Shown here one piece after another: positions 1 to 64,000 of a stretch of DNA of 64,000 bases (the stretch's first letter is position 1; every line of letters begins with the position of its first letter). This DNA comes from Enhydrobacter sp. (GTDB taxonomy: Bacteria; Pseudomonadota; Alphaproteobacteria; Reyranellales; Reyranellaceae): positions 1,610,473 through 1,674,472 of the forward strand of contig CP075528.1 in NCBI GenBank assembly GCA_025808875.1, written 5' to 3'. The translations under genes were made by a program, and so were the position numbers. The notes under the pieces were generated by a model. That model had not been told where the DNA came from, did not search any database, and saw nothing but the letters and a program-made list of their open reading frames with translations.

Positions 1-343
1 CTTCCCAGTCGCCCGGCTGCAGGTCGGGCAGGGGTGCGGCCCGGCGGATCGTGGCCGCATTGACGAGGATGTCGAGCCCGCCCAACCGTCGGGCCGCCAG
101 TTCCACGAGTTGCTGCGCGGCGCCAGGAGAAGCGATGCTCTCGGTGAACGGCAAGGCCCGCGGTCCGATGGCCCGCGCCGCCGCGCGTGCCACCTCGGGA
201 TCGGCGCCGTCGCCGGCCGGCGACGTGCCGTTGTCGGCGACGACCAGGTTCACACCCTGCGTTGCCAATAGATCGGCGATGGCACGGCCGAGCCCTCGGC
301 CACCGCCGGTCACGATGGCGATTCGCCCTGAGAGCACGGTCAC
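1..343 (-). CDS. SDR family NAD(P)-dependent oxidoreductase (3' part outside window)
   Basis: This is the N-terminal 114 residues of a short-chain dehydrogenase/reductase; the gene runs off the left edge. A Rossmann glycine motif TGGGRGLG lies at residues 12-19, an acidic residue follows beta-2 (VVADNG), and LDILVNAA matches the SDR NNAG-type motif. The GTG start overlaps the stop of the upstream ferredoxin reductase (ATGTGA), so the two are translationally coupled and probably act in one oxidative pathway. The Tyr-Lys catalytic pair lies beyond the window, so the substrate cannot be judged. Confidence 0.85.
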   Translation of the reverse strand, partial: MTVLSGRIAIVTGGGRGLGRAIADLLATQGVNLVVADNGTSPAGDGADPEVARAAARAIGPRALPFTESIASPGAAQQLVELAARRLGGLDILVNAATIRRAAPLPDLQPGDWE

Positions 344-1377
344 ATTTCTGCTCCGGTCTTGCGGCCGGCCCGTGCCATCTCGGCGGCGGTGTAGAAGGCG
401 TCGGCGTGGATGTCATCGCGCCGCATGCCACGCCGCTCGAACAGCAGCGTCGCCGCCTCGACCATGGCCGGCGGCCCGGCGAGGTATGCCATGCAGCCGT
501 CGAGATCGGCGAGGTCGGCGGCGGCCGCCTCATGGACGAGACCGCGCCGCAAATCCGTGTCGGCGCCTTCGCTCAGGACCGGCACGAAGCGCAGATTGGC
601 GTGGCGCTCCGCCAGTCCGGCGAAGTGGTCGTGCAGGTAGAGGTCGCGCCGCTCGCGAACGCCGAAATAGAGATGGATGGGCTGCGGCAGGCCGAGCGCC
701 AGGGCGTGCTCGACGATCGACTTGATCGGTGCCAGGCCCGAACCGCCGGCGACGGCGACGATCGGACCGCGATGACTCTCGCGCAGATGGGACGTGCCGA
801 ATGGCCCCTCGACGCGCACGGAATGGCCGACGGCGAGCCTCTCGGCGACATGCGCGCTGGCGCCACCGCTGGCCGTACGCCTGACGTGGAACTCGAGCAT
901 CGGATCGCCGGGCACGTTGGCCATCGAATAGTCGCGCGGCGGACAATCGCCGAAGGTCACGGAGGCGAACTGGCCGGCGGAGAAGGCGAGGGGACCGTCC
1001 GACTCGATCGCCAGCCGCACCCGCTTGATGTCGTGCGTAGCGTCGTCGAGTGCGGTGACGCGACACTGAAGAGTGCGACGCGGATGGGTGACGACGTCAT
1101 CCTCTTCCAGCCAGGCGATCCTCGAATCGGCGCGCGCGACCGCGCGACAAGCGAGGAACAGGCCCCGGGCCCGCTCGTCGTCGCCCAGCGCGAAGTCGGA
1201 GTAGCCCGCCATCGCCACCTCGCCCTCGAGCAGGCGCGACTTGCAGGCACCGCAATTGCCCGACTGGCAGCCGAACGGATAGTCGATGCCGGCGGCGAGA
1301 GCGGCGTGCAACAGGAAGGCGCGGGGAGACACCTCGATGGTGCGGCCGGGCTGGACAATGCGAACCTTGAACGTCAT
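340..1377 (-). CDS. 2Fe-2S ferredoxin / FAD / NAD(P)H reductase component of an oxygenase
   Basis: A 345-residue electron-transfer protein. The N-terminal plant-type ferredoxin domain has cysteines at 37, 42, 45 and 77 (GCQSGNCGAC and LACRA). An FNR-like FAD domain follows with RDYSMAN, then an NAD(P)-binding domain with GGSGLAPI. This order is that of naphthalene/benzoate dioxygenase-type and CDP-4-keto-6-deoxyglucose reductase-type proteins, which pass electrons from NAD(P)H to an oxygenase. No oxygenase subunit is visible in the window; it may lie to the left, beyond the coupled SDR gene. The start is the ATG giving MTFKVRI; the frame stays open upstream, but that stretch crosses the divergent MarR gene and is a shadow. 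A MarR regulator and a dyad lie directly upstream, suggesting effector-controlled expression. Confidence 0.88.
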   Translation of the reverse strand: MTFKVRIVQPGRTIEVSPRAFLLHAALAAGIDYPFGCQSGNCGACKSRLLEGEVAMAGYSDFALGDDERARGLFLACRAVARADSRIAWLEEDDVVTHPRRTLQCRVTALDDATHDIKRVRLAIESDGPLAFSAGQFASVTFGDCPPRDYSMANVPGDPMLEFHVRRTASGGASAHVAERLAVGHSVRVEGPFGTSHLRESHRGPIVAVAGGSGLAPIKSIVEHALALGLPQPIHLYFGVRERRDLYLHDHFAGLAERHANLRFVPVLSEGADTDLRRGLVHEAAAADLADLDGCMAYLAGPPAMVEAATLLFERRGMRRDDIHADAFYTAAEMARAGRKTGAEM

Positions 1378-1399
1378 GAAGGCGATACCGGGCGGGAAA

Positions 1400-1420
1400 A
1401 TTGTTTGATCCCCAAACAAT
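1400..1420. promoter_or_regulatory. Operator-like perfect dyad between ferredoxin reductase and marR
   Basis: ATTGTTTG, five bases (ATCCC), then CAAACAAT: a perfect 8-bp inverted repeat. It sits 22 bases before the reductase start and 21 bases before the marR start. Size, symmetry and AT-rich arms in a GC-rich genome fit a MarR-dimer site covering both divergent promoters. Binding is inferred from position only. Confidence 0.7.
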
Positions 1421-1441
1421 CGCGGTCTACCACTGCGGCTC

Positions 1442-1906
1442 ATGGGGAGTCCACCTGCCAAGGCGCTCGATCGCGGCCTGCTGCCGGGCCTGCTGGGATA
1501 TGCGTTGCGTCGCACGCAGTCGGCGGTGTTCGGCGACTTTGCCGCGACCTTCGCACAGGCGGGCGAGGCACTGACGCCGGGCGAGTTCGGCCTGCTCGTG
1601 CTGGTCGATCGCAATCCCGGACTAAGCCAGATGGCGCTGGCCCGCGCGCTGGGAATCGATCGCTCGACCCTGGTCCCCATCCTCAACCGCCTGCAGACAC
1701 GTGGCTTCCTCGTCCGTCGGCGCTCGCCGACCGACGGCCGCACCCATGCGCTTGCCCTCACGCCGCCGGGCGAGAAGGCGCTCGAACGCTTCGCCCGTCT
1801 GGTGCGCCAGCACGAGAAGCGCATCTCGGCGCGCCTTTCGGCGGCCGAAACGCGCTCGCTGATCGAGCTGCTCGGCAAGGTGCGCAACGGCGCGCGTTCG
1901 CTATAG
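1442..1906 (+). CDS. MarR family winged-helix transcriptional regulator
   Basis: A 154-residue protein with MarR architecture: N-terminal helix for dimerisation, then the winged helix (LSQMALARALGIDRSTLVPILNRLQTRGFLVRRRS at about 60-95, followed by the wing DGRTHALALTPPGEKAL). MarR proteins usually repress a divergent operon and are released by aromatic or lipophilic ligands. The gene is divergent from the ferredoxin reductase with a perfect dyad between them, so that operon and the regulator itself are the expected targets. The thioesterase gene follows after 10 bases and is probably cotranscribed. Confidence 0.87.
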   Translation: MGSPPAKALDRGLLPGLLGYALRRTQSAVFGDFAATFAQAGEALTPGEFGLLVLVDRNPGLSQMALARALGIDRSTLVPILNRLQTRGFLVRRRSPTDGRTHALALTPPGEKALERFARLVRQHEKRISARLSAAETRSLIELLGKVRNGARSL

Positions 1907-1916
1907 TCCGCGCCCC

Positions 1917-2390
1917 ATGACGTCCAGCCATCCCGACTTCGCCAACGTCGCGCGCGATTCGCTCACCGACGCCGACATGCTGGCCTTGCTCCGGACCAAT
2001 ACTCCCGGCCCGGTTAAACTGCTCAACGGCGAGGTTCTCGATCTCGAATCGGCGCGCGGCACCTGCCGCATGCGCTTCGAGATCGTGCCGGGCTTTTGCC
2101 ATTCCGGTGGCAGGATCTGCCAGGGCGGATTCCTCACCGGCATGGTCGACTCGGCGATGGCGCACGCGGCGATGGCGAGGGGCAAGCTTGCCGTCGCCGT
2201 GCCGACGCTCGAGCTGAAGATGAGCTTCTTCGAAGCCGCCGGCCCCGGTTTCGTCGTCGCCGAGGGCCGCGTCATGCGTTGGGGCGGCTCGGTCGGCTTC
2301 CTCGATGGCGACATCAGGGACGAACAGGGCCGCCTCATCGTCCACGCCACCTCCACCATCAAGATCGTGCGGCCGAAGGCTCGACCGTAG
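1917..2390 (+). CDS. PaaI-like hotdog-fold thioesterase
   Basis: A 157-residue single hotdog domain. The central helix region GGFLTGMVDSAMAHAAM keeps the conserved Asp of PaaI-type acyl-CoA thioesterases, but the usual HGG before it reads QGG. LELKMSFFEAAGPG is the expected strand over the active site. Family members hydrolyse CoA thioesters, often aromatic ones such as phenylacetyl- or hydroxybenzoyl-CoA. It lies 10 bases after marR and probably belongs to its regulon. The His-to-Gln change leaves activity open; substrate unknown. Confidence 0.8.
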   Translation: MTSSHPDFANVARDSLTDADMLALLRTNTPGPVKLLNGEVLDLESARGTCRMRFEIVPGFCHSGGRICQGGFLTGMVDSAMAHAAMARGKLAVAVPTLELKMSFFEAAGPGFVVAEGRVMRWGGSVGFLDGDIRDEQGRLIVHATSTIKIVRPKARP

Positions 2391-2399
2391 CCCTTCGGG

Positions 2400-3149
2400 T
2401 CACGCATTCCTGTGTCCGATCACATCGGCGAGCGGCGCGGCGAGACCTGTCGAGTCCTTCGGCCCCGGCCGGCGGTAGGTACCGGCCGTCGCCTTGCGCG
2501 GCTTCAGACGTACCAACCCCTCGGCCATCACGACGGCGGCCTGAATGCCGTCGACCAGCGGTACCGGCACGCGGTCGCGCACCTTGGTGGCGAGGCCCGC
2601 GAGCGGCGCGCCGGCCAGGATGACGACATCGGCGCCGTTCTCCGCAACGGTGCGGTTGGCGAGGTCGACGAGCAGCTGCTCCTTCTCTTCCTGCACCTCG
2701 TCGATCGACCGGAAGGACTGGTCGAGCATGCGGATGGCGGCGCAGCGGCTGGTCATGCCGTGCCAGTCGACGATCTCGGCGAACCACGGTTCGAGCGACT
2801 TGGAGAAGCTCACGATCGAGAAGGAGCGGCCGAGCGTGCAGGCCACCAGCATCGCCGCCTCGGCCATGCCGACCACGGGAAAGTCGAACAGCTCTCGCGC
2901 GCCGCCGAGCCCCGGATCGCCGAAGGCGGCGACGATGGCGGCATCCATCGTGCCGCGTCGCTCGGCCAGCATCTCCAGCATGACGGCCGAGCCGATCGCC
3001 GCCTCGGCCCGCGTGGCGATGTAGGGCACGCCGCGCGGCGCGGTCATGGCGATCAGCTCCGTGCCCACGCTGGCCACCAGCCTGCCGGAATCGATCAGGC
3101 GCTGCGTGACGCCGGCCGAAGTGTTGGGATTGGCGACGAGGATTTTCAT
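2400..3149 (-). CDS. Asp/Glu/hydantoin racemase-fold protein with both catalytic cysteines replaced
   Basis: A 249-residue protein starting MKILVANPNTSAGVT, typical of the hydantoin/allantoin racemase branch of the Asp/Glu racemase superfamily. That branch uses two cysteines, one before FGDPG and one in an LGC(A/T)G-like loop. Here the first position is Ala75 (VAAFGDPG) and the second loop reads ILAGAPLAG (residues 177-185), without Cys. The fold is clear but two-base racemisation looks unlikely, so a lyase, isomerase or binding role is possible. It is followed in operon order on the minus strand by no close partner; the PNPOx-like gene and DUF815 lie upstream. Confidence 0.82.
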   Translation of the reverse strand: MKILVANPNTSAGVTQRLIDSGRLVASVGTELIAMTAPRGVPYIATRAEAAIGSAVMLEMLAERRGTMDAAIVAAFGDPGLGGARELFDFPVVGMAEAAMLVACTLGRSFSIVSFSKSLEPWFAEIVDWHGMTSRCAAIRMLDQSFRSIDEVQEEKEQLLVDLANRTVAENGADVVILAGAPLAGLATKVRDRVPVPLVDGIQAAVVMAEGLVRLKPRKATAGTYRRPGPKDSTGLAAPLADVIGHRNA

Positions 3150-3178
3150 GGTGTGACCTGCGCAAGTTCCATGCCGGG

Positions 3179-3769
3179 TCAACCGCCCTTCAGGCGCGCC
3201 ACTTCGTCCTCCAGCTCCTTGATGCGCTGCACGAGCTTGTCGATCCCGGGGGCGATTTCGGCTTCGGAATAACGCGGCACGATGTGCTGTCGGCAGTTGA
3301 TGTCCCAAGCCTCGAGCGCGAAGACGATCGCGCGCTGCGGCTTCGCCCGATAGGACGGATCGACCAGCCGCTCCATCAACTCGAGGTCGCCCTCGACCGC
3401 ACGGGCGCGGCCCCACAGCTTGACCCGCTGTTGGGTGGCGAAGTGCGGGATGAAGATGTGGGCGCGGTCGTTTTCCTTCAGATGCCCGAGCGTGATGTAC
3501 TGGCGATTGCCGGCGAAGTCGGCGAAGGCGAGCGTATGGGTGCCGATGGTCTTGAGGAAGCCGGGCGGCCCGCCGCGATGCTGCAGGTAAGGCCGGCCAT
3601 CGAGACTTGCCGTCGCCATGAAGAAGGTGTCGACGGCGGCGAGAAATTTCCGGAGATCGTCGGTGATCTCCGTCTTCCAGTCGCGACCCTCGAAGCTCGC
3701 GCGCGAGCCGAGGCGCTCCTGCTCCGCCTTGACCGCGGCCGAGAACAGGACGTCTTCGGCGCCGCTCAC
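3179..3769 (-). CDS. Pyridoxamine 5'-phosphate oxidase-like flavin-binding split-barrel protein
   Basis: A 196-residue protein. The core (about 45-150) shows the split barrel: FLAAVDTFFMATASLDGRPYLQHRGGPPGFLK, then FADFAGNRQYITLGHL and a strand pair with RVKLWGRARAVEG. This is the PNPOx-like family of FMN- or F420-type oxidoreductases; many have unknown substrates. The C-terminus is a short coiled coil (IDKLVQRIKELEDEVARLKGG). The GTG start is two bases past the DUF815 stop, and the frame upstream of it lies inside DUF815, so this start is preferred. Probably cotranscribed with DUF815. Confidence 0.8.
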   Translation of the reverse strand: MSGAEDVLFSAAVKAEQERLGSRASFEGRDWKTEITDDLRKFLAAVDTFFMATASLDGRPYLQHRGGPPGFLKTIGTHTLAFADFAGNRQYITLGHLKENDRAHIFIPHFATQQRVKLWGRARAVEGDLELMERLVDPSYRAKPQRAIVFALEAWDINCRQHIVPRYSEAEIAPGIDKLVQRIKELEDEVARLKGG

Positions 3770-3771
3770 GG

Positions 3772-4635
3772 TTACTCCAACTTCTTGCCGAGCTGGCCGG
3801 CGACTTCCTGGATGAACTGCCAGGCGACGCGGCCCGAGCGCGAGCCGCGCGTGACCGACCATTCGATCGCCTGCTTGCGCAAGGTCTCGACCGGCACGCC
3901 GAGTCCGTAGTGCTCGGCATAGGCCTCGATCATGGCGAAGAAGGTATCCTGGTCGGCGTTGTGGAAACCGAGCCACAGGCCGAAGCGGTCCGACAGCGAG
4001 ACCTTCTCCTCGACCGCCTCGGAGGGATTGATCGCCGTCGAGCGCTCGTTCTCGATCATGTCGCGCGGCATCAGGTGGCGGCGGTTGGACGTGGCATAGA
4101 AGACCACGTTGTCGGGCCGGCCCTCGATGCCGCCCTCGAGCACGGCCTTCAGCGACTTGTAGGCGGCGTCTTGGCCGTCGAACGAGAGATCGTCGCAGAA
4201 CACGACGAAGCGGCGCCTGCTGTCGCGCACGCGGCTGAGCAGCGCGGGCAGGGAGGGGATGTCCTCGCGATGGATCTCCACCAGGGCCAGCGGACCGGGC
4301 GGGCCGCCCAGCTCGCGGTTCACATGCGCGTGCACCGCCTTGACGATCGAGCTCTTGCCGGCGCCGCGCGAACCCCAGAGCAAGGCGTTGTTGGCCGGCA
4401 GTCCCGTGGCGAAGCGCCGGGTGTTCTCGAGCAGGGTCGCCTTCTGGTGGTCGACGCCCTTGAGCAGGTCGATGCTCACGCGGTTGACCCGGGCGACCGC
4501 CTCCAGCCGGTGCCCGGCAGCGTGCCAGACATAGGCCTCGGCCGCGGCCATGTCGGCGCTGGCCGGGGCAGCCGGGGCGAGCCGATCGAGGGCTTCGGCG
4601 ATGCGTGAAAGCGCGGCTTTAAGGTCTTGATCCAT
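3772..4635 (-). CDS. DUF815 family AAA+ ATP-binding protein
   Basis: A 287-residue P-loop ATPase. Walker A is GSRGAGKSS at 88-96, Walker B is VVFCDDLSF at about 140, and SNRRHLMP is a sensor-like segment; all are typical of DUF815, a family widespread in alphaproteobacteria without a settled role. The chosen ATG gives MDQDLKAAL; an in-frame ATG 15 bases upstream (MLRATMDQ) is possible, and neither has a strong ribosome site. The gene is divergent from yajC across 117 bases. Confidence 0.88.
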   Translation of the reverse strand: MDQDLKAALSRIAEALDRLAPAAPASADMAAAEAYVWHAAGHRLEAVARVNRVSIDLLKGVDHQKATLLENTRRFATGLPANNALLWGSRGAGKSSIVKAVHAHVNRELGGPPGPLALVEIHREDIPSLPALLSRVRDSRRRFVVFCDDLSFDGQDAAYKSLKAVLEGGIEGRPDNVVFYATSNRRHLMPRDMIENERSTAINPSEAVEEKVSLSDRFGLWLGFHNADQDTFFAMIEAYAEHYGLGVPVETLRKQAIEWSVTRGSRSGRVAWQFIQEVAGQLGKKLE

Positions 4636-4752
4636 CGTTGCCCGGAGCATGAAAGGGGGCGACCATATCGCCCGGGGCGCGCGTTGCAAAGACGCCGTCA
4701 GCCGCTATAGTCCGCGCGCTTTTTCGGCGGCCGGAAGGAATCGGAGCAGGCG

Positions 4753-5181
4753 ATGATCATATCCCAAGCATGGGCGCAGAGCGGCGGCGGTGGCAGTGGC
4801 GACTTCCTCGTCCAGCTCTTCCCGCTGATCCTCATCTTCATCGTCTTCTACTTCCTGCTGATCCGTCCGCAGCAGCAGAAGATGAGGGCGCAGCGCGAGA
4901 TGCTGTCCGGCGTCAAGCGCGGCGACCGGGTGGTCACCGGCGGCGGCATCATCGGCCTCGTGACCAAGGTGATCTCCGACAACGAGGTCCAGGTCGAACT
5001 GGCCGACGGCGTGCGGGTGCGCATCGTCAAGCAGACCATCACCGACATCGTCGCGCGCGGCGAATCGGTGCGCGGCCCCAAGGAGTCGGAAGAGGACGAC
5101 AAGCCCATGCTGCCGCCGGCCCCGCCGGCGTCGGAGCGCAGGAGCCTGCTCGGCAGCCTGTTCGGCGGCGGCAGGAAATAG
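4753..5181 (+). CDS. yajC: Preprotein translocase accessory subunit YajC
   Basis: A 142-residue single-span membrane protein. After a short glycine-rich N-terminus there is one hydrophobic segment (about 19-41, FLVQLFPLILIFIVFYFLLI), then RPQQQKMRAQREML and the VKRGDRVVTGGGIIG motif that identifies YajC. The C-terminal tail (ESEEDDKPMLPPAPP) is variable. YajC associates with SecDF to assist SecYEG. It heads a yajC-secD-secF operon, 26 bases before secD. Confidence 0.96.
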   Translation: MIISQAWAQSGGGGSGDFLVQLFPLILIFIVFYFLLIRPQQQKMRAQREMLSGVKRGDRVVTGGGIIGLVTKVISDNEVQVELADGVRVRIVKQTITDIVARGESVRGPKESEEDDKPMLPPAPPASERRSLLGSLFGGGRK

Positions 5182-5207
5182 CCGCATTGTCCGCATAGCA
5201 GGTCGGA

Positions 5208-6878
5208 ATGCTCAATCTCCCGCGCTGGCAGAACATCGTCATCATCGCCATCACGGTGCTGTCGGGGATATTCGCGCTGCCCAACCTGCTGCCGGCCGCG
5301 GTGCTCGACGCACTGCCGGGCTGGTACAGCCAGAGCCGCATCAATCTCGGCCTCGATCTGCGCGGCGGTGCGCACTTCTTGCTCGAGGCCGATCTGCGCG
5401 GCGTCATCAACGAGCGGCTCACCAACCTTTCGGATTCGCTGCGCGGCGAGCTGCGCAAGCAGCAGGTCGGCTACCGTGACGTCACCGTCGAGCCCGGCCG
5501 CGCCGTCGTCGTCAACCTGCGCGAGGAGGGGCAGCGCGCCAGGGCGATCGAGGCGATCCGCACGCTCGATCCGGCGCTGGCGATCTCCGGCGAGGGCGGC
5601 ACGATCCGCATCGCCTATTCCGACCAGGACCTGTTCCGCCGCAAGAAGGAAGTGATCGACCAGTCGATCGAGATCCTGCGCCGCCGCGTCGACGAGACCG
5701 GCACGCTCGAGCCCACGATCGTGCGCCAGGGCGACGAGCGCATCCTGCTGCAGGTGCCGGGCATCAAGGACACGTCCGATCTGAAGCGCAAGATCAACCA
5801 GACGGCCAAGCTCACCTTCCACCTCGTCAACGAGGACGTGGCGGCGACCGGCCAGAACATTCCGCCGACTTTGCCGCCGACGACCTATCTGGTGCCGACG
5901 CGCGAGGGCATGCAGGCGTTGCGCGCCACCAATCCGAAGGCCTGGGAAGACATCCAGTCCGCCAACCCGCGGCCCGGGCCGGAGCAGATCTGCCGGCGCT
6001 ACCAGCCGCAGTGTCTGCCGGTGTTCAAGAGGGTCGTGGTCGGCGGCGAGGATCTCGACGACGCCCGCGCCACCTTCGAGCAGCAGCAGGGCGGCCGGCC
6101 GATCATCTCCTTCACCTTCAATTCGGCCGGCGGCCGGGCCTTCTGCGCCGCCACGCGCGCCAACATCGGCAAGCGGCTCGCCATCCAGCTCGACAACGAG
6201 ATCATCAGCGCGCCCGTCGTGCAGAGCGCGATCTGCGGCGGCAGCGGCATCATCACCGGCCAGTTCACGACGCAGCAGACGCAGGAGCAGGCGTTGCTGC
6301 TGCGTTCCGGCGCGCTGCCCGCGACGCTCACCATCATCGAGGAGCGCACGGTGGGCGCCGACCTCGGCGCCGACGCCATCCGCGCCGGCACGGTCGCGGC
6401 GATCGTCGGCATCATCCTGGTCGCGGTGTTCATGTTCGTCGCCTACGGACCGGTATTCGGTGGCTTCGCCAACCTCGCCGTGGTGGTGAACCTCATGATG
6501 GTGTTCGCCGGCATGTCGGTTCTGGGCGCCTCGCTCACACTCCCGGGCATCGCCGGCCTGGTGCTGACCGTCGGCATGGCGGTCGATTCCAACGTGCTGA
6601 TCTACGAGCGGGTGCGCGAAGAGAAGGCGCTCGGCCGCTCTGCCTTCAGCTCGCTCGCCACGGGCTACGAACGCGCCATGTCCGCCATCATCGACGCCAA
6701 CCTGACGACGTTGGTCGCCGGCGTCCTGATGTTCAGCTTCGGATCCGGCCCGATCCGCGGCTTCGCGACGACCCTGTCGCTCGGCCTGCTGACCACGATG
6801 TTCAGCGCGACGATCTTCACCCGCATGCTGCTGGCGGCGTGGGTGCGCTGGCGGCGCCCGACCGAGCTGGTGATCTGA
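5208..6878 (+). CDS. secD: Protein translocase subunit SecD
   Basis: A 556-residue inner-membrane protein. It has one N-terminal span, the GLDLRGGAHFLLE motif (about 47-59), a periplasmic P1 domain carrying a short cysteine-containing insert (EQICRRYQPQCLP, about 264-276), and five C-terminal spans including SNVLIYERVREE, the conserved cytoplasmic-loop signature. With SecF it uses the proton gradient to pull substrates across SecYEG in the late stage of export. It is flanked by yajC and secF in the standard order. Confidence 0.97.
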   Translation: MLNLPRWQNIVIIAITVLSGIFALPNLLPAAVLDALPGWYSQSRINLGLDLRGGAHFLLEADLRGVINERLTNLSDSLRGELRKQQVGYRDVTVEPGRAVVVNLREEGQRARAIEAIRTLDPALAISGEGGTIRIAYSDQDLFRRKKEVIDQSIEILRRRVDETGTLEPTIVRQGDERILLQVPGIKDTSDLKRKINQTAKLTFHLVNEDVAATGQNIPPTLPPTTYLVPTREGMQALRATNPKAWEDIQSANPRPGPEQICRRYQPQCLPVFKRVVVGGEDLDDARATFEQQQGGRPIISFTFNSAGGRAFCAATRANIGKRLAIQLDNEIISAPVVQSAICGGSGIITGQFTTQQTQEQALLLRSGALPATLTIIEERTVGADLGADAIRAGTVAAIVGIILVAVFMFVAYGPVFGGFANLAVVVNLMMVFAGMSVLGASLTLPGIAGLVLTVGMAVDSNVLIYERVREEKALGRSAFSSLATGYERAMSAIIDANLTTLVAGVLMFSFGSGPIRGFATTLSLGLLTTMFSATIFTRMLLAAWVRWRRPTELVI

Positions 6879-6885
6879 GGCCGCC

Positions 6886-8061
6886 ATGCTGTGGAAACCG
6901 GTCCGACTCTTCACCTTCAAGCGGAAGTTCGACTTCCTGCGGTATCGCAAGGCCGCCTTGGTCATATCGAGCCTGATCAATGTCGCCGCACTGGTCGGCG
7001 CCTTCACCGTCGGCCTCAATTTCGGCATCGACTTCAGGGGCGGCATCGCCATCCAGGCCAAGGCGCGCGACGGCGTCGCCCAGCTCGACGCCCTGCGCGC
7101 GACGGTCGGCAACCTGAACGTCGGCGAAGTCGCGCTCCAGGAGTTCGGCGATCCCAGCACGGCCCTGATCCGCGTGCAGCGGCAGGATGCCGGACCGCAA
7201 TGCGTCGCCGGCGCCCAGCGGATCCTGCAGAAACGTGCCGGGCCCGACTGGCGGGTCGCGCCGGGGGCCGCCGGCACCGGCGACGTGCTGTTCACCGCGC
7301 CGTCGGCGCTCGATTCGACCGGCTGGCGCGACGCGGTGAGCCGGGTCGGGTTGACGGTCCAGGAGCGGCTGCTGCCGCGCGGCGCCAACACCACGGCGAA
7401 GGTCGACATGACCGTCGACCAGCAGGCCGAATGGTGCCAGCAGGTGGCGATCAAGCTGGTCGAGGATGCGATCGGCGACAGATACGAGATCGCCGGCACC
7501 GAGTCGGTCGGACCCAAGATCGGCGCCGAGCTGATGGAAACCGGAATCTGGGCGGTGCTCGCCACCATGGCGGCGATCGCGCTCTACGTCTGGTTCCGCT
7601 TCGAATGGCAGTTCGCCGTCGCGGCCCTGGTCGCCATGCTGCACGACGTGTTGTCGACCATCGGCCTGTTCGTGCTGCTGCAACTCGACTTCAACCTGGC
7701 GGCGCTGGCCGCCGTGCTGACCATCGCCGGCTATTCGATCAACGACACCGTCGTGGTCTTCGACCGCGTGCGCGAGAACATGCGCCGCTACAAGAAGCTC
7801 GGCCTGGTCGACCTGCTCAATCTCAGCCTCAACGAGACGCTGGCGCGCACCTTGATGACGTCGGCCACCGTCTTCGTGGCGATCCTGGCGCTGGTGCTGT
7901 TCGGCGGGCCGGTCCTCGCCAGCTTCTCGGTGGCGATGTTGTGGGGCGTCATCGTCGGTGTCTACTCGACGGTCTGGATCGCCTGCGCGGCGCTGGTCTA
8001 CATGAACTTCAGGCCCGAGCAGCTGCGGCCCAAGGAAGAGGCCGAGAAGGCCGAGGCATGA
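6886..8061 (+). CDS. secF: Protein translocase subunit SecF
   Basis: A 391-residue partner of SecD. FGIDFRGGIAIQ (about 46-57) is the SecF version of the LDLRGG motif, and GYSINDTVVVFDRVREN is the signature loop. Five spans follow the periplasmic P4 domain, which is longer than in E. coli SecF and contains CVAGAQRILQKRAGPDW. The gene starts 7 bases after secD and overlaps the next gene by ATGA, so yajC, secD, secF and the Mth938 gene form one transcript. Confidence 0.97.
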   Translation: MLWKPVRLFTFKRKFDFLRYRKAALVISSLINVAALVGAFTVGLNFGIDFRGGIAIQAKARDGVAQLDALRATVGNLNVGEVALQEFGDPSTALIRVQRQDAGPQCVAGAQRILQKRAGPDWRVAPGAAGTGDVLFTAPSALDSTGWRDAVSRVGLTVQERLLPRGANTTAKVDMTVDQQAEWCQQVAIKLVEDAIGDRYEIAGTESVGPKIGAELMETGIWAVLATMAAIALYVWFRFEWQFAVAALVAMLHDVLSTIGLFVLLQLDFNLAALAAVLTIAGYSINDTVVVFDRVRENMRRYKKLGLVDLLNLSLNETLARTLMTSATVFVAILALVLFGGPVLASFSVAMLWGVIVGVYSTVWIACAALVYMNFRPEQLRPKEEAEKAEA

Positions 8062-8453
8062 TGCCGCCGCGGCAGGACGGGCCTTCGGACAAGTCCCTGC
8101 CGACGCCCGACCCCGCGCAGGTGCAGCTGATCCGCGGCTACGGACCCGGCCGCTTCCTGATCGGCGAGCGCGAGTGGCGCGAGCCGGTGGTCGTCGCGCC
8201 GGCCGAAACGCGCGCCTGGCCGGTCGCGAGTGCCGAGGAGTTGTCGCCCGATACGATCGGCGGGCTGCCCGGCGTAGAGCTGCTGGTGGTCGGCTGCGGC
8301 GCGCGCACCGTCTTCGTGCCGCCCGACCGGCGCCAGGCGTTCAAGGCGGGCGGCGTGGCGCTGGAGGTCGTGGAAACAGGCGCGGCGTGCCGCATCTACA
8401 ACGTGCTGCTCGCCGAGGGACGGCGGGTGGCGGCGGCCCTGATTCCGCTATGA
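8058..8453 (+). CDS. Mth938-like (DUF498) domain protein
   Basis: A 131-residue soluble protein of the Mth938/NDUFAF3 family: IRGYGPGRFLIGEREW, LPGVELLVVGCGART, then GVALEVVETGAACRIYNVLLAEGRRVAAALIPL. The eukaryotic homologue NDUFAF3 is a complex I assembly factor; the bacterial role is not established. It is coupled to secF (ATGA at 8058-8061) and to the downstream LysE gene (ATGATG at 8450). In several alphaproteobacteria it lies between secF and a squalene/phytoene-synthase-like gene, which here follows about 1.4 kb later. Confidence 0.9.
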   Translation: MMPPRQDGPSDKSLPTPDPAQVQLIRGYGPGRFLIGEREWREPVVVAPAETRAWPVASAEELSPDTIGGLPGVELLVVGCGARTVFVPPDRRQAFKAGGVALEVVETGAACRIYNVLLAEGRRVAAALIPL

Positions 8454-9067
8454 TGTCGCTCGAACTCTATCTCGCCTTCATCGCCGCGACCGCGGTCCTG
8501 ATGATCGTCCCCGGGCCGAACGTGGCACTGATCGTGGCCAACAGCATTGCCCATGGCACGCGCTATGGACTGCTGACCGTGGCCGCCACCTCGACCGCGG
8601 TGGTGATCCATCTCATCCTGACCGTGATCGGGGCGACCGCCGCGCTGAACGTCCTCGCCGCGAGTTTCGACTGGCTGCGCTGGGCCGGCGTCGCCTACCT
8701 GATCTGGCTCGGTATCGCCGCCTGGCGCGCACCGCCCGACGATCTGTCGGCGACCCGGCCGCAGGATCGGTCGGCGCGCCTGATCTGGGCGCGCGGATTC
8801 CTGGTCGGGCTCACCAACCCGAAGACGCTGCTGTTCTACGGTGCCTTTTTCCCGCAGTTCATCGAGCCCGGGCCGACGGCCGCCGATCAGCTCCTGCTGC
8901 TGGCCGTCACCTTTCTCGGCGTGGCGATCGTGTTCGACGGTACCTGGGCGATCCTGGCCGGAAGACTGCGCGCGCTGCTCGTCGTGCACGCCAGGCTGCG
9001 CAACCGCCTGACCGGCGGGCTGCTGGTCGGCGCCAGCGTCGGGCTGGCGCTGGCGCGGCGGCCCTGA
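8450..9067 (+). CDS. LysE family translocator
   Basis: A 205-residue membrane protein. MIVPGPNVALIVANSIAHGTRYGL is the N-terminal LysE/RhtB signature and GFLVGLTNPKTLLFYGAFFPQF the central one; about six spans. Family members export amino acids or related compounds. It overlaps the Mth938 gene by ATGA and ends 13 bases before a strong hairpin. The cargo cannot be read from sequence. Confidence 0.9.
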   Translation: MMSLELYLAFIAATAVLMIVPGPNVALIVANSIAHGTRYGLLTVAATSTAVVIHLILTVIGATAALNVLAASFDWLRWAGVAYLIWLGIAAWRAPPDDLSATRPQDRSARLIWARGFLVGLTNPKTLLFYGAFFPQFIEPGPTAADQLLLLAVTFLGVAIVFDGTWAILAGRLRALLVVHARLRNRLTGGLLVGASVGLALARRP

Positions 9068-9071
9068 CCGC

Positions 9072-9103
9072 AAAAAGAAAGAGGGGCCCCGCAGGGCCCC
9101 TCT
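9072..9103 (-). terminator. Rho-independent terminator between lysE and the PuuD-like gene
   Basis: A 10-bp perfect stem (A + GAGGGGCCC at 9080-9089, loop CGCA, GGGCCCCTC + T at 9094-9103). On the minus strand it is followed by a T-rich run (complement of AAAAAGAAA at 9072-9080), so it best terminates the minus-strand gene; as a hairpin without a T-tract it may also stop transcripts from lysE. Confidence 0.88.
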
Positions 9104-9124
9104 CTGGATCGAGTCGCGTCGCGA

Positions 9125-9721
9125 TCAAATCGGCGCGTTCTGCTGCGCCACCATGCAGTAGAGCATGCCGATTGAGAACATGGTGTTGAAGCGGCTGGCA
9201 TACAGCGCCGGCTTGGCTGCCGCCGCCTTCTGCTCGGCTGTGGCCTCGACCAGGCCCAGGATCTTCTGCTGGTTCGGCCAAATGATGAACCAGACGTTGA
9301 AGGCCATGATCAGCGCCATCCACATGCCGACGCCGATCATGATGAAGCCCTTCTGCAGGGTCAGCGCCGAGACGATGTAGCCCAGCATCCAGGCCAGCAG
9401 CAGGCCGGTGACGACCGTCGCGAGCGCGGCGTAGCGGAAGTAGAGGAGCACGTTGGGGGCGATGAACTTGGTGATCGCCGCGCGATGCTCGACCGGCTGG
9501 ATGGTCGGCATGGTCGGAACCTGCACGAAGTTGAGGTACCAGAGCAGGCCAATCCACAGCACGCCGCTGATCACATGGAACCAGCGCATCAGGACGGTTG
9601 ACCAGGCATGGTCGATGGCCACCATCTGGCCGGAGGCCAGGCCCGCGGCGACGACGATGATGATGAAGAGCACGATCCCCGCGATGACGGTGCGACCGGG
9701 TGATGTGAAGATGGCACCCAT
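9125..9721 (-). CDS. PuuD-like (urate hydroxylase N-terminal domain) membrane protein
   Basis: A 198-residue protein with about five spans and the PuuD-type signature WFHVISGVLWIGLLWYLNFVQVP (about 46-68), later MALIMAFNVWFIIWPNQQKI. Full-length PuuD (about 400 residues) joins this membrane region to a C-terminal cytochrome c domain and oxidises urate; this protein lacks the cytochrome part. Short membrane-only versions are common in alphaproteobacteria and their substrate is unproven. It is a single gene with its own terminator and is divergent from the next gene. Confidence 0.8.
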   Translation of the reverse strand: MGAIFTSPGRTVIAGIVLFIIIVVAAGLASGQMVAIDHAWSTVLMRWFHVISGVLWIGLLWYLNFVQVPTMPTIQPVEHRAAITKFIAPNVLLYFRYAALATVVTGLLLAWMLGYIVSALTLQKGFIMIGVGMWMALIMAFNVWFIIWPNQQKILGLVEATAEQKAAAAKPALYASRFNTMFSIGMLYCMVAQQNAPI

Positions 9722-9830
9722 GTCCGTATTTCCCTTTATCTTGTTGAGAGGACTGGAGAATCCCGTGCATCATACTTTAGTCGCAATGGCCGCTGCGTTC
9801 AACGGTCGCAGCACGGATTGATCCCCATCA

Positions 9831-10481
9831 ATGACGTCCGCCGCCGACTATCGCGCCCCCGATGCGGCGCACCGCTACGTGCTCGACCTCGTGCGCGCCG
9901 AGGATCGCGACCGCTTCCTCGCGGCGTTGTTTGCACCCGAGCCCATGCGCCGTGACCTGCTGGCGATTCTCGCCTTCGATCACGAGCTGGCGCGCACGCG
10001 CCTCGTCGCACGGGAGCCGATGCTGGCGCGCATCCGCCTTGAGTGGTGGCGCGAGGCGGCAAACGAGGCGGCCGGCATCGGCCGGCCGCGCGCCCAGCCC
10101 ACGGTCGAATCGCTGAGCGAAACTGTGCGGCGGCATGGCTTGAGCGCCGACAAACTCGTCGCCCTGATCGACGCCCGCGAGGAAGAGATCGACGGCCCGC
10201 TCGATGTCGTGCGCGCCGGGCATGCGCTCGCCGACCTGCAACTCGCGGTGTTGGCGCTCGAGGGCGCGCCGACGCGCCGCGCCGCGCGGGCCGTCGCGAC
10301 GGCCTGGCTGATGGGCGAAGGGTCCGAGCGCGAGGCGCTGGTCGCCGAGGCGCGGGCGCTGCGCCGCGACGTCGATCCGGCGGCGCTGCCCATCCTGCTG
10401 CCGGCGCTTTCGCTCGGCGGCGCGAGCCCGGCGCTGCGCCCGCTCGCCTATTGGTGGGCGGTCAGGCGCGGGAGATACTGA
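9831..10481 (+). CDS. Squalene/phytoene synthase-like protein lacking the Asp-rich motifs
   Basis: A 216-residue protein of the SQS/PSY fold, shorter than true synthases (about 280-350). RLEWWREAANEA and the helical pattern fit, but neither DxxxD motif needed for Mg-diphosphate binding is seen: the first site reads AFDHELAR and the second is absent. This matches the NDUFAF6-like branch, where the eukaryotic protein is a complex I assembly factor. Together with the nearby Mth938/NDUFAF3-like gene this suggests a respiratory-complex role over isoprenoid synthesis (inference). Confidence 0.78.
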   Translation: MTSAADYRAPDAAHRYVLDLVRAEDRDRFLAALFAPEPMRRDLLAILAFDHELARTRLVAREPMLARIRLEWWREAANEAAGIGRPRAQPTVESLSETVRRHGLSADKLVALIDAREEEIDGPLDVVRAGHALADLQLAVLALEGAPTRRAARAVATAWLMGEGSEREALVAEARALRRDVDPAALPILLPALSLGGASPALRPLAYWWAVRRGRY

Positions 10482-10501
10482 CGCAGGAACGTGGAGGCAA
10501 C

Positions 10502-11392
10502 GTGGCGCGCACCAGGGCGAACGGCATCGAGATCGAGTACGAGACGGCGGGCAGGAAGGGCGATCCCGCCCTGCTACTCATCATGGGCCTGGGGGCGCAG
10601 CTCACGATCTGGCCAGATTCCCTTTGCGAGGGTCTGGCCCGGCGCGGCTTCTTCGTCGTGCGGCACGACAATCGCGACGTCGGCCTGTCGACCGACTTCG
10701 GCGCGTGGGGCGTGCCCAACATCCCGCAGGCGCTGCAGCAGGCGATGAAGGGAGAGCCGATCGCCGCGCCCTACGTGCTGTCCGACATGGCGGCCGATGC
10801 GGTCGGTCTGCTCGACTCGCTCGGCGTCGACAGGGCGCACATCGTCGGCGCCTCGATGGGCGGCATGATCGCGCAGATCGTTGCTGCGGCCCATCCGCAG
10901 CGCACCCGCTCGCTGGTGTCGATCTACTCGACCTCGGGGCGGCGTGGCCTGCCGCCGGGCAAGCCCGAGGCGCTCGCCATGCTCGGCTCGCAGCCCGACG
11001 GCGATACGCGCGAGGCCCGGGTGGCGCACGGCATGAAGTTGCGGCGCATCATCGGCAGCCCCGGGTTTCCGACCCCCGAGCCGGAGCTGCGCGCCTTCGT
11101 CGAGAGGAACGTCGATCGACGATGGTATCCGCAGGGCGCGGCCCGGCAGTACGTGTCGGTGCTGGCGTCAGGCGATCGGGTCGAGATGCTCAAGACGGTC
11201 GAGGCGCCCACGCTCGTCCTGCACGGCGAGGACGATCCGCTGCTGCCGGCCGACTGCGGCCGCGACGTCGCCCGGCTCGTGCCGGGAGCGCAGATTCACA
11301 CCATCGCCGGCTGGGGCCACGATTTTCCGCCCCAGCTGGTTCCCGAGATGATCGAGCGTATCGCCAACTTCTGCGGGAAGGCCTCGCCATGA
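10502..11392 (+). CDS. Alpha/beta hydrolase (esterase-like)
   Basis: A 296-residue alpha/beta hydrolase. Oxyanion region is LLIMGLGAQ, nucleophile elbow GASMGG, acid in LHGEDDPLLP and histidine in GWGHDFP near the C-terminus, giving a complete Ser-Asp-His triad. It resembles the aclacinomycin-methylesterase/haloperoxidase-like branch. The start is GTG, preceded by GGAGG at 10493-10497. It begins 20 bases after the SQS/PSY-like gene and overlaps the LLM monooxygenase by ATGA, so hydrolysis of an ester or lactone is likely coupled to that enzyme. Confidence 0.88.
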   Translation: MARTRANGIEIEYETAGRKGDPALLLIMGLGAQLTIWPDSLCEGLARRGFFVVRHDNRDVGLSTDFGAWGVPNIPQALQQAMKGEPIAAPYVLSDMAADAVGLLDSLGVDRAHIVGASMGGMIAQIVAAAHPQRTRSLVSIYSTSGRRGLPPGKPEALAMLGSQPDGDTREARVAHGMKLRRIIGSPGFPTPEPELRAFVERNVDRRWYPQGAARQYVSVLASGDRVEMLKTVEAPTLVLHGEDDPLLPADCGRDVARLVPGAQIHTIAGWGHDFPPQLVPEMIERIANFCGKASP

Positions 11393-12621
11393 AATTCGGC
11401 ATCTTCTACGAGCACCAGCTGCCGCGCCCGTGGGGCGAGCGCAGCGAGTACCAGCTTTTGCAGGATTCGCTCGGCCAGATCGAGCTCGCCGACAAGCTCG
11501 GCTACGACTACGCTTGGGAGGTCGAGCATCACTTCCTCGAGGAATATTCGCACTCTTCCGCACCCGAAGTGTTCCTCGGCGCCGCCAGCCAGCGCACCAA
11601 ACGCATCCGGCTCGGCCACGGCGTGGTCCAGCTCACCACCAACCAGCCGCATCGCGTTGCCGAGCGCGTGTCGACGCTCGACCTTCTCTCGGGCGGTCGA
11701 GTCGATCTCGGCATGGGCGAGGCGGCCGGGCCGGCGGAGCTGCATCCCTTCGGCATCCGCGTGCGCGACAAGCGCGAGCGCTGGGAGGAGGCGGTCAAGG
11801 CGATCGTGCCTATGTTCACCAAGGAGAGCTGGGAGTTCCACGGCCACTACTACGACTTCGAGGCGCGCAACGTCATTCCCAAGCCGTTTCAGAAGCCGCA
11901 CCCGCCGTTGTGGGTCGCCTGTTCCAACATCCAGACCATCGGCAAGGCGGGCGAATGGGGCATGGGCGCGCTCGGCTTCACCTTCGTCACGCCCGAGGCG
12001 GCGCGCGCCTGGGTGCACAAGTACTACAACAACCTGCTGAACAACCCGGGCAAACTCGCCGACTATCCGAGCAATCCCAACGTCGCGATGGTGTCGGGCT
12101 TCATGTGCGCGCCGACCGACGCGGAAGCCGAGGCCAAGGCGGCCGGCTGGACGTTCTTCATCTTCGCGCTCTCCTACTATGGCCGCAAAGGCGTCGATTC
12201 GCCGGGCATGTCGAACCTCTGGGAGGAGTATCAGAAGTGGCGCGGCGGGCCGGAGGAGAAGAAGGCGCTGGAATCGGGCCTGATCGGCTCGCCCGAGACG
12301 ATCCGCCGGAAGCTGCGCCAGTTTCAGGCGAGCCGCGTCGACCAGGTGATCCTGCTCAACCAGGCCGGCAAGACCAGCCACCGGGACATCTGCGAATCGC
12401 TTGAGCTGTTCGCCCGCGAGGTGATGCCCGAGTTCCACGCCGCCGAACCCGAGCATCAGGATTGGAAGCGCAAGGTGCTGGCGCGCGAGATCGTGCTCGA
12501 GGACCTCGACGTCCAGAAGTACGACATCTACAGCCACCAGAACGAGCACATCGTCCGTCTCACGCCCGAGCAACTCAAGCAGAAGATGGCGGAGAAGGAG
12601 GCGGCGGCGAAACGCGCCTGA
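11389..12621 (+). CDS. LLM class (luciferase-like) flavin-dependent monooxygenase
   Basis: A 410-residue TIM-barrel flavoprotein of the bacterial luciferase superfamily. Typical features are MKFGIFYEHQLP, AWEVEHHFLEEYSHSSAPEVFLGA, RIRLGHGVVQLTTNQPHRVAER and LDLLSGGRVDLGMGE. The C-terminal 60 residues (EIVLEDLDVQKYDIYSHQNEH then a charged helix) extend beyond the core. These enzymes use reduced FMN and oxygen; a flavin reductase is not adjacent. The gene is coupled at both ends (ATGA with the hydrolase; the next GTG one base after its stop). Confidence 0.92.
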   Translation: MKFGIFYEHQLPRPWGERSEYQLLQDSLGQIELADKLGYDYAWEVEHHFLEEYSHSSAPEVFLGAASQRTKRIRLGHGVVQLTTNQPHRVAERVSTLDLLSGGRVDLGMGEAAGPAELHPFGIRVRDKRERWEEAVKAIVPMFTKESWEFHGHYYDFEARNVIPKPFQKPHPPLWVACSNIQTIGKAGEWGMGALGFTFVTPEAARAWVHKYYNNLLNNPGKLADYPSNPNVAMVSGFMCAPTDAEAEAKAAGWTFFIFALSYYGRKGVDSPGMSNLWEEYQKWRGGPEEKKALESGLIGSPETIRRKLRQFQASRVDQVILLNQAGKTSHRDICESLELFAREVMPEFHAAEPEHQDWKRKVLAREIVLEDLDVQKYDIYSHQNEHIVRLTPEQLKQKMAEKEAAAKRA

Positions 12622-12622
12622 C

Positions 12623-14161
12623 GTGCGGCACGTTCCCGTCCTGATCGCGGGCGGCGGCCCGGTCGGCATGACCCTGGCGCGCACGCTGGCCCTGTTCGGG
12701 GTGCGCTGCCTGCTGGTCGAGCGCAACGCCACGACCACGCGCCATCCCAAGATGGACATCACCAACGGCCGCTCGATGGAGCTGTTCCGGCGACTGGGCT
12801 TGGCCGACAGGCTGCGCGCCGTTGCGGTGCCGGAGCGGAACAACTTCGACGTCTCGTGGATCACGTCGCTGGCGGGGCGCGAGCTTCATCGCTTCAGGTA
12901 CCCGAGCGTCGTCGAGAAGCGGGCCGAGATCCTCGCCAGGAACGACGGCACGCAGCCGCGCGAACCGGCCATGCGGGTCAGCCAGGTGGTGATCGAGCCC
13001 GTGCTGCGTGACGCCATTGTCGACCATCCACTGGTCGAGGTGCGCTGGGGTGTGGCTTTCGAGGATTTCGAGCAGGATCACGCCGGCGTCTCCTGCACCC
13101 TGCGGGCCGTCGAGACCGGCCAGGCCGAGACGGTGCGCTGCGACGTCCTGGTCGGCTGCGACGGCGGCTCGAGCGTCGTGCGCGAGAAGCTCGGCATCGC
13201 CTTGTCGGGCAAGGCCGCCGTGGCCCATCGCTACATGATCCATTTCCGGTCCGAAGCGCGTGAACTGCTGCAGGCGTTTGGCGTCGCCTGGCACTACCAG
13301 ACCGACAGGGGCACCTTGATCGCGCAGGACGACAGGGAAATCTGGACGCTGCAGACGCGCATGCCGGCCCCCGATGGCGCGAAAGGCGGCCAGCCCGATC
13401 CGAATGCCATGCTCGACACCTGGGCCGGCCGGGCGTTCCCACGCGAGATCCTGGTCGCCAATCCGTGGTTCACGCATCTGTTGCTGGCCGATCGTTACGC
13501 CAGCGGCCGCGTGTTCCTGGCGGGCGATGCCGCCCACCAGTACATTCCGACCGGCGGCTACGGCATGAACACCGGCATCGGTGACGCCGTCGGCCTCGGC
13601 TGGAAGCTGGCCGCCGTGCTCGAGGGGTTTGCCGGCGCGGAACTGCTGGCACGCTACGAGCGCGAGCGGCGGCCGGTCGGACTGCGCAATCGCCTCGGTT
13701 CCGAGCGCCACACCGATGTGCGCCTCAGGATCGCCGAGCTCTATCGCACGGAGCGCGACCCCGATGCCCTGGCGCGCGGCATCGCCGCCCTGGGCAACGC
13801 CGAGAACGAGAGCTGGGGCCTCGAGTTCGGCTACCGCTACGATGGCGTCGAGGAGGATCCCGTGATCTATCGCCCCACCACCGTGCCCGGCGCGCGCCTG
13901 CCGAGCGTCGTTCTGCGCGACGGCTCGTTCCTCTACGACCGTCTGGGCCGCTGGTTTACACTCCTGGTCTTCGGTGGCGCCGATCCTTCCCCGCTGATCG
14001 ACTCGGCGCCGGCGCCGCTCGATACGGTGATCGTCGACGATCCGGCGGTGGCACCGATCTACGAGGCGAAGCTGGTTCTGGTGCGGCCTGACACCCACGT
14101 CGCCTGGCGCGGCAACGCGTGCCGAAACGGCCCTGCCGTATGGCGCGAGGCGCTGACATGA
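12623..14161 (+). CDS. FAD-dependent aromatic-ring hydroxylase (PheA/TfdB family)
   Basis: A 512-residue class A flavoprotein monooxygenase. It shows the dinucleotide motif AGGGPVGM at 9-16, the DG motif DVLVGCDGGSS, and the GD motif GRVFLAGDAAHQYIPTGG with a helix NTGIGDAVGLGWKLAA. The C-terminal segment is the thioredoxin-like domain of phenol- and 2,4-dichlorophenol-hydroxylase relatives. The GTG start is one base past the LLM stop. Such enzymes hydroxylate phenolic rings with NAD(P)H and oxygen. It overlaps the next hydroxylase by ATGA. Confidence 0.9.
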   Translation: MRHVPVLIAGGGPVGMTLARTLALFGVRCLLVERNATTTRHPKMDITNGRSMELFRRLGLADRLRAVAVPERNNFDVSWITSLAGRELHRFRYPSVVEKRAEILARNDGTQPREPAMRVSQVVIEPVLRDAIVDHPLVEVRWGVAFEDFEQDHAGVSCTLRAVETGQAETVRCDVLVGCDGGSSVVREKLGIALSGKAAVAHRYMIHFRSEARELLQAFGVAWHYQTDRGTLIAQDDREIWTLQTRMPAPDGAKGGQPDPNAMLDTWAGRAFPREILVANPWFTHLLLADRYASGRVFLAGDAAHQYIPTGGYGMNTGIGDAVGLGWKLAAVLEGFAGAELLARYERERRPVGLRNRLGSERHTDVRLRIAELYRTERDPDALARGIAALGNAENESWGLEFGYRYDGVEEDPVIYRPTTVPGARLPSVVLRDGSFLYDRLGRWFTLLVFGGADPSPLIDSAPAPLDTVIVDDPAVAPIYEAKLVLVRPDTHVAWRGNACRNGPAVWREALT

Positions 14162-15324
14162 GGGTCGCCGTCATCGGCGGCGGCATCGGCGGCCTGTCGG
14201 CTGCGTTGCATCTGTCGAAGGCCGGCCTGGACGTCCATGTCTACGAGCAGGCGCCGCGCATCGGCGAGATCGGCGCCGGCATCCAGATCAGCCCCAATGC
14301 CTCGCGATTGCTGCATCGGCTGGGATTGAAGGACGCCATGGATGGTGTCGGCGTGCGGCCGCGCGCCATCCATCAGCGGCGTTGGGACGACGGGCGGACA
14401 CTGCAGCATGCACCGCTCGGCGCCGACGTCGAGGCTGCATTCGGCGCGCCCTACTATCACTTCCATCGTGGAGACCTCGTCGCGTTGCTGGGCGCCGCGG
14501 TGCCGTCACAGCGTCTTCATCTCGGCTGCCGTCTCGTGGGCGTCGAGGAGAAGGCCGACAAGGTTGTCGCGCGCTTCGCCGACGGTGCCGAGGCTGAGGC
14601 CGATGTGCTGGTCGGCGCCGACGGCATCCATTCCCGGGTCCATGCGCTGGTCCTCGGGGCGGAGAAGGCACGCTTCACGGGCTGCGTCGCCTGGCGCGGC
14701 CTCGTGCCTGCCGAGAGGATCGAGCATCTCGCCATCGAGCGCGTCTCGCACAACTGGATGGGTCCGGACGGCCATGTCGTGCACTACTGGGTGTCGGGTG
14801 GCCGCTTCATGAACGTGGTCTGCGTCACCGAGCGCGGCGCCTGGACCGAGGAGGGCTGGACCACATCCGGCAAGGTCGAAGACGTGGCGGCGCGCTACGA
14901 GGGTTGGCATCCCACGGTGCGCGGCCTGATCGCGGCCTTCCCCGAGACCTTCGTCTGGGCGCTGCACGATCGCACCGAGCTGCCGCGCTGGGGCCGCGGT
15001 CGGATCACGCTGCTGGGCGATGCCTGTCATCCGATGCTGCCCTTCATGGCGCAGGGCGCGGCGCAGGCGATCGAGGATGGTGCCGCGCTCGCCGCGCTGT
15101 TGGCGGGGATGCCGGACGACGTGCCGGGCGCATTGCGGCGCTACGAGGAGATCCGCAAGCCCCGCGCGACCCGACTGCAGACGGCGAGCGCGGCCAACCG
15201 CGTGCGTTTCCACCTGCCCGACGGGCCCGAGCAGCAGAAGCGCGATGCGGCGCTGGCGGCATCGGGCGATCGATCGATCGCCAACATCGGCTGGCTCTAC
15301 GCGCACGACGCGGAGAGGGTGTGA
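14158..15324 (+). CDS. FAD-dependent monooxygenase, salicylate/3-hydroxybenzoate hydroxylase-like
   Basis: A 388-residue single-component flavin hydroxylase: VIGGGIGGLSAALHLSKAG at the N-terminus, DVLVGADGIHS as DG motif, and ITLLGDACHPMLPFMAQGAAQAIEDGAAL as GD motif. The length and the PFMAQGA signature match salicylate 1-monooxygenase and 3-hydroxybenzoate 6-hydroxylase relatives. It overlaps the preceding hydroxylase (ATGA). The exact aromatic substrate is not determined. Confidence 0.9.
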   Translation: MRVAVIGGGIGGLSAALHLSKAGLDVHVYEQAPRIGEIGAGIQISPNASRLLHRLGLKDAMDGVGVRPRAIHQRRWDDGRTLQHAPLGADVEAAFGAPYYHFHRGDLVALLGAAVPSQRLHLGCRLVGVEEKADKVVARFADGAEAEADVLVGADGIHSRVHALVLGAEKARFTGCVAWRGLVPAERIEHLAIERVSHNWMGPDGHVVHYWVSGGRFMNVVCVTERGAWTEEGWTTSGKVEDVAARYEGWHPTVRGLIAAFPETFVWALHDRTELPRWGRGRITLLGDACHPMLPFMAQGAAQAIEDGAALAALLAGMPDDVPGALRRYEEIRKPRATRLQTASAANRVRFHLPDGPEQQKRDAALAASGDRSIANIGWLYAHDAERV

Positions 15325-15326
15325 AG

Positions 15327-15800
15327 ATGGCCATTGCCTTCGCCGTCGCGATGCCCGTGCAGCTTGCCGAGGTCGAGCGCCTGATGCGCTCGGCCTTCAC
15401 GCCCTACGTGCGTGCGCTCGGGCGCGAGATCGCGGCCGACGCCTATGCCTGGTTCACCGATGCCGTCGTCCGTGGCGACATCCACGTCGCTCTCGACGGA
15501 ACGGAGATCGTGGGCGTCATGGCCACCCGTCGGCGGGACGACGATCTCGAGTTGGCCCTGATCGGCGTCAGTCCGGCCCGGCAGAAGAGCGGCATCGCCA
15601 GCTGGATGCTGGTCGGGATCGAGCCGGTCGCCTGGGCGGCGGGAGTGCGCACACTGTCGCTCATGACGGCAGAGATGATGCAGGACCGGGTGCGGCTCTA
15701 CGAACGCCACGGCTTCCGCATCGTTCGGCGCGGGCCGCCCGAGCACGGCAAGGATTCCCATGTGCGCGTCTACATGGCGAAGACGCTTCGCGTGCCGTGA
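15327..15800 (+). CDS. GNAT family N-acetyltransferase
   Basis: A 157-residue GNAT-fold protein with the acetyl-CoA binding segment LIGVSPARQKSGIASWML (about 73-90) and the C-terminal VRLYERHGFRIVRRG. The Q/RxxGxG/A loop reads QKSGIA, somewhat degenerate. It starts 2 bases after the hydroxylase stop (ATG at 15327; an in-frame GTG at 15321 overlaps that stop). It is the last gene of the coupled run, with a hairpin directly after its stop. Substrate unknown. Confidence 0.83.
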   Translation: MAIAFAVAMPVQLAEVERLMRSAFTPYVRALGREIAADAYAWFTDAVVRGDIHVALDGTEIVGVMATRRRDDDLELALIGVSPARQKSGIASWMLVGIEPVAWAAGVRTLSLMTAEMMQDRVRLYERHGFRIVRRGPPEHGKDSHVRVYMAKTLRVP

Positions 15801-15821
15801 CCCGTCGGTGACATCGACGGG
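15801..15821 (+). terminator. Hairpin directly after the GNAT stop codon
   Basis: CCCGTCG, 7-base loop, CGACGGG: a perfect 7-bp stem beginning on the base after the TGA. No T-tract follows, so it is either a weak intrinsic or Rho-assisted terminator or an mRNA 3'-end protecting hairpin for the monooxygenase operon. Confidence 0.45.
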
Positions 15822-15896
15822 CGCCATCCCTATGTTCGTCGCGGAGTTGCGGCGGTCGCGGCGCGGACCGCGGATTCGGACAGTCCTGGGGGAGCC

Positions 15897-17546
15897 ATGA
15901 GCTACTACGATCTCGGTGCCTATCGCCGTCCCGTCACCACCAAGTCGCCGGAAGCGCAGCTTTGGTTCGATCGCGGCCTGAATTGGCTCTATGGCTTCAA
16001 TCATGCCGAGGCGATCAAGTGCTTCGCCAAGGCCCTTGAGCACGATCCCGCCTGTGCGATGGCGCACTGGGGCGTCTCCTACGCCGCCGGCCCCAACTAC
16101 AATCTGCCGTGGCATCTCTACGATCCCGTCGGCAAGGGAAGGGCGCTCGCCACCGCCTACGATGCGCTGCAGGCGGCGTTGAAGGTCGCCGACACGGCCA
16201 CGCCCGTCGAGCAGGCGCTGATCCACGCCCTCGAGCTCCGCTATCCGCAACGCGAGCCGATCGACGATCAGTCGGAGTGGGACAAGGCCTTCACGCGGCG
16301 GATGCGCGAGGTCTTCGGCAGGTTTCGCGGTGATCCCGACGTGCGCTGCGTCTTCGTCGACGCGATCATGAACGAGACGCCGTGGCAGATGTGGGATCTC
16401 GGCACCGGCGGTGTCGCCGAGGATGCCGGCACCGCCGAGGCGGTCGAGGTCCTGGAGGCGGCCTTCGCCGATCTGCCGGGCTCGTGGGACCATCCCGGCC
16501 TGCTCCACCTCTACGTCCATCTGATGGAGATGTCGCCGTTCCCGCAGCGCGCGCTCAAGGCCGGCGACCGGCTGCGCGAACTGGTTCCCGATTCGGGGCA
16601 TCTGGTCCACATGCCGACGCACATCGACGTGCTGTGCGGCAACTATCACGACGTCGTCGTCTACAACCAGAAGGCCGTCGTCGCTGACCGCAAGTATCTC
16701 GCGCGCGAGGGCGCGATGAACGTCTACTCGCTCTATCGCAACCACAACCACCACTTCGTGGTCTATGGCGCGATGTTCCTCGGCCAGTACGAGCCTGCAA
16801 TCAAGGCAGCGCAGGAGCTCATCGACACCACGCCGGAAGAGGTGCTGCGCATTCCCTCGCCGCCGATGGCTGACTTCATCGAGGGTTTCTTCTCGATGAA
16901 GCAGCATGTCCTCGTGCGCTTCGGCAAATGGCGCGAGATCGTCGCCCAGGAATTGCCGAAGGACCGCGAGCTCTACTGCTCGACCACGGCGATGATGCTC
17001 TATGCCAAGGGGCTGGCGCACTCCGTCCTCGGTGAGATTCCGCAGGCGGAGAAGACGCGGGCGGCCTTCCTCGGGGCCAAGGCGCGCGTGCCGGAAACGC
17101 GGCGCGTCCACAACAACACCGTGTGCGATCTCCTGGAGGTGGCCGAGGAGATGCTGAACGGCGAACTCGAGTACCGCCGCGGCAACTTCGACCAGGCCTT
17201 CGCGCACCTGCGCCGTTCGGTCGAGCTCGAGGATGCGCTGCCCTACGACGAGCCGTGGGGCTGGATGCAGCCGACCCGGCATGCGCTCGGTGCGCTTCTG
17301 CTGGAGCAGGGACGCCTCGCGGAGGCGGAGGCCGTCTATCGCGCCGATCTCGGCTACGACGGCAAGCTCAGCCGCGCCTGCCAGCATCCCGACAACGTGT
17401 GGAGCCTGCACGGTCTGCATGAATGCCTGGTGCGGCGCGGCGACACGACCGAAGCACCGCTGATCAAGGCGCGACTCGATCTGGCACAGGCACGCGCCGA
17501 TACGCCGGTGCGCGCGTCTTGCCTGTGTCGGCGCGAGGCGGCGTAG
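15897..17546 (+). CDS. TPR-repeat protein with conserved histidine-rich motifs
   Basis: A 549-residue helical-repeat protein without signal peptide. TPR-like helices are seen at both ends (AEAIKCFAKALEHDPACAMAHWGVSYA near 40; LEYRRGNFDQAFAHLRRSVELEDA near 425). The centre holds histidine-rich stretches: HLYVHLMEM (about 203-211), GHLVHMPTHIDVLCGNY (about 237-253) and YRNHNHHFVVYGAMFLGQY (about 281-299). Similar GHxxHMPxH stretches occur in other bacterial TPR proteins of unknown role; clustered His could bind metal (inference). It stands alone after a hairpin, with GGGGGAG upstream of the ATG. The C-terminus CLCRREAA is Cys-rich. Confidence 0.82.
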   Translation: MSYYDLGAYRRPVTTKSPEAQLWFDRGLNWLYGFNHAEAIKCFAKALEHDPACAMAHWGVSYAAGPNYNLPWHLYDPVGKGRALATAYDALQAALKVADTATPVEQALIHALELRYPQREPIDDQSEWDKAFTRRMREVFGRFRGDPDVRCVFVDAIMNETPWQMWDLGTGGVAEDAGTAEAVEVLEAAFADLPGSWDHPGLLHLYVHLMEMSPFPQRALKAGDRLRELVPDSGHLVHMPTHIDVLCGNYHDVVVYNQKAVVADRKYLAREGAMNVYSLYRNHNHHFVVYGAMFLGQYEPAIKAAQELIDTTPEEVLRIPSPPMADFIEGFFSMKQHVLVRFGKWREIVAQELPKDRELYCSTTAMMLYAKGLAHSVLGEIPQAEKTRAAFLGAKARVPETRRVHNNTVCDLLEVAEEMLNGELEYRRGNFDQAFAHLRRSVELEDALPYDEPWGWMQPTRHALGALLLEQGRLAEAEAVYRADLGYDGKLSRACQHPDNVWSLHGLHECLVRRGDTTEAPLIKARLDLAQARADTPVRASCLCRREAA

Positions 17547-17801
17547 CGACACGATCCGGTTCACGGGGAGAGTCAGATTCGCGCCCGGCGCCGGAATCGG
17601 GGGGTCGAATCGCCTTCCGATGCAGATGCCATCGGCATCGGACGGAATCCATCGACCCGATTAGGTCCTTGAGGGCCTGCCGAGGTAAAATGCGCCCATG
17701 AGCACCCTGACCACACCCGGCCGCGAGGGCCGCGCGGGATTTCCCGTATCGACGTTCTGTTTCGCGAATCGCCCGCCGACCCGTCCTCCCGACCTGTGAC
17801 C

Positions 17802-17834
17802 GGAGGTTTGCGCAGTTCCCGCAGTTTGCGCAAC
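17802..17834 (+). repeat. 9-bp degenerate tandem repeat, cluster 1
   Basis: Starts GGAGGTTTGCGCAG and continues in 9-base steps GTTTGCGCA, GTTCCCGCA, GTTTGCGCA. It shares GGAGGTTTGCG with cluster 2, about 117 bases downstream, and the unit type with the run at 48229-48254. Confidence 0.65.
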
Positions 17835-17918
17835 GCATTCCGGCAGAGAGTAGGCACACCATCCTGAGGGCGTCTCGGGCAGGTGCCCGCGACGTCGATT
17901 GTCCGGCGACACCCCACT

Positions 17919-17981
17919 GGAGGTTTGCGAGGTTTCCGAGGTTTCCGAGATCGATTTCCGCGATTTCCGCGATTTCCGCGA
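17919..17981 (+). repeat. 9-bp degenerate tandem repeat, cluster 2
   Basis: Starts GGAGGTTTGCGAGG, then GTTTCCGAG twice, then GATTTCCGC in three steps: about six 9-base units of the form GNTTTCCGN. The period is a multiple of three, so all six frames stay open and read as short amino-acid repeats, but no gene is supported. Confidence 0.7.
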
Positions 17982-18032
17982 CGGGGCGCACTCCACTCCA
18001 GGCGGCATCAGTTCCAGCGGAGCGGCCTTGCC

Positions 18033-21000
18033 CTAGAAGGAGAAGCGCACGCGCGCGCCGCCGACGGCCTGGAACTCGGTGCGGGAGAATTCGGTCTCGA
18101 GCTGCAGGCCGATCGTGGTGCGCTCGTTCAGGCGCACGTCGAAGCCCGCCGACAGTATGCCGGCGTTCATGTCGACCTGGCCCGAGGTCAACGCAAAGCC
18201 GCCCTGGGGCAGGTCGGTCAGCGACGCGGTGATGTTGGACTGGCGCACGAAGTAGTGCGCGTAGGCGGCTCGGGCGAAGGCCGAGGTCCCGAGGCCGAAG
18301 ACCGTGCCGAAGTAATTGACGCGTGCGCCGATTTCTCCCCGCGCCGTCATGTTGCTGCCGGCGAGCACGGAGACTCCAGCCGGCGCACCGTTGGACCATT
18401 CCTGGAAGTCGGGATTCCACACGATGCTGCCCTGCAGGGCGGCGCTCGGACCGAAGGTGAAGCCATCGACTCCGTAGAGGTCGACCATGCCTTCGAGGCG
18501 ACCGCCGAGGCCGTGCGTTCGGTACTGCGCCGCCACGTTGTATTGGCCGAGCACCGGAATCTGCCGGTTGGAGATGATGTCCATCGTCGCATAGGACAAT
18601 GCGCCGTTCAGCAGCCACGGTCCGGTCTGCATCTGCGCATAGGTGCCGGCCTGCAGCACTTCGGCGCGGATCGAGGACAGGCCATTGTCGGGCGAGCTCG
18701 ATGCCGAGCCGCCGGAGAAGGCGATACCGAGGCGCACGCCCGGCATCACGCCCTTGTCGAGGCCCACCGAGACGCCGCCAGCCGTGTCGGTGCGCGCGCC
18801 ATCGCCCGTGACTCGCCGCACCAGCCCGAGCGCGCCGATCCAGGCGGTGAGCGGATCGATTCCCATGTCGGGCGTGACGGGACCGAGCGCGCGCTCGTTC
18901 GCGTCGCAGGAGTCGGCCGACGCGCAGGTTTCCGCCGACGGCTGCGTCGCGCGCTGCACGGCGGCGTCGAAGATCACCCGCGTCGATGCGCGGTTGGGAT
19001 CGGTCAGGCTGGAGGTGAACTGTCCGCTGGTCAGCGAGCCCACGGCGCCGACATTGGCATGCACCGCGCCCGAGATCTGGTTGAGCGCCTGCGGCACCGC
19101 GTTGGCGGGCAGGTTGTAGAGCGGGAAGAAGGCCGACACGTTGGCACCCGATGCGACGGCCCGGTCGAGTCCCGCGGCGACGGCCGCCTGGTTCGGCGTC
19201 GGCGACGGGACGATCGGCACGATCGGGGTCGGCGCGAGGGAGAGATACACGTTGTTGGCGTCGTAGGTCACCGTCGGCACGATGCCGGCGCCGAAGGATC
19301 CACTGACCGACGAACTGGTGAAGCTGCCCGTGCGGCCGCCGGCGGCGGTCAGGACGGTGTAGGGGTTGTTGAACGTCGCGCTCAAGGCGACGACCTGCAA
19401 CGCGCCCGACACGGCTGCGCCGCCCGTGACGTTGACCCTGTCGGCAAGCGCGCCGTTAACCCGGATCGTCGTCGTCGAACCCGGGGCAAGCGTGAGGTTG
19501 CCGGCGATCTGCAGGGTTCCGATCGCGGCATTGCCGGCGGCGAGAAAGGCTCCGGCGGCAACGGTCGTGCTCGGCAACGTGCCGATGCCGCCGACCCGCG
19601 CGCCGCTCGCGACGGTGAGGTCGCTGGACGAGGCGATCGAGCCGTCGACCTGCAGCGTGCCCGACGTGACCGAGGTGGCGCCGCCGTAGGTGGACGTGCC
19701 GGTGAGCGTCGTCGTGCCGCTGCCGATGTGGTTCAGCCCGCCGGTGCCCGAGATCGCATTGGCGATCGACACGGTGTCGGAGCGGTTGATCTCGAGCATG
19801 GCATCGTTGACGACGTTGCCGGTGCCGAGCGAGCCGGTAGTGCCGCCCGCGCCGATGCGCAGCGTGCCGTCGGCGATGGTGGTGGTGCCGGAGTATGTGT
19901 TGTTGCCTGTCAGGGTCACGGTGTTCGACACCAGCTTGGTCAGCGCACCCGAGCCGGCGATGGCGTTGGCGATGGTCACGGCATCCGCGCGGTTGATCTG
20001 CAGCGTGCCGTCGTTGACGACGTTGCCGGTGCCCAGCGTGCCGCTGGTGCCGCCCGCGCCGATGCTCAGCGTGCCGCCGGAGATCGTCGTGGTGCCGCTG
20101 TAGGTGTTGGCGCCGGAGAGGCTGGTCGTGCCGGCGCCGATCTGCGCCACCGTTCCGGTCCCGGAGATCGCGCTGCCGACCGTCAGGCCGTTGGAACGGT
20201 TGAACACGAGATTGGCGCTGTTGGTCACGTCGCCGCTCCCCAGCGCGCCGCTGGCGCCGCCGTCGCCGATCTGCAGGGTGCCGCTGGAGATGGTGGTCGT
20301 GCCGTTGTAGGTGCTGTTGCCTGTCAGCGTCGTCGTCCCGGCGCCGATCTGGCTCACGCTGCCGGTGCCAGAGATGATTCCCGGCACGACCAGCGCATCG
20401 GCGCGATTGAACAGCAGGCTGCCGTTGTTGGTCACGTTTCCCGTGCCGAGCGTTCCCGAACCGCCTCCGCTGCCGACCTGCAGGGTGCCGTCGGCGATGG
20501 TCGTCGCGCCGGAATAGCTGTTGTTGCCGGTCAGGGTCACGGTGTTGCCGCCGAGCTTGGCGAGGGCGCCTGCGCCGCTGATCGTGTTGGCCACGGCGAT
20601 GTCGTCGGAACGGTTGAACGCCAGGGTTCCGGTGACTGCGACGTTGCCGGTGCCGAGGCTGCCCGCGGTACCGCCGGCGCCGATCTGCAAAGTACCCTCG
20701 GCGATGGTGGTGAGCCCGCTGTAGCTGTTGTTGCCGGTCAGCGTCAGGACGGTGTTGGTACCCGCCGCCGACTTGGTCAGCGCGCCGGTCCCGGAGATGT
20801 TGTTGGCGATCGTGAGGGCCGCGTCGCTACGGTTGATCTGCAGGATGCCGTCGTTGATCACGTCTCCCGTGCCCAGCGTGCCGGTCGTTCCCGCGGCGCC
20901 GACGACGAGGGTGCCGGCGGCGATGGTCGTGGCTCCGGTGTAGGAGTTGCTGCCGGTCAGGGTCGTGGTGCCGGAGCCCGACTGCGCCACCGAACCGCTG

Positions 21001-24000
21001 CCCGAGATGTCGTTGGCGACCGTCATCGCGTTCGACCGGTCGAGGACGAAATGGCCGTCGTTCGCGACCGCGCCGCTGCCCAGGCTGCCGGTAGTTCCGC
21101 CGCTGCCGATCGCCAGTGTGCCTGCCGCGATCGTCGTCGTCCCGGAATAGGTGTTGTTCGCCGTGAGGGTGAGGACGTTGCTGAGCAGCTTCTCGAGCGA
21201 GCCGGTGCCCGAGATCGCATTGGCGATCGAAAGGTCGTCGGAGCGGTTGATCGCGAGAGTGCCGTTGTTGGCGACGGCGCCCGTGCCGAGGCTGCCGCTG
21301 GTGCCGCCGGCGCCGACCTGCAGCGTGCCGGCCGAGATCGCCGTCGTGCCGGAATAGCTGTTGTCGCCGGTGAGCGTCAGCACGTTGTCGAGCAGCTTGG
21401 CGAGCGAGCCGGTTCCCGAAATGGTGTTGGCGACCGAGATGTCGTCGATCCGGTTGAAGCGCAGGACTCCGCCGGTGGTGACGACCTCGCCGGTGCCGAG
21501 CGAACCCGTCGTGCCGCCGTCGCCGATCTGCAGCGTTCCCTCGGTGATCGTGGTGAGGCCGCTATAGCTGTTGTTGCCGGTGAGCGTCAGGACGGTATTG
21601 GTACCCGCCGCCGACTTGGTGAGCGCGCCGCTGCCGGACAGGTTGTTGGCGATCGTGAGGGCGGCGTCGCTACGGTTGATCAGCAGGGTGGCGTTGTTCA
21701 CCACGTCGCCGGTCCCGAGTGTTCCGATCGTGCCGCCGGCGCCGACGCTCAGCGTGCCGCCCGTGATCGTCGTGACGCCGGTGTAGCTGTTGGCGCCGGT
21801 GAGGCTCGTGGTGCCGTCGCCGAGCTGCGTCACGGTGCCGGAGCCCGAGATCGCGCTGGCCACGGTGAAGGCGTTGGATCGGTTGAACAGCAGGCCCGCG
21901 TCGTTGACGGTGGCGCCTCCCCCGAGCGCGCCCGTCGTGCCGCCATCGCCGATCTGCAGCGCGCCGCCGGCGATCGTGGTGCCGCCGGAGTAGGTGTTGG
22001 CGCCGGTCAGGACGGTGGTGCCGCCGCCGATCTGGCTCACCGCGCCGACGCCGGAAATCGCGCCGGACACCGTCAGCGCATCCGACCGGTTGAAGAGCAG
22101 GCTGCCGGCGTTGGCGACGGTGCCGCCGCCGAGCGAGCCCGACGTGCCGCCGTCGCCCAGTTGCAGCGCGCCGCCGACGGCGATGCTGGTCGCGCCCGTG
22201 TAGCTGTTGTCCGCCGTCAGGGTCAGGGTGTTGGTGCCCTGCTTGCTCAACCCGCCACTGCCCGAGATCTGGTTGGCGACGGCGATGTCGTCGGAGCGGT
22301 TGAAGGACAGCGTCGCGTTGTTGACCACGTCGCCGGTGCCAAGCGAGCCGATGGTGCCGCCGGCGCCGATCGCGAGGGTTCCGGCCGAAATCGTCGTGGT
22401 GCCGGAGTAGCTGTTGCTGCCGGTCAGCGTGACCGTGTTGCCCAGGAGCTTGCTGAGATTGCCCGAGCCGGAGATGTCGTTGTCGACGGTGAAGGCGTTG
22501 GTGCGGTTGAACTGCAGGGTGGCGTCGTTGATCACGGCGCCGGTCCCCAGGGTGCCGGAACTGCCGCCCGCGCCGAGGCTCAGAACGCCGTCGGCGATGG
22601 TCGTCGTGCCACTGTAGGTGTTGGTTCCCGTGAGGCTCGTGATCCCGCTGCCGATCTGGCCGACGCTGCCGCTGCCCGAGATCGCGCTCGCCACGGTGAG
22701 CGCGTCGGAGCGGTTGAAGAGAAGATTGCCGGCGTTGGTGGTGGCGCCGGTCCCGAGCTGTCCGGAGGTGCCACCACTGCCGATCTGCAGGGTGCCGTCG
22801 GCGATGGTCGTCGCGCCGGAATGGGTGTTGTTTCCGGTCAAGGTCACGGTGTTGCCGCCGAGCTTGGCGAGGGCGCCCGCGCCGCTGATCGTGTTGGCAA
22901 TGGCGATGTCGTCGGACCGGTTGAAGGCGAGGGTTCCGCTTACCGCGACGTTGCCGATGCCGAGGCTGCCGGTGGTGCCGCCGTCGCCGATCTGCAGGGT
23001 GCCTGCGGTGATCGTCGTCGTGCCGGCGTAGCTGTTGTCGCCGGTGAGCGTCGCGGTGCCGGCTGCCAGCTTGGTGAGGCCGCCGGATCCCGAGATCTCG
23101 TTGGCGATGGCGATGGCGTCGGAGCGATTGACCTGCAGCGTGGCGTTGTTGACGACGTTGCCGGTGCCGAGGGTCCCGGCCGTGCCGCCGGCGCCGACGC
23201 TCAGGATGCCGGCATCGATGGTCGTGGTGCCGCTGAAGCTGTTCGTTCCGGTCAGGCTCGTCGTGCCCGTTCCGGCGTGGGTCAGGGTGCCGGTGCCGGA
23301 GATCGAGCTCGAAATGGCGAGCGAACCCGTGCGATTGATCACAAGGGCGCCGTCGTTCGTGGTGGCCCCGGTGCCGAGCTGGCCCGCGCCGCCGCCGGCG
23401 CCGATCTGCAGCGTGCCGGTCGAGATCGTGGTGGTGCCGGAGTAGGTGTTGGCGCCCGTCAGGGTCGTCGTGCCGGATCCGGCCTGGCTGACGTTGCCCG
23501 TTCCCGAGACGACGTTGGCGACCGTCATTTCGTCGGAGCGATTGAAGACGAGGATCGCGTTGTTCGTGACGCCCCCGGTGCCGAGGCTGCCCGAGGTGCC
23601 GCCGTCGCCGACCTGCAGCGTTCCCTCGGTGATCGTGGTGATTCCGGAATAGGTGTTGTTGCCGGTGAGCGTCAGCACGTTGTCGAGCAGCTTGCCGAGC
23701 TGGCCCGTGCCGGTGATGGTGTTGGCGACCGAGATGTCGTCCGAGCGGTTGAACTGCAGGATGCCGCCCGACGTGTTGACGTTTCCCGATCCCAGGCTGC
23801 CAGTGGTGCCGCCGTCGCCGATCCGCAGCGTGCCCTCGGTGATCGTCGTCGTGCCGGAGTAGCTGTTGTTGCCCGTCAGGGTCAGGACCGTGCTCGTGCC
23901 GGCCGTCGTCTTGGCCAGCGATCCGGTGCCCGAGATGTCGTTGGCGACGGTGACGTCGTTCGAGCGGTTGACCTGGAGGATCGAGTTGTTGACGACGGCA

Positions 24001-26255
24001 CCGCTGCCGAGGCTGCCCGTGGTGCCGCCGGCACCCACGCTCAGCGTCCCGGCCGAGATCGTCGTCGTGCCGGTGTAGGTGTTGTCCCCGCTGAGGCTGG
24101 TGGTGCCGGTGCCGGCCTGTTCGACCGTGCCGCTGCCGGAGATGGCGCTGGCGACGGTCAGCGCGTTGGAGCGATCGAACACCAGGACGCTGTCGTTGGT
24201 CGTCGCGCCGGTGCCGAGCTGGCCGGTCGTGCCGCCGTTGCCGATCTGCAGCGTGCCGTCGGCGATCGTCGTGGTGCCGGAATAGGTGTTGTTTCCGGTG
24301 AGGATCGTCGAGCCGCTGCCGATCTGGCTGACGTTGCCTGTGCCCGAGATGACCCCGCCATGGGTGATCGTGTCGGAGCGGTTGAAGACGAGGTCGCCGC
24401 TGTTGGACACGTTGCCGCCGCCGAGCATACCCACCGTGCCGCCGTCGCCGACCTGCAGGGTGCCGGCCGAGATCGTGGTCGTGCCGCTGTAGGTGTTGTT
24501 GCCGGTGAGGGTGACGACGTTGTCCAGCAGTTTGCCGAGGCCGCCCGTTCCCGTGATCGTGTTGGCGATCGAGATGTCGTCGGAGCGATTGAACTGCAGC
24601 GTGCCGCCCGACGTATCGACGCTGCCGCTGCCGAGCGAGCCCGTCGTGCCGCCGTCGCCGATGCGCAGCGTGCCTTCGGTGATCGTGGTCGTGCCGCTGT
24701 AGGTGTTGTTGCCGGTGAGCGTCAGGACGGTGTTGGTGCCGGCGCCGGTCTTGGTCAGCGCGCCCGATCCGGAGATGTCGTTGGCGATGGTGGCGGCGTT
24801 CGATCGGTTGATCTGCAGCACGCCGTCGTTGACGATCGCGCCGGCGCCGAGCGTCGCGGTCGTGCTGCCGGTGCCGGCACCGAGCTGCAGCGTGCCGTTC
24901 GATATCGTCGTCGTGCCGGTGTATGTGTTGACGCCGCTCAGGCTGGTCGTGCCGCTGCCGACCTGGGACACCGTGCCGCTGCCGGAAATGGCGCTCGACA
25001 CCGTGAAGGCGTCGGAACGGTTGAACAGCAGGCTGCCTTCGTTGCTGGTCGCGCCCGTGCCGAGCGTGCCCGTCGTGCCGCCATCGCCGATCTGCAGTGT
25101 GCCGTTGGCGATCGTGGTTGCGCCGGAGTAGGTGTTGGCGCCGGTCAGGGTCAGCGCGTTGGCGCCCTGCTTGTTGAGCTGGCCGGTGCCGGTGATGTTG
25201 TTGGCGACCGAGATGTCGTCGGACCGCTCGAACCGCAGGATGCCGCCCGATGTCACGACGTTGCCCGTTCCGAGCGAGCCGGTCGTGCCGCCGCTGCCGA
25301 TCTGCAGCGTGCCCTCGGTGATGGTGGTCGTGCCGGCATAGCTGTTGTTGCCGGTCAGGACCAGGGTGGTGTTGGTGCCGGCGTTGGATTTCGTCACCGC
25401 GCCGGTGCCCGAGATGTCGTTGGCGATGGTGATCGTGTCGTCGCTGCGGCTGAACAGCAGCGTCGCATTGTTGACGACGTCGCCGGTGCCCAGCGTGCCG
25501 GTCGTGCCGCCGCTGCCGATGCTCAGCGTGCCGGCGCTGATCGTCGTGGTGCCGCCGTAGCTGTTGTTGCCCGTGAGCTGGGTCGTGCCGGCGCCGAGCT
25601 TGGTGACGGTGCCGCTGCCCGAGATGGCGCTGGCGACCGCCAGCGTGTTGGAGCGGTTGAACAGCAGGCTGCCGTCGTTGACCGTGGCGCCCGATCCCAG
25701 CCCGCCCGTCGTGCCGCCCGCGCCGACGCTGAGCTGCGCGCCGCTGGCGATCGTCGTTCCTCCCGAGTAGGTGTTGTTGCCGGTGAAGGTGACGTCGGCG
25801 CCGGTGATCGCGGTGGCGCCGCTGCCCGAGATCACCGGCGCGAGGCCGATGGCGCTTGCCCCCGATGCGGTGAGCGTCGATCCGGCGCCCAGCGAGAGCG
25901 TGCCGGCGCCTAGCACGGAGGCGTTCGAGATGTCGAAGGCGGTCTGCACGGTGAGCGTGCGGGTCGAATTGATCGTCAGCGAGCCGGCAGTGATGCTGAC
26001 CGTGCCGATCGTGAAGCTGCCGGCGATGATGGGCTGGTTGGCGCCGTCGGCGTTGAAGATCGCGCTGTTGCCCGCGCCCGGCACCGTGCCGGTGCTCCAG
26101 TTGGCGCCGGTGCCGTAATTAGTGCCGGTGTAGAGCCAGGTCGATTGGGCGAGCGTCTCCGTCGCGCCCAAGGGGAGCGCGCACATCGCTGCGGCAAGGC
26201 CCTGCGCCTTGCGGCGTCGACGCTTGGCAGCCCGCGTTATGGATCGTTTTCTCAT
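18033..26255 (-). CDS. Giant autotransporter adhesin-like protein with 30 passenger repeats
   Basis: A 2740-residue type V-secreted protein. A long basic signal peptide (about 1-37, ending ETLAQ) leads to a short beta-rich head, then 30 copies (my count) of an autotransporter-associated beta-strand repeat with core LTGNNTYSGTTTI-GTLQIGDGGTTGSLGTG, period about 70 residues (about 158-2200). A low-complexity linker PTPIVPIVPSPTP follows, and residues about 2460-2740 form the C-terminal beta-barrel ending in RVRFSF with the terminal Phe expected for BAM recognition. The passenger should fold as a long beta-helix on the cell surface. Some units are 3 residues longer (AGTNTVLTLTGNNSYSG) and recur at regular intervals, showing block duplication. 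It is monocistronic with an AT-rich upstream region. No protease or known ligand-binding motif was recognised. Confidence 0.93.
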   Translation of the reverse strand: MRKRSITRAAKRRRRKAQGLAAAMCALPLGATETLAQSTWLYTGTNYGTGANWSTGTVPGAGNSAIFNADGANQPIIAGSFTIGTVSITAGSLTINSTRTLTVQTAFDISNASVLGAGTLSLGAGSTLTASGASAIGLAPVISGSGATAITGADVTFTGNNTYSGGTTIASGAQLSVGAGGTTGGLGSGATVNDGSLLFNRSNTLAVASAISGSGTVTKLGAGTTQLTGNNSYGGTTTISAGTLSIGSGGTTGTLGTGDVVNNATLLFSRSDDTITIANDISGTGAVTKSNAGTNTTLVLTGNNSYAGTTTITEGTLQIGSGGTTGSLGTGNVVTSGGILRFERSDDISVANNITGTGQLNKQGANALTLTGANTYSGATTIANGTLQIGDGGTTGTLGTGATSNEGSLLFNRSDAFTVSSAISGSGTVSQVGSGTTSLSGVNTYTGTTTISNGTLQLGAGTGSTTATLGAGAIVNDGVLQINRSNAATIANDISGSGALTKTGAGTNTVLTLTGNNTYSGTTTITEGTLRIGDGGTTGSLGSGSVDTSGGTLQFNRSDDISIANTITGTGGLGKLLDNVVTLTGNNTYSGTTTISAGTLQVGDGGTVGMLGGGNVSNSGDLVFNRSDTITHGGVISGTGNVSQIGSGSTILTGNNTYSGTTTIADGTLQIGNGGTTGQLGTGATTNDSVLVFDRSNALTVASAISGSGTVEQAGTGTTSLSGDNTYTGTTTISAGTLSVGAGGTTGSLGSGAVVNNSILQVNRSNDVTVANDISGTGSLAKTTAGTSTVLTLTGNNSYSGTTTITEGTLRIGDGGTTGSLGSGNVNTSGGILQFNRSDDISVANTITGTGQLGKLLDNVLTLTGNNTYSGITTITEGTLQVGDGGTSGSLGTGGVTNNAILVFNRSDEMTVANVVSGTGNVSQAGSGTTTLTGANTYSGTTTISTGTLQIGAGGGAGQLGTGATTNDGALVINRTGSLAISSSISGTGTLTHAGTGTTSLTGTNSFSGTTTIDAGILSVGAGGTAGTLGTGNVVNNATLQVNRSDAIAIANEISGSGGLTKLAAGTATLTGDNSYAGTTTITAGTLQIGDGGTTGSLGIGNVAVSGTLAFNRSDDIAIANTISGAGALAKLGGNTVTLTGNNTHSGATTIADGTLQIGSGGTSGQLGTGATTNAGNLLFNRSDALTVASAISGSGSVGQIGSGITSLTGTNTYSGTTTIADGVLSLGAGGSSGTLGTGAVINDATLQFNRTNAFTVDNDISGSGNLSKLLGNTVTLTGSNSYSGTTTISAGTLAIGAGGTIGSLGTGDVVNNATLSFNRSDDIAVANQISGSGGLSKQGTNTLTLTADNSYTGATSIAVGGALQLGDGGTSGSLGGGTVANAGSLLFNRSDALTVSGAISGVGAVSQIGGGTTVLTGANTYSGGTTIAGGALQIGDGGTTGALGGGATVNDAGLLFNRSNAFTVASAISGSGTVTQLGDGTTSLTGANSYTGVTTITGGTLSVGAGGTIGTLGTGDVVNNATLLINRSDAALTIANNLSGSGALTKSAAGTNTVLTLTGNNSYSGLTTITEGTLQIGDGGTTGSLGTGEVVTTGGVLRFNRIDDISVANTISGTGSLAKLLDNVLTLTGDNSYSGTTAISAGTLQVGAGGTSGSLGTGAVANNGTLAINRSDDLSIANAISGTGSLEKLLSNVLTLTANNTYSGTTTIAAGTLAIGSGGTTGSLGSGAVANDGHFVLDRSNAMTVANDISGSGSVAQSGSGTTTLTGSNSYTGATTIAAGTLVVGAAGTTGTLGTGDVINDGILQINRSDAALTIANNISGTGALTKSAAGTNTVLTLTGNNSYSGLTTIAEGTLQIGAGGTAGSLGTGNVAVTGTLAFNRSDDIAVANTISGAGALAKLGGNTVTLTGNNSYSGATTIADGTLQVGSGGGSGTLGTGNVTNNGSLLFNRADALVVPGIISGTGSVSQIGAGTTTLTGNSTYNGTTTISSGTLQIGDGGASGALGSGDVTNSANLVFNRSNGLTVGSAISGTGTVAQIGAGTTSLSGANTYSGTTTISGGTLSIGAGGTSGTLGTGNVVNDGTLQINRADAVTIANAIAGSGALTKLVSNTVTLTGNNTYSGTTTIADGTLRIGAGGTTGSLGTGNVVNDAMLEINRSDTVSIANAISGTGGLNHIGSGTTTLTGTSTYGGATSVTSGTLQVDGSIASSSDLTVASGARVGGIGTLPSTTVAAGAFLAAGNAAIGTLQIAGNLTLAPGSTTTIRVNGALADRVNVTGGAAVSGALQVVALSATFNNPYTVLTAAGGRTGSFTSSSVSGSFGAGIVPTVTYDANNVYLSLAPTPIVPIVPSPTPNQAAVAAGLDRAVASGANVSAFFPLYNLPANAVPQALNQISGAVHANVGAVGSLTSGQFTSSLTDPNRASTRVIFDAAVQRATQPSAETCASADSCDANERALGPVTPDMGIDPLTAWIGALGLVRRVTGDGARTDTAGGVSVGLDKGVMPGVRLGIAFSGGSASSSPDNGLSSIRAEVLQAGTYAQMQTGPWLLNGALSYATMDIISNRQIPVLGQYNVAAQYRTHGLGGRLEGMVDLYGVDGFTFGPSAALQGSIVWNPDFQEWSNGAPAGVSVLAGSNMTARGEIGARVNYFGTVFGLGTSAFARAAYAHYFVRQSNITASLTDLPQGGFALTSGQVDMNAGILSAGFDVRLNERTTIGLQLETEFSRTEFQAVGGARVRFSF
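19680..25785 (-). repeat. Passenger-coding tandem array, ~210-bp units x 30
   Basis: Thirty in-frame units inside the autotransporter gene, mean spacing about 210 bp (204-216). Units are diverged, not identical. Five long units containing VLTLTGNN(S/T)YSG or close variants map near 20.73, 21.57, 23.87, 24.70 and 25.35 kb; four of the spacings correspond to 4, 11, 4 and 3 units, which indicates duplication of multi-unit blocks. Confidence 0.85.
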
Positions 26256-26423
26256 TTGGGCTGTAGAATGAAAATCTACAGCGCCGGTGCGATTACTCCA
26301 AGTGCCTGAAATTAAACAGTGTTTACAACCAATTAGATAGTAATTTAGTTACAATCCTGCGATAGCGCATATCTGGCCGCGAAATTGAGCAGAATTGTCA
26401 TCCAGATGACACGGCGAACTTTC
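26256..26423. promoter_or_regulatory. AT-rich divergent-looking spacer upstream of the autotransporter
   Basis: 168 bases, distinctly AT-rich (for example AAATTAAACAGTGTTTACAACC and TAGTAATTTAGTTACAATCC, 26308-26355) against a GC-rich background. It separates the autotransporter start from the stop of the minus-strand PhyH gene, so it most likely carries the autotransporter promoter. The AT richness also fits a region bound by a nucleoid protein or of foreign origin. Confidence 0.55.
26261..26281 (-). promoter_or_regulatory. Hairpin/dyad just upstream of the autotransporter start
   Basis: CTGTAGA, 7 bases, TCTACAG: a perfect 7-bp inverted repeat ending 5 bases before the ATG (26255). In mRNA it forms a stem-loop over the place where a ribosome site is expected; no clear Shine-Dalgarno lies between it and the ATG. 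It may act as an operator or as a translation-controlling RNA hairpin. Confidence 0.55.
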
Positions 26424-27176
26424 TCAAGCGCGGCGTCGGAAGAACAACCACGGGTCGCGCATGAACGCATCGCGCGCGGCGTCGCGCATCGGCGGATCGC
26501 AAAGCTGCAAAGCGGCGCGCCGCTGGAAGATCATGTCGCGCCTGACGCCACAGGTGTTCATCGACGTGCCGTGCGCGAGAAAGCTGTGGGCGACGATGAC
26601 GTCGCCGGCCGCGAGTCTCGGTACGACCATCCGGGCCTCGTCGAGCAGCGCTTTCTGGCCCGCGATCTTCACTTCGCCCCAATTCACCTCGCCGGCCGGT
26701 TGCCCTGCGAACAACGTGGCGAAGCGGTGATGCGATCCGGGCAGGACATGAAAGCCTCCCACCGTATCGGATTCGACGTCGGTCAACGCGACGCCGAACA
26801 ACGCGTTGAACGCGGCGAGCGACGGCGCCTGGCCGCCGTCGATATGGAAGTGCCGGCCGACGATGCCCTTGGTCGCGAAGCCCGGCATGGTCGAGGCGAG
26901 CTGGATGCGCTCGGGCGCGTGCACGGTTTCCAGGATCTCGGCCGCCAGCGGATCGAGGGCGCCTTCGACGAGTGCCACGAAGTCGGGGTGCCGGCAGTCG
27001 CGGATCTCTCTCCACGATTCGTTCCTGCTGCGCTCCCAGCCGCCCTCGGGATGGACCGCGTTGATCTGCGCCGCCGTCACTTGCGCGCGACGCAACAGGC
27101 GGGCGTCGACACCGCGGGAAACGACGGTGTAGCCGTCGCCGATGAGCTCCTGCCAGTTCGTGTTCGAAAAGGCCAT
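26424..27176 (-). CDS. Phytanoyl-CoA dioxygenase (PhyH) family protein
   Basis: A 250-residue Fe(II)/2-oxoglutarate-dependent oxygenase. The metal triad is His111-x-Asp113 (HFHIDGG) and a distal histidine in AHSFLAHGTS (197 or 202), followed by an Arg (VRRDM) suited to 2-oxoglutarate. GGFHVLPGSHH at 140-150 is the typical loop. PhyH relatives hydroxylate varied small molecules. It is divergent from the HD-domain gene over about 110 bases; no obvious pathway partner. Confidence 0.88.
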   Translation of the reverse strand: MAFSNTNWQELIGDGYTVVSRGVDARLLRRAQVTAAQINAVHPEGGWERSRNESWREIRDCRHPDFVALVEGALDPLAAEILETVHAPERIQLASTMPGFATKGIVGRHFHIDGGQAPSLAAFNALFGVALTDVESDTVGGFHVLPGSHHRFATLFAGQPAGEVNWGEVKIAGQKALLDEARMVVPRLAAGDVIVAHSFLAHGTSMNTCGVRRDMIFQRRAALQLCDPPMRDAARDAFMRDPWLFFRRRA

Positions 27177-27286
27177 GCGGCGATTCTCGGAGGATCGAGG
27201 CGCAATGTCTACGGCGCGGCCGGTCGCCCGGTGCTAGGTTCCGCCAAAGACAGGCGGCCGGACGAAGGCCGATGGAAGGGATGGAC

Positions 27287-28048
27287 ATGACCGACGCTCA
27301 AACCTTGTCGCAGCGGGCTGATGCGCTCGAAGCCAGGATGGCGCGCGAACTCGATCTCATCGTCGTCAAGTCGAGGCTTCACAGTCTGGCCGAGGGCGAC
27401 ATGAGTCCACCGCGGAATGCCGGGGCGTTGATGAAGGCCAATCCGAACGCGCGCGTTCTGATGGGCGACGATCCGCGACTTCCGGCGATGCCGGAAAAGC
27501 CGACGTTGATCGATTTCTTCAAGTATCGCTTCGGGCCCTCGATGCACTTGCTGCAAAGCGCGCGGCACGCGGTGACGGCCGGGTTGCCCGAGAAGATGGT
27601 GCTGGCATGCCTGCTGCACGACATCGCCGGCGTGGGCTTCATCCGCGGTGACCACGGCTACTGGGGAGCACAGCTCGTCGAGCCCTATGTCGATCCGGAA
27701 GTGACATGGGCGATCCGCGCCCATCAGGTGCTGCGCTTCTATCCCGACGAATCGGTCGGCTACGAATACCCCCAGTCCTACGTTGCCCTGTTCGGCGCCG
27801 ACTATCGGCCTGATCCCTACATCGACGAGGACTACAGGCGCATGCGCGATCACAAGTGGTACATGTCGGGCCGGCAGATCACCGTGCACGACATCTATTC
27901 GTTCGATCCCGATCTTCATGTCGAGTTGGCGGAATTCACCGACATCATCGGCCGCAACTTTCGCCAGCCAGCGCAGGGACTCGGCTACGACAACAGCCCC
28001 GTCGCGCACATGTGGCGGGCGATGATCCGACCGGCGAAGTACCTCTAG
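27287..28048 (+). CDS. HD-domain-like protein, putative phosphohydrolase
   Basis: A 253-residue protein with an HD-like core: SARHAVTAG, then LACLLHDIAGVG (about 105-116) and WAIRAHQVLRFYPDES. HD proteins bind divalent metals and often hydrolyse phosphates, although some, such as myo-inositol oxygenase or PhnZ, are oxygenases. Three in-frame ATGs exist (27272, 27281, 27287); the last is chosen because GGAAGGG (27274-27280) sits 6 bases before it. Its stop overlaps the stop of the convergent MDR gene by three bases. Confidence 0.75.
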   Translation: MTDAQTLSQRADALEARMARELDLIVVKSRLHSLAEGDMSPPRNAGALMKANPNARVLMGDDPRLPAMPEKPTLIDFFKYRFGPSMHLLQSARHAVTAGLPEKMVLACLLHDIAGVGFIRGDHGYWGAQLVEPYVDPEVTWAIRAHQVLRFYPDESVGYEYPQSYVALFGADYRPDPYIDEDYRRMRDHKWYMSGRQITVHDIYSFDPDLHVELAEFTDIIGRNFRQPAQGLGYDNSPVAHMWRAMIRPAKYL

Positions 28049-29172
28049 GTCCTGCTCGGATCGATCAGGAACTTCTCGCCGGTCGCCCGCTTGGCGTAGG
28101 CGGCAATGTTCTTCGGATCGAGCGCCTCGGCGAGCGACACCGTCCGGGTGTAGTGGCTGGCGAACGTGGTCTTGAGTTCGCCGACCACGCGCTCGCGCAG
28201 GCGCACCTGGTCGGGTCGGCCGATCTTCTGCAGGAAGGGCGTGAGCAGCCAGCCGCCGACGCCCCACGCCATGCCGTAGTTGCGCACCAGCTCGACCGGC
28301 CCGGTGTTCAGGCTGCCGTAGATGTAGACCTGCTTGTGCGTGGTCGAGCCGTAGCGGCTGTATTCCTTCGCCGTCTTGTTCAGCGCGATCTCCATCGCCG
28401 TCAGGATCTGGCTGGCGAGCTTGCCGCCGCCGATCGCGTCGAAGGCGATGGTGGCGCCGGTCTCGACCAGCGCCTGGACGAGATCGTCCATGAATCCGGG
28501 TGCGCTCGAATCGACGACATGCTTGGCGCCGATGCCCTTCAGCAGCTTGGCCTGCTCGGCGCTCCGCACCACGTTGACCAGGCCGATGCCGTCCTTGAGG
28601 CAGATCTTCACCAGCATCTGGCCGAGGTTCGAGGCGGCCGCGGTATGCACCAGCGCCTTGTGGCCCTCGCGCTTCATCGTCTCGGTCATGCCGAGCGCCG
28701 TCAGCGGGTTCACGAACCACGACGCCCCCTCCGCCGCGCTGGTGCCGGCCGGCAGAGGCTGGCAGTCGGTGGCCTTGAGCAGGCGGTACTGCGCGTACAT
28801 TGCGCCGCCGATCATCGACACCTTCTTGCCCATCAGCGCCTGCGCCGCTTCCGAGCTGCCGGCCTTGATGACGGTGCCTGCGCCCTCGTTGCCGACCGGC
28901 ATTGCCTGGCCGAGCCGCGCGGCGAGGAAGGGCAGGGAAGCCCCGGAGACCTTGCCGGTCACTTTGATGCCGTCGCCGCTGCCGGACGCCGTGAGTGTCG
29001 TCGGATCGGCGGGGCCCAGGAGCAGGCCGAGGTCCGACGGATTGATCGGCGTCGCCTCGACCTTGACCACGACCTGATCGGCGCCGGGCTCGGGCACCTC
29101 GATCCTGGCGAGCGACAGTTCGAGGTCGCCGCTCTTGGTGATGAGCGAACGAAGCTGCAGACCGGTGGTCAT
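28045..29172 (-). CDS. Zinc-binding dehydrogenase / quinone oxidoreductase-like MDR protein
   Basis: A 375-residue medium-chain dehydrogenase/reductase. The GroES-like domain has VVVKVEATPINPSDLGLLLG and PVGNEGAGTVIKAG; the nucleotide domain carries ALVHTAAASNLGQMLVKICLKDGI and FDAIGGGKLASQIL. Catalytic-zinc cysteines are not evident, as in zeta-crystallin-type quinone or enoyl reductases. It is the last gene of the ACP-SPT-MATE series, 16 bases after the MATE stop, so it might reduce an intermediate of that pathway (inference). GAGCAAGG precedes the ATG. Confidence 0.86.
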   Translation of the reverse strand: MTTGLQLRSLITKSGDLELSLARIEVPEPGADQVVVKVEATPINPSDLGLLLGPADPTTLTASGSGDGIKVTGKVSGASLPFLAARLGQAMPVGNEGAGTVIKAGSSEAAQALMGKKVSMIGGAMYAQYRLLKATDCQPLPAGTSAAEGASWFVNPLTALGMTETMKREGHKALVHTAAASNLGQMLVKICLKDGIGLVNVVRSAEQAKLLKGIGAKHVVDSSAPGFMDDLVQALVETGATIAFDAIGGGKLASQILTAMEIALNKTAKEYSRYGSTTHKQVYIYGSLNTGPVELVRNYGMAWGVGGWLLTPFLQKIGRPDQVRLRERVVGELKTTFASHYTRTVSLAEALDPKNIAAYAKRATGEKFLIDPSRT

Positions 29173-29188
29173 CCTTGCTCTCCCAAAT

Positions 29189-30538
29189 TCATCCTCGCCA
29201 GGCGGGCCGTGTCGTCGAGAAGGCGAGCACCGCAGCGAAGGACACGATGCCGAGTGCCACGAAGGCATACAAGCCCTGCACGCCCCAGCCCGCGATGTCG
29301 AGCGCGAACAGGCTGCCGCAGACCGCAATGCCGATGCGGAACAGGTTCGCGACGACGGGCCACACCATCTCGCCGGTGCCCTGCGATGCGAAATAGAGCG
29401 CCATCGCCAGGCCGAAGAATCCGTAGACCGGCCCGACGATGCGCAGGTAGGTGCGACCCGATTCGAGCGCCCCTGCATCGGTCGTGAACAGGCCAAGCCA
29501 CAGGTCGGGCGAAACGGCGACGATGGCGCCGATCGTCGCGGCGATGCCCCCCGCCATCAGCGCGCCCATCCAGGCAAGTCGCTGGGCACGGGCAAACTGC
29601 CGGGCGCCGATGTTCGTGCCGACCAAGGCGGTCAGTGCGGCGCCGATGCCGAAGCTGATCGGCACCAGCATGTACTCCAGCCGACTGCCGATGCCATAGC
29701 CGGCGATGGCTGCGTCGCCGGCGCGCCCGACCAGGCCGGTGACGATCAGAACGGTGCCGTTGGTCAGGATGACGACCAGACAGGCGACGAGGCCGACCTT
29801 GAGGATGTCGCGGAAGGCCGCCCAACGGAATCCTTCCCTGGGCAAATGCAGGCGCACGACGGCCCCCGGCCCGATGAGGCGCGAGGCCATCCACAGCGCA
29901 GCCAGGGAAAAGGCTGCGACCGATGCCGCCGCGGGGCCGACGATGCCGAGTACCGGCAGGCCGAACCAGCCGAGCGTCAACGCGCCCGTGAGCGGGATCT
30001 GCAGTGCGGCGGTGGCGACGAAGGCGAGACCCGGCGTCTTCATGTCGCCGGTGCCGCGCAGCACGGAGGCCAGTGTGTTGGCGATCCAGTGGGCGCCGCA
30101 GCCGAGAAACAGGACCGTCGCGAACGAAAGCGCACCTTCGAGCGCGCGACCGCTGCCGCCCAAGGCGCCATAGATCGGTCGCCCGAAGCCGACCAACACG
30201 ACGGCGAACAGGGCGGCCATGCCGAGCGCGATGGCGAGCGCGTGCGCGGCGGCCGCTTCGGCGGCGGCGCGGTTGCCGGCGCCGAGCGCGCGCGCCACGG
30301 AGGAGGAGATGCCGCCGCCCATGGCCCCGGCCGACATCTGGCCGAGCGCCATCTGGGTCGGGAAGACCAGGGCGAGCGCCGCCAACTCGACCGTCCCGAG
30401 GCGGCCGACGAACCAGGCGTCGGAAATGCTGACCAGGCTTTGCATGGCGACGCTCAACGCGTTGGGGGCGGCGAGCAGGAGGATCGTCGGCACGATCGGG
30501 CCGGCGAGCATCATCTGCCGGCGTTCAGCGGGACTCAT
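29189..30538 (-). CDS. MATE family efflux transporter / MOP-superfamily flippase-like
   Basis: A 449-residue protein of about 12 spans. Typical MATE features: LAAPNALSVAMQSLVSISDAWFVGRLGTVELAALAL in the first half, repeated as GIGSRLEYMLVPISFGIGAALTALVGTNIGA in the second. MATE proteins exchange H+ or Na+ for organic cations, but the superfamily also includes lipid flippases. It lies 42 bases after spt on the same strand, which raises the possibility of lipid or long-chain-base transport. The start MSPAERR is preferred over an upstream in-frame ATG. Confidence 0.88.
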   Translation of the reverse strand: MSPAERRQMMLAGPIVPTILLLAAPNALSVAMQSLVSISDAWFVGRLGTVELAALALVFPTQMALGQMSAGAMGGGISSSVARALGAGNRAAAEAAAAHALAIALGMAALFAVVLVGFGRPIYGALGGSGRALEGALSFATVLFLGCGAHWIANTLASVLRGTGDMKTPGLAFVATAALQIPLTGALTLGWFGLPVLGIVGPAAASVAAFSLAALWMASRLIGPGAVVRLHLPREGFRWAAFRDILKVGLVACLVVILTNGTVLIVTGLVGRAGDAAIAGYGIGSRLEYMLVPISFGIGAALTALVGTNIGARQFARAQRLAWMGALMAGGIAATIGAIVAVSPDLWLGLFTTDAGALESGRTYLRIVGPVYGFFGLAMALYFASQGTGEMVWPVVANLFRIGIAVCGSLFALDIAGWGVQGLYAFVALGIVSFAAVLAFSTTRPAWRG

Positions 30539-30580
30539 GACGCGGCTCTCTAGCACGCGTTGTCGATGGTCCGCGCGAGC

Positions 30581-31798
30581 TTATTTCATGGCAGGCCGAG
30601 CTTCCTCTTCGAGTACGCCCATCTGCCGGGCGATGCCGGTCATCACCTCGATCATATGCCCGAGCTGCTCCCTGGTGTGTTCCGCGCAGAGGGCGCAGCG
30701 CAGCAGGGAGATGCCGTTCGGCGTCGCAGGCGGCGTGGCGACGCCGACATAGATGCCGGCCTCCAGCAGGGCGCGCCAGAAGGCGATCGCCGCGGCGCGG
30801 TCCGGCATCATCACCGCGACGACCGGTCCCTGCACAGGGCCGAGCCGGAAGCCGCGTGCGGCAAGCCCGTCGTAGAATGTCGCCGCGTTCTCCCACAGGC
30901 GACGGCGCAGGTCGGGCCGCTCGCGCACGATCCGTAGCGCTTGGCGGACGGAAGCGATGACCGAAGGCGGCGCCGAGGCGGTGAACATGTAGGAGCGTAC
31001 GGTCACGCGCAGGATGTCGAAGTCGGGATCGTCCGACACGACATAGCCGCCAATGGCGCCGAGAGTCTTCGAGAAGGTACCGACAATGTAGTGGCAGTCG
31101 TCGAGCACGCCTTCGGCCTCGCAGAGGCCGCGGCCGTTCTCTCCCAGCGCCCCCAGCGAATGGGCCTCGTCGACGAGAACGTAGGCGCCATGCTTGCGGC
31201 ACACGTCGATGAACGCTCTGAGCGGCGCGCGATCGCCCAGCATGGAGTAGATGCCCTCGAGCACGACCAGGCGGTTGCCCGGCTCGTTGCTCAGCCGGCG
31301 CAGGCGCACTTCCAGGCTCGCGGGGTCGTTGTGCCGGAAGCGCCCGACCTCGGCCTGAGTCTGCCTGCAGGCGTCGTAGATCGAGGCATGGCTGTCGGCG
31401 TCGATCAGCAAGTGGTCGCCGTCGCCGACCAGCCCCGATATCACGCCGAGATTGGCCTGGTAGCCTGTGGTGAAGACCATGCAATGCCGCTTGCCGTAGA
31501 ACTCGGCGATCTCGCGTTCGAGCAGGGCGTGCTGCCCGTAGCTGCCATTGGCGATGCGCGAGCCGGTCGTGCCCGTGCCTTCGGCCCGGATCGCTTCGAT
31601 CGCCGCCGCCATGCAGGATGGATCGAAGGTCAGGCCAAAGTAATTGTGGGTGCCGGCAAGCAGCGTCTTGCGGCCATCGATGATCGCCTCGGTGGGCGAC
31701 AGGACTCGTTCCATCCGCACCTGGAACGGGTCGGCGCCGGTCGTCTGCACGCCGCGATAGTCCGCGAGCAGTGCAGCATGACGATCGAGCAGACCCAT
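30581..31798 (-). CDS. spt: Serine palmitoyltransferase (alpha-oxoamine synthase family)
   Basis: A 405-residue PLP enzyme. The PLP lysine is Lys244 in GTFSKTLGAIGG, the stacking histidine His137 in DADSHASIYD, and the Asp/His pair DEAHSLG at 210-216. The GTFSK form (GTLGK in BioF and Kbl), FRHND, LVVLEGIYSMLGD and a C-terminal PPATPNGISLLRC segment match bacterial serine palmitoyltransferases of Sphingomonas and Caulobacter type closely, from memory. The reaction condenses L-serine with a C16 acyl thioester to 3-ketodihydrosphingosine, the first step of sphingolipid synthesis. The ACP gene lies 4 bases upstream, as next to Caulobacter spt, so an acyl-ACP is the likely donor. BioF or another oxoamine synthase is the main alternative. 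Confidence 0.86.
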   Translation of the reverse strand: MGLLDRHAALLADYRGVQTTGADPFQVRMERVLSPTEAIIDGRKTLLAGTHNYFGLTFDPSCMAAAIEAIRAEGTGTTGSRIANGSYGQHALLEREIAEFYGKRHCMVFTTGYQANLGVISGLVGDGDHLLIDADSHASIYDACRQTQAEVGRFRHNDPASLEVRLRRLSNEPGNRLVVLEGIYSMLGDRAPLRAFIDVCRKHGAYVLVDEAHSLGALGENGRGLCEAEGVLDDCHYIVGTFSKTLGAIGGYVVSDDPDFDILRVTVRSYMFTASAPPSVIASVRQALRIVRERPDLRRRLWENAATFYDGLAARGFRLGPVQGPVVAVMMPDRAAAIAFWRALLEAGIYVGVATPPATPNGISLLRCALCAEHTREQLGHMIEVMTGIARQMGVLEEEARPAMK

Positions 31799-31802
31799 CC
31801 CG

Positions 31803-32093
31803 TCAGCGCTCGTCGCACAGCCCCAGGATGGCGTCGGCGAGGTCGTCGACGGTGCGGATCTCCGTCGCGAGCTGCGGCGAGATCGTGATGTCGAACCGGT
31901 CCTCGAGCTGGATGATGAGGTCCATGACGGTGAGCGAGTCGACACGGGTGCCGTCGCAGATCACAGTGTCGCCCGAGAGTTGGGTGTCGCTCGCCAGGTA
32001 GGGCGCGAGGTACTGACGGATCTCGCGCAGGACTTCCATCTGCAGAGAGACTCGCGCGACCTTGCGAGGAATGAGTTCGATCGTATCTGGCAT
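31803..32093 (-). CDS. Acyl carrier protein dedicated to the adjacent SPT
   Basis: A 96-residue ACP. The phosphopantetheine serine is Ser53 in VDSLTVMDLIIQLEDRF, with the acidic helix II of ACPs. The N-terminus (MPDTIELIPRKVARVSL) is longer and more basic than housekeeping AcpP. It is 4 bases upstream of spt and likely cotranscribed, the arrangement known for sphingolipid-producing Caulobacter. Its role is inferred to be presenting the acyl chain to SPT. Confidence 0.88.
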   Translation of the reverse strand: MPDTIELIPRKVARVSLQMEVLREIRQYLAPYLASDTQLSGDTVICDGTRVDSLTVMDLIIQLEDRFDITISPQLATEIRTVDDLADAILGLCDER

Positions 32094-32120
32094 ACCGGTC
32101 CCCGCCGTGTTGAGGGCGAT

Positions 32121-32151
32121 ATTTCACCGATATGCGATGTCGATGTGAAAT
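32121..32151 (-). promoter_or_regulatory. Dyad upstream of the ACP-SPT operon
   Basis: ATTTCAC, 17 bases, GTGAAAT: perfect 7-bp arms centred about 43 bases before the ACP start, in an AT-richer spacer (32094-32190). Arm spacing suits a regulator dimer contacting two adjacent major grooves. No regulator gene is nearby. Confidence 0.45.
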
Positions 32152-32190
32152 GACGTTTGGTTACCGCCCGTTGCGATACATTTCGTAATG

Positions 32191-33552
32191 TTACTCGGCC
32201 GCGAGCGGTGTCGGATCGAGCCAGCGGCCGATATCACCGAGCGCACGTGCCGACAGCGCCTGCTTGCGCTCCTTGCCCCGCAGGTTGCCCTCGATGGGCG
32301 GGAACAGGCCGAAATTGACGTTCATCGGCTGGAACGTCGCGGCATCCGCGCCGCCGGTGATGTGGCCGAGCAGCGCGCCCATCGCAGTGGTCGGCGGCGG
32401 CGCGACCGGGGCAAGGCCCCGCCGTTCGGCGGCGGCGAAGCGGCCGGCCATCAACCCGACAGCGGCGCTTTCGACATAGCCTTCGCAGCCGGTGATCTGG
32501 CCGGCGAAGCGCAGTCGCGGCATCGCCTTCAGACGAAGCGTGCCATCGAGTAGCCGCGGGCTGTTGAGGAAGGTGTTGCGATGCAGGCCGCCCAGCCGGG
32601 CGAACTCGGCGTTGTGCAGTCCGGGGATGGTGCGGAAGATTCGAGTCTGCTCGCCATGTCTGAGCTTGGTCTGGAAGCCGACGATGTTCCAGAGCGTGCC
32701 GAGAGCATTGTCCTGGCGGAGCTGCACGACGGCCCACGGACGGCGACCGGTGCGTGGATCGCGCAGGCCGACGGGTTTCATCGGCCCCCAGCGCAAGGTA
32801 TCGGGGCCGCGCGCCGCCATCACCTCGATGGGCAGGCAGCCGTCGAAGTAGGGCGTGTTGCTCTCCCATTGCTTGAACTCGGTCTTGTCGCCCGCCAGCA
32901 GGGCGGCGACGAAGGCTTCGTATTCTTCCCTGCCGAGCGGACAGTTCAGATAGTCGCTGCTGCCCTTGTCGTAGCGCGACTGCTTCCAGGCGATCGATTG
33001 GTCGATGCTCTCATAGTGGACGACGGGCGCGATGGCATCGAAGAAGGCGAGCGCCTCCTCGCCGCTCAGGTCGCGGATCGCCTCGGCCAGGGCCGGCGCG
33101 GTGAGAGGGCCGGTGGCGACGATCACGCTGTCCCAGTCTTCGGGCGGAAGCGCCGTCACTTCCTCGCGCCGCAACTCGACCAGCGGATGGCCAAGCAGGG
33201 TCTCCTGGACGGCCGCCGAGAAGCCGTGGCGGTCGACGGCAAGTGCCCCGCCGGCCGGCAGCTTGTGCATGTCGGCGGCACGCATGATCAGCGAATCCGC
33301 TCGCCGCATCTCCGCATGCAGCAGGCCGACGGCATTGTTCGCCGCATCGTCGGAGCGGAAGGAGTTGGAGCACACCAGTTCGGCGAGCGAGCCGGTCTGG
33401 TGGGCCTCCGTGCCGCGCAGCGGCCGCATCTCGTGCAGCACGACCGACACGCCGGCCAGCGCAAGCTGCCACGCGGCCTCGCTGCCGGCCAATCCGCCGC
33501 CCACGATGTGCACAGGGCGCGCATCGCGCGCCGGCTTGATGCTTGACGTCAT
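32191..33552 (-). CDS. trmFO: tRNA (uracil-5-)-methyltransferase, folate/FAD-dependent (TrmFO)
   Basis: A 453-residue flavoprotein that makes 5-methyluridine-54 in tRNA using methylenetetrahydrofolate and FAD. N-terminal [18 protein letters not shown] binds [17 protein letters not shown] (Cys61) and [15 protein letters not shown] hold the two conserved cysteines; [11 protein letters not shown] is a C-terminal family hallmark. Length matches the family. It is divergent from the RidA-like gene; the downstream spacer leads to the ACP promoter region. Confidence 0.96.
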
Positions 33553-33598
33553 CCCATCCGACCTGAAACTGACGCCTCCTTACATGGGGGACCCCGAG

Positions 33599-33985
33599 AT
33601 GGCCAACAAGTTCCACAATCCCAAGAGCGTCGTGCTGGCCGGCAAGTACAGCCTGGGCTGCGAAATCCCGGCCGGCGCGCGCATCCTGTTCGTCGCCGGA
33701 CAGGTCGGCGTCGACAGCGGCGGCAAGCTGCTCGACGGGATCGATGCGCAGTGCGACCAGGTCTGGAAGAACATCGGCGAGGTGCTCAAGGCCGCCGGCA
33801 TGGATTACAGGGACATCGTCAAGATCGTTGTGTTCCTGACCGACAGCCGCTTCATCGCGGCGAGCCGTGCCGCGCGCGAGAAGTACATCGGCGAGCCCTA
33901 TCCGGCGTCGACGCTGTTGATCGTTCAGGGATTGGCAGATCCTTCCATGCTGGTCGAGATCGAGGTGGTGGCGGCCAAGAGCTGA
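33599..33985 (+). CDS. RidA/YjgF/Rid-family protein lacking the canonical arginine
   Basis: A 128-residue Rid-fold protein: ILFVAGQVGVDSGGKLLDGIDAQCDQVWKNIGEVLKAAGM, then VKIVVFLTDSRF and MLVEIEVVA. The arginine that RidA uses to hold imine substrates (in PARSCV-type motifs) aligns with PASTLL here, so this is not a standard imine deaminase. Other Rid subfamilies lacking it have varied or unknown roles. The start MANKF is chosen over an in-frame ATG 15 bases upstream because GGGGG precedes it. Confidence 0.86.
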   Translation: MANKFHNPKSVVLAGKYSLGCEIPAGARILFVAGQVGVDSGGKLLDGIDAQCDQVWKNIGEVLKAAGMDYRDIVKIVVFLTDSRFIAASRAAREKYIGEPYPASTLLIVQGLADPSMLVEIEVVAAKS

Positions 33986-34005
33986 TACGGCGGAGCCCGC
34001 GCCGG

Positions 34006-35250
34006 ATGGCCGAAGCGCTGACCTATCGACATGTGCTGCGGCTCGACGGCATGCGTGAGCTGTATGCCGCCGCCTGCCTGTCGCGCCTGGCGGGCCGCAT
34101 GTTTTCGCTGGTGATCGTGCTCTACGTGCTCGATCGCTTCGGCTCGCCGGTACTCGCCGGATGGGTAGCCTTCGCGGCGATGGCCCCGGGCCTTGCGGTC
34201 AGCCCCCTTGCGGGCGCGCTGCTCGATCGCCTCGGTGCCGCCAGGGCGGTCGTCATCGACATGGCCGTCGGCGCGCTGCTAGTGCTCGCTCTCGTCGGCG
34301 CCGATGCGGCGGGTGTCGTCACCGAGCCGCTGCTGCTGGCTCTCGTCGGTCTCTATTCGCTGACCAGCCCGCTCGGCACGGCCGGCATCCGCGTTCTCAT
34401 CCCTCGGCTCGCGCCGCGTGAAGCGCTCGACCTTGCCAACGCGCTGGACACCGGCAGCTACGCGCTCATCAACGTCGCTGGGCCCGCGGTGGCGGGCGTG
34501 GTGTTCGGCTTCGTCGGGGTCGAGGCCGCCTTGCTGGCCATCGTGGTTCTCTATGGCGCGGCGTGCGTCGCCCTCGTGCCGCTGGTCCGCCGTGTGATCG
34601 GCAGCCCCGCCGCGTCGCCGGCCTCGTTGCTGGGTGCGGCATGGGCTGGCGTCGTCTATGTCGTGCGGCACGCCTCTCTGCGCGGCCTCGCGATCTCCTA
34701 CGCCCTGTTCCAGACGAGCTGGGGCATCCTCGTCGTCGCGGTTCCGGTGGTGGTCATGGCCGACCTCGGGAGCGGAGGGATCGCCGACTCCGTCGTCGGC
34801 GGATTGTGGGCGGCCGCTGGTCTTGCCGGCGGGTTGGGGGCTCTCTTTGCAGGGCACCTGCGCACCGACGGTCGCGAGCGGCTCTTCATCGCTGCCGGAA
34901 CGCTCGCGACGGCCTTCGCCATATATCCGCTCGGAGCGAGCTTCGGCCTGGTGGGGCTGGCGCTCGCGCTGATTCTGGCCGGCTTCCTGGAGGGGCCGGT
35001 CGATGTCGGCGTGCTGTCGCTGCGCCAACGGCGTACCGATCCGGCGTGGCTCGGCCGCGCACTGGCCGTTTCGATGAGCTTCAACCTGTCGGGCCTGCCC
35101 ATCGGATCGGCGATCGGCGGCCTCGTCGTGGCCCACTCGCCGCCGCTCGCGTTCGCCCTCGCTGCCCTTACGTCTGTGCTTGCCGCGGCGGCGGCCTACG
35201 GTCTCGTCCCGGCGCAGGATTCCAGCGAACATGTCGTGGCGAAGTCGTAG
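34006..35250 (+). CDS. Major facilitator superfamily transporter
   Basis: A 414-residue protein with about 12 spans. ALLDRLGAARAVVIDMAVG and the second-half GHLRTDGRERLFIAAG are MFS loop 2-3 and 8-9 signatures, near the AraJ/enterobactin-exporter-like (MFS_3) branch. It begins 20 bases after the Rid-like gene and ends 12 bases before nadE, so it may be cotranscribed with either. Substrate unknown. Confidence 0.86.
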   Translation: MAEALTYRHVLRLDGMRELYAAACLSRLAGRMFSLVIVLYVLDRFGSPVLAGWVAFAAMAPGLAVSPLAGALLDRLGAARAVVIDMAVGALLVLALVGADAAGVVTEPLLLALVGLYSLTSPLGTAGIRVLIPRLAPREALDLANALDTGSYALINVAGPAVAGVVFGFVGVEAALLAIVVLYGAACVALVPLVRRVIGSPAASPASLLGAAWAGVVYVVRHASLRGLAISYALFQTSWGILVVAVPVVVMADLGSGGIADSVVGGLWAAAGLAGGLGALFAGHLRTDGRERLFIAAGTLATAFAIYPLGASFGLVGLALALILAGFLEGPVDVGVLSLRQRRTDPAWLGRALAVSMSFNLSGLPIGSAIGGLVVAHSPPLAFALAALTSVLAAAAAYGLVPAQDSSEHVVAKS

Positions 35251-35262
35251 GATGCGGCAACC

Positions 35263-36918
35263 ATGACCACCTCGCTCAAGGTCGCTTTGGCCCAGCTCAA
35301 CCCCAAGGTCGGGGACGTCGACGGCAACCTCGCCAAGGTGCGTGCCGCGCGCGACGTCGCGGCGGGGCAGGGCGCCGATCTGGTCGTGTTCTCCGAACTG
35401 GTTCTCGCCGGATATTTTCCCGAAGACCTCGTGCTGAAGCCGGCCTTCCAGAAGCGCTGCCACGAGGCCGTCGAAACCCTGCGCGCCGACACCGCTCAGG
35501 GCGGCCCGGCGCTCCTGGTGACGACGCCGTGGCGCGAGGACGACAGGCTCTACAACGCCATCATTGCGCTCGACAAAGGCGAGGTGATCGGCAAGCGCTT
35601 CAAGGTTGACTTGCCGAACTACGGCGTGTTCGACGACAAGCGTGTCTTCACGCCCGGCCCGATGCCCGGGCCGATTGTGTTCCGGGGCGTGCGCATCGGC
35701 GTACCGATCTGCGAGGACGTGTGGACGCCCGACGTCGTCGAATGCATCGCCGAGACGGGCGGCGAAATCCTGCTGGTGCCCAACGGCTCGCCCTTCGAAG
35801 TCGGCAAATACGATGTGCGAGTGCAACTCGGCGTCAAGCGCGTCGTCGAGAGCGGGCTGCCGTTCGTCTACGTCAACCAGGTCGGGGGACAGGACGAGGT
35901 GGTCTACGACGGCGGCTCGTTCGCGCTGGGCGCAGACCGCCAGCTCAAGGCGAAACTCGCCTCGTTTCGCGAGGAGGTGACGACGGTCGAGTTCCGCCGC
36001 GACGGCGCTCGCTGGGAGTGCCTGCCGGCCGCGATTGCGCCCGAGCTCGATCGACTCGACGCCATCTACCAGGCAATGATGCTCGGCCTGCGCGACTATG
36101 TGAACAAGACGGGCTTCCCCTCGGTGGTGATCGGCCTGTCGGGCGGCGTCGATTCGGCCTTGACCGCCGCGGTGGCAGTCGACGCGCTGGGGCCGCAGCG
36201 TGTGCACACCATCATGATGCCGTCGCCCTACACCGCGATCGAATCGTTGGAGGATGCGAAGGCGTGCGCCGGGGCACTCGACGTGAAGTACGACATCGTC
36301 GGCATCGAGCCGGCGATGAAGGCGTTCCGCGACATGCTGCAGCCCCTGTTCGGCGATCGCGCCGAGGACGTCACGGAGGAGAACATTCAGAGCCGCGCGC
36401 GTGGTGTCACCCTGATGGCCGTTTCCAACAAGCTCGGCGGCATGGTGGTGACCACGGGCAACAAATCGGAAATGGCGGTGGGCTACGCCACGCTCTACGG
36501 CGACATGTGCGGCGGCTACAACGTGCTGAAGGACGTCTACAAGACCACGGTGTTCGAACTCTGCAGGTGGCGGAATGCACACCTGCCGTTTGGCGCGATG
36601 GGCAGGCAGGGCGAGGTGATCCCCGAGCGCATCATCGCCAAGCCGCCGTCGGCCGAACTGCGCGCCGACCAGAAGGACGCCGATTCGCTGCCGCCCTACC
36701 CGGTGCTCGATGCCATCCTGGAAGGGCTGATCGAGCGCGACCTCGGCGCGGTGGATATGGTGCGCGAAGGCCACGACCCGGCGACGGTCGACCGCGTCTG
36801 GCGTTTGCTGGAAGCCGCCGAATACAAGCGTCGCCAGGCACCGCCCGGCGTCAAGATCACCTCGCGCGCCATCAGCCGCGAGCGTCGCTATCCGATCGTC
36901 AACGGATTCAGGGGGTAG
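35263..36918 (+). CDS. nadE: Glutamine-dependent NAD+ synthase
   Basis: A 551-residue two-domain enzyme. The N-terminal nitrilase-like glutaminase has Glu45 (VVFSELVLAGYFPEDL), Lys in the KVDLPNYGVFDDKR region and Cys in GVPICEDVW. The C-terminal synthetase has the PP-loop GLSGGVDSALTAAVAVDALG and TTGNKSEMAVGYATLYGDMCGG. It amidates nicotinic acid adenine dinucleotide with ATP and glutamine to NAD+. Full length for the family. Followed after 5 bases by the phosphodiesterase. Confidence 0.96.
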   Translation: MTTSLKVALAQLNPKVGDVDGNLAKVRAARDVAAGQGADLVVFSELVLAGYFPEDLVLKPAFQKRCHEAVETLRADTAQGGPALLVTTPWREDDRLYNAIIALDKGEVIGKRFKVDLPNYGVFDDKRVFTPGPMPGPIVFRGVRIGVPICEDVWTPDVVECIAETGGEILLVPNGSPFEVGKYDVRVQLGVKRVVESGLPFVYVNQVGGQDEVVYDGGSFALGADRQLKAKLASFREEVTTVEFRRDGARWECLPAAIAPELDRLDAIYQAMMLGLRDYVNKTGFPSVVIGLSGGVDSALTAAVAVDALGPQRVHTIMMPSPYTAIESLEDAKACAGALDVKYDIVGIEPAMKAFRDMLQPLFGDRAEDVTEENIQSRARGVTLMAVSNKLGGMVVTTGNKSEMAVGYATLYGDMCGGYNVLKDVYKTTVFELCRWRNAHLPFGAMGRQGEVIPERIIAKPPSAELRADQKDADSLPPYPVLDAILEGLIERDLGAVDMVREGHDPATVDRVWRLLEAAEYKRRQAPPGVKITSRAISRERRYPIVNGFRG

Positions 36919-36923
36919 CCAGC

Positions 36924-37718
36924 ATGTTGATCGCGCAAATCTCGGATATGCACGTCACGGCCCCGGGCGAGCTGCTGTACAGGCGCATCGACACGGCGGG
37001 CTATCTCGAGCGCGCAGTCGCACATGTCGAAGCGCTCGATCCGCGCCCGGACCTGGTGCTTGCTACCGGAGACCTGGTGGATCGCGGCACGGTCGCCGAA
37101 TACGAGCTGCTGCGCCGGCTGCTCTCGCCGCTGTCGATGCCGGTGTATCTGATCCCCGGCAACCACGATCGGCGGACGACGCTGCGCGAGGTCTTCGCCG
37201 ATCACGCCTACCTGCCGCGAAGCGGCTTCCTGCACTACGCCATCGATGCCGGCGACCTCCGGCTGATCGCGCTCGACACCTTGGTCGAGGGCAAGCCTCA
37301 TGGCGAATTGTGCGAGGAACGGCTCGGCTGGCTGGCGAACCGGCTCGCCGAGAGCGACAAGCCGACGCTGCTCTTCATGCATCATCCGCCGTTCGATGTC
37401 GGCATCTCCGCCTTCGACGGTGCAAAGTTGAACGTCGGTGGAGAGCGGCTCGCCGAACTCGTGCGAGGCCACCCCAATGTCGAGCGCCTCCTGTGTGGCC
37501 ATGTTCATCGGCCGATCCAGATGCGCTGGGCGGGCTCGCTGGCTTCGATCGCGCCCAGCACGGCCCATCAGGCGGCTCTCGACCTGCACGAGGGGGCCCC
37601 TCTTGCGATGGCCATGGAACCGCCGGGCTTGGCCCTTCACCTCTGGCGCCCCGGCACCGGCCTCGTGACCCATGTGAGCTATGTCGGCGATTTCGGCGGA
37701 CCCAAGCCGTTCCGCTGA
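36924..37718 (+). CDS. Calcineurin-like metallophosphoesterase (CpdA/GpdQ type)
   Basis: A 264-residue metallophosphoesterase with all five motifs: ISDMHV (D8, H10), ATGDLVDRG, IPGNHDRR, FMHHPPFDVG and CGHVHRPI. The family hydrolyses cyclic nucleotides or glycerophosphodiesters. ATG is 5 bases after nadE, and its stop overlaps the NRAMP-like start (TGATG), so the three are probably cotranscribed. Confidence 0.9.
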   Translation: MLIAQISDMHVTAPGELLYRRIDTAGYLERAVAHVEALDPRPDLVLATGDLVDRGTVAEYELLRRLLSPLSMPVYLIPGNHDRRTTLREVFADHAYLPRSGFLHYAIDAGDLRLIALDTLVEGKPHGELCEERLGWLANRLAESDKPTLLFMHHPPFDVGISAFDGAKLNVGGERLAELVRGHPNVERLLCGHVHRPIQMRWAGSLASIAPSTAHQAALDLHEGAPLAMAMEPPGLALHLWRPGTGLVTHVSYVGDFGGPKPFR

Positions 37719-38971
37719 TGTCCTGGCTGGGCGGTTCGGGCAAGAGGATCGGGCCCGGAGTCATTACCGGCGCGGCGGACGACGACCCGAGCGGCATCGC
37801 GACCTATTCCCAGGCCGGCGCCCAGGCAGGCTTTGGCCTGCTGTGGACCATTGTGTTGACCTTGCCGATGATGGTGGCCGTCCAATCGGTCAGTGCCCGG
37901 ATCGGCCGCGTGACGGGCCAAGGCCTCGCGGCGAACTTCGTGAAGCTCTTCCCGCGCTTCATCGTGCTCGGGCTCGTCGCGCTTCTTCTCGTCGCCAATA
38001 CGATCAACATCGGTGCCGATCTGGCCGCCATGGGTGCCGCGACGGAGCTGGCGCTGGGCGGGCCGAGCCGCCTCTACACCGTCGGCTTTGCGCTCGTGTC
38101 GCTGGCGGCGATCGTCTTCATACCCTACCACCACTATGTCGGCGTCCTGAAGTGGCTGACCTTCTCGCTGTTCGCCTATGTCGGCGTGGTGTTCGCTATC
38201 GACATCGACTGGCGTGCGGTCGCGGCGGGGGCCCTCGTGCCGCGACTGGCGTTCGACGCGCCGACCGTGACACTGATCGTCGCCGTGTTCGGCACGACCA
38301 TCAGCCCATACCTTTTCTTCTGGCAGGCCTCGGAGGAGGTCGAGGAGGAGGAAGCCGACGCCGATTCCGGTCCGCTGCTCGAGCGTCCCGAGCAGGCGGT
38401 GCGCGAACTCAGGCGCATCGGCTGGGACACCTGGCTGGGGATGGGATTTTCCAATCTCATCGCCTTCTTCATCATGTTGACCACCGCGTTGACCCTCAAC
38501 GCCAGCGGTCACACCGACATCGCCACGTCGGCCGAGGCCGCCGCCGCCTTGCGGCCGATCGCCGGCGAGTTCGCTTTCCTGCTGTTTGCGCTGGGTATCG
38601 TCGGCACGGGGTTGCTCGCCGTGCCTGTGCTGGCGGGATCCGCCGCTTATGCGGTGGGCGAAGCGCTGGGTTCTCGCACCGGGCTGGAACGGCGGCCGGG
38701 CGAGGCGAGGCTCTTCTACGCCGTCATCGGCGCGGCGATCCTGATCGGACTCGGCATCGACTTCGCACCGATCAGCGCCTTCCAGGCATTGCTGTGGAGC
38801 GCCGTGCTGAACGGCGTGATCACAGTTCCCATCATGGCGGCGATGCTGCTCGTCGCCTCGCGCCGCGCGGTGATGGGCGACTTCGTCGCGACGCCATTGC
38901 AGCGGCTGGGCGGCTGGACGACCGTCGCGATGATGGGCTTGGCCACGATCGCCATGTTCGCCCTGCTGTAG
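37718..38971 (+). CDS. NRAMP-related divalent metal transporter with altered metal-site motifs
   Basis: A 417-residue protein with about 11 spans. The first helix reads VITGAADDDPSGIATYSQAG where classical NRAMP has DPGN; the sixth-helix segment reads GTTISPYLFFWQAS where NRAMP has MPHN. Those residues bind the transition metal in NRAMP, so substrate choice probably differs (other family branches handle Mg2+ or Al3+). An acidic loop EEVEEEEADADS follows TM6. The start overlaps the phosphodiesterase stop. Confidence 0.86.
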   Translation: MSWLGGSGKRIGPGVITGAADDDPSGIATYSQAGAQAGFGLLWTIVLTLPMMVAVQSVSARIGRVTGQGLAANFVKLFPRFIVLGLVALLLVANTINIGADLAAMGAATELALGGPSRLYTVGFALVSLAAIVFIPYHHYVGVLKWLTFSLFAYVGVVFAIDIDWRAVAAGALVPRLAFDAPTVTLIVAVFGTTISPYLFFWQASEEVEEEEADADSGPLLERPEQAVRELRRIGWDTWLGMGFSNLIAFFIMLTTALTLNASGHTDIATSAEAAAALRPIAGEFAFLLFALGIVGTGLLAVPVLAGSAAYAVGEALGSRTGLERRPGEARLFYAVIGAAILIGLGIDFAPISAFQALLWSAVLNGVITVPIMAAMLLVASRRAVMGDFVATPLQRLGGWTTVAMMGLATIAMFALL

Positions 38972-39024
38972 GGGCTCGACGATTCCTGACGGGCCCTGTC
39001 GCACGCCGCTGCTAGGGTCGGGAG

Positions 39025-39672
39025 ATGAAACTCTACTCCGGACCGCTTTCCATGTTCGGCGCCAAAGCCGAGATCGCCATGCGCGAGAAGGGGCTCGATT
39101 TCGAGTTGGTCATGGTGCCGTTCGAGATGAAGACACTCTATCAGCCGAAGCATCCCGAGGTGTCGCGGGTCAATCCCAAGCGGCAGGTGCCGGTGTTGAT
39201 CGACGAGGGACTCGAGATTTTCGATTCGACGCAGATCTTCGAATATCTCGAATCCATCCGACCCACTCCCGCCTTGTGGCCGGCCGAGCCGAAGGCGCGC
39301 GCCAGCGCCCGGCTGCTCGAGCTCAAGTCGGACGAGGTCTACTTTCCCCACATCATCCGGCTGATGGGCGATCCCAAGGCGCCGGGATCGCACGAGGGTG
39401 CCGCGCAGTTCTACGACGCCATGGAGATGGAGCTGGTCGACAGGACGTGGCTCGCCGGTGCGTACACCTATGCCGACATCGCCTTCTACATGGCCCAGCT
39501 CTTCGGCGAACGGATGGGCGCACCGCTCGAGCAGAGGCACGGCCGGCTCAAGGCGTGGCGCGACCGCATGAGCGAGCGGCCGGCCGTGCGCCGGGTGGCC
39601 GGCGCCATGGCGCGCTACCTCCTCGCGCAGGGCCGCTCGCTGCCAGAGTTCATGCTACGTTTGAAGGCATGA
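39025..39672 (+). CDS. Glutathione S-transferase family protein
   Basis: A 215-residue GST. The N-terminal thioredoxin-like domain runs KLYSGPLSMFGAKAEIAMREKGLDFELVMVPF with NPKRQVPVLIDEGLEIFDSTQIFEYLE, including the cis-Pro (VPVL) and the glutathione-contacting D/S pair. The helical C-terminal domain contains TYADIAFYMAQLF. Where many GSTs have a catalytic Ser/Cys the N-terminus has SMF. It is coupled to the following hydrolase by ATGA. Confidence 0.9.
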   Translation: MKLYSGPLSMFGAKAEIAMREKGLDFELVMVPFEMKTLYQPKHPEVSRVNPKRQVPVLIDEGLEIFDSTQIFEYLESIRPTPALWPAEPKARASARLLELKSDEVYFPHIIRLMGDPKAPGSHEGAAQFYDAMEMELVDRTWLAGAYTYADIAFYMAQLFGERMGAPLEQRHGRLKAWRDRMSERPAVRRVAGAMARYLLAQGRSLPEFMLRLKA

Positions 39673-40265
39673 ACCGAGTCTTCTTTCTGCCCGGTGCCGG
39701 CGGTTCGCCGGACTTCTGGAAACCCGTTGCTGGACGACTGCCCGCCGATTGGTCTCAGAAGCATTTCGGCTGGCCGGGGCTGGGTCACCAGCCGCACGAT
39801 CCGTCGATCTGCAGCATGGACGATCTCGTGGACATGGTCGGCCGGCACGTGGACGGGCCGGTCGACCTCGTCGCGCAATCGATGGGCGGCATCGTCGCCA
39901 TGCGGCTTGCGCTGGCGCATCCCGGCCGTGTGCGGCGGCTGGTGCTCTGCGTGACGTCGGGCGGCATCGACATGGGCGGCTTCGGCGTCAGCGACTGGCG
40001 CCCCGCCTATCGGCAGTCTTATCCAAACGCCGTGGACTGGATCACGGCGGAGCGCTCGGCGGCCGCCCTGCCGGTGGAGCAGGTGACGGCGCCCACCCTG
40101 CTGATCTGGGGCGATGCCGATCCGATCAGTCCGCTCGCCGTCGGCCGGCATCTGCAGGGATGCATGCCGAACGCGCACCTGCATGTCGTCGCAGGGGGCG
40201 ATCATGATCTGGCGGTTACCCATGCCGAACAGGTCGCATCTCGAATCATCGCACATCTGGCGTAA
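39669..40265 (+). CDS. Small alpha/beta hydrolase
   Basis: A 198-residue alpha/beta hydrolase without a large lid: oxyanion FLPGAGGSPDFW, nucleophile VAQSMGG, acid IWGDADPISP, histidine VAGGDHDLAV. The triad is complete. It overlaps the GST stop, so both may detoxify the same class of compound, though nothing in the sequence names it. Confidence 0.86.
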   Translation: MNRVFFLPGAGGSPDFWKPVAGRLPADWSQKHFGWPGLGHQPHDPSICSMDDLVDMVGRHVDGPVDLVAQSMGGIVAMRLALAHPGRVRRLVLCVTSGGIDMGGFGVSDWRPAYRQSYPNAVDWITAERSAAALPVEQVTAPTLLIWGDADPISPLAVGRHLQGCMPNAHLHVVAGGDHDLAVTHAEQVASRIIAHLA

Positions 40266-40297
40266 GGTGCGGCCTCCACAATGGGGAAGCCACCGTC

Positions 40298-40768
40298 ATG
40301 TCCAAGTCCCTCGTGTTGTTCTCCACCCTCGCCGCCGCCGTTTCGCTCGCGATCACGGCGGCGGTAGCGCAGACCGCACCGCCGTTCGCGCCCTCGCTCG
40401 GCGATCTGATGAGCATCCTGGTTCAGCCGCGCCACGCCAAGCTGGCGCTGGGCGGCCAGGCGCGCAACTGGCAGTACGCCGCCTTCGCCGTGCACGAGCT
40501 CGAGGAGTCGTTCGAACGCATCGAGAAGACGGTGCCGCGCTATCGTGACCGGTCGATGTCGGATCTGCTCAAGATCGTCCAGGAGCCGATCGAGGCGGTC
40601 GAAGCCGCGATCAAGGCCCGGGACGCCGGCCGCTTCGACGCTGCCCTCGCCAAACTCACGCAGGCTTGCAACGACTGCCACCGCACGACCGAGCATGCGA
40701 TGATCGTCATCCAGGTTCCGCGAACCTCGGCTTTCCCCAACCAGAGCTTCGCGCCGCAGCGGCCCTAG
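40298..40768 (+). CDS. Secreted cytochrome c-like protein with one CxxCH haem site
   Basis: A 156-residue exported protein. A signal peptide spans about 1-24 (SLVLFSTLAAAVSLAITAAVAQ). The mature part is mostly helical, with a single haem-c motif CNDCH at 124-128 near the C-terminus, as in class II cytochromes (cytochrome c' fold), where the haem attaches to the last helix. Met or His could serve as distal ligand (RTTEHAM). No partner oxidase or dehydrogenase gene is adjacent. Confidence 0.78.
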   Translation: MSKSLVLFSTLAAAVSLAITAAVAQTAPPFAPSLGDLMSILVQPRHAKLALGGQARNWQYAAFAVHELEESFERIEKTVPRYRDRSMSDLLKIVQEPIEAVEAAIKARDAGRFDAALAKLTQACNDCHRTTEHAMIVIQVPRTSAFPNQSFAPQRP

Positions 40769-41661
40769 CTCGTCCTGACCGTTTTGCCGAGCACCTGCTC
40801 GTAGACCCGCAGGATCGAGGCGCTGTCGTCGGCGCCGAAGCCCATCTTGCGCGCCATGCGCTGCAGGTTGTGCGTCGCCGAGCCGGCCGGCAGCGGCACG
40901 TCGAGTTCGTCGGCGAGCTCGATCGCGAGATGCAGGTCCTTGTGCGCGAGGTTGAGCGCGAAGGAGGGCGGCGAGAACTGGCCCTTCAGCGCGCGCTCGG
41001 AGAACATCCTGAAGGCATTGGAGTTGCCGCTCGAGGTCGAGATCACCTGCACCAGCTTGGCCGGGTCGAGGCCGGCGGTGACGCCCAGCATCAGCCCCTC
41101 GGCCGCCGCCGCCATGTTGCAGAAGGCCATCATGTTGTTGACGAGCTTGGCCACCGTGCCGGTGCCGAGCCCGCCCATGTGGATGACGTTGGCGCTGAAG
41201 GACTGCAGCACCGGCAAGGCGTCGTCGAACACCTTCTTGTCGCCGCCCACCATGATGGCGATGGTGCCGGCCTCGGCGCCGACCACGCCGCCGCTCACCG
41301 GCGCGTCGAGCATGGCGATGCCCTTGGTCGCCATGGCGGCGCCGATCTTCTTGACCATCGAGGGTGCGTTGGTGCTGAGATCGATGTAGGTCTGGCCGGC
41401 CTTGATGTTGGCCAGGACGCCGTTGTCGCCGAGCGTCACGCTCTCCACATCCCTGGGCATGGGAAGCGAAGTCATGACGATGTCGGCGCCCCTGGTGACG
41501 TCGGCGACCGACTTGCCGGCGATCCCGCCGATGTCGGTGCAGGTCTTCACCGCCGCCGGATTGAGGTCGAATACGGTGACCTGGTGGTTGCTCTTCTTGA
41601 TGATGTTGCGGCACATGGGACCGCCCATGTTGCCGACGCCGATGAACCCGACCTTCACCAT
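40765..41661 (-). CDS. 3-hydroxyisobutyrate dehydrogenase family oxidoreductase
   Basis: A 298-residue beta-hydroxyacid dehydrogenase: NAD motif VGFIGVGNMGGPM, substrate loop DAPVSGGVVGAEAGTIAIMVGG, catalytic-lysine helix GTVAKLVNNMMAF, C-terminal HKDLHLAIELADELDVPLP. Members oxidise 3-hydroxyisobutyrate, tartronate semialdehyde or similar acids; the family alone does not decide. GGGAGGG lies before the ATG. It is convergent with the cytochrome-like gene, overlapping it by 4 bases, and divergent from DUF445. Confidence 0.9.
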   Translation of the reverse strand: MVKVGFIGVGNMGGPMCRNIIKKSNHQVTVFDLNPAAVKTCTDIGGIAGKSVADVTRGADIVMTSLPMPRDVESVTLGDNGVLANIKAGQTYIDLSTNAPSMVKKIGAAMATKGIAMLDAPVSGGVVGAEAGTIAIMVGGDKKVFDDALPVLQSFSANVIHMGGLGTGTVAKLVNNMMAFCNMAAAAEGLMLGVTAGLDPAKLVQVISTSSGNSNAFRMFSERALKGQFSPPSFALNLAHKDLHLAIELADELDVPLPAGSATHNLQRMARKMGFGADDSASILRVYEQVLGKTVRTS

Positions 41662-41676
41662 GCCCTCCCACGTTGA

Positions 41677-42957
41677 ATGAGCGAGCCGGACTATAGCGCG
41701 GCCGACCGGCGGCGCGCACGCGCGCTCGGGCGCATCAAGACGGTGGCGACGCTGCTGCTGGTGGCGACGGCGACGCTGTTCTGCGTGGCGAGGTATCTCG
41801 AGCCGGCGCACTGGGCCTGGGGCTATGTCGCGGCCTTCGCCGCCGCCGCCACGGTCGGCGGGCTCGCCGACTGGTACGCGGTCGTGGCGCTGTTCCGCCG
41901 TCCGCTCGGCCTGCCGATCCCGCACACCGCGATCATCCCGCGCAACCATCAGCGCATCGCCGACAATCTCGGCAGCTTCATCGAGACCAACTTCCTCGCG
42001 CCCGATGCGGTCGAGCGCAAGCTCGGCGAGGTCGACTTCGCCGGCCAGATCGCCGACTGGCTGGCCGATCGCCGCCGCAGCGCCGCGCTCGCGAGCTTCG
42101 CCGTCAAGCTGTTGCCGCAGATGCTGGCGGCGATCGACGAATCGGGCGCCCGGCGCTTCTTCGGCGAGCGGCTGCGCGCCGGCCTGCAGCGCGTCGAGAT
42201 CGCGCCGCTTGCCGCGGGCCTGTTGACGGCGGTCACCGAGACCGGCCGCCACCAGCGCCTGCTCGAGGAACTGCTGTCGGCCCTCGACCGGCTGCTGGCC
42301 GACCAGGCCACGCTCGAGCGGCTGCGCGAGAAGATCCGCCAGGAGCTGCCGACGCTCTTCAAGTTCTACCAGGCCGAGGCCTATCTGCTGCGCAAGATCG
42401 TCGCCTCGACGGCGTCGTTCCTCGACGAGGCGCGGCGCGATGCGGGACACCCGCTGCGCCGCGAGTTCGACCGCTTCGTCGCGGGCTTCATCGAAAGGCT
42501 GCGCAGCTCGCCCGAGTTCGCCGCGCGCGCCGAGGCGCTCAAGCACGAGCTGCTGGTCCGGCCCGAGGTCGAGACCTTGGCCGAAGGCGCATGGGACAGC
42601 GTGCGGTCCTTCCTCGAGCGCGACGCCGCGGCCGGCGACGAGTCGCGCGTGCGCCGCCAGCTCGAGACCATGCTGGTCGATGTCGGCCGCCAGCTCGCCG
42701 GCGACCGCACCATGCGGGCCGAGATCAACCGCGGCATGGTACGCCTGCTCGGCGACTTCGTGCAGCGCCAGAAGAGCGGCGTCGGCCGCTTCATCGCCGA
42801 TCAGGTGCGGTCATGGGACATCGACGTGCTGGTCGGTCGCATCGAGCTCACCGTCGGCCGCGACCTGCAATATATCCGCTTCAACGGCGCCATGATCGGG
42901 GGGCTGGCCGGATTGGCCTTGCACGCACTGGAGCAGGGGTTGAAGCTCTGGCTCTGA
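41677..42957 (+). CDS. DUF445 (YjiN-like) membrane protein
   Basis: A 426-residue protein with N-terminal span (about 22-42), the family motif GGLADWYAVVALFRRPLGLPIPHTAIIPRNHQRIADNLG (in parts), a long helical soluble region and a C-terminal hydrophobic helix IGGLAGLALHALEQG. Role in the cell envelope unknown. It is separated by 15 bases from the divergent HIBADH gene and by 17 from the phasin. Confidence 0.9.
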   Translation: MSEPDYSAADRRRARALGRIKTVATLLLVATATLFCVARYLEPAHWAWGYVAAFAAAATVGGLADWYAVVALFRRPLGLPIPHTAIIPRNHQRIADNLGSFIETNFLAPDAVERKLGEVDFAGQIADWLADRRRSAALASFAVKLLPQMLAAIDESGARRFFGERLRAGLQRVEIAPLAAGLLTAVTETGRHQRLLEELLSALDRLLADQATLERLREKIRQELPTLFKFYQAEAYLLRKIVASTASFLDEARRDAGHPLRREFDRFVAGFIERLRSSPEFAARAEALKHELLVRPEVETLAEGAWDSVRSFLERDAAAGDESRVRRQLETMLVDVGRQLAGDRTMRAEINRGMVRLLGDFVQRQKSGVGRFIADQVRSWDIDVLVGRIELTVGRDLQYIRFNGAMIGGLAGLALHALEQGLKLWL

Positions 42958-42974
42958 CCCGAACGGAGGTTCGC

Positions 42975-43397
42975 ATGGTCGACGCGACGCAGAACTTCAC
43001 CGAGATGTTCAAGAAGCTGGGCGAGCAGTTCCAGGTGCCGGCCTTCGACATGTCCCGCATCATGGCGCACCACCAGAAGAACCTCGACGCCATGGCGCGG
43101 TCCTGGCAGGCGGTGGCCGGCGGCGCCACCGCGGTCGCCAACAGGCAGCGCGAGGTGCTCGAGGCGGCGATGAAGGACATGGCCGAGATGGCGAGCACCT
43201 ACAGCCCGACCGGCTCGCCGCAGGAGATCCTCGCCAAGCAGACCGAGTTCGCCGCCAAGGCGATGGAGGCGGCGATCGCCAACACCCGCGACATCGCCGA
43301 GCTGGTGCAGAAATCGGGCGGCGACGCGCTGACGATCATCCACGACCGCATGCAGGAATCCTGCGAGGAGATCCGCGCCGACCTGGAACGAAAGTAG
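42975..43397 (+). CDS. Phasin family protein
   Basis: A 140-residue, almost fully helical amphipathic protein. NLDAMARSWQAVAGGATAVANRQREVLEAAMKDMAEMAS is the phasin core, followed by PTGSPQEILAKQTEFAAKAMEAAIANTRDIAELVQKS. Phasins coat polyhydroxyalkanoate granules, fitting the ethylmalonyl-CoA pathway genes (ccr, mcd) at 55-58 kb, which also link to acetoacetyl-CoA and PHB metabolism. GGAGG lies at 42965-42969. Granule genes phaC or phaR are not in this window. Confidence 0.88.
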   Translation: MVDATQNFTEMFKKLGEQFQVPAFDMSRIMAHHQKNLDAMARSWQAVAGGATAVANRQREVLEAAMKDMAEMASTYSPTGSPQEILAKQTEFAAKAMEAAIANTRDIAELVQKSGGDALTIIHDRMQESCEEIRADLERK

Positions 43398-43469
43398 GCC
43401 GCGCCGGGCAACCTTCAGGGTCCGTGACCGTTTCTCCGGCCAGGCGCTGAGACGCCTCAGGAGAACGAC

Positions 43470-44003
43470 ATGACCCGACTGAACGTGCTGGCGGCGGTGG
43501 CGATCGGCCTCGGCGCCGCCGCGTGCTCGTATTCCACCCACACCACCAGCCAGGCCACCGCGCCCGTGCCGGTCCGCACGGTGACGGCGTCGGAGCGGGC
43601 CTGCATGGACTACGGCTTCACGCCGGGCACCACCGCCTACAATCGCTGCGTCAGCAACGAGGCCGAATGGCGTGCCCGCGGCCGCGTCGCCCGCGGCTAC
43701 TCGGAGGACCTGCTGCTCGCCGATGCGCGGCAGGCCTGCTACTCGTACGGCCTGCAGCCCGCCTCGCCGGCCTACGACCGCTGCCTGCGGCACGAGATGA
43801 ACGTGCGCCGCTATCGCGAGGAGGCGTCGGTGACGGTCTACACCGTCCCGAGCGCGCCGCCGCCCCCGCCGCCCGTCCACGTCCAGCCCCGGACGACCGG
43901 AACTGAGGCCTTTAGGGACGAGTACGGTTACCGCTATGATGCGGAAGGCAACCGGCTCGACGCGCGCGGCAACATCATCAGCCCGCACTCGAAGATCCGG
44001 TAG
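43470..44003 (+). CDS. Putative lipoprotein with duplicated Cys-paired motif
   Basis: A 177-residue exported protein with a lipobox GAAAC (Cys19). Two tandem motifs, ACMDYGFTPGTTAYNRCVSNE and ACYSYGLQPASPAYDRCLRHE (about 44-64 and 90-110), each with two Cys about 15 apart, likely disulfide-linked in the periplasm. A proline-rich stretch PSAPPPPPPVHVQP leads to YRYDAEGNRLDARGNIIS, which resembles a segment of the next lipoprotein. Function unknown. It follows the phasin after 72 bases. Confidence 0.78.
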   Translation: MTRLNVLAAVAIGLGAAACSYSTHTTSQATAPVPVRTVTASERACMDYGFTPGTTAYNRCVSNEAEWRARGRVARGYSEDLLLADARQACYSYGLQPASPAYDRCLRHEMNVRRYREEASVTVYTVPSAPPPPPPVHVQPRTTGTEAFRDEYGYRYDAEGNRLDARGNIISPHSKIR

Positions 44004-44027
44004 GCCGGCCATGAGCGGGGGAGTCGA

Positions 44028-44465
44028 ATGCGTCTGGTGCGTGTCGCGACGGTGGCGTCGCTGGTCCTGATCGTCGCGGCCTGCGATGCGCCGCGTCCCG
44101 ACTACACCTCGGTGCCGATGGCACCGGCCTATCGCACCGACGCCTACGGCCGCATCGACAACGAGAACATCCGGCTCGACGCCGAGGGCTACCGCATCGA
44201 CCGCCAGGGCCGCCGCATCGGCGATGTCGACATCCAGGCCAAGATGCGGGGCGAGACCTCGAACGCCGTCGCCGGCTACTACATCACCAGCATCGGCACC
44301 GACGCGCCCGGCCGGGTCGCCACCCCGAGCGAAGGCAGCACGTCGGGCGCGGGCTACGGCCCGGGCAGCGTCAACCCGATGCCGAGCGGCACCGGCGGAC
44401 CGGTCCCGCTCGCGCCGGCCGTGACCCAGCCCTCGACCACGACGACCGCTCCAGCGACCCGTTGA
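44028..44465 (+). CDS. Putative lipoprotein
   Basis: A 145-residue protein with signal peptide and lipobox VAAC (Cys19). Residues 40-65 (IDNENIRLDAEGYRIDRQGRRIGDV) share the D-x-EG-x-R-D-x-x-G-x pattern with the C-terminus of the upstream lipoprotein. The rest is Gly/Ser/Pro/Thr-rich and ends in TTTTAPATR. The gene starts 24 bases after its neighbour; the pair is probably cotranscribed. Function unknown. Confidence 0.75.
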   Translation: MRLVRVATVASLVLIVAACDAPRPDYTSVPMAPAYRTDAYGRIDNENIRLDAEGYRIDRQGRRIGDVDIQAKMRGETSNAVAGYYITSIGTDAPGRVATPSEGSTSGAGYGPGSVNPMPSGTGGPVPLAPAVTQPSTTTTAPATR

Positions 44466-44481
44466 CGGCACTCACGCCGTC
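44464..44481. terminator. Hairpin at a convergent junction (lipoprotein / dienelactone hydrolase)
   Basis: GACGGC, six bases, GCCGTC: a perfect 6-bp stem overlapping the lipoprotein stop (TGA 44463-44465) and the last codons of the convergent hydrolase. No T-tract on either side, so termination activity is uncertain. Confidence 0.35.
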
Positions 44482-45197
44482 GCGCCGAAGACCTCGTCGA
44501 ACAGCTCGATCATCGCGTTCCACGAGCGGCGGTCCGTCGCCGCGTGATAGAAGAAGCCCTTGAGATTGCGGGCATCGACTGCGGGGTTGGTGAAGCTGTG
44601 GCCGACGCCGCCATAGAGCTGCAGGCGCCAGTCGATGCCGGCCGACTTCATCTCGCCCTCGAAGGCGGCACGCTGCTCGGGCGGAATGATCGGATCGTCG
44701 GCGCCGATGCAGACCAGCACCCGGCCCTTGATGTTGACCGCGTCCTGCGGCCGCGTCGTCGCCAGCCCCGAGTGGAAACCGACGATCGCCCTGAGGTCGG
44801 CGCCGCTGCGGCCGATCTCGAGCGCCGTCGTGCCGCCGAAGCAGTAGCCGATGGCGGCGAGCTTCGCGGCATCGACCTCGGGCTGGGCGCGCAGCGTCTC
44901 CAGCGCCTTGTTGGCGCGCAGGCGGATGCCGGTCGGGTCGGCGCGCCATGGCGCCAGCCGCGTCGCCGAATCGGCCGGATTGGCGAGCGGCTTGCCGTCG
45001 CCGTAATAGTCCATGGCGAAGGCGGCGTAGCCGAGCCCGGCCAGCCGCCGCGCGATCTTCCTGGTGTGCTCGGTGAGTCCCGGCCCCTCGTGACAGACGA
45101 GGATCCCCGGCCGCTTGCCCGGCTTGCCGTCGTCGACGGCATACTCGCCGACCATGCGCGCGCCGTCGGCGCTGTACTCGATGTCCTGGATGCGCAT
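44472..45197 (-). CDS. Dienelactone hydrolase family protein
   Basis: A 241-residue alpha/beta hydrolase with the cysteine nucleophile elbow GYCFGG (about 130-135), acid in IGADDPIIP and histidine in GVGHSFTNP: the Cys-Asp-His triad of dienelactone hydrolases. CHEGPGLTEHTRKIARRLA is the typical N-terminal part. Such enzymes open lactones in catechol pathways, and many act on other esters. GGGAGGAAG precedes the ATG. It is divergent from gltX. Confidence 0.9.
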   Translation of the reverse strand: MRIQDIEYSADGARMVGEYAVDDGKPGKRPGILVCHEGPGLTEHTRKIARRLAGLGYAAFAMDYYGDGKPLANPADSATRLAPWRADPTGIRLRANKALETLRAQPEVDAAKLAAIGYCFGGTTALEIGRSGADLRAIVGFHSGLATTRPQDAVNIKGRVLVCIGADDPIIPPEQRAAFEGEMKSAGIDWRLQLYGGVGHSFTNPAVDARNLKGFFYHAATDRRSWNAMIELFDEVFGATA

Positions 45198-45274
45198 TGC
45201 TTCCTCCCCTTGGCGCGGGCGACGGTAGCGGAACCGCGCTTGACCCGCCAATCGGGCCTCGTCACAAACCGGCC

Positions 45275-46603
45275 ATGCCCGTCCCCGTCGTCCGTTTCGC
45301 GCCGAGCCCCACCGGGTTCCTGCATGTTGGCAACGTGCGTGCGGCGCTGTTCAACTGGCTCTATGCGCGGCGCCACGGTGGCCGCTTCATCCTGCGTTTC
45401 GACGATACCGACCGCCAGCGCAGCAAGCCCGAGTTCGAGGCGGCGATCGAGCGCGACCTCGCCTGGCTCGGCCTCGGCTGGGACCTGCGCGAGCGCCAGT
45501 CCGAGCGGCTGGCACACTACGACGCCGCGCGCGACCGGCTGATCGCCTCGGGCCGGCTCTATCCCTGCTACGAGACGCCGGAGGAACTCGAATTCAAGCG
45601 CAAGCGCCTGCTCGCGCAGGGCCGCCCGCCGGTCTACGACCGCGCCGCACTCCGGCTCGACGCGGCGGCGCGAAGCAGGCTGGAGAGCGAGGGCCGCCGG
45701 CCGCACTGGCGCTTCAGGCTCGCGTCCGACGAGGACGTGCGCTGGCACGATCTGATCCACGGCCCGCTGCACGTCGACGAGAAGAGCCAGAGCGATCCCG
45801 TGCTGGTGCGTGCCGACGGCTCCTATCTCTACAGTTTCACCTCGGTGGTCGACGACATCGAGTTCGGCATCAGCCACGTCATCCGCGGCGAGGATCACGT
45901 CACCAACACGGGCGCGCAGATCCAGATGTTCCGTGCGCTCGGCGCTGCCGAGCCCGCCTTCGCGCACCTGCCGCTGCTGGTCGACGCCTCGGGCGGCGGC
46001 CTTTCCAAGCGCACCGGCTCGCTGTCGGTCGCCGAGCTGCGCGATCGCGGCGTCGAGCCGCTGGCGATCTGCGCCCTGCTGGCCAGGCTCGGCACCTCCG
46101 ATCCGGTCGAGCCCGTGACGTCGCTCGAGCCGCTGGTCGCCACCATCGACTTCGCCCGCGTCGGCCGCGCCGCCGCGCGCTTCTCCGAGGACGAGCTTGC
46201 GCATGTCAGCGCCCGGACCTTGCACGTCATGCCCTATGCGGCGGTGCGCGAGCGCGCGGCCGTCGACGAGGCGCTGTGGCTCGCCGTGCGCGGCAACCTC
46301 TCGACCCTCGCCGATCTGAAGACCTGGCGCGAGGTGGTCGAGGGCCCGATCGCACCGGCGATCGAGGACGCGCGGTTCCTCGCCGAGGCTGCCGCGACGC
46401 TGCCGCCCGAGCCGTGGGACGGGGGCACGTGGAAGAGCTGGAGCGCCGGGCTCGCGTCGGCCTCGGGCCGCAAGGGCAAGGCCCTGTTCCATCCGCTTCG
46501 CCTCGCCCTGACCGGCCGCGAAACAGGACCGGAGATGGCGAGGCTCCTGCCGCTGATCGGGCGGATGAAGGCGGAGAAGAGGTTGAAGGGGGAAAAGGCA
46601 TGA
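45275..46603 (+). CDS. gltX: Glutamate--tRNA ligase
   Basis: A 442-residue class I aminoacyl-tRNA synthetase. The HIGH motif reads HVGN at 17-20 inside APSPTGFLHVGNVRAALFNW; FDDTDRQRSKPEFE is the glutamate-pocket segment; the KMSKS loop reads LSKRTGS. An anticodon-binding C-terminal domain is present, which separates it from GluQ. Alphaproteobacteria often carry two GltX proteins, one charging tRNA-Gln with Glu; which copy this is cannot be told. Followed by hairpin repeats. Confidence 0.92.
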   Translation: MPVPVVRFAPSPTGFLHVGNVRAALFNWLYARRHGGRFILRFDDTDRQRSKPEFEAAIERDLAWLGLGWDLRERQSERLAHYDAARDRLIASGRLYPCYETPEELEFKRKRLLAQGRPPVYDRAALRLDAAARSRLESEGRRPHWRFRLASDEDVRWHDLIHGPLHVDEKSQSDPVLVRADGSYLYSFTSVVDDIEFGISHVIRGEDHVTNTGAQIQMFRALGAAEPAFAHLPLLVDASGGGLSKRTGSLSVAELRDRGVEPLAICALLARLGTSDPVEPVTSLEPLVATIDFARVGRAAARFSEDELAHVSARTLHVMPYAAVRERAAVDEALWLAVRGNLSTLADLKTWREVVEGPIAPAIEDARFLAEAAATLPPEPWDGGTWKSWSAGLASASGRKGKALFHPLRLALTGRETGPEMARLLPLIGRMKAEKRLKGEKA

Positions 46604-46715
46604 CCCTTCCGGCCTTCGGCCACCTCCCCACGTAGGACGCGGGGAGGAGAAGCCATCCCTCCCTGCGCGAAGCGCGGGGAGGTGTCGGCGTCTTACGCCG
46701 ACGAAGGGGTCAAGA
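46601..46715. repeat. REP-like intergenic element of three consecutive hairpins
   Basis: Directly after gltX. Hairpin 1 pairs CCTCCCC (46623-46629) with GGGGAGG (46641-46647), with inner CGT/ACG pairing. Hairpin 2 (46658-46682) pairs CCTCCC-T-GCGC with GCGC-G-GGGAGG around GAA. Hairpin 3 (46684-46702) pairs GTCGGCGT with ACGCCGAC around CTT. The outer edges TGACCCTTC and GAAGGGGTCA also complement with one bulge. Its style is that of multicopy palindromic elements of alphaproteobacteria; it may also end the gltX transcript. Confidence 0.72.
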
Positions 46716-46855
46716 GCTTCAGCATGACTTTCGGATCTCTTTCGTATAGACAGTCGCCATGTCGTTCGCCTTCTCCCTGCGATGTCTCGAGGCCTGACGC
46801 CCGTTCCGGGCCGGTCAGCAGCCTTCGTCGTCGTTTGAACAGGGAGTAAGGGGCG

Positions 46856-48199
46856 ATGTCCCCCAGCGACAAACTCGTCATCTACAACACGCTCACGCGC
46901 GAAAAAGAGCCGTTCGTGCCGCTCGATCCGGCGCACGTGCGCCTCTATGTCTGCGGCCCGACGGTCTACGACTACGTCCATATCGGCAACGCCCGGCCGG
47001 TGGTTGCCTTCGACGTGCTCTACCGGCTGCTGAAGCGCCGCCATCCGCACGTGACGTACGTGCGCAACATCACCGACATCGACGATCGCATCATCGTGCG
47101 CGCCGCCGACAACAAGGAGCCGATCGAGGCGCTGACGAAGCGCACCGCCGACGCCTACCAGGGCGACATGGCGCGGCTCGGCGCGCTGCCGCCCGACCAC
47201 GAGCCGCGGGCGACGGAGTATGTCGGCCAGATGGTGGCGCTGATCCAGCGCCTGGTCGACAAGGGCCATGCTTACCCGGCGGAAGGCCACGTGCTGTTCA
47301 GCGTGCCGTCGATGAACGACTACGGCCGCCTGTCGCGCCGCTCGCGCGACGAGCTGATCGCCGGCGCGCGGGTCGAGGTGGCGCCCTACAAGAAGGACCC
47401 GGCCGACTTCGTGCTGTGGAAGCCGTCGACGGACGCGCAGCCGGGCTGGCCGAGCCCGTGGGGCCGCGGCCGGCCGGGCTGGCACATCGAATGCTCGGCG
47501 ATGAGCGGCGCGCTGCTCGGCGAGACCTTCGACATCCACGCCGGAGGGCTCGACCTCATCTTCCCGCACCACGAGAACGAGATCGCCCAGAGCCGTTCGG
47601 CGTTCGGCCACGCCATCATGGCGAAGTACTGGATGCACAACGGCTTCCTCAACATCTCCGGCGAGAAGATGAGCAAGTCGCTCGGCAACTTCTTCACCGT
47701 GCACGAGCTCCTCGACCAGTACCCCGGCGAGGCGATCCGCCTGCTGCTGCTGTCGGCGCACTACCGCCAGCCGCTCGACTTCACGCACGAGGGCCTGACC
47801 CAGGCGCGGGCGACGCTCGACCGCTGGTACGGCGCGCTGCGCGGCAAGAGCATCGCGGCCGCGGCGGACGTGCCGCGGGCGGTCGAGGACGCCCTGTCGG
47901 ACGACCTCAACACCCCGCTCGCCATCGCCGCGATCCACCAGCTCGACGATCCGGCCGACCTGCGCGCCGCGGGCAGTGCGCTCGGCCTGCTTCAGCAGGA
48001 TGCCGAGGCGTGGTTCCGCTGGACGCCGGCCGGCAGCGCGGGACCGACCGAGGCCGAGATCGAGGCCGCCATCGCCGCGCGGCAGGCCGCGCGCAAGGCG
48101 AGGGACTTCAAGGAATCCGACCGTCTGCGCGACGAGCTCAAGGCCAGGGGCGTGATCCTCGAGGACGGGCCCAAGGGCACGACCTGGAAGCGGGGCTGA
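46856..48199 (+). CDS. cysS: Cysteine--tRNA ligase
   Basis: A 447-residue class I synthetase. [14 protein letters not shown] has the first zinc ligand Cys33 and the HIGH-like HIGN at 42-45; [33 protein letters not shown] supplies the other zinc ligands (in separate parts), and [13 protein letters not shown] is the KMSKS loop. Length and order match CysRS. The gene stands alone behind the hairpin element; AGGGAGTAAGGGG lies before the ATG. Confidence 0.97.
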
Positions 48200-48228
48200 T
48201 CGTACGTACACATGCAATTGAATCGCTG

Positions 48229-48254
48229 CCGGAAATACCGGAAATACCGCAAAC
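48229..48254 (-). repeat. 9-bp degenerate tandem repeat abutting the DUF3987 stop
   Basis: On the minus strand the TGA stop (48255-48257) is followed at once by GTTTGCGGT, ATTTCCGGT, ATTTCCGG: 9-base units like those at 17.80-17.98 kb, with the same leading GTTTGCG. A gene-stop/repeat junction of this kind suggests a shared element end. Confidence 0.65.
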
Positions 48255-49568
48255 TCAGCGCAGCGCCGGATTCACCTCCCAACGGCGCGGCGGCCGACCG
48301 AGCTTCGACGGCGGATCGAGCGCGCGCAGCACGTGGCCTTCCTCCAGCCGGGCGATGATGTCGTCGGTTCCGGCGGCGTTCACCCTGCGGCCGAAGACGC
48401 GGCAGCGAATCTCCTCGCGTGAGACCCGGGGGTATCGCGAGCGCTTCAACCAGCGCGTCGCCTCGCGAGCCAATCGATCCGATGACGATATCTCCGATTG
48501 CGCGAACACGCTTCGCGCATGCGGCAGGAAGTAAGTCGACCACAGACGATAGGACGCTTCGACATGGCGGGGCGCGATCTGCGGCGCCTCCTTGAGATCG
48601 CTGCCGGCCCATTCCATCAATGCCAGGTGGCAAGCCACTCGGACGATGTTGCCGGGCCCCTTGCCGATCCACGCCGCTTCGATTCCGTCGGCCTCGCGCG
48701 TCAAGCGCCTCAACGCCGGCAGAAGTGCCTGCAGCCGCTCCACGGCAGGCGGCATGAACATGAGAAATCCCAAGCGGCGATTTGTTCCCTCCAACGCCGT
48801 GATCCGACGCAGCATCTCGATCATGCCTTCGAAGTCCGGCGGCGGCGCCTGCAGGACCGTCGCCATGGAGGGTTCCGGCCAAGCGTAGAGGAGGCGTGTC
48901 GCGAGCGCGGTGTCGCCGTCGTCGCCGGCCAGCGCTGCCAGCCTGTCCATCCGTGTCGTACCCAGGATTCCGACCGAGAAGCCCTGGATCTGGACGTTGC
49001 GGTCTTTGGAGCCGACGTCGACGCCGAGCTGCCCTGTGTTCCATCCAGCGAGCCAGCCGTTGCGCTCGCTGGCAGCGTTGGCGGCGGCGAACCAGTCGGC
49101 AATGTCCTCGCGCCACACGACGACCCCGCGGGAATTGCGGTTGAAGGCGGCGCCGGCCAGGAAGGTCGTCGCATCGGCCAGCACGGCCGGCGTCGGACCT
49201 TCCGCGTTGTCTTCGTCGGGCTCCAGGCTTCGCAGCAACCAGCGCGCCCGCGATAGCGCGGGCGACTTGCCGCTCGATGCCTCGCCTACCAGCACCTGCC
49301 ACAGGACGAGTGACTCGTACCATTCGAACGTCACTTCCGCGTGCATCCGCCCGCCGGTCAGTGCCGCCACGACCGCAAGCGAGCATTGTGCGACGTAGTC
49401 GGTCGGTATCCCCGCGCGCGAACAATCCTCGACCCAGCCGCGCCACCGGCCGGGCAGCACGTCGAGCGGGAAGGGTGCCGCCGGGGCACGCGTGCCGTCG
49501 CACAGGCACGGATCGATCTCGGGCCACATACCGGCCGGGGCAAGCCCGCTGTCGGCATTGACGGTCAT
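48255..49568 (-). CDS. DUF3987-like (primase/helicase-associated) protein
   Basis: A 437-residue protein resembling DUF3987, a family found mostly on phages, plasmids and islands. A P-loop-like VGEASSGKSPALSRA occurs at about 95-109, VVVWREDIADWF at about 150 and GFSVGILGTTRMDRLAAL at about 195 mirror the ATPase core. The C-terminus (EEIRCRVFGRRVNAAGTDDIIARLEEGHVLRAL) is a winged-helix-like segment. Start MTVNADSG is chosen for the AGGAG 7 bases upstream. It stands between cysS and a thioesterase with an AT-rich upstream patch and 9-bp repeats at its 3' end, so it looks acquired. No integrase or replication partner is near. Confidence 0.72.
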   Translation of the reverse strand: MTVNADSGLAPAGMWPEIDPCLCDGTRAPAAPFPLDVLPGRWRGWVEDCSRAGIPTDYVAQCSLAVVAALTGGRMHAEVTFEWYESLVLWQVLVGEASSGKSPALSRARWLLRSLEPDEDNAEGPTPAVLADATTFLAGAAFNRNSRGVVVWREDIADWFAAANAASERNGWLAGWNTGQLGVDVGSKDRNVQIQGFSVGILGTTRMDRLAALAGDDGDTALATRLLYAWPEPSMATVLQAPPPDFEGMIEMLRRITALEGTNRRLGFLMFMPPAVERLQALLPALRRLTREADGIEAAWIGKGPGNIVRVACHLALMEWAGSDLKEAPQIAPRHVEASYRLWSTYFLPHARSVFAQSEISSSDRLAREATRWLKRSRYPRVSREEIRCRVFGRRVNAAGTDDIIARLEEGHVLRALDPPSKLGRPPRRWEVNPALR

Positions 49569-49595
49569 GACGGGTCTCCTGTTGCTGTCGGAGAG

Positions 49596-49655
49596 CCGTA
49601 TCGCATGCGTACGATGAATGGTCAAATAAAATTGTTCATTTTATACAAATGTTGG
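49596..49655 (-). promoter_or_regulatory. AT-rich promoter region with palindrome upstream of DUF3987
   Basis: An AT-rich run (49620-49650, with AAATAAAATTGTTC and ATTTTATACAAAT) in a GC-rich background, followed toward the gene by a near-palindrome around CGCATGCG (49602-49609, GTA/TAC outer arms with one bulge). Likely promoter plus operator; exact -35/-10 assignment is not clear. Confidence 0.4.
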
Positions 49656-49754
49656 GTCGGGCGCGGCCCACAATTGTAGCCGGGATGGCCCGGCTCGCGG
49701 CCGGATCGGGGTCGAAGCGCGCACTGGCGAACACGATCGGCATCTCGATCTTCT

Positions 49755-50528
49755 TCAACGCTTGTCGAACAGGACGCTCTGCACGGCGCGGCCGAAATAG
49801 CCCTCGCGGTCGGCGAGGCGGGCCGTGGCGATGCCGATGGAATCGGGCCCGGCCCAGGTCTCGGCATCGAGCAGGATCCAGTCGCCGACCGGTTCGCGCG
49901 CGAGACTTACCGAGAGATCGGCGTTGATGAAGGTCCACTCGTGGAAATCCAGCACCGCCGACGTGCCGTTGCAGAAATCGGCGGCGATGGCGGCGCGCAT
50001 CAGGGGCGAGATCGCCTCGCCCGCGACGATCGGCCTGTCGGCGCGATACCACACGGCGGCCGGGCCGGGCTGGCTGAAGTTGCCGCGCGCGGCGCGCATG
50101 GTGAGCCCCTGGAGGAACGGCGTGCGGGCCATCGCCGCCACCGGCGGGCGGCCGAACTCGGGCGGGCGGATGTCGTGCGGCGGGCAGAAGGCGGGGCCGG
50201 GCAGCTCGCGCGGCTCGCGCCTGATGCGCAACGCCGTGGCGCGCACCACCTCGGTGGTTCCGGCGAGCAGGCGCACCGCGACGAGCTGAATCTTGCGGCC
50301 CTCGCGCAGCACCTCGGTCTCGATGGCGAGCGGGGCGACCGGCACCGGCCGCATCAGGTCGACGGTGAGTCGCGCCACGCGCATCGGCACCGGCGCGGGC
50401 AGGCGCTCGACCGCCCAGCAGATCAGCGACGACGGCGCCGCGCCGTGCTGCAGGCCGGGGTCCCACGGGCCGCCGGCATGCGCGCTGGCGTGGGCGGTGT
50501 TTCCTTCGACGCGGTAGATCGCTGACAT
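49755..50528 (-). CDS. Acyl-CoA thioesterase family protein (double hotdog, TesB-like)
   Basis: A 257-residue double-hotdog protein. The N-half shows HASAHAGGPWDPGLQHGAAPSSLICWAVERL, VARLTVDLMRPVPV and EVLREGRKIQLVAVRLL; the C-half shows ISPLMRAAIAADFCNGTSAVLDF, FINADLSVSLAREPVGDWILLDAETWAGPDSIGIATARLAD, as in TesB/FcoT-like thioesterases. Start MSAIYRVEGN. Divergent from arsR. It probably hydrolyses acyl-CoA; chain preference unknown. Confidence 0.84.
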   Translation of the reverse strand: MSAIYRVEGNTAHASAHAGGPWDPGLQHGAAPSSLICWAVERLPAPVPMRVARLTVDLMRPVPVAPLAIETEVLREGRKIQLVAVRLLAGTTEVVRATALRIRREPRELPGPAFCPPHDIRPPEFGRPPVAAMARTPFLQGLTMRAARGNFSQPGPAAVWYRADRPIVAGEAISPLMRAAIAADFCNGTSAVLDFHEWTFINADLSVSLAREPVGDWILLDAETWAGPDSIGIATARLADREGYFGRAVQSVLFDKR

Positions 50529-50609
50529 CGTGACTCTCGGCAAACAGGCGGCGCTCTCATAGGGGAAGCAGGGGGAGCCGGGCAACCCGTCGGGCTTGAC
50601 GGCAACCTT

Positions 50610-50631
50610 TATTTAACATAGTGGTTAAATA
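50610..50631. promoter_or_regulatory. ArsR-type operator overlapping the arsR start codon
   Basis: TATTTAAC, ATAGTG, GTTAAATA: perfect 8-bp arms, the last base being the A of the arsR ATG (50631). AT-rich in GC-rich DNA and placed to block transcription or translation start, so auto-repression by the encoded regulator is likely. A TTGACG at 50596-50601 could be the -35. Confidence 0.72.
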
Positions 50632-50987
50632 TGGATGCGCTTTCGCAGACCTTCTCGGCCCTTGCCGACCCGACGCGCCGGGCGATCCTGGCGCGGCTGA
50701 CGTCGGGCAGCGCCACGGTGGGCGAGCTTGCGGAGCCTTTCGACATGTCGCTGCCGGCGGTGTCGCGGCACCTGAAGGTGCTGACCGACGCCGGTCTGAT
50801 AGAGCGGTCGACGGAGGCGCAGTGGCGCCGCTGCGCGCTGCGCGGCGAGGGCCTGCGCGAGGCCGCCGACTGGATCGAGTTCTACCGCCGCTTCTGGGAG
50901 CAGTCGTTCGACCGCCTCGAGGCGTTTCTCGAGCAGACCCGGCCCGCCGGGCGGAAAGGAAGGAGCCATGGACGCCGCCGTCGATAG
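50631..50987 (+). CDS. ArsR/SmtB family winged-helix regulator
   Basis: A 118-residue regulator: FSALADPTRRAILARLTSGSATVGELAEPFDMSLPAVSRHLKVLTDAGLIERS is the ArsR winged helix. Metal-binding cysteines (ELCVCDL-type) are absent, so it senses something else. C-terminal helix FYRRFWEQSFDRLEAFLEQT. It overlaps the SRPBCC gene by 20 bases; this regulator/SRPBCC pairing is widespread. A perfect dyad covers its start. Confidence 0.9.
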   Translation: MDALSQTFSALADPTRRAILARLTSGSATVGELAEPFDMSLPAVSRHLKVLTDAGLIERSTEAQWRRCALRGEGLREAADWIEFYRRFWEQSFDRLEAFLEQTRPAGRKGRSHGRRRR

Positions 50988-51429
50988 CCGCACCCTGCGC
51001 CTCTCCCGCATCTTCGACGCATCGCGCGAGCGCGTGTTCGCCGCCTGGACCGAGCCGGCGCAGTTCATGGCCTGGATGTGCCCGGCCGATGTCGAGCTCG
51101 ACGAATGCGAGCTCGACGTGCGGCCGGGCGGCGCCTGGCGGGCCAAGGGCTACACGCCGACCCGGCGCTTCGCCAAGTCGGGCGTCTATCTCGAGGTCAG
51201 GCGGCCCGAGCTGCTGGTCTTCACGTGGGGCCATCACGCGAGCGCCGACTGGTCGAGCCCGCGCGGCCACGAGACCACGGTGCGCGTCGAGTTCCGCGCG
51301 CTCGGCCAACGGACCGAGCTGGTCCTGACGCACGGGCCGTTCATCGATGCGCCGAGTTTCGACGACCACGACAACGGCTGGCGCGGCTCGTTGGACAAGC
51401 TCGCCACATTTTTCGGGAGGAGCGCATGA
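50968..51429 (+). CDS. SRPBCC (AHSA1/START-like) domain protein
   Basis: A 153-residue START-like ligand-binding fold: LRLSRIFDASRERVFAAWTEPAQFMAWMCP, then VRPGGAWRAKGY and VRVEFRALGQRTELVLTHGPF, ending GWRGSLDKLATFF. AHSA1-type proteins bind hydrophobic ligands; enzyme activity is unproven. It is translated in an overlap with arsR and overlaps DUF899 by ATGA. Confidence 0.9.
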   Translation: MDAAVDSRTLRLSRIFDASRERVFAAWTEPAQFMAWMCPADVELDECELDVRPGGAWRAKGYTPTRRFAKSGVYLEVRRPELLVFTWGHHASADWSSPRGHETTVRVEFRALGQRTELVLTHGPFIDAPSFDDHDNGWRGSLDKLATFFGRSA

Positions 51430-52106
51430 CGGCTCATCGCATCGTCAGCCACGCGGAGTGGGTGGAGGCACGCAAGGCCTTCCTGGCCAAGGAGAAGGAG
51501 TTCATGCGCCGGCGCGACGAGCTCGCGCGCGAGCTGCCCTGGGAGCGCGTCGACAAGGAATACGTCTTCGAGGCGCCGGAGGGCCGGGTCACGCTGGCCG
51601 ACCTGTTCGATGGCAGGGGCCAGCTGCTGGTCCAGCATTTCATGTTCGGCCCCGACTACGAGGAGGGCTGCCCGAGCTGCTCGTTCTGGGCCGACAATTT
51701 CGTCGGGATCGTGCCGCATCTGGCGGCGCGCGACACCGCGCTAGTGCTCGTTTCGCGCGCGCCGCTCGCGAAGTTCGAGCCCTACAGGAAGCGCATGGGC
51801 TGGAACCTGCGCTGGGTGTCGTCGGCCGGCTGCGACTTCAACTACGACTATGCCGTGTCGAAGCGTCCCGACGAGAAGGTGCTGGCCTACAACTACGGCA
51901 CCATCGAGCGGACGTTCGACGAGCATCCCGGCATCAGCGCCTTCATCCGCGAGGAGGGCGCGATCTTCCACACCTACTCGACCTACGCGCGCGGGCTCGA
52001 CAACCTGAACGGCGCCTACCAGCTGCTCGATCTCACCGCCAAGGGCCGCGACGAGGAGGGGCTGCCCTTCACCATGGCCTGGCTGCGCCGGCACGACCGG
52101 TATTGA
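51426..52106 (+). CDS. DUF899 thioredoxin-fold protein
   Basis: A 226-residue DUF899 protein: ARKAFLAKEKEFMRRRDELARELPWERVDKEYVF, then a thioredoxin-like core QHFMFGPDYEEGCPSCSFWADNF with a CPSC motif at about 80-83, and GTIERTFDEHPGISAFIREEGAIFHTYSTYARG. The CxxC suggests redox or metal binding. It overlaps the SRPBCC stop, completing an ArsR-SRPBCC-DUF899 transcript. Confidence 0.9.
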   Translation: MTAHRIVSHAEWVEARKAFLAKEKEFMRRRDELARELPWERVDKEYVFEAPEGRVTLADLFDGRGQLLVQHFMFGPDYEEGCPSCSFWADNFVGIVPHLAARDTALVLVSRAPLAKFEPYRKRMGWNLRWVSSAGCDFNYDYAVSKRPDEKVLAYNYGTIERTFDEHPGISAFIREEGAIFHTYSTYARGLDNLNGAYQLLDLTAKGRDEEGLPFTMAWLRRHDRY

Positions 52107-52152
52107 TACGCCCGGCCTTGCGGCCTCGCGGCCCGCTGCCTACCTTCGCCGG

Positions 52153-52440
52153 ATGGTTCACACGGCAATCTGGCACGGCAAGGTGATCGCCCGAAGCGAT
52201 CGAACCCTGGAGGTGGACGGCTACGTCTACTTCCCGCGTGAGACGGTGCACATGGAGCTGCTGGAGGCGACGCCGAGGACCGCGAACGACCTGAAGTGCC
52301 CGCACGGCGTGCAGTTCTACGACGTGGTCGAGGCCGGCGAGCGCAGCGCGCGGGCGGCGTGGTCCTACGAGGCGCCGCAGCCCAGGATGAAGCCGGTCGA
52401 GCGCTGGATCGGCTTCTGGGAGGACGTCCGGGTGGAGTAG
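52153..52440 (+). CDS. DUF427 domain protein
   Basis: A 95-residue protein covering one DUF427 beta-tent domain: WHGKVIARSDRTLEVDGYVYFPRETVHMELL, CPHGVQFYDVV and AAWSYEAPQ. The family is common in actinobacteria and proteobacteria and its role is unknown. It lies 46 bases after DUF899, possibly in the same transcript, and converges on the next gene with a palindrome at the junction. Confidence 0.88.
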   Translation: MVHTAIWHGKVIARSDRTLEVDGYVYFPRETVHMELLEATPRTANDLKCPHGVQFYDVVEAGERSARAAWSYEAPQPRMKPVERWIGFWEDVRVE

Positions 52441-52453
52441 CCGCTACTTCACC
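52431..52453. terminator. Palindrome holding both stop codons of convergent genes
   Basis: GGTGGAGTAGC, one base, GCTACTTCACC: 11-bp arms with one G/T mismatch. The TAG of DUF427 (52438-52440) and the TAG of the minus-strand gene (52444-52446) lie in opposite arms. A usable hairpin would have a 5-base loop; there is no T-tract. Confidence 0.5.
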
Positions 52454-53025
52454 GGCGAGATCGCGGTGACGGTGAGCGGCGTGGTCAGGCCGATGACGAC
52501 GTCGCCGACCTTGATCTTGCCGATCATGTCCTTCTGCGCGACCGAGGTCGCCGCGAGCGTCCGCACGGCGCCGCCCTGGCCGGAGATCACCGAGACCCGG
52601 TTGTTGGGCAGGTCGACGCCGACCACGGTGAGGGTGAAGCGGCCGGCCTCGATGTCGGTCGGGCTGGGATCGGCGCCCTCGCGCCGGGCCTCGCGCGAGC
52701 CCGGACCCTTCTGGCGCAGATTGAGGATGGTCACGGACTCGGTGAAGGTGACGTCGACCGTCGAGCCGTCGGCGATGTCGGCGAGATTGCGCACGCCGTC
52801 GGCCACGGCGAGGTGCAGCAGGCGGCCGCCGATGGTGGTGAAGACGATGGTGCGCGTCGCGACGTCGGCATGCTCGACCGTCGCCTGCGTCGTGCGGACG
52901 TTGCTGAAGGCGACGCCGGCGCGTGGCACGGCCTGGACCTGGCCCTGCGCCGCAGCTTCGAACGCGGGCAGGCCCGCGCCCGCCACCAGGATTGCCGCAA
53001 AGATCGAAACGCCGGCAGCCTTCAT
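52444..53025 (-). CDS. Secreted protein of unknown function
   Basis: A 193-residue protein with a signal peptide (MKAAGVSIFAAILVAGAGLPAFEAAAQG, cleavage near AAA-QG). The mature part is beta-rich, with VEHADVATRTIVFTTIGGRLLHLAVADGVRNLADIADGSTVDVTFTESVTI, and later VVGVDLPNNRVSVISGQGGAVRTL and IGKIKVGDVVIGLTTPL, resembling OB-like/DUF5666-type periplasmic folds. No function recognised. ATG is preceded by GGAGGG; an in-frame GTG lies 18 bases upstream. Confidence 0.75.
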   Translation of the reverse strand: MKAAGVSIFAAILVAGAGLPAFEAAAQGQVQAVPRAGVAFSNVRTTQATVEHADVATRTIVFTTIGGRLLHLAVADGVRNLADIADGSTVDVTFTESVTILNLRQKGPGSREARREGADPSPTDIEAGRFTLTVVGVDLPNNRVSVISGQGGAVRTLAATSVAQKDMIGKIKVGDVVIGLTTPLTVTAISPVK

Positions 53026-53083
53026 CGCCTGCACCCTCCGCACATTACGGGCCGGACAATAGCGATCCGGCCCCGCCGTGCAA

Positions 53084-53863
53084 TCACGAAAGATGATCGT
53101 CGACCGCCCTGGCGGTGCTCAGCGGCTGGTCGAGATAGGCGAGATGGCCGGCGCCCGAAATCGTCGCCGTCTTCGTCGGTCCCTTGATGGCCGACGCGAC
53201 CTTTTTCGCATAGCTCGTCGGCAGCACGGCGTCCTTCTCGCCCCACAGGACGAGGGTGGGCGTGGCGATCAGGCCGAGGCGCCTGTCGAGCCGGGTGTTG
53301 CCGAGCGGCCAGAAGGCGCGCGCCGCGGCCTCCTGGGCGCGGCTCATCTCGATCGGCCACTCGACGGAGTTGGCGCCGACCGGCGGCGCGACCAGTTCGT
53401 GCCAGCGCGCCGGGTCGGCGCACATCAGGCCGGGCAGCGCCTCCTTGCGCTGCGCCCAGGGATCGGCCGCCGGCTCGGCCTCGTCGAACAGGCCGAACGG
53501 CGCGATCAGGACGAGCTTGCGCACGCTGGCGGGAAAAATCGCCGCCATCTCGGCCGCGAACGAGCCGCCGACCGACGCGCCGACCAGATCGGCGCCGGCG
53601 AGGCCCGCGCCGTCGAGCAGCTGGCGCACGGCGAGGATCCAGTCGAGATGCGTGTCGAGCGCGGTGTGGCCGGTCGCACCGGGATAGCCCGGCAGCGACG
53701 GCGCGACCACGGTGCGCCGCTTCGCCAGTTCGTCGAGGAACGGCAGCCAGCGCGGCAGGCCGCCGAGACCGGCGAGGAAGCCGACCCTCGGGCCGTTGCC
53801 CTTGGTCCAGACACGGCAGGCATGACCGTTGACCTCGACGGTCGACTCCGCAGGCTGCGACAC
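53084..53863 (-). CDS. Alpha/beta hydrolase
   Basis: A 259-residue alpha/beta hydrolase: GFLAGLGGLPRWL oxyanion region, nucleophile VGASVGGSF, acid LWGEKDAVLP, histidine ISGAGHLAYLDQP. It starts 3 bases after the LLM gene stop, so this is a second LLM-plus-hydrolase pair in the window, besides the one at 10.5-12.6 kb. Substrate unknown. Confidence 0.87.
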   Translation of the reverse strand: MSQPAESTVEVNGHACRVWTKGNGPRVGFLAGLGGLPRWLPFLDELAKRRTVVAPSLPGYPGATGHTALDTHLDWILAVRQLLDGAGLAGADLVGASVGGSFAAEMAAIFPASVRKLVLIAPFGLFDEAEPAADPWAQRKEALPGLMCADPARWHELVAPPVGANSVEWPIEMSRAQEAAARAFWPLGNTRLDRRLGLIATPTLVLWGEKDAVLPTSYAKKVASAIKGPTKTATISGAGHLAYLDQPLSTARAVDDHLS

Positions 53864-53866
53864 CGG

Positions 53867-55141
53867 CTACTCCGCGGCGGCGAGCTGCGCGCGGAAGGCC
53901 GGCACCGCGGCGCGCGAATCGCGGGCCATCGGCCTCGGCCACCATTTGTGTTCCCAGTCGCCGAACAGGTCCTTTACCTTCGGCAGCACCTTCTCGGCGA
54001 ACAGGCGCGTGTTGTACTTGGTGGTGTCCTTGCCCATGTTGCCGAACTGCAGCAGCAGCATGAGGTTGCCGACGTTGAGGCTGGTGCCGACGTGGCGGAT
54101 CTGCTCGACCACCTCGTCGGGCGAGCCGACCAGCACGTAGCCGCCGTCGACGATGTCCTTCATGTTGGTCGCCTTGAGCGCCGCCTTGGTCGCCGGGTTG
54201 GCGACGTTGGCGGCCTTGCTCACCATGCTCTCGATGCCGGCGCGCTGCGTCGCCTCGGTGGTGTAGCCCGGCGGCGTGGCGAAGCGCGGATCGATGTGCA
54301 GGCAGCGCCCGTAGAAGTACTCGGCAGGCTCGGTGTAGAGGTCGAGCGCCTGCTGGCGGCTCTCGGCGACGCCGACGAACTGCAGGAAGCCGGCGCGGTA
54401 GGGGTTCCGGTCCTTGCCGAGCTTCTCCATCTCCTTCCAGAAGCCCTGCATGGTCGCCAGGCCGGCCTTGTAGCCGTAGTAGGAGAGGTAGCAGTAGACG
54501 TAGTCCATCTCCGCGCACCATCGCCACGTCTCGATCGAGCCGCCGCCCGGGATCCAGATCGGCGGATGCGGCTCGTTCTGGATCGGTCGCGGCCAGATGT
54601 TGACGTAGCGCTGCTGGTTGAAGCGGCCCGAGAAGGCGAAGGTCTCCTTCTCCATCCACGCCCTCTTCACGAGGTCGTGCGCCTCGTAGTAGCGCTCGCG
54701 CAGCAGGCTCGGGTTCTGGCCGTAGGCGTAGCAGGTGTCCATCGGCGAGCCTACCGGGAAGCCGGCGATCAGCCGTCCGCCCGAGATGCAATCGATCATG
54801 GCGAACTCCTCGGCCACGCGCGTCGGCGGATTGTAGAGCGCGAGCGAGTTGCCCATGACGCAGAGCGCGGTGTCGGTGGTTCGGCGCGCCAGCGACGAGG
54901 CGATCAGGTTGGGCGAGGGCATCAGCCCGTAGCCGTTGGAGTGATGCTCGTTGACGCAGACGGCATCGAAGCCGCACTCGGCGGCGAACTCGAGCTCGTC
55001 CATGAAGTCGTTGTACATGTGGTGCGCCCGGCGCGGGTCGAACAGCGACGAATGGATGTCGACCCACACCGAGGGATGCTTCTTGTTGAAGTCGTCCGGA
55101 AGCTCCGTGTACGGCATCAGATGGAACCACATGAGCTTCAT
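53867..55141 (-). CDS. LLM class flavin-dependent oxidoreductase
   Basis: A 424-residue luciferase-like TIM-barrel protein: MKLMWFHLMPY, FAAECGFDAVCVNEHHSNGYGLMPSPNLIASSLARRT, ALYNPPTRVAEEFAMIDCISGGRLIAGFPVG and HPPIWIPGGGSIETWRW. The sequence differs markedly from the LLM protein at 11.4 kb. Uses reduced flavin and oxygen; the substrate is unknown. Coupled to the hydrolase gene downstream and divergent from ccr across 213 bases containing a perfect dyad 29 bases before its start. Confidence 0.9.
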   Translation of the reverse strand: MKLMWFHLMPYTELPDDFNKKHPSVWVDIHSSLFDPRRAHHMYNDFMDELEFAAECGFDAVCVNEHHSNGYGLMPSPNLIASSLARRTTDTALCVMGNSLALYNPPTRVAEEFAMIDCISGGRLIAGFPVGSPMDTCYAYGQNPSLLRERYYEAHDLVKRAWMEKETFAFSGRFNQQRYVNIWPRPIQNEPHPPIWIPGGGSIETWRWCAEMDYVYCYLSYYGYKAGLATMQGFWKEMEKLGKDRNPYRAGFLQFVGVAESRQQALDLYTEPAEYFYGRCLHIDPRFATPPGYTTEATQRAGIESMVSKAANVANPATKAALKATNMKDIVDGGYVLVGSPDEVVEQIRHVGTSLNVGNLMLLLQFGNMGKDTTKYNTRLFAEKVLPKVKDLFGDWEHKWWPRPMARDSRAAVPAFRAQLAAAE

Positions 55142-55169
55142 GGCACCGGTTCTCCCTAAACTCGGCTGA

Positions 55170-55193
55170 CGAGGTAAACGATCATTTACCTCG
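55170..55193. promoter_or_regulatory. TetR-type operator in the LLM/ccr divergent region
   Basis: CGAGGTAAA, CGATCA, TTTACCTCG: perfect 9-bp arms with a 6-base centre that itself is nearly symmetric (AAACGATCATTT). It resembles TetR-family sites such as GTAAACGN-TTTAC. It lies 28 bases before the LLM start and about 160 bases before ccr. A TetR regulator (CcrR) controls ccr in Methylobacterium extorquens; no TetR gene lies in this window. Confidence 0.7.
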
Positions 55194-55354
55194 GTCGCTT
55201 TGCCAAGGCGAATCTCCCGAGGGCCTGTGTGATCTTTTGCAGATCGCGCAACTTTATTGTCCTTCCACCGCTTGGATCGTTTCAATTCGTGTTTTGTGCG
55301 TTGCAATCTCGCGATCGCAACAATAGTTTCGCTGCATTGCAGGAGGCGTTTGCC

Positions 55355-56644
55355 ATGTCCGTTGTCGCTTTTCCGGCCCGTCAGCATCCGACGGCGAACC
55401 AGCCGAAGAAGGACCTCTACGAGGTCGGCGAGATCCCGCCGCTCGGCCACGTGCCGAAGACCATGTACGCCTGGGCGATCCGGCGCGACCGCCACGGTCC
55501 GCCCGAGCAGTCCATGCAGCTCGAGGTCGTGCCGACGCATGCGATCGGCGAGGACGAGGTGCTGGTTCTCGTGATGGCGGCGGGCGTCAACTACAACGGC
55601 GTGTGGGCCGGCCTCGGCCTGCCGATCTCGCCCTTCGACGTGCACAAGCAGGACTTCCACATCGCCGGCTCCGACGCCTCGGGCATCGTCTGGGCGGTCG
55701 GCGCCAAGGTGAAGCGCTGGAAGGTCGGCGACGAGGTCGTCGTCCACTGCAACCAGGACGACGGCGACGACGAGGAGTGCAACGGCGGCGATCCGATGTT
55801 CTCCACCAGCCAGCGCATCTGGGGCTACGAGACCCCCGACGGTTCCTTCGCACAGTTCTGCCGCGTGCAGGCGCGCCAGCTCATGAAGCGGCCGCAGCAC
55901 CTGACCTGGGAGGAGAGCGCCTCCTACACGCTCACGCTGGCCACCGCCTACCGCATGCTGTTCGGTCATCGGCCGCACATCCTGCGGCCCGGCCACAACG
56001 TGCTGGTGTGGGGCGCGGCGGGCGGCCTGGGCTCGATGGCGATCCAGCTCATCGCCACCGCCGGCGCCAACGCCATCGGGGTGATCTCCGATCCGTCGAA
56101 GACCGACTTCGTCATGTCGCTCGGCGCGCGCGGCGTCATCAACCGCAACGACTTCGACTGCTGGGGCCAGCTGCCCGACGTCGACGACCAGAAGGGCTAC
56201 GCCGAGTACATGAAGAAGTGCCGCAAGTTCGGCGCCGCCATCTGGGAAGTCACCGGCAAGGGCAACGACGTCGACTTCGTGTTCGAGCACCCCGGCGAGC
56301 AGACCTTCCCGGTGTCGTGCTTCATCGTGAAGCGCGGCGGCATGGTCGTGTTCTGCGCCGGCACCACCGGCTACAACCTGACGATGGACGCGCGCTTCGT
56401 GTGGATGCGCCAGAAGCGCATCCAGGGCAGCCACTTCGCCAACCTGCTGCAGGCGAGCCAGGCCAACCAGCTGGTGATCGAGCGCCGCATCGACCCGTGC
56501 ATGAGCGAGGTCTTCGAGTGGGTCGACATTCCCAAGGCCCACACCAAGATGTGGAAGAACCAGCACAAGCCCGGGAACATGGCCGTGCTGGTCTCGGCCC
56601 GGCGCCCCGGCCTGCGCACGCTCGAAGACGCGCTGGAAGAATAG
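55355..56644 (+). CDS. ccr: Crotonyl-CoA carboxylase/reductase
   Basis: A 429-residue MDR-family enzyme that reductively carboxylates crotonyl-CoA to ethylmalonyl-CoA with NADPH and CO2, the key step of the ethylmalonyl-CoA pathway. Features: DLYEVGEIPPLGHVPKTMYAWAIRR, HIAGSDASGIVWAVG, LVWGAAGGLGSMAIQLI and GGMVVFCAGTTGYNLTMDARFVWMRQKRIQGSHFAN in parts, all typical of Ccr. The start has AGGAGG at 55341-55346, 8 bases before ATG, over a longer open frame. It is 3 bases before mcd. Confidence 0.95.
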   Translation: MSVVAFPARQHPTANQPKKDLYEVGEIPPLGHVPKTMYAWAIRRDRHGPPEQSMQLEVVPTHAIGEDEVLVLVMAAGVNYNGVWAGLGLPISPFDVHKQDFHIAGSDASGIVWAVGAKVKRWKVGDEVVVHCNQDDGDDEECNGGDPMFSTSQRIWGYETPDGSFAQFCRVQARQLMKRPQHLTWEESASYTLTLATAYRMLFGHRPHILRPGHNVLVWGAAGGLGSMAIQLIATAGANAIGVISDPSKTDFVMSLGARGVINRNDFDCWGQLPDVDDQKGYAEYMKKCRKFGAAIWEVTGKGNDVDFVFEHPGEQTFPVSCFIVKRGGMVVFCAGTTGYNLTMDARFVWMRQKRIQGSHFANLLQASQANQLVIERRIDPCMSEVFEWVDIPKAHTKMWKNQHKPGNMAVLVSARRPGLRTLEDALEE

Positions 56645-56647
56645 TCC

Positions 56648-58270
56648 ATGATCCTGAAGGACCTGCTCGGCCTCGCCGCCGAGGCGGTGAACGACGCCGA
56701 GGCGTACGAGGTCGCCGCCCGCGAGGCGGTGCGCAGGCTGGTCGCGCCGCAGGGCAGGGTCGATCCAGCCGTGCTCGAGCGCGAGCAGTTCGCCGCGCAT
56801 GGCTTCGCCTGGATCGCGACCTATGTCGCGGCGCTGCGCCAGATGCGGCGCTGGGCGGAGCGCCACGCCGGCGGCGAACTCGAGCAGCTGATCCTGCAAT
56901 GCGCCTTCGGCGAGTACCTGGCGCAGCTCAAGGGCGGCATCGCCATCAGCCAGGTCGAGATCGTGCGGCCGGGCGACCTCGGGATCGACGAAGCGGCGTT
57001 CGACACGCCGGCGGTGCGCCGGCTGATCGCCGCCAATACGTCGGCCGTGCGCGGCCGCATCGCCGAACTGATCGCCGACGGAGACTTCGGCCAGCTGGGA
57101 CTCGATGACGACGCGCTGGAAGAGGTGCGCCGCCAGTTCCGCCGCTTCGTCGACAGCGAGGTGGCGCCGCACGCGCACGACTGGCACCTCAGGGACGAGC
57201 TGATCCCGCTGCCCGTGGTGCGGAAGATGGCCGAGCTCGGCGTGTTCGGCCTGACCGTGCCGGAGGAGTGGGGCGGGCTCGGCATGGGCAAGCTCGCCAT
57301 GTGCGTCGTCACCGAGGAGCTGTCGCGCGGCTATATCGGCGTCGGCTCGCTCGGCACGCGCTCGGAGATCGCCGCCGAGCTGATACGTTCGGGGGGCACC
57401 GAGGAGCAGAAGAAGAAGTATCTCGGCCGCATCGCCTCGGGCGAGATCCTGCCGACCGCCGTCTTCACCGAGCCCAACACCGGTTCGGACCTCGCCAGTC
57501 TCAAGACGCGCGCCGTGCTGGAGGGCGACGTCTACCGCATCCACGGCAACAAGACCTGGATCACCCACGCGGCCCGCGCCGACATCATGACGTTGCTGGC
57601 GAGGAGCGACTCCTCGAAGCCCGGCTACCGGGGCCTGTCGATGTTCCTCGCCGAGAAGCCGCGCGGCGACGACGGCCAGCCGTTCCCCGCGCAAGGCATG
57701 AGCGGCGGCGAGATCCGCGTGCTCGGCTATCGCGGCATGAAGGAATACGAGATCGGCTTCGACGGCTTCGAGGTGCCGGCGGAGAATCTTCTCGGCGGCA
57801 GGGAGGGCCAGGGCTTCAAGCAGCTCATGGCAACCTTCGAGAGCGCGCGCATCCAGACCGCGGCGCGCGCCGTCGGCGTGGCACAGAACGCGCTCGAACT
57901 CGGCCTGCGCTACGCCCGTGAGCGCCTCCAGTTCGCCAAGCCGCTCTATTCGTTCCCGCGCGTCGCGGGAAAGATCGCGTGGATGGCGGTCGAGACCATG
58001 ATCGCCCGCCAGCTCACCTATTTCGCCGCGCGCGAGAAGGACGGCGACCGGCGCTGCGACATCGAGGCCGGCATGGCCAAGCTGCTGGCCGCGCGCGTCG
58101 CCTGGAGCAACGCCGACAACGCGCTGCAGATCCACGGCGGCAACGGCTACGCCATGGAATATCCGGTGAGCCGCGTGCTGTGCGACGCGCGCATCCTCAA
58201 CATCTTCGAGGGCGCCGCCGAGATCCAGGCGCAGGTGGTGTGCCGCGGCCTGATCGAGGGCCGGAACTGA
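56648..58270 (+). CDS. mcd: Methylsuccinyl-CoA dehydrogenase (acyl-CoA dehydrogenase family)
   Basis: A 540-residue acyl-CoA dehydrogenase with an extra N-terminal helical domain (about 1-155), the mark of (2S)-methylsuccinyl-CoA dehydrogenase. The core has FTEPNTGSDLASLKTRA, IHGNKTWITHAARADI, VLGYRGMKEYEIGFDGFEVPAENLLGG and the flavin-site NALQIHGGNGYAMEYPVSRVLCDARILNIFEGAAEIQ in parts. It oxidises methylsuccinyl-CoA to mesaconyl-CoA with ETF as acceptor. Adjacency to ccr supports the assignment. Remaining pathway genes (ecm, mch, mcl, epi) are not here. Confidence 0.9.
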   Translation: MILKDLLGLAAEAVNDAEAYEVAAREAVRRLVAPQGRVDPAVLEREQFAAHGFAWIATYVAALRQMRRWAERHAGGELEQLILQCAFGEYLAQLKGGIAISQVEIVRPGDLGIDEAAFDTPAVRRLIAANTSAVRGRIAELIADGDFGQLGLDDDALEEVRRQFRRFVDSEVAPHAHDWHLRDELIPLPVVRKMAELGVFGLTVPEEWGGLGMGKLAMCVVTEELSRGYIGVGSLGTRSEIAAELIRSGGTEEQKKKYLGRIASGEILPTAVFTEPNTGSDLASLKTRAVLEGDVYRIHGNKTWITHAARADIMTLLARSDSSKPGYRGLSMFLAEKPRGDDGQPFPAQGMSGGEIRVLGYRGMKEYEIGFDGFEVPAENLLGGREGQGFKQLMATFESARIQTAARAVGVAQNALELGLRYARERLQFAKPLYSFPRVAGKIAWMAVETMIARQLTYFAAREKDGDRRCDIEAGMAKLLAARVAWSNADNALQIHGGNGYAMEYPVSRVLCDARILNIFEGAAEIQAQVVCRGLIEGRN

Positions 58271-58287
58271 CGGCGCGGCGCCGTCAG
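58267..58287. terminator. Perfect palindromic terminator carrying both stop codons (mcd / DAO)
   Basis: CTGACGGCG, loop CGG, CGCCGTCAG: a perfect 9-bp stem, symmetrical for both strands. The mcd TGA (58268-58270) and the convergent DAO TGA (58284-58286) lie inside the two arms, so one hairpin can end both transcripts. No T-tract. Confidence 0.62.
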
Positions 58288-59600
58288 CGGACCTTCTCGT
58301 CGAACCAGTCGAGGGCGCGGAAGGCACCGCCGATCGCCGGCAGGAACCACGGCTTTCCCGAATAGAGCGGGATCGGCGGCAGTGGTGCCGAGGCGAACGG
58401 CACCCCGCCGTGCAGGCGACCGGCGATCGAGCGGCCGACTGCGTCGCCGAGATAGGGCATCATCGACACGCCCGAGCCGTTGCAGCCCAGCACGAAGTGC
58501 AGGCCGTCGATCTCGCCGGCGTGCGGCAGCGCGTCGTAGGTGAAGGCGACGTTGCCCTGCCAGGTGTGCGTCACCTTGACGTCGGCGAGCTGAGGGAAAC
58601 GCTCGACCATGGCGCGGTGCAGCAGCCGCGCGCGCAGCTCGCCCGGGATCTCGGTGAAGCGCGCGCGGCCGCCGAAAATCACGCGCCGCCCGTCGGGCGA
58701 CAGGCGATAGTAGTGCAGCACGCGCCGCGTCTCGGAGAAGGTGCGGCCCCTGGGGCAGAGCTCGAGGGCCAGTCCCTCGGGCAGTTTCTCGGTGGCGATG
58801 ATGTGACTGGCGATCGGCACCAGGCGGCGCTGCAGTCCGGGCGTCAGCGCGCCGGTGTAGCCGTTGGTGGCGACCACGACGTGCCTTGCCGTCACCTCGC
58901 CCTGCGTCGTCGTCACGCGCCAGCCGTCGCCGTGCCGCGCCAGGGCGGTGGCGCGGCACTGGCCCGCGAGCGTGATCGAGTTGCGCCGCCAGGCCGCCGC
59001 CAGCAGCCCGCCATAAAACAGGGCGGGGTGCAGCTTGCCGGCGCGCTCGAACACCAGCCCGCCGTGATAGTAGTCGCTGCCGATCTCCTCGCGCTGCTCG
59101 GCACGGCCGATCAGGCGGCAGTCGGTGGCGCCGCCCGCGACCAGCTTGTCGTGGCGCACCCGCAGCCCCTCGTAGTGCGACGGCGCGCAGGCGCCGAGGA
59201 AGCGGCCGCGCTGCTCGAGATGGCAGTCGATGCCTTCGCGCTCGACCAGGTCGACCAGGGAGCGATAGGCGTCGATCGCCCAGCCGACGACGTCGCGCAG
59301 CAGATCGGGCGGATAGGCGAGCGCCTTGCCGGCGAAGCTCTTGCCGACGCTGAGGCCGGCGCTGATCGCCCCGCCGCTGCGCGTCGAGGCGCCCGAGCCG
59401 AACTCGCCGGCCTCGACGACGACGCTCTGCACGCCCGCATCGGCCAGCGCCCGCGCGGCCGACAGGCCGGCGTAGCCGCCGCCCACCACCACGACGTCGG
59501 CGCGGGCCGGCAGCGACGGTGCGACGATCGATTGCGGCCGGAAGGCTTCCCACCAGTAGGGTTCCTCCCTGAAGCCGCTCGCCAGGATGGACGCGCTCAT
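58284..59600 (-). CDS. FAD-dependent amine/amino-acid oxidase (DAO family, PuuB-like)
   Basis: A 438-residue glycine/D-amino acid oxidase-fold protein: EEPYWWEAF, VVVVGGGYAGLSAARALADAG, ASTRSGGAISAGL, later VATNGYTGALTPGLQRRLVPIASHIIATEKL and WQGNVAFTYDALPHAGEIDGLHFVLGCNGSGVSMMPYLGDAVG in parts. This set matches gamma-glutamylputrescine oxidase-type and related secondary-amine oxidases (PuuB). Substrate not fixed. It is divergent from the LysR gene over 41 bases containing the shared box. Confidence 0.87.
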   Translation of the reverse strand: MSASILASGFREEPYWWEAFRPQSIVAPSLPARADVVVVGGGYAGLSAARALADAGVQSVVVEAGEFGSGASTRSGGAISAGLSVGKSFAGKALAYPPDLLRDVVGWAIDAYRSLVDLVEREGIDCHLEQRGRFLGACAPSHYEGLRVRHDKLVAGGATDCRLIGRAEQREEIGSDYYHGGLVFERAGKLHPALFYGGLLAAAWRRNSITLAGQCRATALARHGDGWRVTTTQGEVTARHVVVATNGYTGALTPGLQRRLVPIASHIIATEKLPEGLALELCPRGRTFSETRRVLHYYRLSPDGRRVIFGGRARFTEIPGELRARLLHRAMVERFPQLADVKVTHTWQGNVAFTYDALPHAGEIDGLHFVLGCNGSGVSMMPYLGDAVGRSIAGRLHGGVPFASAPLPPIPLYSGKPWFLPAIGGAFRALDWFDEKVR

Positions 59601-59610
59601 GCCGCACCGC

Positions 59611-59643
59611 CATTCTCCGGGCAGGTCAATTCCCCGGGGTTAT
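59611..59643. promoter_or_regulatory. Shared 33-bp box A (DAO / lysR intergenic)
   Basis: CATTC, spacer, GGCAGGTCA (59620-59628), then TTCCCCGGGGTTAT, ending at the lysR start codon. Box B at 62042-62074 has CATTC, GGCAGGTCA and GCCACGAGGTTAT with 11 of 14 matches in the last part. It fits a LysR-type site controlling the divergent pair. Confidence 0.55.
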
Positions 59644-60538
59644 GATGATCACGTCGCGCCAGCTCGAGGCCTTCCGCGCCACGCTCGAACTCGGAACCGT
59701 GACCGCCGCCGCCGAACGGCTGGGCGTCTCGCAGCCCGCCGTCAGCAAGATCCTGGCCGGACTCGAGGCCGAGATCGGCTATCCGCTGTTCTCCCGCGAG
59801 CGCAAGCGGCTGGCGCCGACGCGCGAGGCGCGGCTGCTGGCGGCGGAGGCCGACCGCCTCCATCGCGGCCTCGAGCGCATCACCGAGATGGCACGCGCCA
59901 TCGGTGCGCGGCAGGTCGGCGACCTGCACGTCTATTCGACGCCGGCGCTCGGCCGCACCGTGCTGCCCGACGTGATGGCGCGGTTCCTGCGCCGGCACGG
60001 CGACGCGCAGATCGTCTTCCATGTCCGCAGCTCGACCTACATCAACCAGAAGACCATCGACCAGCAGCTCGATCTCGGCTTCTCGATGATGCCGTTCGAG
60101 CACCCCTCGATCGTCGCCGAGGAGCTGAGCCGCGCCGCGGCCGTCTGCGTGCTGCCGCGCGAGCATCGGCTGGCCAGGCGCCGGGCGATCCGACCCGCCG
60201 ACCTGCGCGGCGAGCGCTTCGTGTCGTTCCCGCTCGACGGCCGCATGCGCCATCTGATCGACGCCGCCTTCGAGCAGGAGCGCGTCGAGCGGCGCCTGCA
60301 GATCGACGTCTATTCCTCGGCCGAGGCCTGCGCGCTGGTGTCGCGCGGTGCCGGCGTGTCGATCGTCGAGCCCTTCACCGCGCGCGACTACGCGCCCGCC
60401 GTCGCCGTCGTGCCGTTCGAGCCGCGCATCCGCTATCTCTTCCGCGCGCTCAGGCCGCGCTTTCGCACGCCGTCGCTGCTGTCCGACGCGTTCCTCGAGG
60501 CGGTGAAGGCGCATCTGAGGGCCGGGGCCTGGAACTAG
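59642..60538 (+). CDS. LysR family transcriptional regulator
   Basis: A 298-residue LTTR. The winged HTH is TSRQLEAFRATLELGTVTAAAERLGVSQPAVSKILAGLEAEIGYPLFSRERKRLAPT; the effector domain starts GDLHVYSTPALGRTVLPDVMARFLRRH and contains LSRGAGVSIVEP-like VSRGAGVSIVEPFTA. Two ATGs in tandem at 59642; upstream overlap with box A. Divergent from the DAO oxidase and convergent with the amidase (4-base overlap). Likely regulates DAO, and by the shared box also the amidase or VOC gene (inference). Confidence 0.92.
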   Translation: MMITSRQLEAFRATLELGTVTAAAERLGVSQPAVSKILAGLEAEIGYPLFSRERKRLAPTREARLLAAEADRLHRGLERITEMARAIGARQVGDLHVYSTPALGRTVLPDVMARFLRRHGDAQIVFHVRSSTYINQKTIDQQLDLGFSMMPFEHPSIVAEELSRAAAVCVLPREHRLARRRAIRPADLRGERFVSFPLDGRMRHLIDAAFEQERVERRLQIDVYSSAEACALVSRGAGVSIVEPFTARDYAPAVAVVPFEPRIRYLFRALRPRFRTPSLLSDAFLEAVKAHLRAGAWN

Positions 60539-61983
60539 GCGGCGCCCGGAGCGAAGCCGGGCGGGAACAGTGCCGACGCGCCGCTCTCGCGGTCGAACGC
60601 CTGCGCGAGTGCGATCAGCGCCGCCTCCTCGTACCACGGTGCCACGAAATGGACGCCGATCGGCAGGCCGCTCTTCGCCAACCCGAAGGGTATGCTGATC
60701 GCCGGATGGCCCGTCATGTTGAAGGGGATGGTGTAGGCGTACCACGCCGAGCGCAGATCGCCGATCGGCTTGCCGTCGACCACCAGCGGCGCGAACTGGT
60801 CCTGGCCGGCCGGCGGCGCCGGCGTCGCCACCGTCGGCGTCAACAGGAAGTCGGCATCGGCGAACAGCCGCTGCACCGACTTGAAGACGGCGGTGCGGTC
60901 GAACAGCACCTGGCGGAGCGTCGCGATGTCGACGGCGGCGCCCTCCTCGAGCGTCTTCACGAAGGACGGGTCGAGATCGTTGCGGCGGCTCGACAACAGC
61001 GCGCCGAAGCGGGTGATCTGGTTGGCGCGCAGCATCAGCCGCGCGGCGTCGAGCTTCCAGTCGACGTCGCGTCCGTCGAGTTCGGCGATCCTCGCCCCGC
61101 GCCCGTCGAGGAAGGCGATGGCCGCATCGAGCCGGGCTTCGCTGTCGGGATGCAGGTAGCCGCCGGTGAGGCGGCGGATCACCGTGATGCGCTTGCCGGC
61201 GATGATATCGCCACCGGCCGCCGCCGGCCAGGCGAAGGGCGTGCGGGCGGCGCCGAGCGACCACGGATCCCCGGCGTCGCCGCGCGACATTGCCGCGAGC
61301 CCGATGCCGAGATCGGCGGGATGGCGCGCCATGACGCCGAGATAGGTGAGCTGGCCGAACTGGTCCGTCGCCATCTCGTGCGGCACGCGGCCGAGCGTCG
61401 CCTTCAGCCCGTAGATGCCGCAGCACGCCGCCGGAATGCGGCCCGAGCCCGCGCCGTCGGTCGTCATGGCGATCGGTCCCAGGCCGAGCGCGACCGCGAC
61501 CGCGGCGCCACCGCTCGAGCCGCCGGAGCTGTGCTCGCGGTTCCACGGATTGCGCGTGACGCCGTGCAACGGGCTGTCGGTCAGCACCTTGTGGCCGTAT
61601 TCGGGCGTCGTCGTCTTGGCGAACAGCACGGCATCGGCGGCGCGCCACTGGGCGACGGCGCTCGCATCCTCGGCCGGCACGTTGTCCTTCATGGTGAGGG
61701 AGGCGAAGGCGGTCCGCAGGCCCCTGGTGAGGATCAGGTCCTTGGCCGAGACGGGTACCGCGGCCAGCGCGCCGAAGCTGCCGCCCGCCCCGTGCCTGGC
61801 ATCGAGCGTGTCGGCCGTCGTGCGCGCGCCGTCGGCATCGAGCGTGGCGATGGGGTTGAACGGCTCGGCCCGGGCACATCGCGCCAGCAGGCCCTCGACG
61901 ACGTCGCGCGCGGCGACCTTGCCCGATGTGAAGTCGCCGACGATCTCGGCGACGCTCTTGCCGGCGTAGTCACGTGCGGCCAT
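60535..61983 (-). CDS. Amidase (amidase signature family)
   Basis: A 482-residue amidase signature enzyme with Ser-cisSer-Lys elements: Lys in VPVSAKDLILTRG (about 79), the Gly/Ser-rich HSSGGSSGGAAVAVALGLGPI (in parts) and TTDGAGSGRIPAACCGIYGLK with the nucleophilic Ser. Members hydrolyse amides, including GatA-like and aryl or alkyl amidases; GatA is unlikely because gatBC are absent. Divergent from the VOC gene with box B between. Confidence 0.9.
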   Translation of the reverse strand: MAARDYAGKSVAEIVGDFTSGKVAARDVVEGLLARCARAEPFNPIATLDADGARTTADTLDARHGAGGSFGALAAVPVSAKDLILTRGLRTAFASLTMKDNVPAEDASAVAQWRAADAVLFAKTTTPEYGHKVLTDSPLHGVTRNPWNREHSSGGSSGGAAVAVALGLGPIAMTTDGAGSGRIPAACCGIYGLKATLGRVPHEMATDQFGQLTYLGVMARHPADLGIGLAAMSRGDAGDPWSLGAARTPFAWPAAAGGDIIAGKRITVIRRLTGGYLHPDSEARLDAAIAFLDGRGARIAELDGRDVDWKLDAARLMLRANQITRFGALLSSRRNDLDPSFVKTLEEGAAVDIATLRQVLFDRTAVFKSVQRLFADADFLLTPTVATPAPPAGQDQFAPLVVDGKPIGDLRSAWYAYTIPFNMTGHPAISIPFGLAKSGLPIGVHFVAPWYEEAALIALAQAFDRESGASALFPPGFAPGAA

Positions 61984-62041
61984 GGATGTCCTTCTTTTCC
62001 CCTCGGCGACTATGCCGGACGAGGGCGAGGGCCGGGAAATT

Positions 62042-62074
62042 CATTCCGGACGGCAGGTCATGCCACGAGGTTAT
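62042..62074. promoter_or_regulatory. Shared 33-bp box B (amidase / VOC intergenic)
   Basis: CATTC, spacer, GGCAGGTCA (62052-62060), then TGCCACGAGGTTAT; equal in length to box A near lysR. It lies 58 bases from the amidase start and 18 bases from the VOC start, so it may drive both. Confidence 0.55.
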
Positions 62075-62091
62075 ATTCCTGGGAGGATCGC

Positions 62092-62514
62092 ATGCAGCAG
62101 CAGATCTCGGTCGTCACGCTCGGCATCGCCGATCTCGCGCGCTCCCGGCGCTTCTACGTCGAGGGCTTCGGCTGGGCGCCGGTGCTCGAGACGCCCGAGA
62201 TCGTCTTCTACCAGATGAACGGGCTGATGCTCGGGACATGGCTCCTGCCGGCGCTGCAGGACGATGCGCGCCAGCAGCTCGCGGCCGGCTTCGGCCGCTT
62301 CAGCCTCGCGCACAACGTCGCCAGCCGCGACGAGGTGCAGCCGGCGATCGATCGCCTGCTGAACCATGGCGGCAGGCTGCTGCGCCCGGCGGACGCGCCG
62401 CCGCACGGCGGCTTCCGCGGCTACCTCGCCGATCCCGACGACCACATCTGGGAGATCGCCTGGAACCCGGCGTGGCCGATCAGCCCCGAGGGCTACGTCA
62501 CCTTCGGCAGCTAG
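62092..62514 (+). CDS. VOC (glyoxalase/dioxygenase-fold) family protein
   Basis: A 140-residue single VOC-domain protein: QISVVTLGIADLARSRRFYVEGFGWAPV, then FYQMNGLMLGTWLLPAL and RGYLADPDDHIWEIAWNPAWP. The second-strand metal residue E in WEIAW is present. VOC proteins include lyases, ring-cleavage and resistance enzymes; class unassigned. GGGAGG precedes the ATG. Confidence 0.88.
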   Translation: MQQQISVVTLGIADLARSRRFYVEGFGWAPVLETPEIVFYQMNGLMLGTWLLPALQDDARQQLAAGFGRFSLAHNVASRDEVQPAIDRLLNHGGRLLRPADAPPHGGFRGYLADPDDHIWEIAWNPAWPISPEGYVTFGS

Positions 62515-62529
62515 GCAGGTCCCCCTCCC

Positions 62530-62727
62530 CGGGGGGCGGCCAGGCGCTTTTCGGATCTGGATGTCGCGCTGGAAAGCGAGGGCGGCATCGATCTCGGCAC
62601 CCTGGCGCGATTGCGCAGTGCGTTTTCCGAGAGCGACCTGCCCATCAAGGTCGATGTCGTGGACTGGAACGATCTCGACCCGGAATTCCGCGGCGTGATT
62701 CAAGCGAGCAGAGTATCTCTGTCATGA
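62530..62727 (+). pseudogene. Remnant of an MNT-type nucleotidyltransferase (C-terminal part only)
   Basis: An open frame to TGA at 62725-62727 reads RGAARRFSDLDVALESEGGIDLGTLARLRSAFSESDLPIKVDVVDWNDLDPEF in parts. This matches the GSxARG..RRxSDLD active-site edge and following region of minimal nucleotidyltransferases, the antitoxin or partner of HEPN toxins. The N-terminal part with the first GS motif is missing: just upstream the sequence is CCCCCTCCCCGGGG, after the VOC stop. No ATG or HEPN gene accompanies it. It looks like a decayed MNT/HEPN module. Confidence 0.72.
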
Positions 62728-62782
62728 CCGCGCCGATTCGGGCGTAGAATGACGTCTTGGAGTGGATGAGCCGGAGGTACCC

Positions 62783-63667
62783 ATGCAGGGATCCCTGAGA
62801 GGCAATGCCGGCCCGCGTATCCGCCATGCGGCGGACGAGGGCGCGCCCTACGAAACCATCAGCGTCGACAAGCTGACGCCGATCATCGGCGCGGAGATCG
62901 GCGGCATCGACCTCGCCCGACCGCTCGGCAACCGCCAGCAGGACGAGATCCATCGCGCGCTGGCCGAGAATTGCGTGATCTTCTTCCGCGACCAGCACAT
63001 CACGCCCGACCAGCAGGTTGCCTTCGGCCGGCTGTTCGGCGACCTGCACGTCCATCCCGCCGCGCCGCACGAGCCGGGCCGGCCCGAGCTGATGATCATC
63101 CATGCCGACAAGGACAGCCCGCGCGCCAACGGCGAGGGCTGGCACACCGACGTGAGCTGCGATCCCGAGCCGCCGATGGGCAGCGTCCTCTACATAAAGA
63201 AATGCCCGCCCAGGGGCGGTGACACCCTGTTCGCCTCGATGTACGCCGCCTACGACGCCCTGTCGGACCGCATGAAGAAGTATCTGGAGGGCATGACCGC
63301 CGTGCACGACGGCGAACAGGTCTATCGCGGCCTCTATGCGAACTATGGCGTGCAGGAGAAGGCGCAGTATCCCCGCGCGGAGCATCCCGTGGTGCGCACC
63401 CATCCCGTCACTCGGCGCAAGGCGCTCTACGTCAATCGCGGCTTCACCCGCCATCTCGTCGGCGTGCCGCGCGACGAGAGCGAGGGGATCCTGCGCTATC
63501 TCTACGAGCACATGGAAAACCCGCTGTTCCAGTGCCGCTTCCGCTGGCGGGAGAACTCGATCGCCTTCTGGGACAATCGCTGCGTCCAGCACCGCGCCCT
63601 GTGGGACTACTGGCCCCATACGAGGAGCGGCAACCGCGTCACCATCGCGGGCGACAAGCCGTTCTGA
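62783..63667 (+). CDS. TauD/TfdA family Fe(II)/2-oxoglutarate dioxygenase
   Basis: A 294-residue TauD-fold oxygenase: IIGAEIGGIDLARPL near the N-terminus, His121-x-Asp123 (GWHTDVS), and the distal His270 in WDNRCVQHRALWDYWPHTRSGNR, which also gives the 2-oxoglutarate Arg. It belongs to the family of alpha-ketoglutarate-dependent taurine, 2,4-D and alkylsulfonate dioxygenases. The start uses GGAGG (62773-62777) 5 bases upstream; an in-frame GTG lies 21 bases earlier. Substrate unknown. Confidence 0.92.
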   Translation: MQGSLRGNAGPRIRHAADEGAPYETISVDKLTPIIGAEIGGIDLARPLGNRQQDEIHRALAENCVIFFRDQHITPDQQVAFGRLFGDLHVHPAAPHEPGRPELMIIHADKDSPRANGEGWHTDVSCDPEPPMGSVLYIKKCPPRGGDTLFASMYAAYDALSDRMKKYLEGMTAVHDGEQVYRGLYANYGVQEKAQYPRAEHPVVRTHPVTRRKALYVNRGFTRHLVGVPRDESEGILRYLYEHMENPLFQCRFRWRENSIAFWDNRCVQHRALWDYWPHTRSGNRVTIAGDKPF

Positions 63668-63678
63668 TAAAAGCGCCG

Positions 63679-64000
63679 CGTGCTCGTCATCTTCGATTGC
63701 GACGGCGTGCTGGTGGACAGCGAGCCCCTGGCCAACGCGAGCTTCTCGCGCGCGCTCGCGGCCGTGGGCCTCGAGTGGAGCGTCGAGGAGACGATGCGCC
63801 GCCTGATGGGGCGGTCGCTGAAATCCTGCGTCGAGATCTGCGAGGCCGAGCTCGGCCGCGCCCTGCCCGCCGACTTCGTCGAGAAGATGCAGGCCGTCAC
63901 CTACCAGAGCTTCCGCGACGCGCCGCTGCGGCCGATCGCCGGCGTGAAGGACGCCGTGCTCGCGCTACAGGCCGCCGGCCTCGACACCTGCGTGGCGAGC
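63679..64000 (+). CDS. HAD-superfamily hydrolase (5' part, runs off the window)
   Basis: The first 107 residues of a HAD phosphatase with GTG start: VLVIFDCDGVLVDSE is motif I (Asp nucleophile and Asp acid), and a cap helix region FSRALAAVGLEWSVEETMRRLMGRSLKSCVEICE follows. It is like the GpH/beta-phosphoglucomutase group (subfamily IA). The start lies 11 bases past the dioxygenase stop. Substrate cannot be told from this part. Confidence 0.85.

Follow-up and report, generated by a model that had tools for sequence, protein, structure and literature searches.

A giant Reyranella autotransporter carries a cyclic order of four PATR unit types that recurs across species, and a mosaic 3' end

Introduction

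Repeat arrays on bacterial surfaces are mostly described as young, identical, and unstable. Periscope proteins, for example, are defined by highly identical tandem repeats, whose number varies among strains in many of them (PMC9704523). Autotransporters built from PATR units are already known to vary in repeat number, as in ShdA, and such variation has been linked to high DNA identity of the repeats (PMC9704523). A 64,000-nucleotide stretch of a Reyranella genome (hereafter, the window; source genome a single 5.19 Mb contig) contains one very large reading frame that consists mostly of diverged tandem repeats. This locus raises the question of how such an array was built, and whether it should be regarded as a recent, unstable expansion or as an old structure with an order of its own.

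Gene Organization and Predicted Structure

The reading frame on the minus strand (18033-26255) encoded 2,740 amino acids and contained no internal stop codons (Table 1). A Pfam scan of the full protein returned PATR alone (PF12951; 29 matched stretches, E 4.7e-194), and a separate scan of the C-terminal 554 residues returned an autotransporter beta-barrel (PF03797, E 2.9e-30). In public genomes, the nearest named relative was a Reyranella MAG (68% over these 554 residues). Read by eye, the N-terminus showed an Arg-rich start followed by a hydrophobic stretch and ...TLAQ. An AlphaFold2 model of the C-terminal region comprised a cap, a helical linker, and a beta-barrel, the last of which matched EstA, EspP, NalP, and BrkA in Foldseek. 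Two features of type Va secretion, a C-terminal PF03797 beta-barrel and a beta-solenoid passenger with PATR, were found, and the protein is predicted from sequence and models to be a classical (type Va, monomeric) autotransporter.

Table 1. Features of the autotransporter gene, with positions in the window.
Feature	Position	Strand	Basis
Type Va autotransporter gene, 2,740 aa	18033..26255	-	Open frame; PF12951 x29; PF03797
N-terminus (aa 1-159), with an Arg-rich start, a stretch that looks like a signal peptide by eye, and the beginning of the passenger	25779..26255	-	59-67% identity with G081, G026, G019
Unit W01 (type D)	25569..25778	-	Unit cutting; type by eye, leave-one-out
Block W02-W04 (A B D; without C)	24933..25568	-	Unit cutting, type analysis
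Block W05-W08 (A B C D)	24087..24932	-	Unit cutting, type analysis
Block W09-W12 (A B C D), modelled with AlphaFold2	23247..24086	-	Type analysis; collinear with G010 X05-X08
Block W13-W15 (A B D; without C)	22626..23246	-	Type analysis; G010 X09-X11 likewise without C
Block W16-W19 (A B C D; W17 uncertain)	21795..22625	-	Unit cutting, type analysis
Block W20-W23 (A B C D; W22 uncertain)	20952..21794	-	Unit cutting, type analysis
Block W24-W27 (A B C D)	20112..20951	-	Unit cutting, type analysis
W28 (A) and W29 (end unit, type uncertain; pairs with G010 end unit)	19698..20111	-	Putative translocator exchange at or near here
Solenoid cap / autochaperone-like region, aa 2187-2342	19230..19697	-	AlphaFold2 model; region identities
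Helical linker, aa 2343-2469	18849..19229	-	AlphaFold2 model, low confidence in part; region identities
Beta-barrel translocator, aa 2470-2740	18036..18848	-	PF03797; AlphaFold2 and Foldseek to EstA, EspP, NalP, BrkA

Structure prediction, which a preliminary description of this locus had suggested as a check, was performed on one four-unit block (W09-W12) and yielded a regular, all-strand AlphaFold2 model (mean pLDDT 93.9) with a strand period of 69-70 residues. Each unit would correspond to about three solenoid coils, as read from strand spacing and the PATR family rather than from inspected coordinates, and at the usual 4.8 Å per coil the 29-unit passenger would be roughly 40 nm long. In Foldseek, the solenoid block had no significant match among solved structures (best E 0.6). 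A profile search of the PDB identified 8e7f (Ssp) and 5ke1 (IcsA) as genuine solved relatives; short matches to 'Pizza' proteins in a PDB sequence search were judged to be composition artefacts.

The NCBIfam model for ShdA (NF011847) aligned to the array at 770 bits, well below its equivalog cut-off of 2249 bits, so that the protein does not qualify as an equivalog of ShdA. Based on the ShdA and Ag43 families, the passenger would most likely act as a long adhesive or self-associating cell-surface stalk; no adhesin domain or experimentally studied relative was found in support of a specific function.

Order of the Repeat Units

When the conserved NNTYSG motif was used to divide the passenger, 29 complete units of 69-74 amino acids were delimited (aa 160-2186, window 25778-19698), with partial PATR-like motifs at both ends. 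Identity between units averaged 58% at the amino-acid level and 67% at the nucleotide level, with maxima of 90 and 85%, respectively. Five units (W02, W05, W09, W20, and W24) belonged to a long type with the motif T[NS]T[TV]L[TV]LTGNN, present as exact TNTVLTLTGNN in three of them and as variants in the other two. This long type is simply the most visible member of a system of four types. These types, A to D, were first assigned by eye and gave the unit order D-ABD-ABCD-ABCD-ABD-ABCD-ABCD-ABCD-AB, in which type C is absent from two blocks. Leave-one-out profiles recovered the assigned type in 26 of the 29 units (misses: W17, W22, and W29). Shared indels marked the types, with a 3-residue insertion in A and an extra Gly in B, and at one and the same position A and B mostly carried Lys where C and D mostly carried Gln. 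Amino-acid identity was 0.665 for same-type pairs versus 0.549 for different-type pairs, a difference of 0.116 as compared with a maximum of 0.060 in 20,000 label permutations.

The order was also evident from an analysis independent of type labels, in which the similarity of unit pairs at each offset was compared with that obtained when the order of the units was permuted 5,000 times. Similarity peaked at offsets 4, 7-8, 11, 15, and 18-19, with significant troughs at 2, 5, 6, 9, 10, and 13. At offset 4, z was 5.1, a value as high as which was found in no permutation; offsets 11 and 15 gave 4.4 and 3.8, and offset 1 gave -1.2. The higher-order pattern is well beyond chance, and similarity is highest at a multi-unit offset rather than between neighbours (4 versus 1), as in a higher-order repeat.

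The preliminary description had counted 30 copies of a unit of about 70 residues, in close agreement with the units and partial end motifs found here, and the spacing that it gave for the long type (4, 11, 4, and 3 units) was recovered when units were read in plus-strand order. The duplication of multi-unit blocks that it had proposed was supported beyond the original claim, the entire array following a four-unit cycle. Its accompanying suggestion of unit-by-unit growth did not hold for the window array, in which adjacent units were no more alike than random pairs. Near-identical block copies, as would result from recent homogenisation, were not found in the array, same-type units being 72% identical at the nucleotide level.

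The interval of 11 between long A units amounts to 4+3+4, since within-type similarity was independent of offset (0.675, 0.673, 0.669, and 0.676 at offsets 4, 7, 11, and 15, respectively) and the A units W13 and W16 were without the long-type insertion. An 11-unit super-block (3+4+4), duplicated once over the four-unit cycle, would instead place the two blocks that lack C exactly 11 units apart. Units W02-W12 and W13-W23 indeed each read ABD-ABCD-ABCD, offset 11 had the high z mentioned above, and the pair with the highest nucleotide similarity, W14/W25, was separated by 11 units. However, W14/W25 falls outside the frame that relates W02-W12 to W13-W23, and same-type pairs at offset 11 were no closer than those at 4, 7, or 15. 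A separate super-block level, for which offset 11 showed no added within-type similarity, was rejected, and the super-block explanation is considered distinctly unlikely; given the position of the blocks without C, a single 11-unit copying event is possible but unsupported.

Related Arrays in Other Reyranella Species

Sixty-five genomes of the genus, one per species, were searched with W05-W12 as query. Arrays of the window-type unit were detected in several Reyranella species, their best stretches matching at 67-69%. A similarity peak at offset 4 was found in homologs from G026 (z 5.7), G080 (4.8), G076 (4.8), G019 (3.9), G081 (3.5), and G010 (3.4); the G010 array additionally showed z of 5.5 at offset 8, and G063 gave a signal at offsets 8 and 16. 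Stretches of eight units were collinear between species when compared with permuted unit order, with z of 7.9 for the window versus G010 and p <= 0.002 versus G081, G026, G019, G063, and G080. Window units W09-W16 were collinear with G010 units X05-X12. The block without C, W13-W15, falls within this stretch, and its loss of C therefore seems to be older than the split between the window and G010. Type profiles trained on the window revealed cyclic order in several homologs, with a result that was not significant for G010 (p 0.07).

A tree was built from 97 units that came from four species, based like all unit trees on 69 columns and with few forks resolved. On it, the type of the window units required 5 changes, as compared with a mean of 16.2 and a minimum of 11 after shuffling, and species required 49 changes versus 53 when shuffled. 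The units thus appear to cluster by type and hardly by species. Since the cycle recurs in collinear form across Reyranella species and units group by type rather than by species, the blocks are older than the present species.

When double-length spacings in homologs were taken as two units, unit number was about 22 in G026, 28 in G081, and about 39 in G080 (truncated contig), as compared with 29 in the window. The G010 homolog (L099, C608) contained an 8-unit block duplication (z 5.6 at offset 8), in which X01-X03 and X09-X11 were up to 90% identical at the amino-acid level, as well as a run of similar units near the end of its array. Contig C608 runs end to end inside the array, and both C608 and C363 end within it; the two probably represent one split homolog gene. 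The four-unit cycle was not found in other giant PATR proteins, from G036, G022, G033, G012, and G077 (up to 7,806 aa), and neighbour similarity dominated in most of the other giant Reyranella proteins of this family. Among these proteins, L069-L070 (G036:C49) encoded 7,806 aa with 77 PATR motifs and L071 (G022:C1) encoded 6,409 aa with 61, in each case without a clean four-unit cycle.

Divergence of the Array

At residues shared between units, codon agreement was 0.66 for same-type pairs and 0.63 for cross-species orthologs, whereas independent codons would be expected to give 0.61. This comparison indicates that silent sites between units are near saturation and that the array is old and diverged. 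Exact repeats of at least 40 nt were absent from the window array. The array resembles periscope proteins in forming a predicted surface rod of tandem repeats but differs in the divergence of these repeats: the highly identical DNA repeats of that class were not found, the maximum being 85% nucleotide identity.

A recently expanded, unstable array of the periscope kind would undergo slippage and recombination among strains, leading to length variation and assembly errors, both of which the preliminary description had anticipated. Unit number does differ between species, from about 22 to about 39. Moreover, G010 carries its 8-unit duplication, the fragmented G010 assembly did break inside the array, although the window array is without long exact repeats, and the PATR repeats of ShdA vary in number (PMC9704523). 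In that study, however, number variation was tied to high DNA identity of the repeats, which the window units do not approach. Because silent sites are near saturation, no exact repeat reaches 40 nt, and unit order was kept across species, strain-level slippage and misassembly are not supported. A recent expansion of the window array was rejected on the near-saturated silent sites, and an unstable array of this kind is very unlikely. Neither the predicted variation in length among strains nor a proneness to misassembly was therefore borne out by the sequence; the differences in number that were observed lie between species.

Despite the near-saturated silent sites, type-specific residues were retained, as read from the comparison of codon identity rather than from a codon model, and the types recur across several species. 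These two observations would also be expected if the four types reflected a structural rhythm, in which selection for a period of four produced like units by convergence or gene conversion, instead of descent from old blocks. Common descent of blocks nevertheless fits the shared indels of types A and B and the collinear cross-species orthologs better. In addition, C is missing from two blocks without any other change in order, and other giant PATR proteins show no such period. A purely structural origin of the types is consequently regarded as improbable, and common descent of blocks is preferred. Retention of type-specific amino acids while silent sites approached saturation makes it probable that the four positions cannot substitute for one another.

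Probable Exchange of the Translocator

Over its first 159 residues, the window protein shared 59-67% identity with its homologs from G081, G026, and G019. Identity with homologs of this other type was 44-48% in the cap, 25-31% in the linker, and 23-27% in the barrel, as compared with 71, 64, and 71%, respectively, with G010, the only species with which the window shared its translocator type. For G081 and G026 taken alone, identity with the window protein was 60-67% in the N-terminus, 45-47% in the cap, 25-31% in the linker, and 24-27% in the barrel. As a control, G081 and G026 were 76, 74, and 79% identical in cap, linker, and barrel, and identities of G081 with three other homologs of its type were 67-90%. 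The gene is mosaic at its 3' end: because the N-terminus and array match the other-type homologs while the barrel is only about 25% identical, one translocator type appears to have been swapped for another. Unit W29 paired with the G010 end unit (80% nucleotide identity) and W28 still resembled units of the other-type homologs, which places the junction at or near the last unit, with weak evidence for its exact point. A tandem array would be a natural site for recombination of this kind.

Rapid evolution of the barrel, confined to a single lineage, could in principle mimic this contrast, as the domains of a two-domain protein can evolve at unequal rates and the window barrel is still recognisable as PF03797. 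However, barrels were 71% identical between the window and G010 and 72-83% among the other-type homologs, values comparable with those of their N-termini and caps, whereas identity between the two groups was about 25%. The end unit, moreover, switches along with the barrel. Unequal rates are therefore given little credence here relative to recombination.

Proposed Origin and Related Systems

The following account of the locus as a Reyranella type Va autotransporter with old four-unit block copying, later block turnover, and 3'-end replacement is considered likely. Four PATR units that already differed (A, B, C, and D; together about 830 bp) would have been copied several times as a block, before the divergence of the present species, and C would have been lost from two of the copies. 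Silent sites would afterwards have drifted to near-saturation, with retention of the residues that set A, B, C, and D apart. Later, multi-unit blocks may have been gained and lost between species, and recombination at or beside the array may have replaced the 3' end, from the end unit through cap and linker to the barrel. The product would be exported via Sec, and its passenger would emerge as a 29-unit beta-solenoid after insertion of the C-terminal barrel into the outer membrane. A bolder proposal, rather unlikely when its parts are taken jointly, is that the four types are functionally distinct, with a cycle held by selection that sets solenoid faces in a regular rhythm, and that the array served as the recombination site that moved the passenger to a very different translocator.

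Blocks of alpha satellite are near-identical. Like alpha satellite and the NBPF/Olduvai triplets (PMC9584774), the window array consists of a multi-unit block in fixed type order, with unit-deleted variants; it differs in being bacterial coding sequence with about nine blocks, about 72% same-type nucleotide identity, an apparently old age, and no homogenisation. Secretion anatomy, a PATR solenoid passenger, and a PF03797 barrel are all common to the window protein and to ShdA of Salmonella, IcsA, and Ssp. The repeats of ShdA, however, number 4-6 and vary (PMC9704523), whereas the 29 units of the window protein follow a conserved cycle of four types. Self-associating Ag43 autotransporters undergo domain shuffling between variants (PMC10058404) and thus likewise exchange autotransporter modules; in the window gene, by contrast, the putative junction falls at or alongside a long tandem array, and identity between the translocator types is only about 25%.

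A literature search that covered few subscription journals found no paper linking autotransporters with 'higher-order repeat', which is weak evidence of novelty. The sole paper found with both 'Reyranella' and 'autotransporter' appears to be an estuary community study. The protein class is ordinary; the four-type arrangement and the exchange of the outer-membrane anchor between relatives appear to be undescribed. In contrast to the arrays usually discussed, the multi-unit order of this one survived species divergence, which makes separate roles of unit types, and arrays as points of exchange between passenger and translocator, open to testing. The range of unit numbers also provides a comparative series in which the length and order of the stalk can be set against lifestyle, in an environmental genus that has received little study.

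Genomic Surroundings

In a synteny comparison, the genes flanking the autotransporter in the window were shared with none of the homologs. The flanking TPR (15897-17546) and HD (27272-28048) genes were adjacent in G087 and G078, which represent empty sites without the autotransporter. In G005 and G067, the space between the TPR and phytanoyl-CoA-dioxygenase-like genes was occupied by a gene identified by eye as that of a sugar-transporter substrate-binding protein. As the flanking genes elsewhere enclose nothing or other genes, the autotransporter occupies a variable chromosomal slot. Plasmid copies of the gene were not detected by megablast.

Upstream of the autotransporter, a phytanoyl-CoA dioxygenase-like gene (PF05721) was located at 26424-27176 on the minus strand; larger overlapping reading frames in this region look spurious. 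On the plus strand, an antisense frame of 2,676 codons (17883-25913) lay in codon register with the autotransporter and had no Pfam match. An antisense gene was rejected as an explanation: antisense stops require TCA, TTA, or CTA codons, which are nearly absent from the autotransporter (0, 0, and 1, respectively, versus about 22 expected from codon use in other genes), and the frame is open for that reason. A perfect inverted repeat of 8 bp (GCTGTAGA...TCTACAGC) was present at 26256-26283 (minus strand), where it follows a locally AT-rich stretch and ends a few bases before the start codon; the corresponding hairpin was not seen in homologs and was only weakly stable relative to shuffled sequences (z -1.6). 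Just past the stop codon, at 17920-17981, two 9-bp tandem repeats (GAGGTTTCC and CGATTTCCG) occurred in about 3.3 copies each.

Follow-up and report, generated by a model that had tools for sequence, protein, structure and literature searches.

The closest described systems are the acpR-spt operons that Caulobacter crescentus and other Rhodobacteria have together with aasR and cerR (available text of PMC9386255 and PMC11324152). Acyl-AcpR is the preferred donor of such serine palmitoyltransferases (SPTs), and AasR acylates its AcpR specifically (available text of PMC9386255). CerR is reported to be periplasmic, but SPT and ceramide synthase cytoplasmic, which makes some export between them necessary (available text of PMC11087976). 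For the crossing of the inner membrane by ceramide, the portions of the literature examined name only a potential flippase.

The window, by which we mean the whole 64,000-nucleotide stretch of the Enhydrobacter sp. genome analysed here, resembles these operons in that an SPT gene of the same family directly follows a gene for an ACP, both on one strand. It differs from them, as far as the available text of PMC9386255 and PMC11324152 describes them, in that neither aasR nor cerR is beside the pair, the ACP (ACP2) is a distinct paralogue, and a MATE gene lies downstream. Unlike acpR-spt, the ACP2-SPT2 pair is absent from every other genus genome searched. An earlier note on this DNA had described four minus-strand genes, for ACP, SPT, MATE and MDR, with gaps of 4, 42 and 16 bases, and the coordinates of the open reading frames agree exactly. 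We consider it rather probable that this locus is a re-partnered second entry step into sphingolipid synthesis, in which an SPT copy has become joined to a spare AcpR-like ACP.

The core ceramide locus and SPT copy number

A standard ceramide locus, which recurs in relatives, lies at 4.24 Mb, 2.6 Mb from the window. Its genes for a fatty acyl-AMP ligase (741 bits, cut-off 600), an Epimerase-family protein, an ACP (ACP1) and an SPT (SPT1; 650 bits to NF047599) follow the Caulobacter-type order of ligase, epimerase, ACP and SPT (available text of PMC9386255 and PMC11324152). The locus additionally encodes a GNAT-like protein that matched no Pfam or NCBIfam family; it is a candidate ceramide synthase by its position in the locus and our own reading, not by a model. 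We infer CerR and ceramide-synthase roles for genes of this locus. In that the genome carries a standard ceramide locus, the earlier reading is supported. A literature search on Reyranella and sphingolipids showed no tie in the titles or abstract beginnings of the best 10 of 17 records.

We found two SPT matches in the source genome and one in each of its 36 same-genus relatives (37 genus genomes searched). In a class sample of 385 genomes, with at most four candidates scored per genome, 49 had an SPT match and only the source genome had two. We compared 34 genus SPT loci (flanks of up to about 9 kb on each side, shorter at contig ends; G007 and G034 left out) and 28 class SPT loci (1.5-kb flanks), with one locus, that of G016, common to both sets. 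An ACP adjoins SPT in all 34 and all 28, and a CerR-like gene is nearby in all 34 (in one of them truncated at a contig end) and in 25 of the 28. Neither MATE nor MDR is present at any of them, so these neighbours are not conserved with SPT, an outcome that the earlier note had itself named as counting against its proposal.

SPT2 as a serine palmitoyltransferase

The window SPT (SPT2; positions 30,581 to 31,798, minus strand) has an ATG start and 405 amino acids, and matches Aminotran_1_2 at 161 bits (cut-off 19.7). With 627 bits it passes NF047599, the NCBIfam equivalog model for serine palmitoyltransferase (cut-off 500); it stays below the cut-offs for bioF (314 vs 426), glycine C-acetyltransferase (283 vs 460), ALAS, and SerpalmtaseAlphaP (NF047603; 488 bits, cut-off 670). 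Its top solved relatives are eight SPT sequences (427 to 440 bits), with Kbl at 209 bits and BioF (1bs0 and 1dj9) at about 170. The cut-offs and the PDB ranking together rule out BioF or Kbl, and by these sequence measures SPT2 is a true serine palmitoyltransferase, as the earlier note had proposed.

Alignment puts Lys244 and His137, both named in that note, at those positions and the start of FRHND at residue 154. Lys244, His137, Asp210 and His213 are identical across 39 other aligned SPT rows; we take all four to act in catalysis, Lys244 as the PLP lysine. The solved bacterial SPTs 2jg2, 2w8j and 2x8u, presumably Sphingomonas enzymes, are like SPT2 in their catalytic motifs and match it over nearly its full length at about 430 to 440 bits. 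They differ in having an arginine directly before PPATP, which we take to be R378, a residue with a functional role; SPT2 has Thr355 there and the SPT1s of the genus mostly valine.

SPT2 is altered at 27 of the 275 sites that are invariant among the SPT1 rows compared, including Asn51His and Asn352Gly near conserved motifs. Against its own SPT1 it has dN of 0.143 and dS of 0.594 (dN/dS about 0.24), values that indicate purifying selection on the SPT copies (G027 and the outgroups were dropped from the SPT1 set for both comparisons). The altered sites, and the long branch of SPT2 in the protein trees, would be expected if its substrate had changed, so that a different amino acid or acyl chain went into some other amino-ketone lipid. 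We think such a change unlikely, because SPT2 retains the PLP lysine, both histidines, Asp210, RIANGSY and PPATP and scores above the SPT equivalog cut-off. With its dN/dS and its catalytic residues, SPT2 looks, at the sequence level, diverged yet functional.

ACP2 and the site in relatives

ACP2 (31,803 to 32,093, minus strand; 96 amino acids, ATG start) has a DSL attachment serine and matches Pfam PP-binding at 35.5 bits (cut-off 20.8). It falls in a group of 26 rows (support 100/99), together with 25 ACPs from the MATE loci of relatives and apart from the ACP1/AcpR sequences; its identity to ACP1 is 47%. It lies among the SPT-linked ACPs of the genus, which form a 61-row set (86/83) against G037, G049, FK1.bin31 and the genome's own AcpP, in a tree of 89 columns with a single AcpP, where the root was placed by choice. 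By sequence, ACP2 and AcpR, the sphingolipid ACP, are paralogues. What the earlier note said of the ACP stands insofar as an ACP of the AcpR kind adjoins SPT, but it belongs to a separate group and is not an orthologue of the core-locus acpR. ACP2 is the genome's only other ACP that matches P0001 at 1e-6. The 4-base gap between ACP2 and SPT2 compares with 2 to 50 bases between acpR and spt in the genus.

The locus can be recognized in relatives by the upstream neighbour trmFO (32,191 to 33,552, minus strand; NCBIfam TrmFO 673 bits, cut-off 262), which is present at their MATE and/or MDR locus. An ACP lies directly before MATE in 25 of the 35 relatives' loci fetched, as well as in G393 and probably, across contig breaks, in two further relatives; 8 of 36 relatives lack ACP2 and retain the core locus. 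None of the 35 loci has an SPT. What remains of the proposed grouping is an AcpR-like ACP that most genomes of the genus keep beside this MATE, with no SPT there.

The MATE gene and its leader

MATE (29,189 to 30,538, minus strand; 449 amino acids, ATG start) matches Pfam MatE at 156.7 bits (cut-off 24.9) and, like the MATE efflux transporters of TIGR00797, passes that family's cut-off (162 bits vs 147.4); no MATE equivalog in the model set was reached at its cut-off. Of 36 genus relatives, 33 have an orthologue with 77-85% identity (one partial), and in the genus the gene is conserved at the trmFO locus. An orthologue is missing from G007, and likewise from G003 and G016 (one of these a complete genome), two genomes that retain the core SPT locus.

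An 18-base element (30,572 to 30,589, minus strand), which contains the SPT2 stop codon (30,581 to 30,583), precedes MATE in 33 of the 34 genus genomes with that gene, whether or not ACP2 is there (G005, with an interrupted MATE leader, is left out of this count). It has one match in the genome, which is exact; the reversed control pattern also has one match at up to 2 mismatches. A second conserved box, GCGTGCTA (30,551 to 30,558, minus strand; consensus cGCgTGcTA in 33 aligned leaders), may be a -10 region. A scan for a sigma-70 consensus promoter found none in 27,900 to 33,700, so we call this a conserved leader, not a proven promoter, and at four loci of MATE relatives outside the genus the 18-base element is absent by eye. 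Because the element precedes MATE with or without ACP2, MATE probably has its own promoter. With conserved sequence in them, the 42 bases before it are not mere operon spacing. G024, which has the nearest MATE (85%) and one of the nearest ACP2 sequences, has ACP2 followed directly by MATE, and the 66 bases before MATE in the window align to that junction with a score of 20, where 2000 shuffles gave at most 15.

MDR and the question of a single operon

MDR (28,045 to 29,172, minus strand; 375 amino acids, ATG start) matches ADH_N at 25.9 bits (cut-off 23.5) and is narrowly below the cut-off for ADH_zinc_N (31.3 bits, cut-off 31.8). PDB entry 3iup, a putative NADPH:quinone oxidoreductase whose function is the depositors' label only, matches it end to end (522 bits over residues 2-374); the searches showed no sphingolipid role for this entry. 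KDSR belongs to the short-chain or extended short-chain dehydrogenase family. As an ADH_N-type protein with 3iup as nearest solved relative, MDR is outside this KDSR/CerR family. Its distance to MATE varies in relatives. The idea that MDR is the 3-ketosphinganine reductase is ruled out by its family, by its loose position, and by the CerR-like gene of the core locus, which already fits that role. MDR is of the quinone-oxidoreductase type, and we think it reasonably probable that it is unrelated to the sphingolipid path.

The earlier note had put the four genes forward as a candidate unit that both makes and moves sphingolipids, in which MATE could be the lipid flippase and MDR the 3-ketosphinganine reductase. 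Their common strand and short gaps speak for a single operon of this kind, as do the 9 of 27 relative loci holding both genes in which MDR follows MATE within 120 bases on the same strand. We nevertheless regard it as highly improbable from the sequence comparisons, in view of the absence of MATE and MDR at the genus and class SPT loci compared, the conserved leader before MATE, the core-locus CerR-like gene, the quinone-oxidoreductase label of the close solved relative of MDR, the genomes (G003 and G016) that keep the core SPT locus without this MATE, and those (G041, G046 and G055) that have MDR relatives and no SPT match at 1e-100. Our literature search found nothing on point for MATE with SPT and ACP.

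Origin of SPT2 and competing readings

SPT2 is 80% identical to its own SPT1 and 76-83% identical to the SPTs of relatives (the 83% coming from a partial sequence); the SPT1s of the genus have a median of 90% identity among themselves. It falls within the SPTs of the genus (98/97 in one protein tree, 100/100 in the DNA tree), and its GC content of 0.671 is similar to that of its neighbours (SPT1 has 0.663). Both observations disfavour a recent transfer from outside the genus. SPT2 joins its own SPT1 in the DNA tree (82/85) and its subclade in the second protein tree (86/73), neither grouping being starred. The SPT trees were made without the 33-35% paralogue L006; the second protein tree and the DNA tree also leave out G049, the Caulobacter MAG and G027, which is partial.

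That SPT2 is as far from its sibling as from the SPTs of relatives counts against a re-partnered copy of the genome's own SPT. It would suit an ancestral pair, with acpR-spt duplicated before MATE prior to the genus radiation, SPT2 later lost in all sampled relatives and ACP2 mostly kept. Such a history would also explain why ACP2-SPT2 spacing resembles that of acpR-spt, why at third positions SPT2 differs more from its own SPT1 (0.338) than G024 does (0.232), and why at sites 27 and 328 SPT2 has the residue common to three outgroup rows and lost in all SPT1 rows compared. AU tests do not reject an origin before the radiation (p-AU 0.098 for protein, 0.19 for DNA). We hold it possible but somewhat unlikely, since it takes several separate losses in place of one gain, no SPT match occurs in the 35 relatives' loci, and both trees place SPT2 with its own SPT1 or subclade. 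Quite unlikely, judged from sequence, is a sphingoid-lipid export module of ACP2 and MATE without MDR, which SPT2 would have joined at a site already tied to such lipids. The recurrent order of ACP2 and MATE, the small chance of an SPT copy landing beside the only other ACP of this kind, and the need for export between SPT and CerR would fit it; the genomes that keep the core locus without MATE or without ACP2 would not, nor would a MATE leader indifferent to ACP2. It is very doubtful that ACP2-MATE is a sphingoid-lipid module of the genus, maintained next to a conserved leader of its own, with MATE as an inner-membrane exporter bringing ceramide or an SPT2-specific variant lipid to the periplasm, a link that the arrival of SPT2 beside the only other AcpR-like ACP would expose.

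The re-partnering that we prefer draws on the family assignments, the sole second SPT among the genomes searched, the orthology of ACP2, the SPT-free site in the relatives fetched and the leader element. Its ground state would be that of many relatives, trmFO, ACP2 and MATE with its own leader element, and an spt copy would have been placed between ACP2 and this leader. SPT2 would then condense L-serine with an acyl chain on ACP2 to 3-oxo-sphinganine, which would enter the standard ceramide path of the core locus; MATE would be transcribed separately, and MDR would be an oxidoreductase unconnected with this path. ACP2 might be loaded in trans by the core-locus AasR-like ligase. This loading is uncertain because AasR is specific to its AcpR (available text of PMC9386255) and ACP2 is divergent.

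Gap sizes alone implied an operon; the comparison reveals instead that one gene has come to lie between two neighbours older than itself. The spare AcpR-like ACP beside MATE in the genus offers a lead on the passage of ceramide across the inner membrane. In the class sample, 48 of the 49 SPT-bearing genomes have one SPT match, and the second of the source genome is paired with another carrier protein. Provided that SPT2 is active, it would offer a naturally occurring example of an SPT that has switched to another ACP, and could help to map the recognition of AcpR by SPT.

An extra SPT gene

The four minus-strand genes ACP (31803-32093), SPT (30581-31798), MATE (29189-30538) and MDR (28045-29172) lie as the earlier note described them, with gaps of 4, 42 and 16 bases, and profile searches assign them to the PP-binding ACP, SPT, MatE and MDR (ADH_N-type) families. 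The identity of the SPT is borne out: it scores 627 bits against NCBIfam NF047599 (cut-off 500) and below the cut-offs of the NCBIfam BioF, Kbl and ALAS models, its best matches are solved SPTs, and its catalytic motifs are kept in an alignment. The arginine preceding PPATP in solved SPTs is Thr at residue 355 of this protein (SPT2), whereas aligned relatives usually have Val, Ile or Leu there. Elsewhere in the window, a minus-strand ORF of 2740 aa (18033-26255) probably encodes a giant autotransporter-like surface protein, because 29 stretches of it match Pfam PATR passenger repeats; no family was matched by the 2676-aa plus-strand ORF that overlaps it.

The source genome, a single contig of 5.19 Mb, has another SPT gene, SPT1, at 4,242,217-4,243,413 (80% identity to SPT2). 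It belongs to a core ceramide locus that runs, in the standard arrangement, from a fatty acyl-AMP ligase (AasR-like) through an Epimerase-family protein (CerR-like), ACP (AcpR), SPT and a metallophosphoesterase to a putative GNAT-like protein. Because the GNAT-like protein has no Pfam or NCBIfam match and the name CerR comes from family and position, we infer the CerR role and treat the GNAT-like protein as a candidate ceramide synthase. SPT loci were fetched from 34 of the 36 same-genus relatives: ACP and the CerR-like gene adjoin or lie near SPT in all 34, one CerR-like gene running off its contig. AasR is present in 33 loci, the phosphoesterase in 32 and the GNAT-like gene in 29; the locus without AasR and several of the others with a gene missing are at contig ends. 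The metallophosphoesterase gene, which follows SPT1 in the core locus (L005:8260-9180, minus strand), is kilobases from SPT in at least two genus loci (G014 and G013).

SPT2 is an extra copy: at E = 1e-100 each of the 36 relatives has one SPT match and the window genome two. Among 385 genomes sampled from the class, 49 have a match, and the window genome alone has two (with at most four candidates scored per genome).

SPT2 sits between ACP2 and MATE

The trmFO/MATE/MDR locus was fetched from 35 of the 36 relatives; the remaining one (G007) lacks an orthologue-level match to the window MATE or MDR, and has a second, unplaced ACP. All 35 loci lack SPT. An ACP directly precedes MATE in 25 of them, with trmFO upstream in 24 (the contig of G010 begins after it), and since ACP2 and MATE adjoin in relatives without SPT, the SPT copy sits between these two genes here. 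In relative G024, for example, MATE directly follows ACP2, and the 66 bases preceding the window MATE align to this junction with a score of 20, compared to a maximum of 15 and a mean of 7.7 in 2000 shuffles. The SPT2 stop codon falls within the aligned stretch, so homology to the junction begins at the very end of SPT2.

In a tree of 65 ACPs, based on few columns, the window ACP falls in the ACP2 group (support 100/99), nearest to G024 (80/72) and separate from SPT-linked ACPs, which indicates that it differs from the acpR of the core locus. Eight relatives (G001, G002, G003, G011, G016, G018, G023 and G028) have a single ACP match, the core-locus one. In G005 and G033, trmFO and ACP are near a contig end and MATE is at the start of another contig. 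Nine relatives (L141, L142, L143, L151, L152, L153, L155, L169 and L174) have a gene of about 321-326 aa between trmFO and ACP2, and in G023, which lacks ACP2, it lies before MATE (L145); the one copy scanned matched nothing but Coq4, below threshold. G012 (L138) and G021 (L175) have two MATE genes in tandem, the less similar copy being 65-69% identical to the window MATE.

The proposal that the four genes form a sphingolipid synthesis and transport unit, with MATE as flippase and MDR as 3-ketosphinganine reductase, fared less well than its gene identities and gaps: the operon and role assignment are mostly refuted. Of the 27 relative loci holding both genes, 9 have MDR within 120 bases after MATE and on its strand; distances in the other 18 range from about 0.6 to 9.7 kb, with the two on opposite strands in G005. 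In G003 and G016, MDR follows trmFO and MATE is absent. We examined 28 SPT loci (1.5-kb flanks) from the 49 SPT-bearing class genomes, three of them from the same family (G016, also in the genus count, G393 and G222) and 25 from other families. ACP is present in all 28 and a CerR-like gene in 25, and neither MATE nor MDR, whose conservation beside spt/acp the earlier note proposed to check, is found in any. Class genomes without an SPT match at 1e-100 contain relatives of MDR (G041, G046, G055) and of MATE (G046, G048, G055), and among solved structures MDR is closest to a putative NADPH:quinone oxidoreductase (522 bits). What the window holds is an additional SPT linked to an ACP2-MATE neighborhood. 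MDR adjoins a divergent pair (26424-28048) encoding an HD-domain protein (plus strand) and a PhyH-family protein (minus strand), which also occurs in G024 and G005, at distances from MDR of about 5 kb and about 2.4 kb, respectively.

Origin of SPT2

SPT2 falls inside the genus SPT set (98/97 in a protein tree, 100/100 in a DNA tree), on a long branch (0.64 in the first protein tree, where the median is 0.029). It could have been gained in this lineage, or an ancestral ACP-SPT pair could have been followed by repeated loss of SPT in relatives. The DNA tree joins SPT2 to its own genome's SPT1 (82/85), and a second tree of proteins places it with the subclade of that SPT1 (86/73), neither join being starred and both speaking against an ancestral pair; however, its placement outside all SPT1 sequences, as an ancestral pair would have it, is not rejected by AU tests (P = 0.098 for protein and 0.19 for DNA). 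Third-position distances (0.338 from SPT2 to its own SPT1; 0.232 from that SPT1 to G024) suggest that the copying was not recent, a point also in favor of an ancestral pair. On balance, gain in this lineage is favored, and an ancestral pair with repeated loss is the less probable alternative. The pairwise dN/dS between SPT2 and SPT1 is approximately 0.24, compared to approximately 0.14 from medians among SPT1 sequences; SPT2 is thus constrained, yet changing faster than SPT1. It differs at 27 of 275 sites invariant among the SPT1 rows compared.

A conserved element upstream of MATE

The 42-base gap before MATE is more than neutral spacing. An element with consensus CATGAGATAAG.TCGCG.G precedes MATE and is followed by a second box, cGCgTGcTA. 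Allowing two mismatches, the element is found at MATE in 33 of the 34 genus genomes that have MATE (33 relatives and the window genome), whether or not ACP2 is present; a stricter pattern, used first, matched in 28 of 34. G393, a later genus member, has ACP, element and MATE. The sole exception is G005, whose ACP2-MATE junction is interrupted. At the break (end of L193 in G005:C134, start of L160 in G005:C112) is other sequence that by eye resembles an insertion sequence, and the MATE element is gone. Averaged over positions in the 33 leaders, the commonest base has a frequency of 0.92 in the element, a figure inflated by aligning them on the best element match, compared to 0.51 in the 30 bases starting 40 upstream and 0.64-0.68 downstream.

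The pattern has one match in the window genome, exact and at MATE, and the reversed control has one at two mismatches or fewer. Across the 37 genus genomes there are 39 matches, of which 33 lie at MATE and 6 at other sites, versus 11 for the control; G003, G005, G007 and G016 have none. Because the control also matches, lone weak matches can be due to chance, which does not account for the position before MATE. A sigma-70 scan did not recognize the MATE leader; we read the element and box as a putative promoter or operator.

Possible roles in sphingolipid metabolism

SPT2 probably condenses serine with acyl-ACP2, and its product would enter the core pathway. The weakest step of this scheme would be the loading of ACP2 by the core AasR-like ligase. 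Acyl-AcpR made by AasR is described as the preferred donor of AcpR-type SPTs, and AasR as AcpR-specific, in PMC9386255, whose main text does not contain the terms paralog, second copy, two copies, transporter, multidrug or Reyranella.

In the open-license literature we found no MATE transporter tied to an SPT/ACP gene cluster, and for a bacterial MATE-family lipid flippase with ACP just a title, which concerned fitness genes of uropathogenic E. coli. PMC11087976 reports a periplasmic CerR but a cytoplasmic SPT and ceramide synthase, and PMC11324152 describes the route of sphingolipids from the inner membrane to the outer one as not known and names CC_1166 as a potential flippase. We therefore consider a MATE gene beside an AcpR paralog to be a fair lead on sphingolipid transport. 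Against a role for MATE, however, the core locus persists in two relatives that lack this MATE, and one of these, G016, is a complete genome on a single contig.
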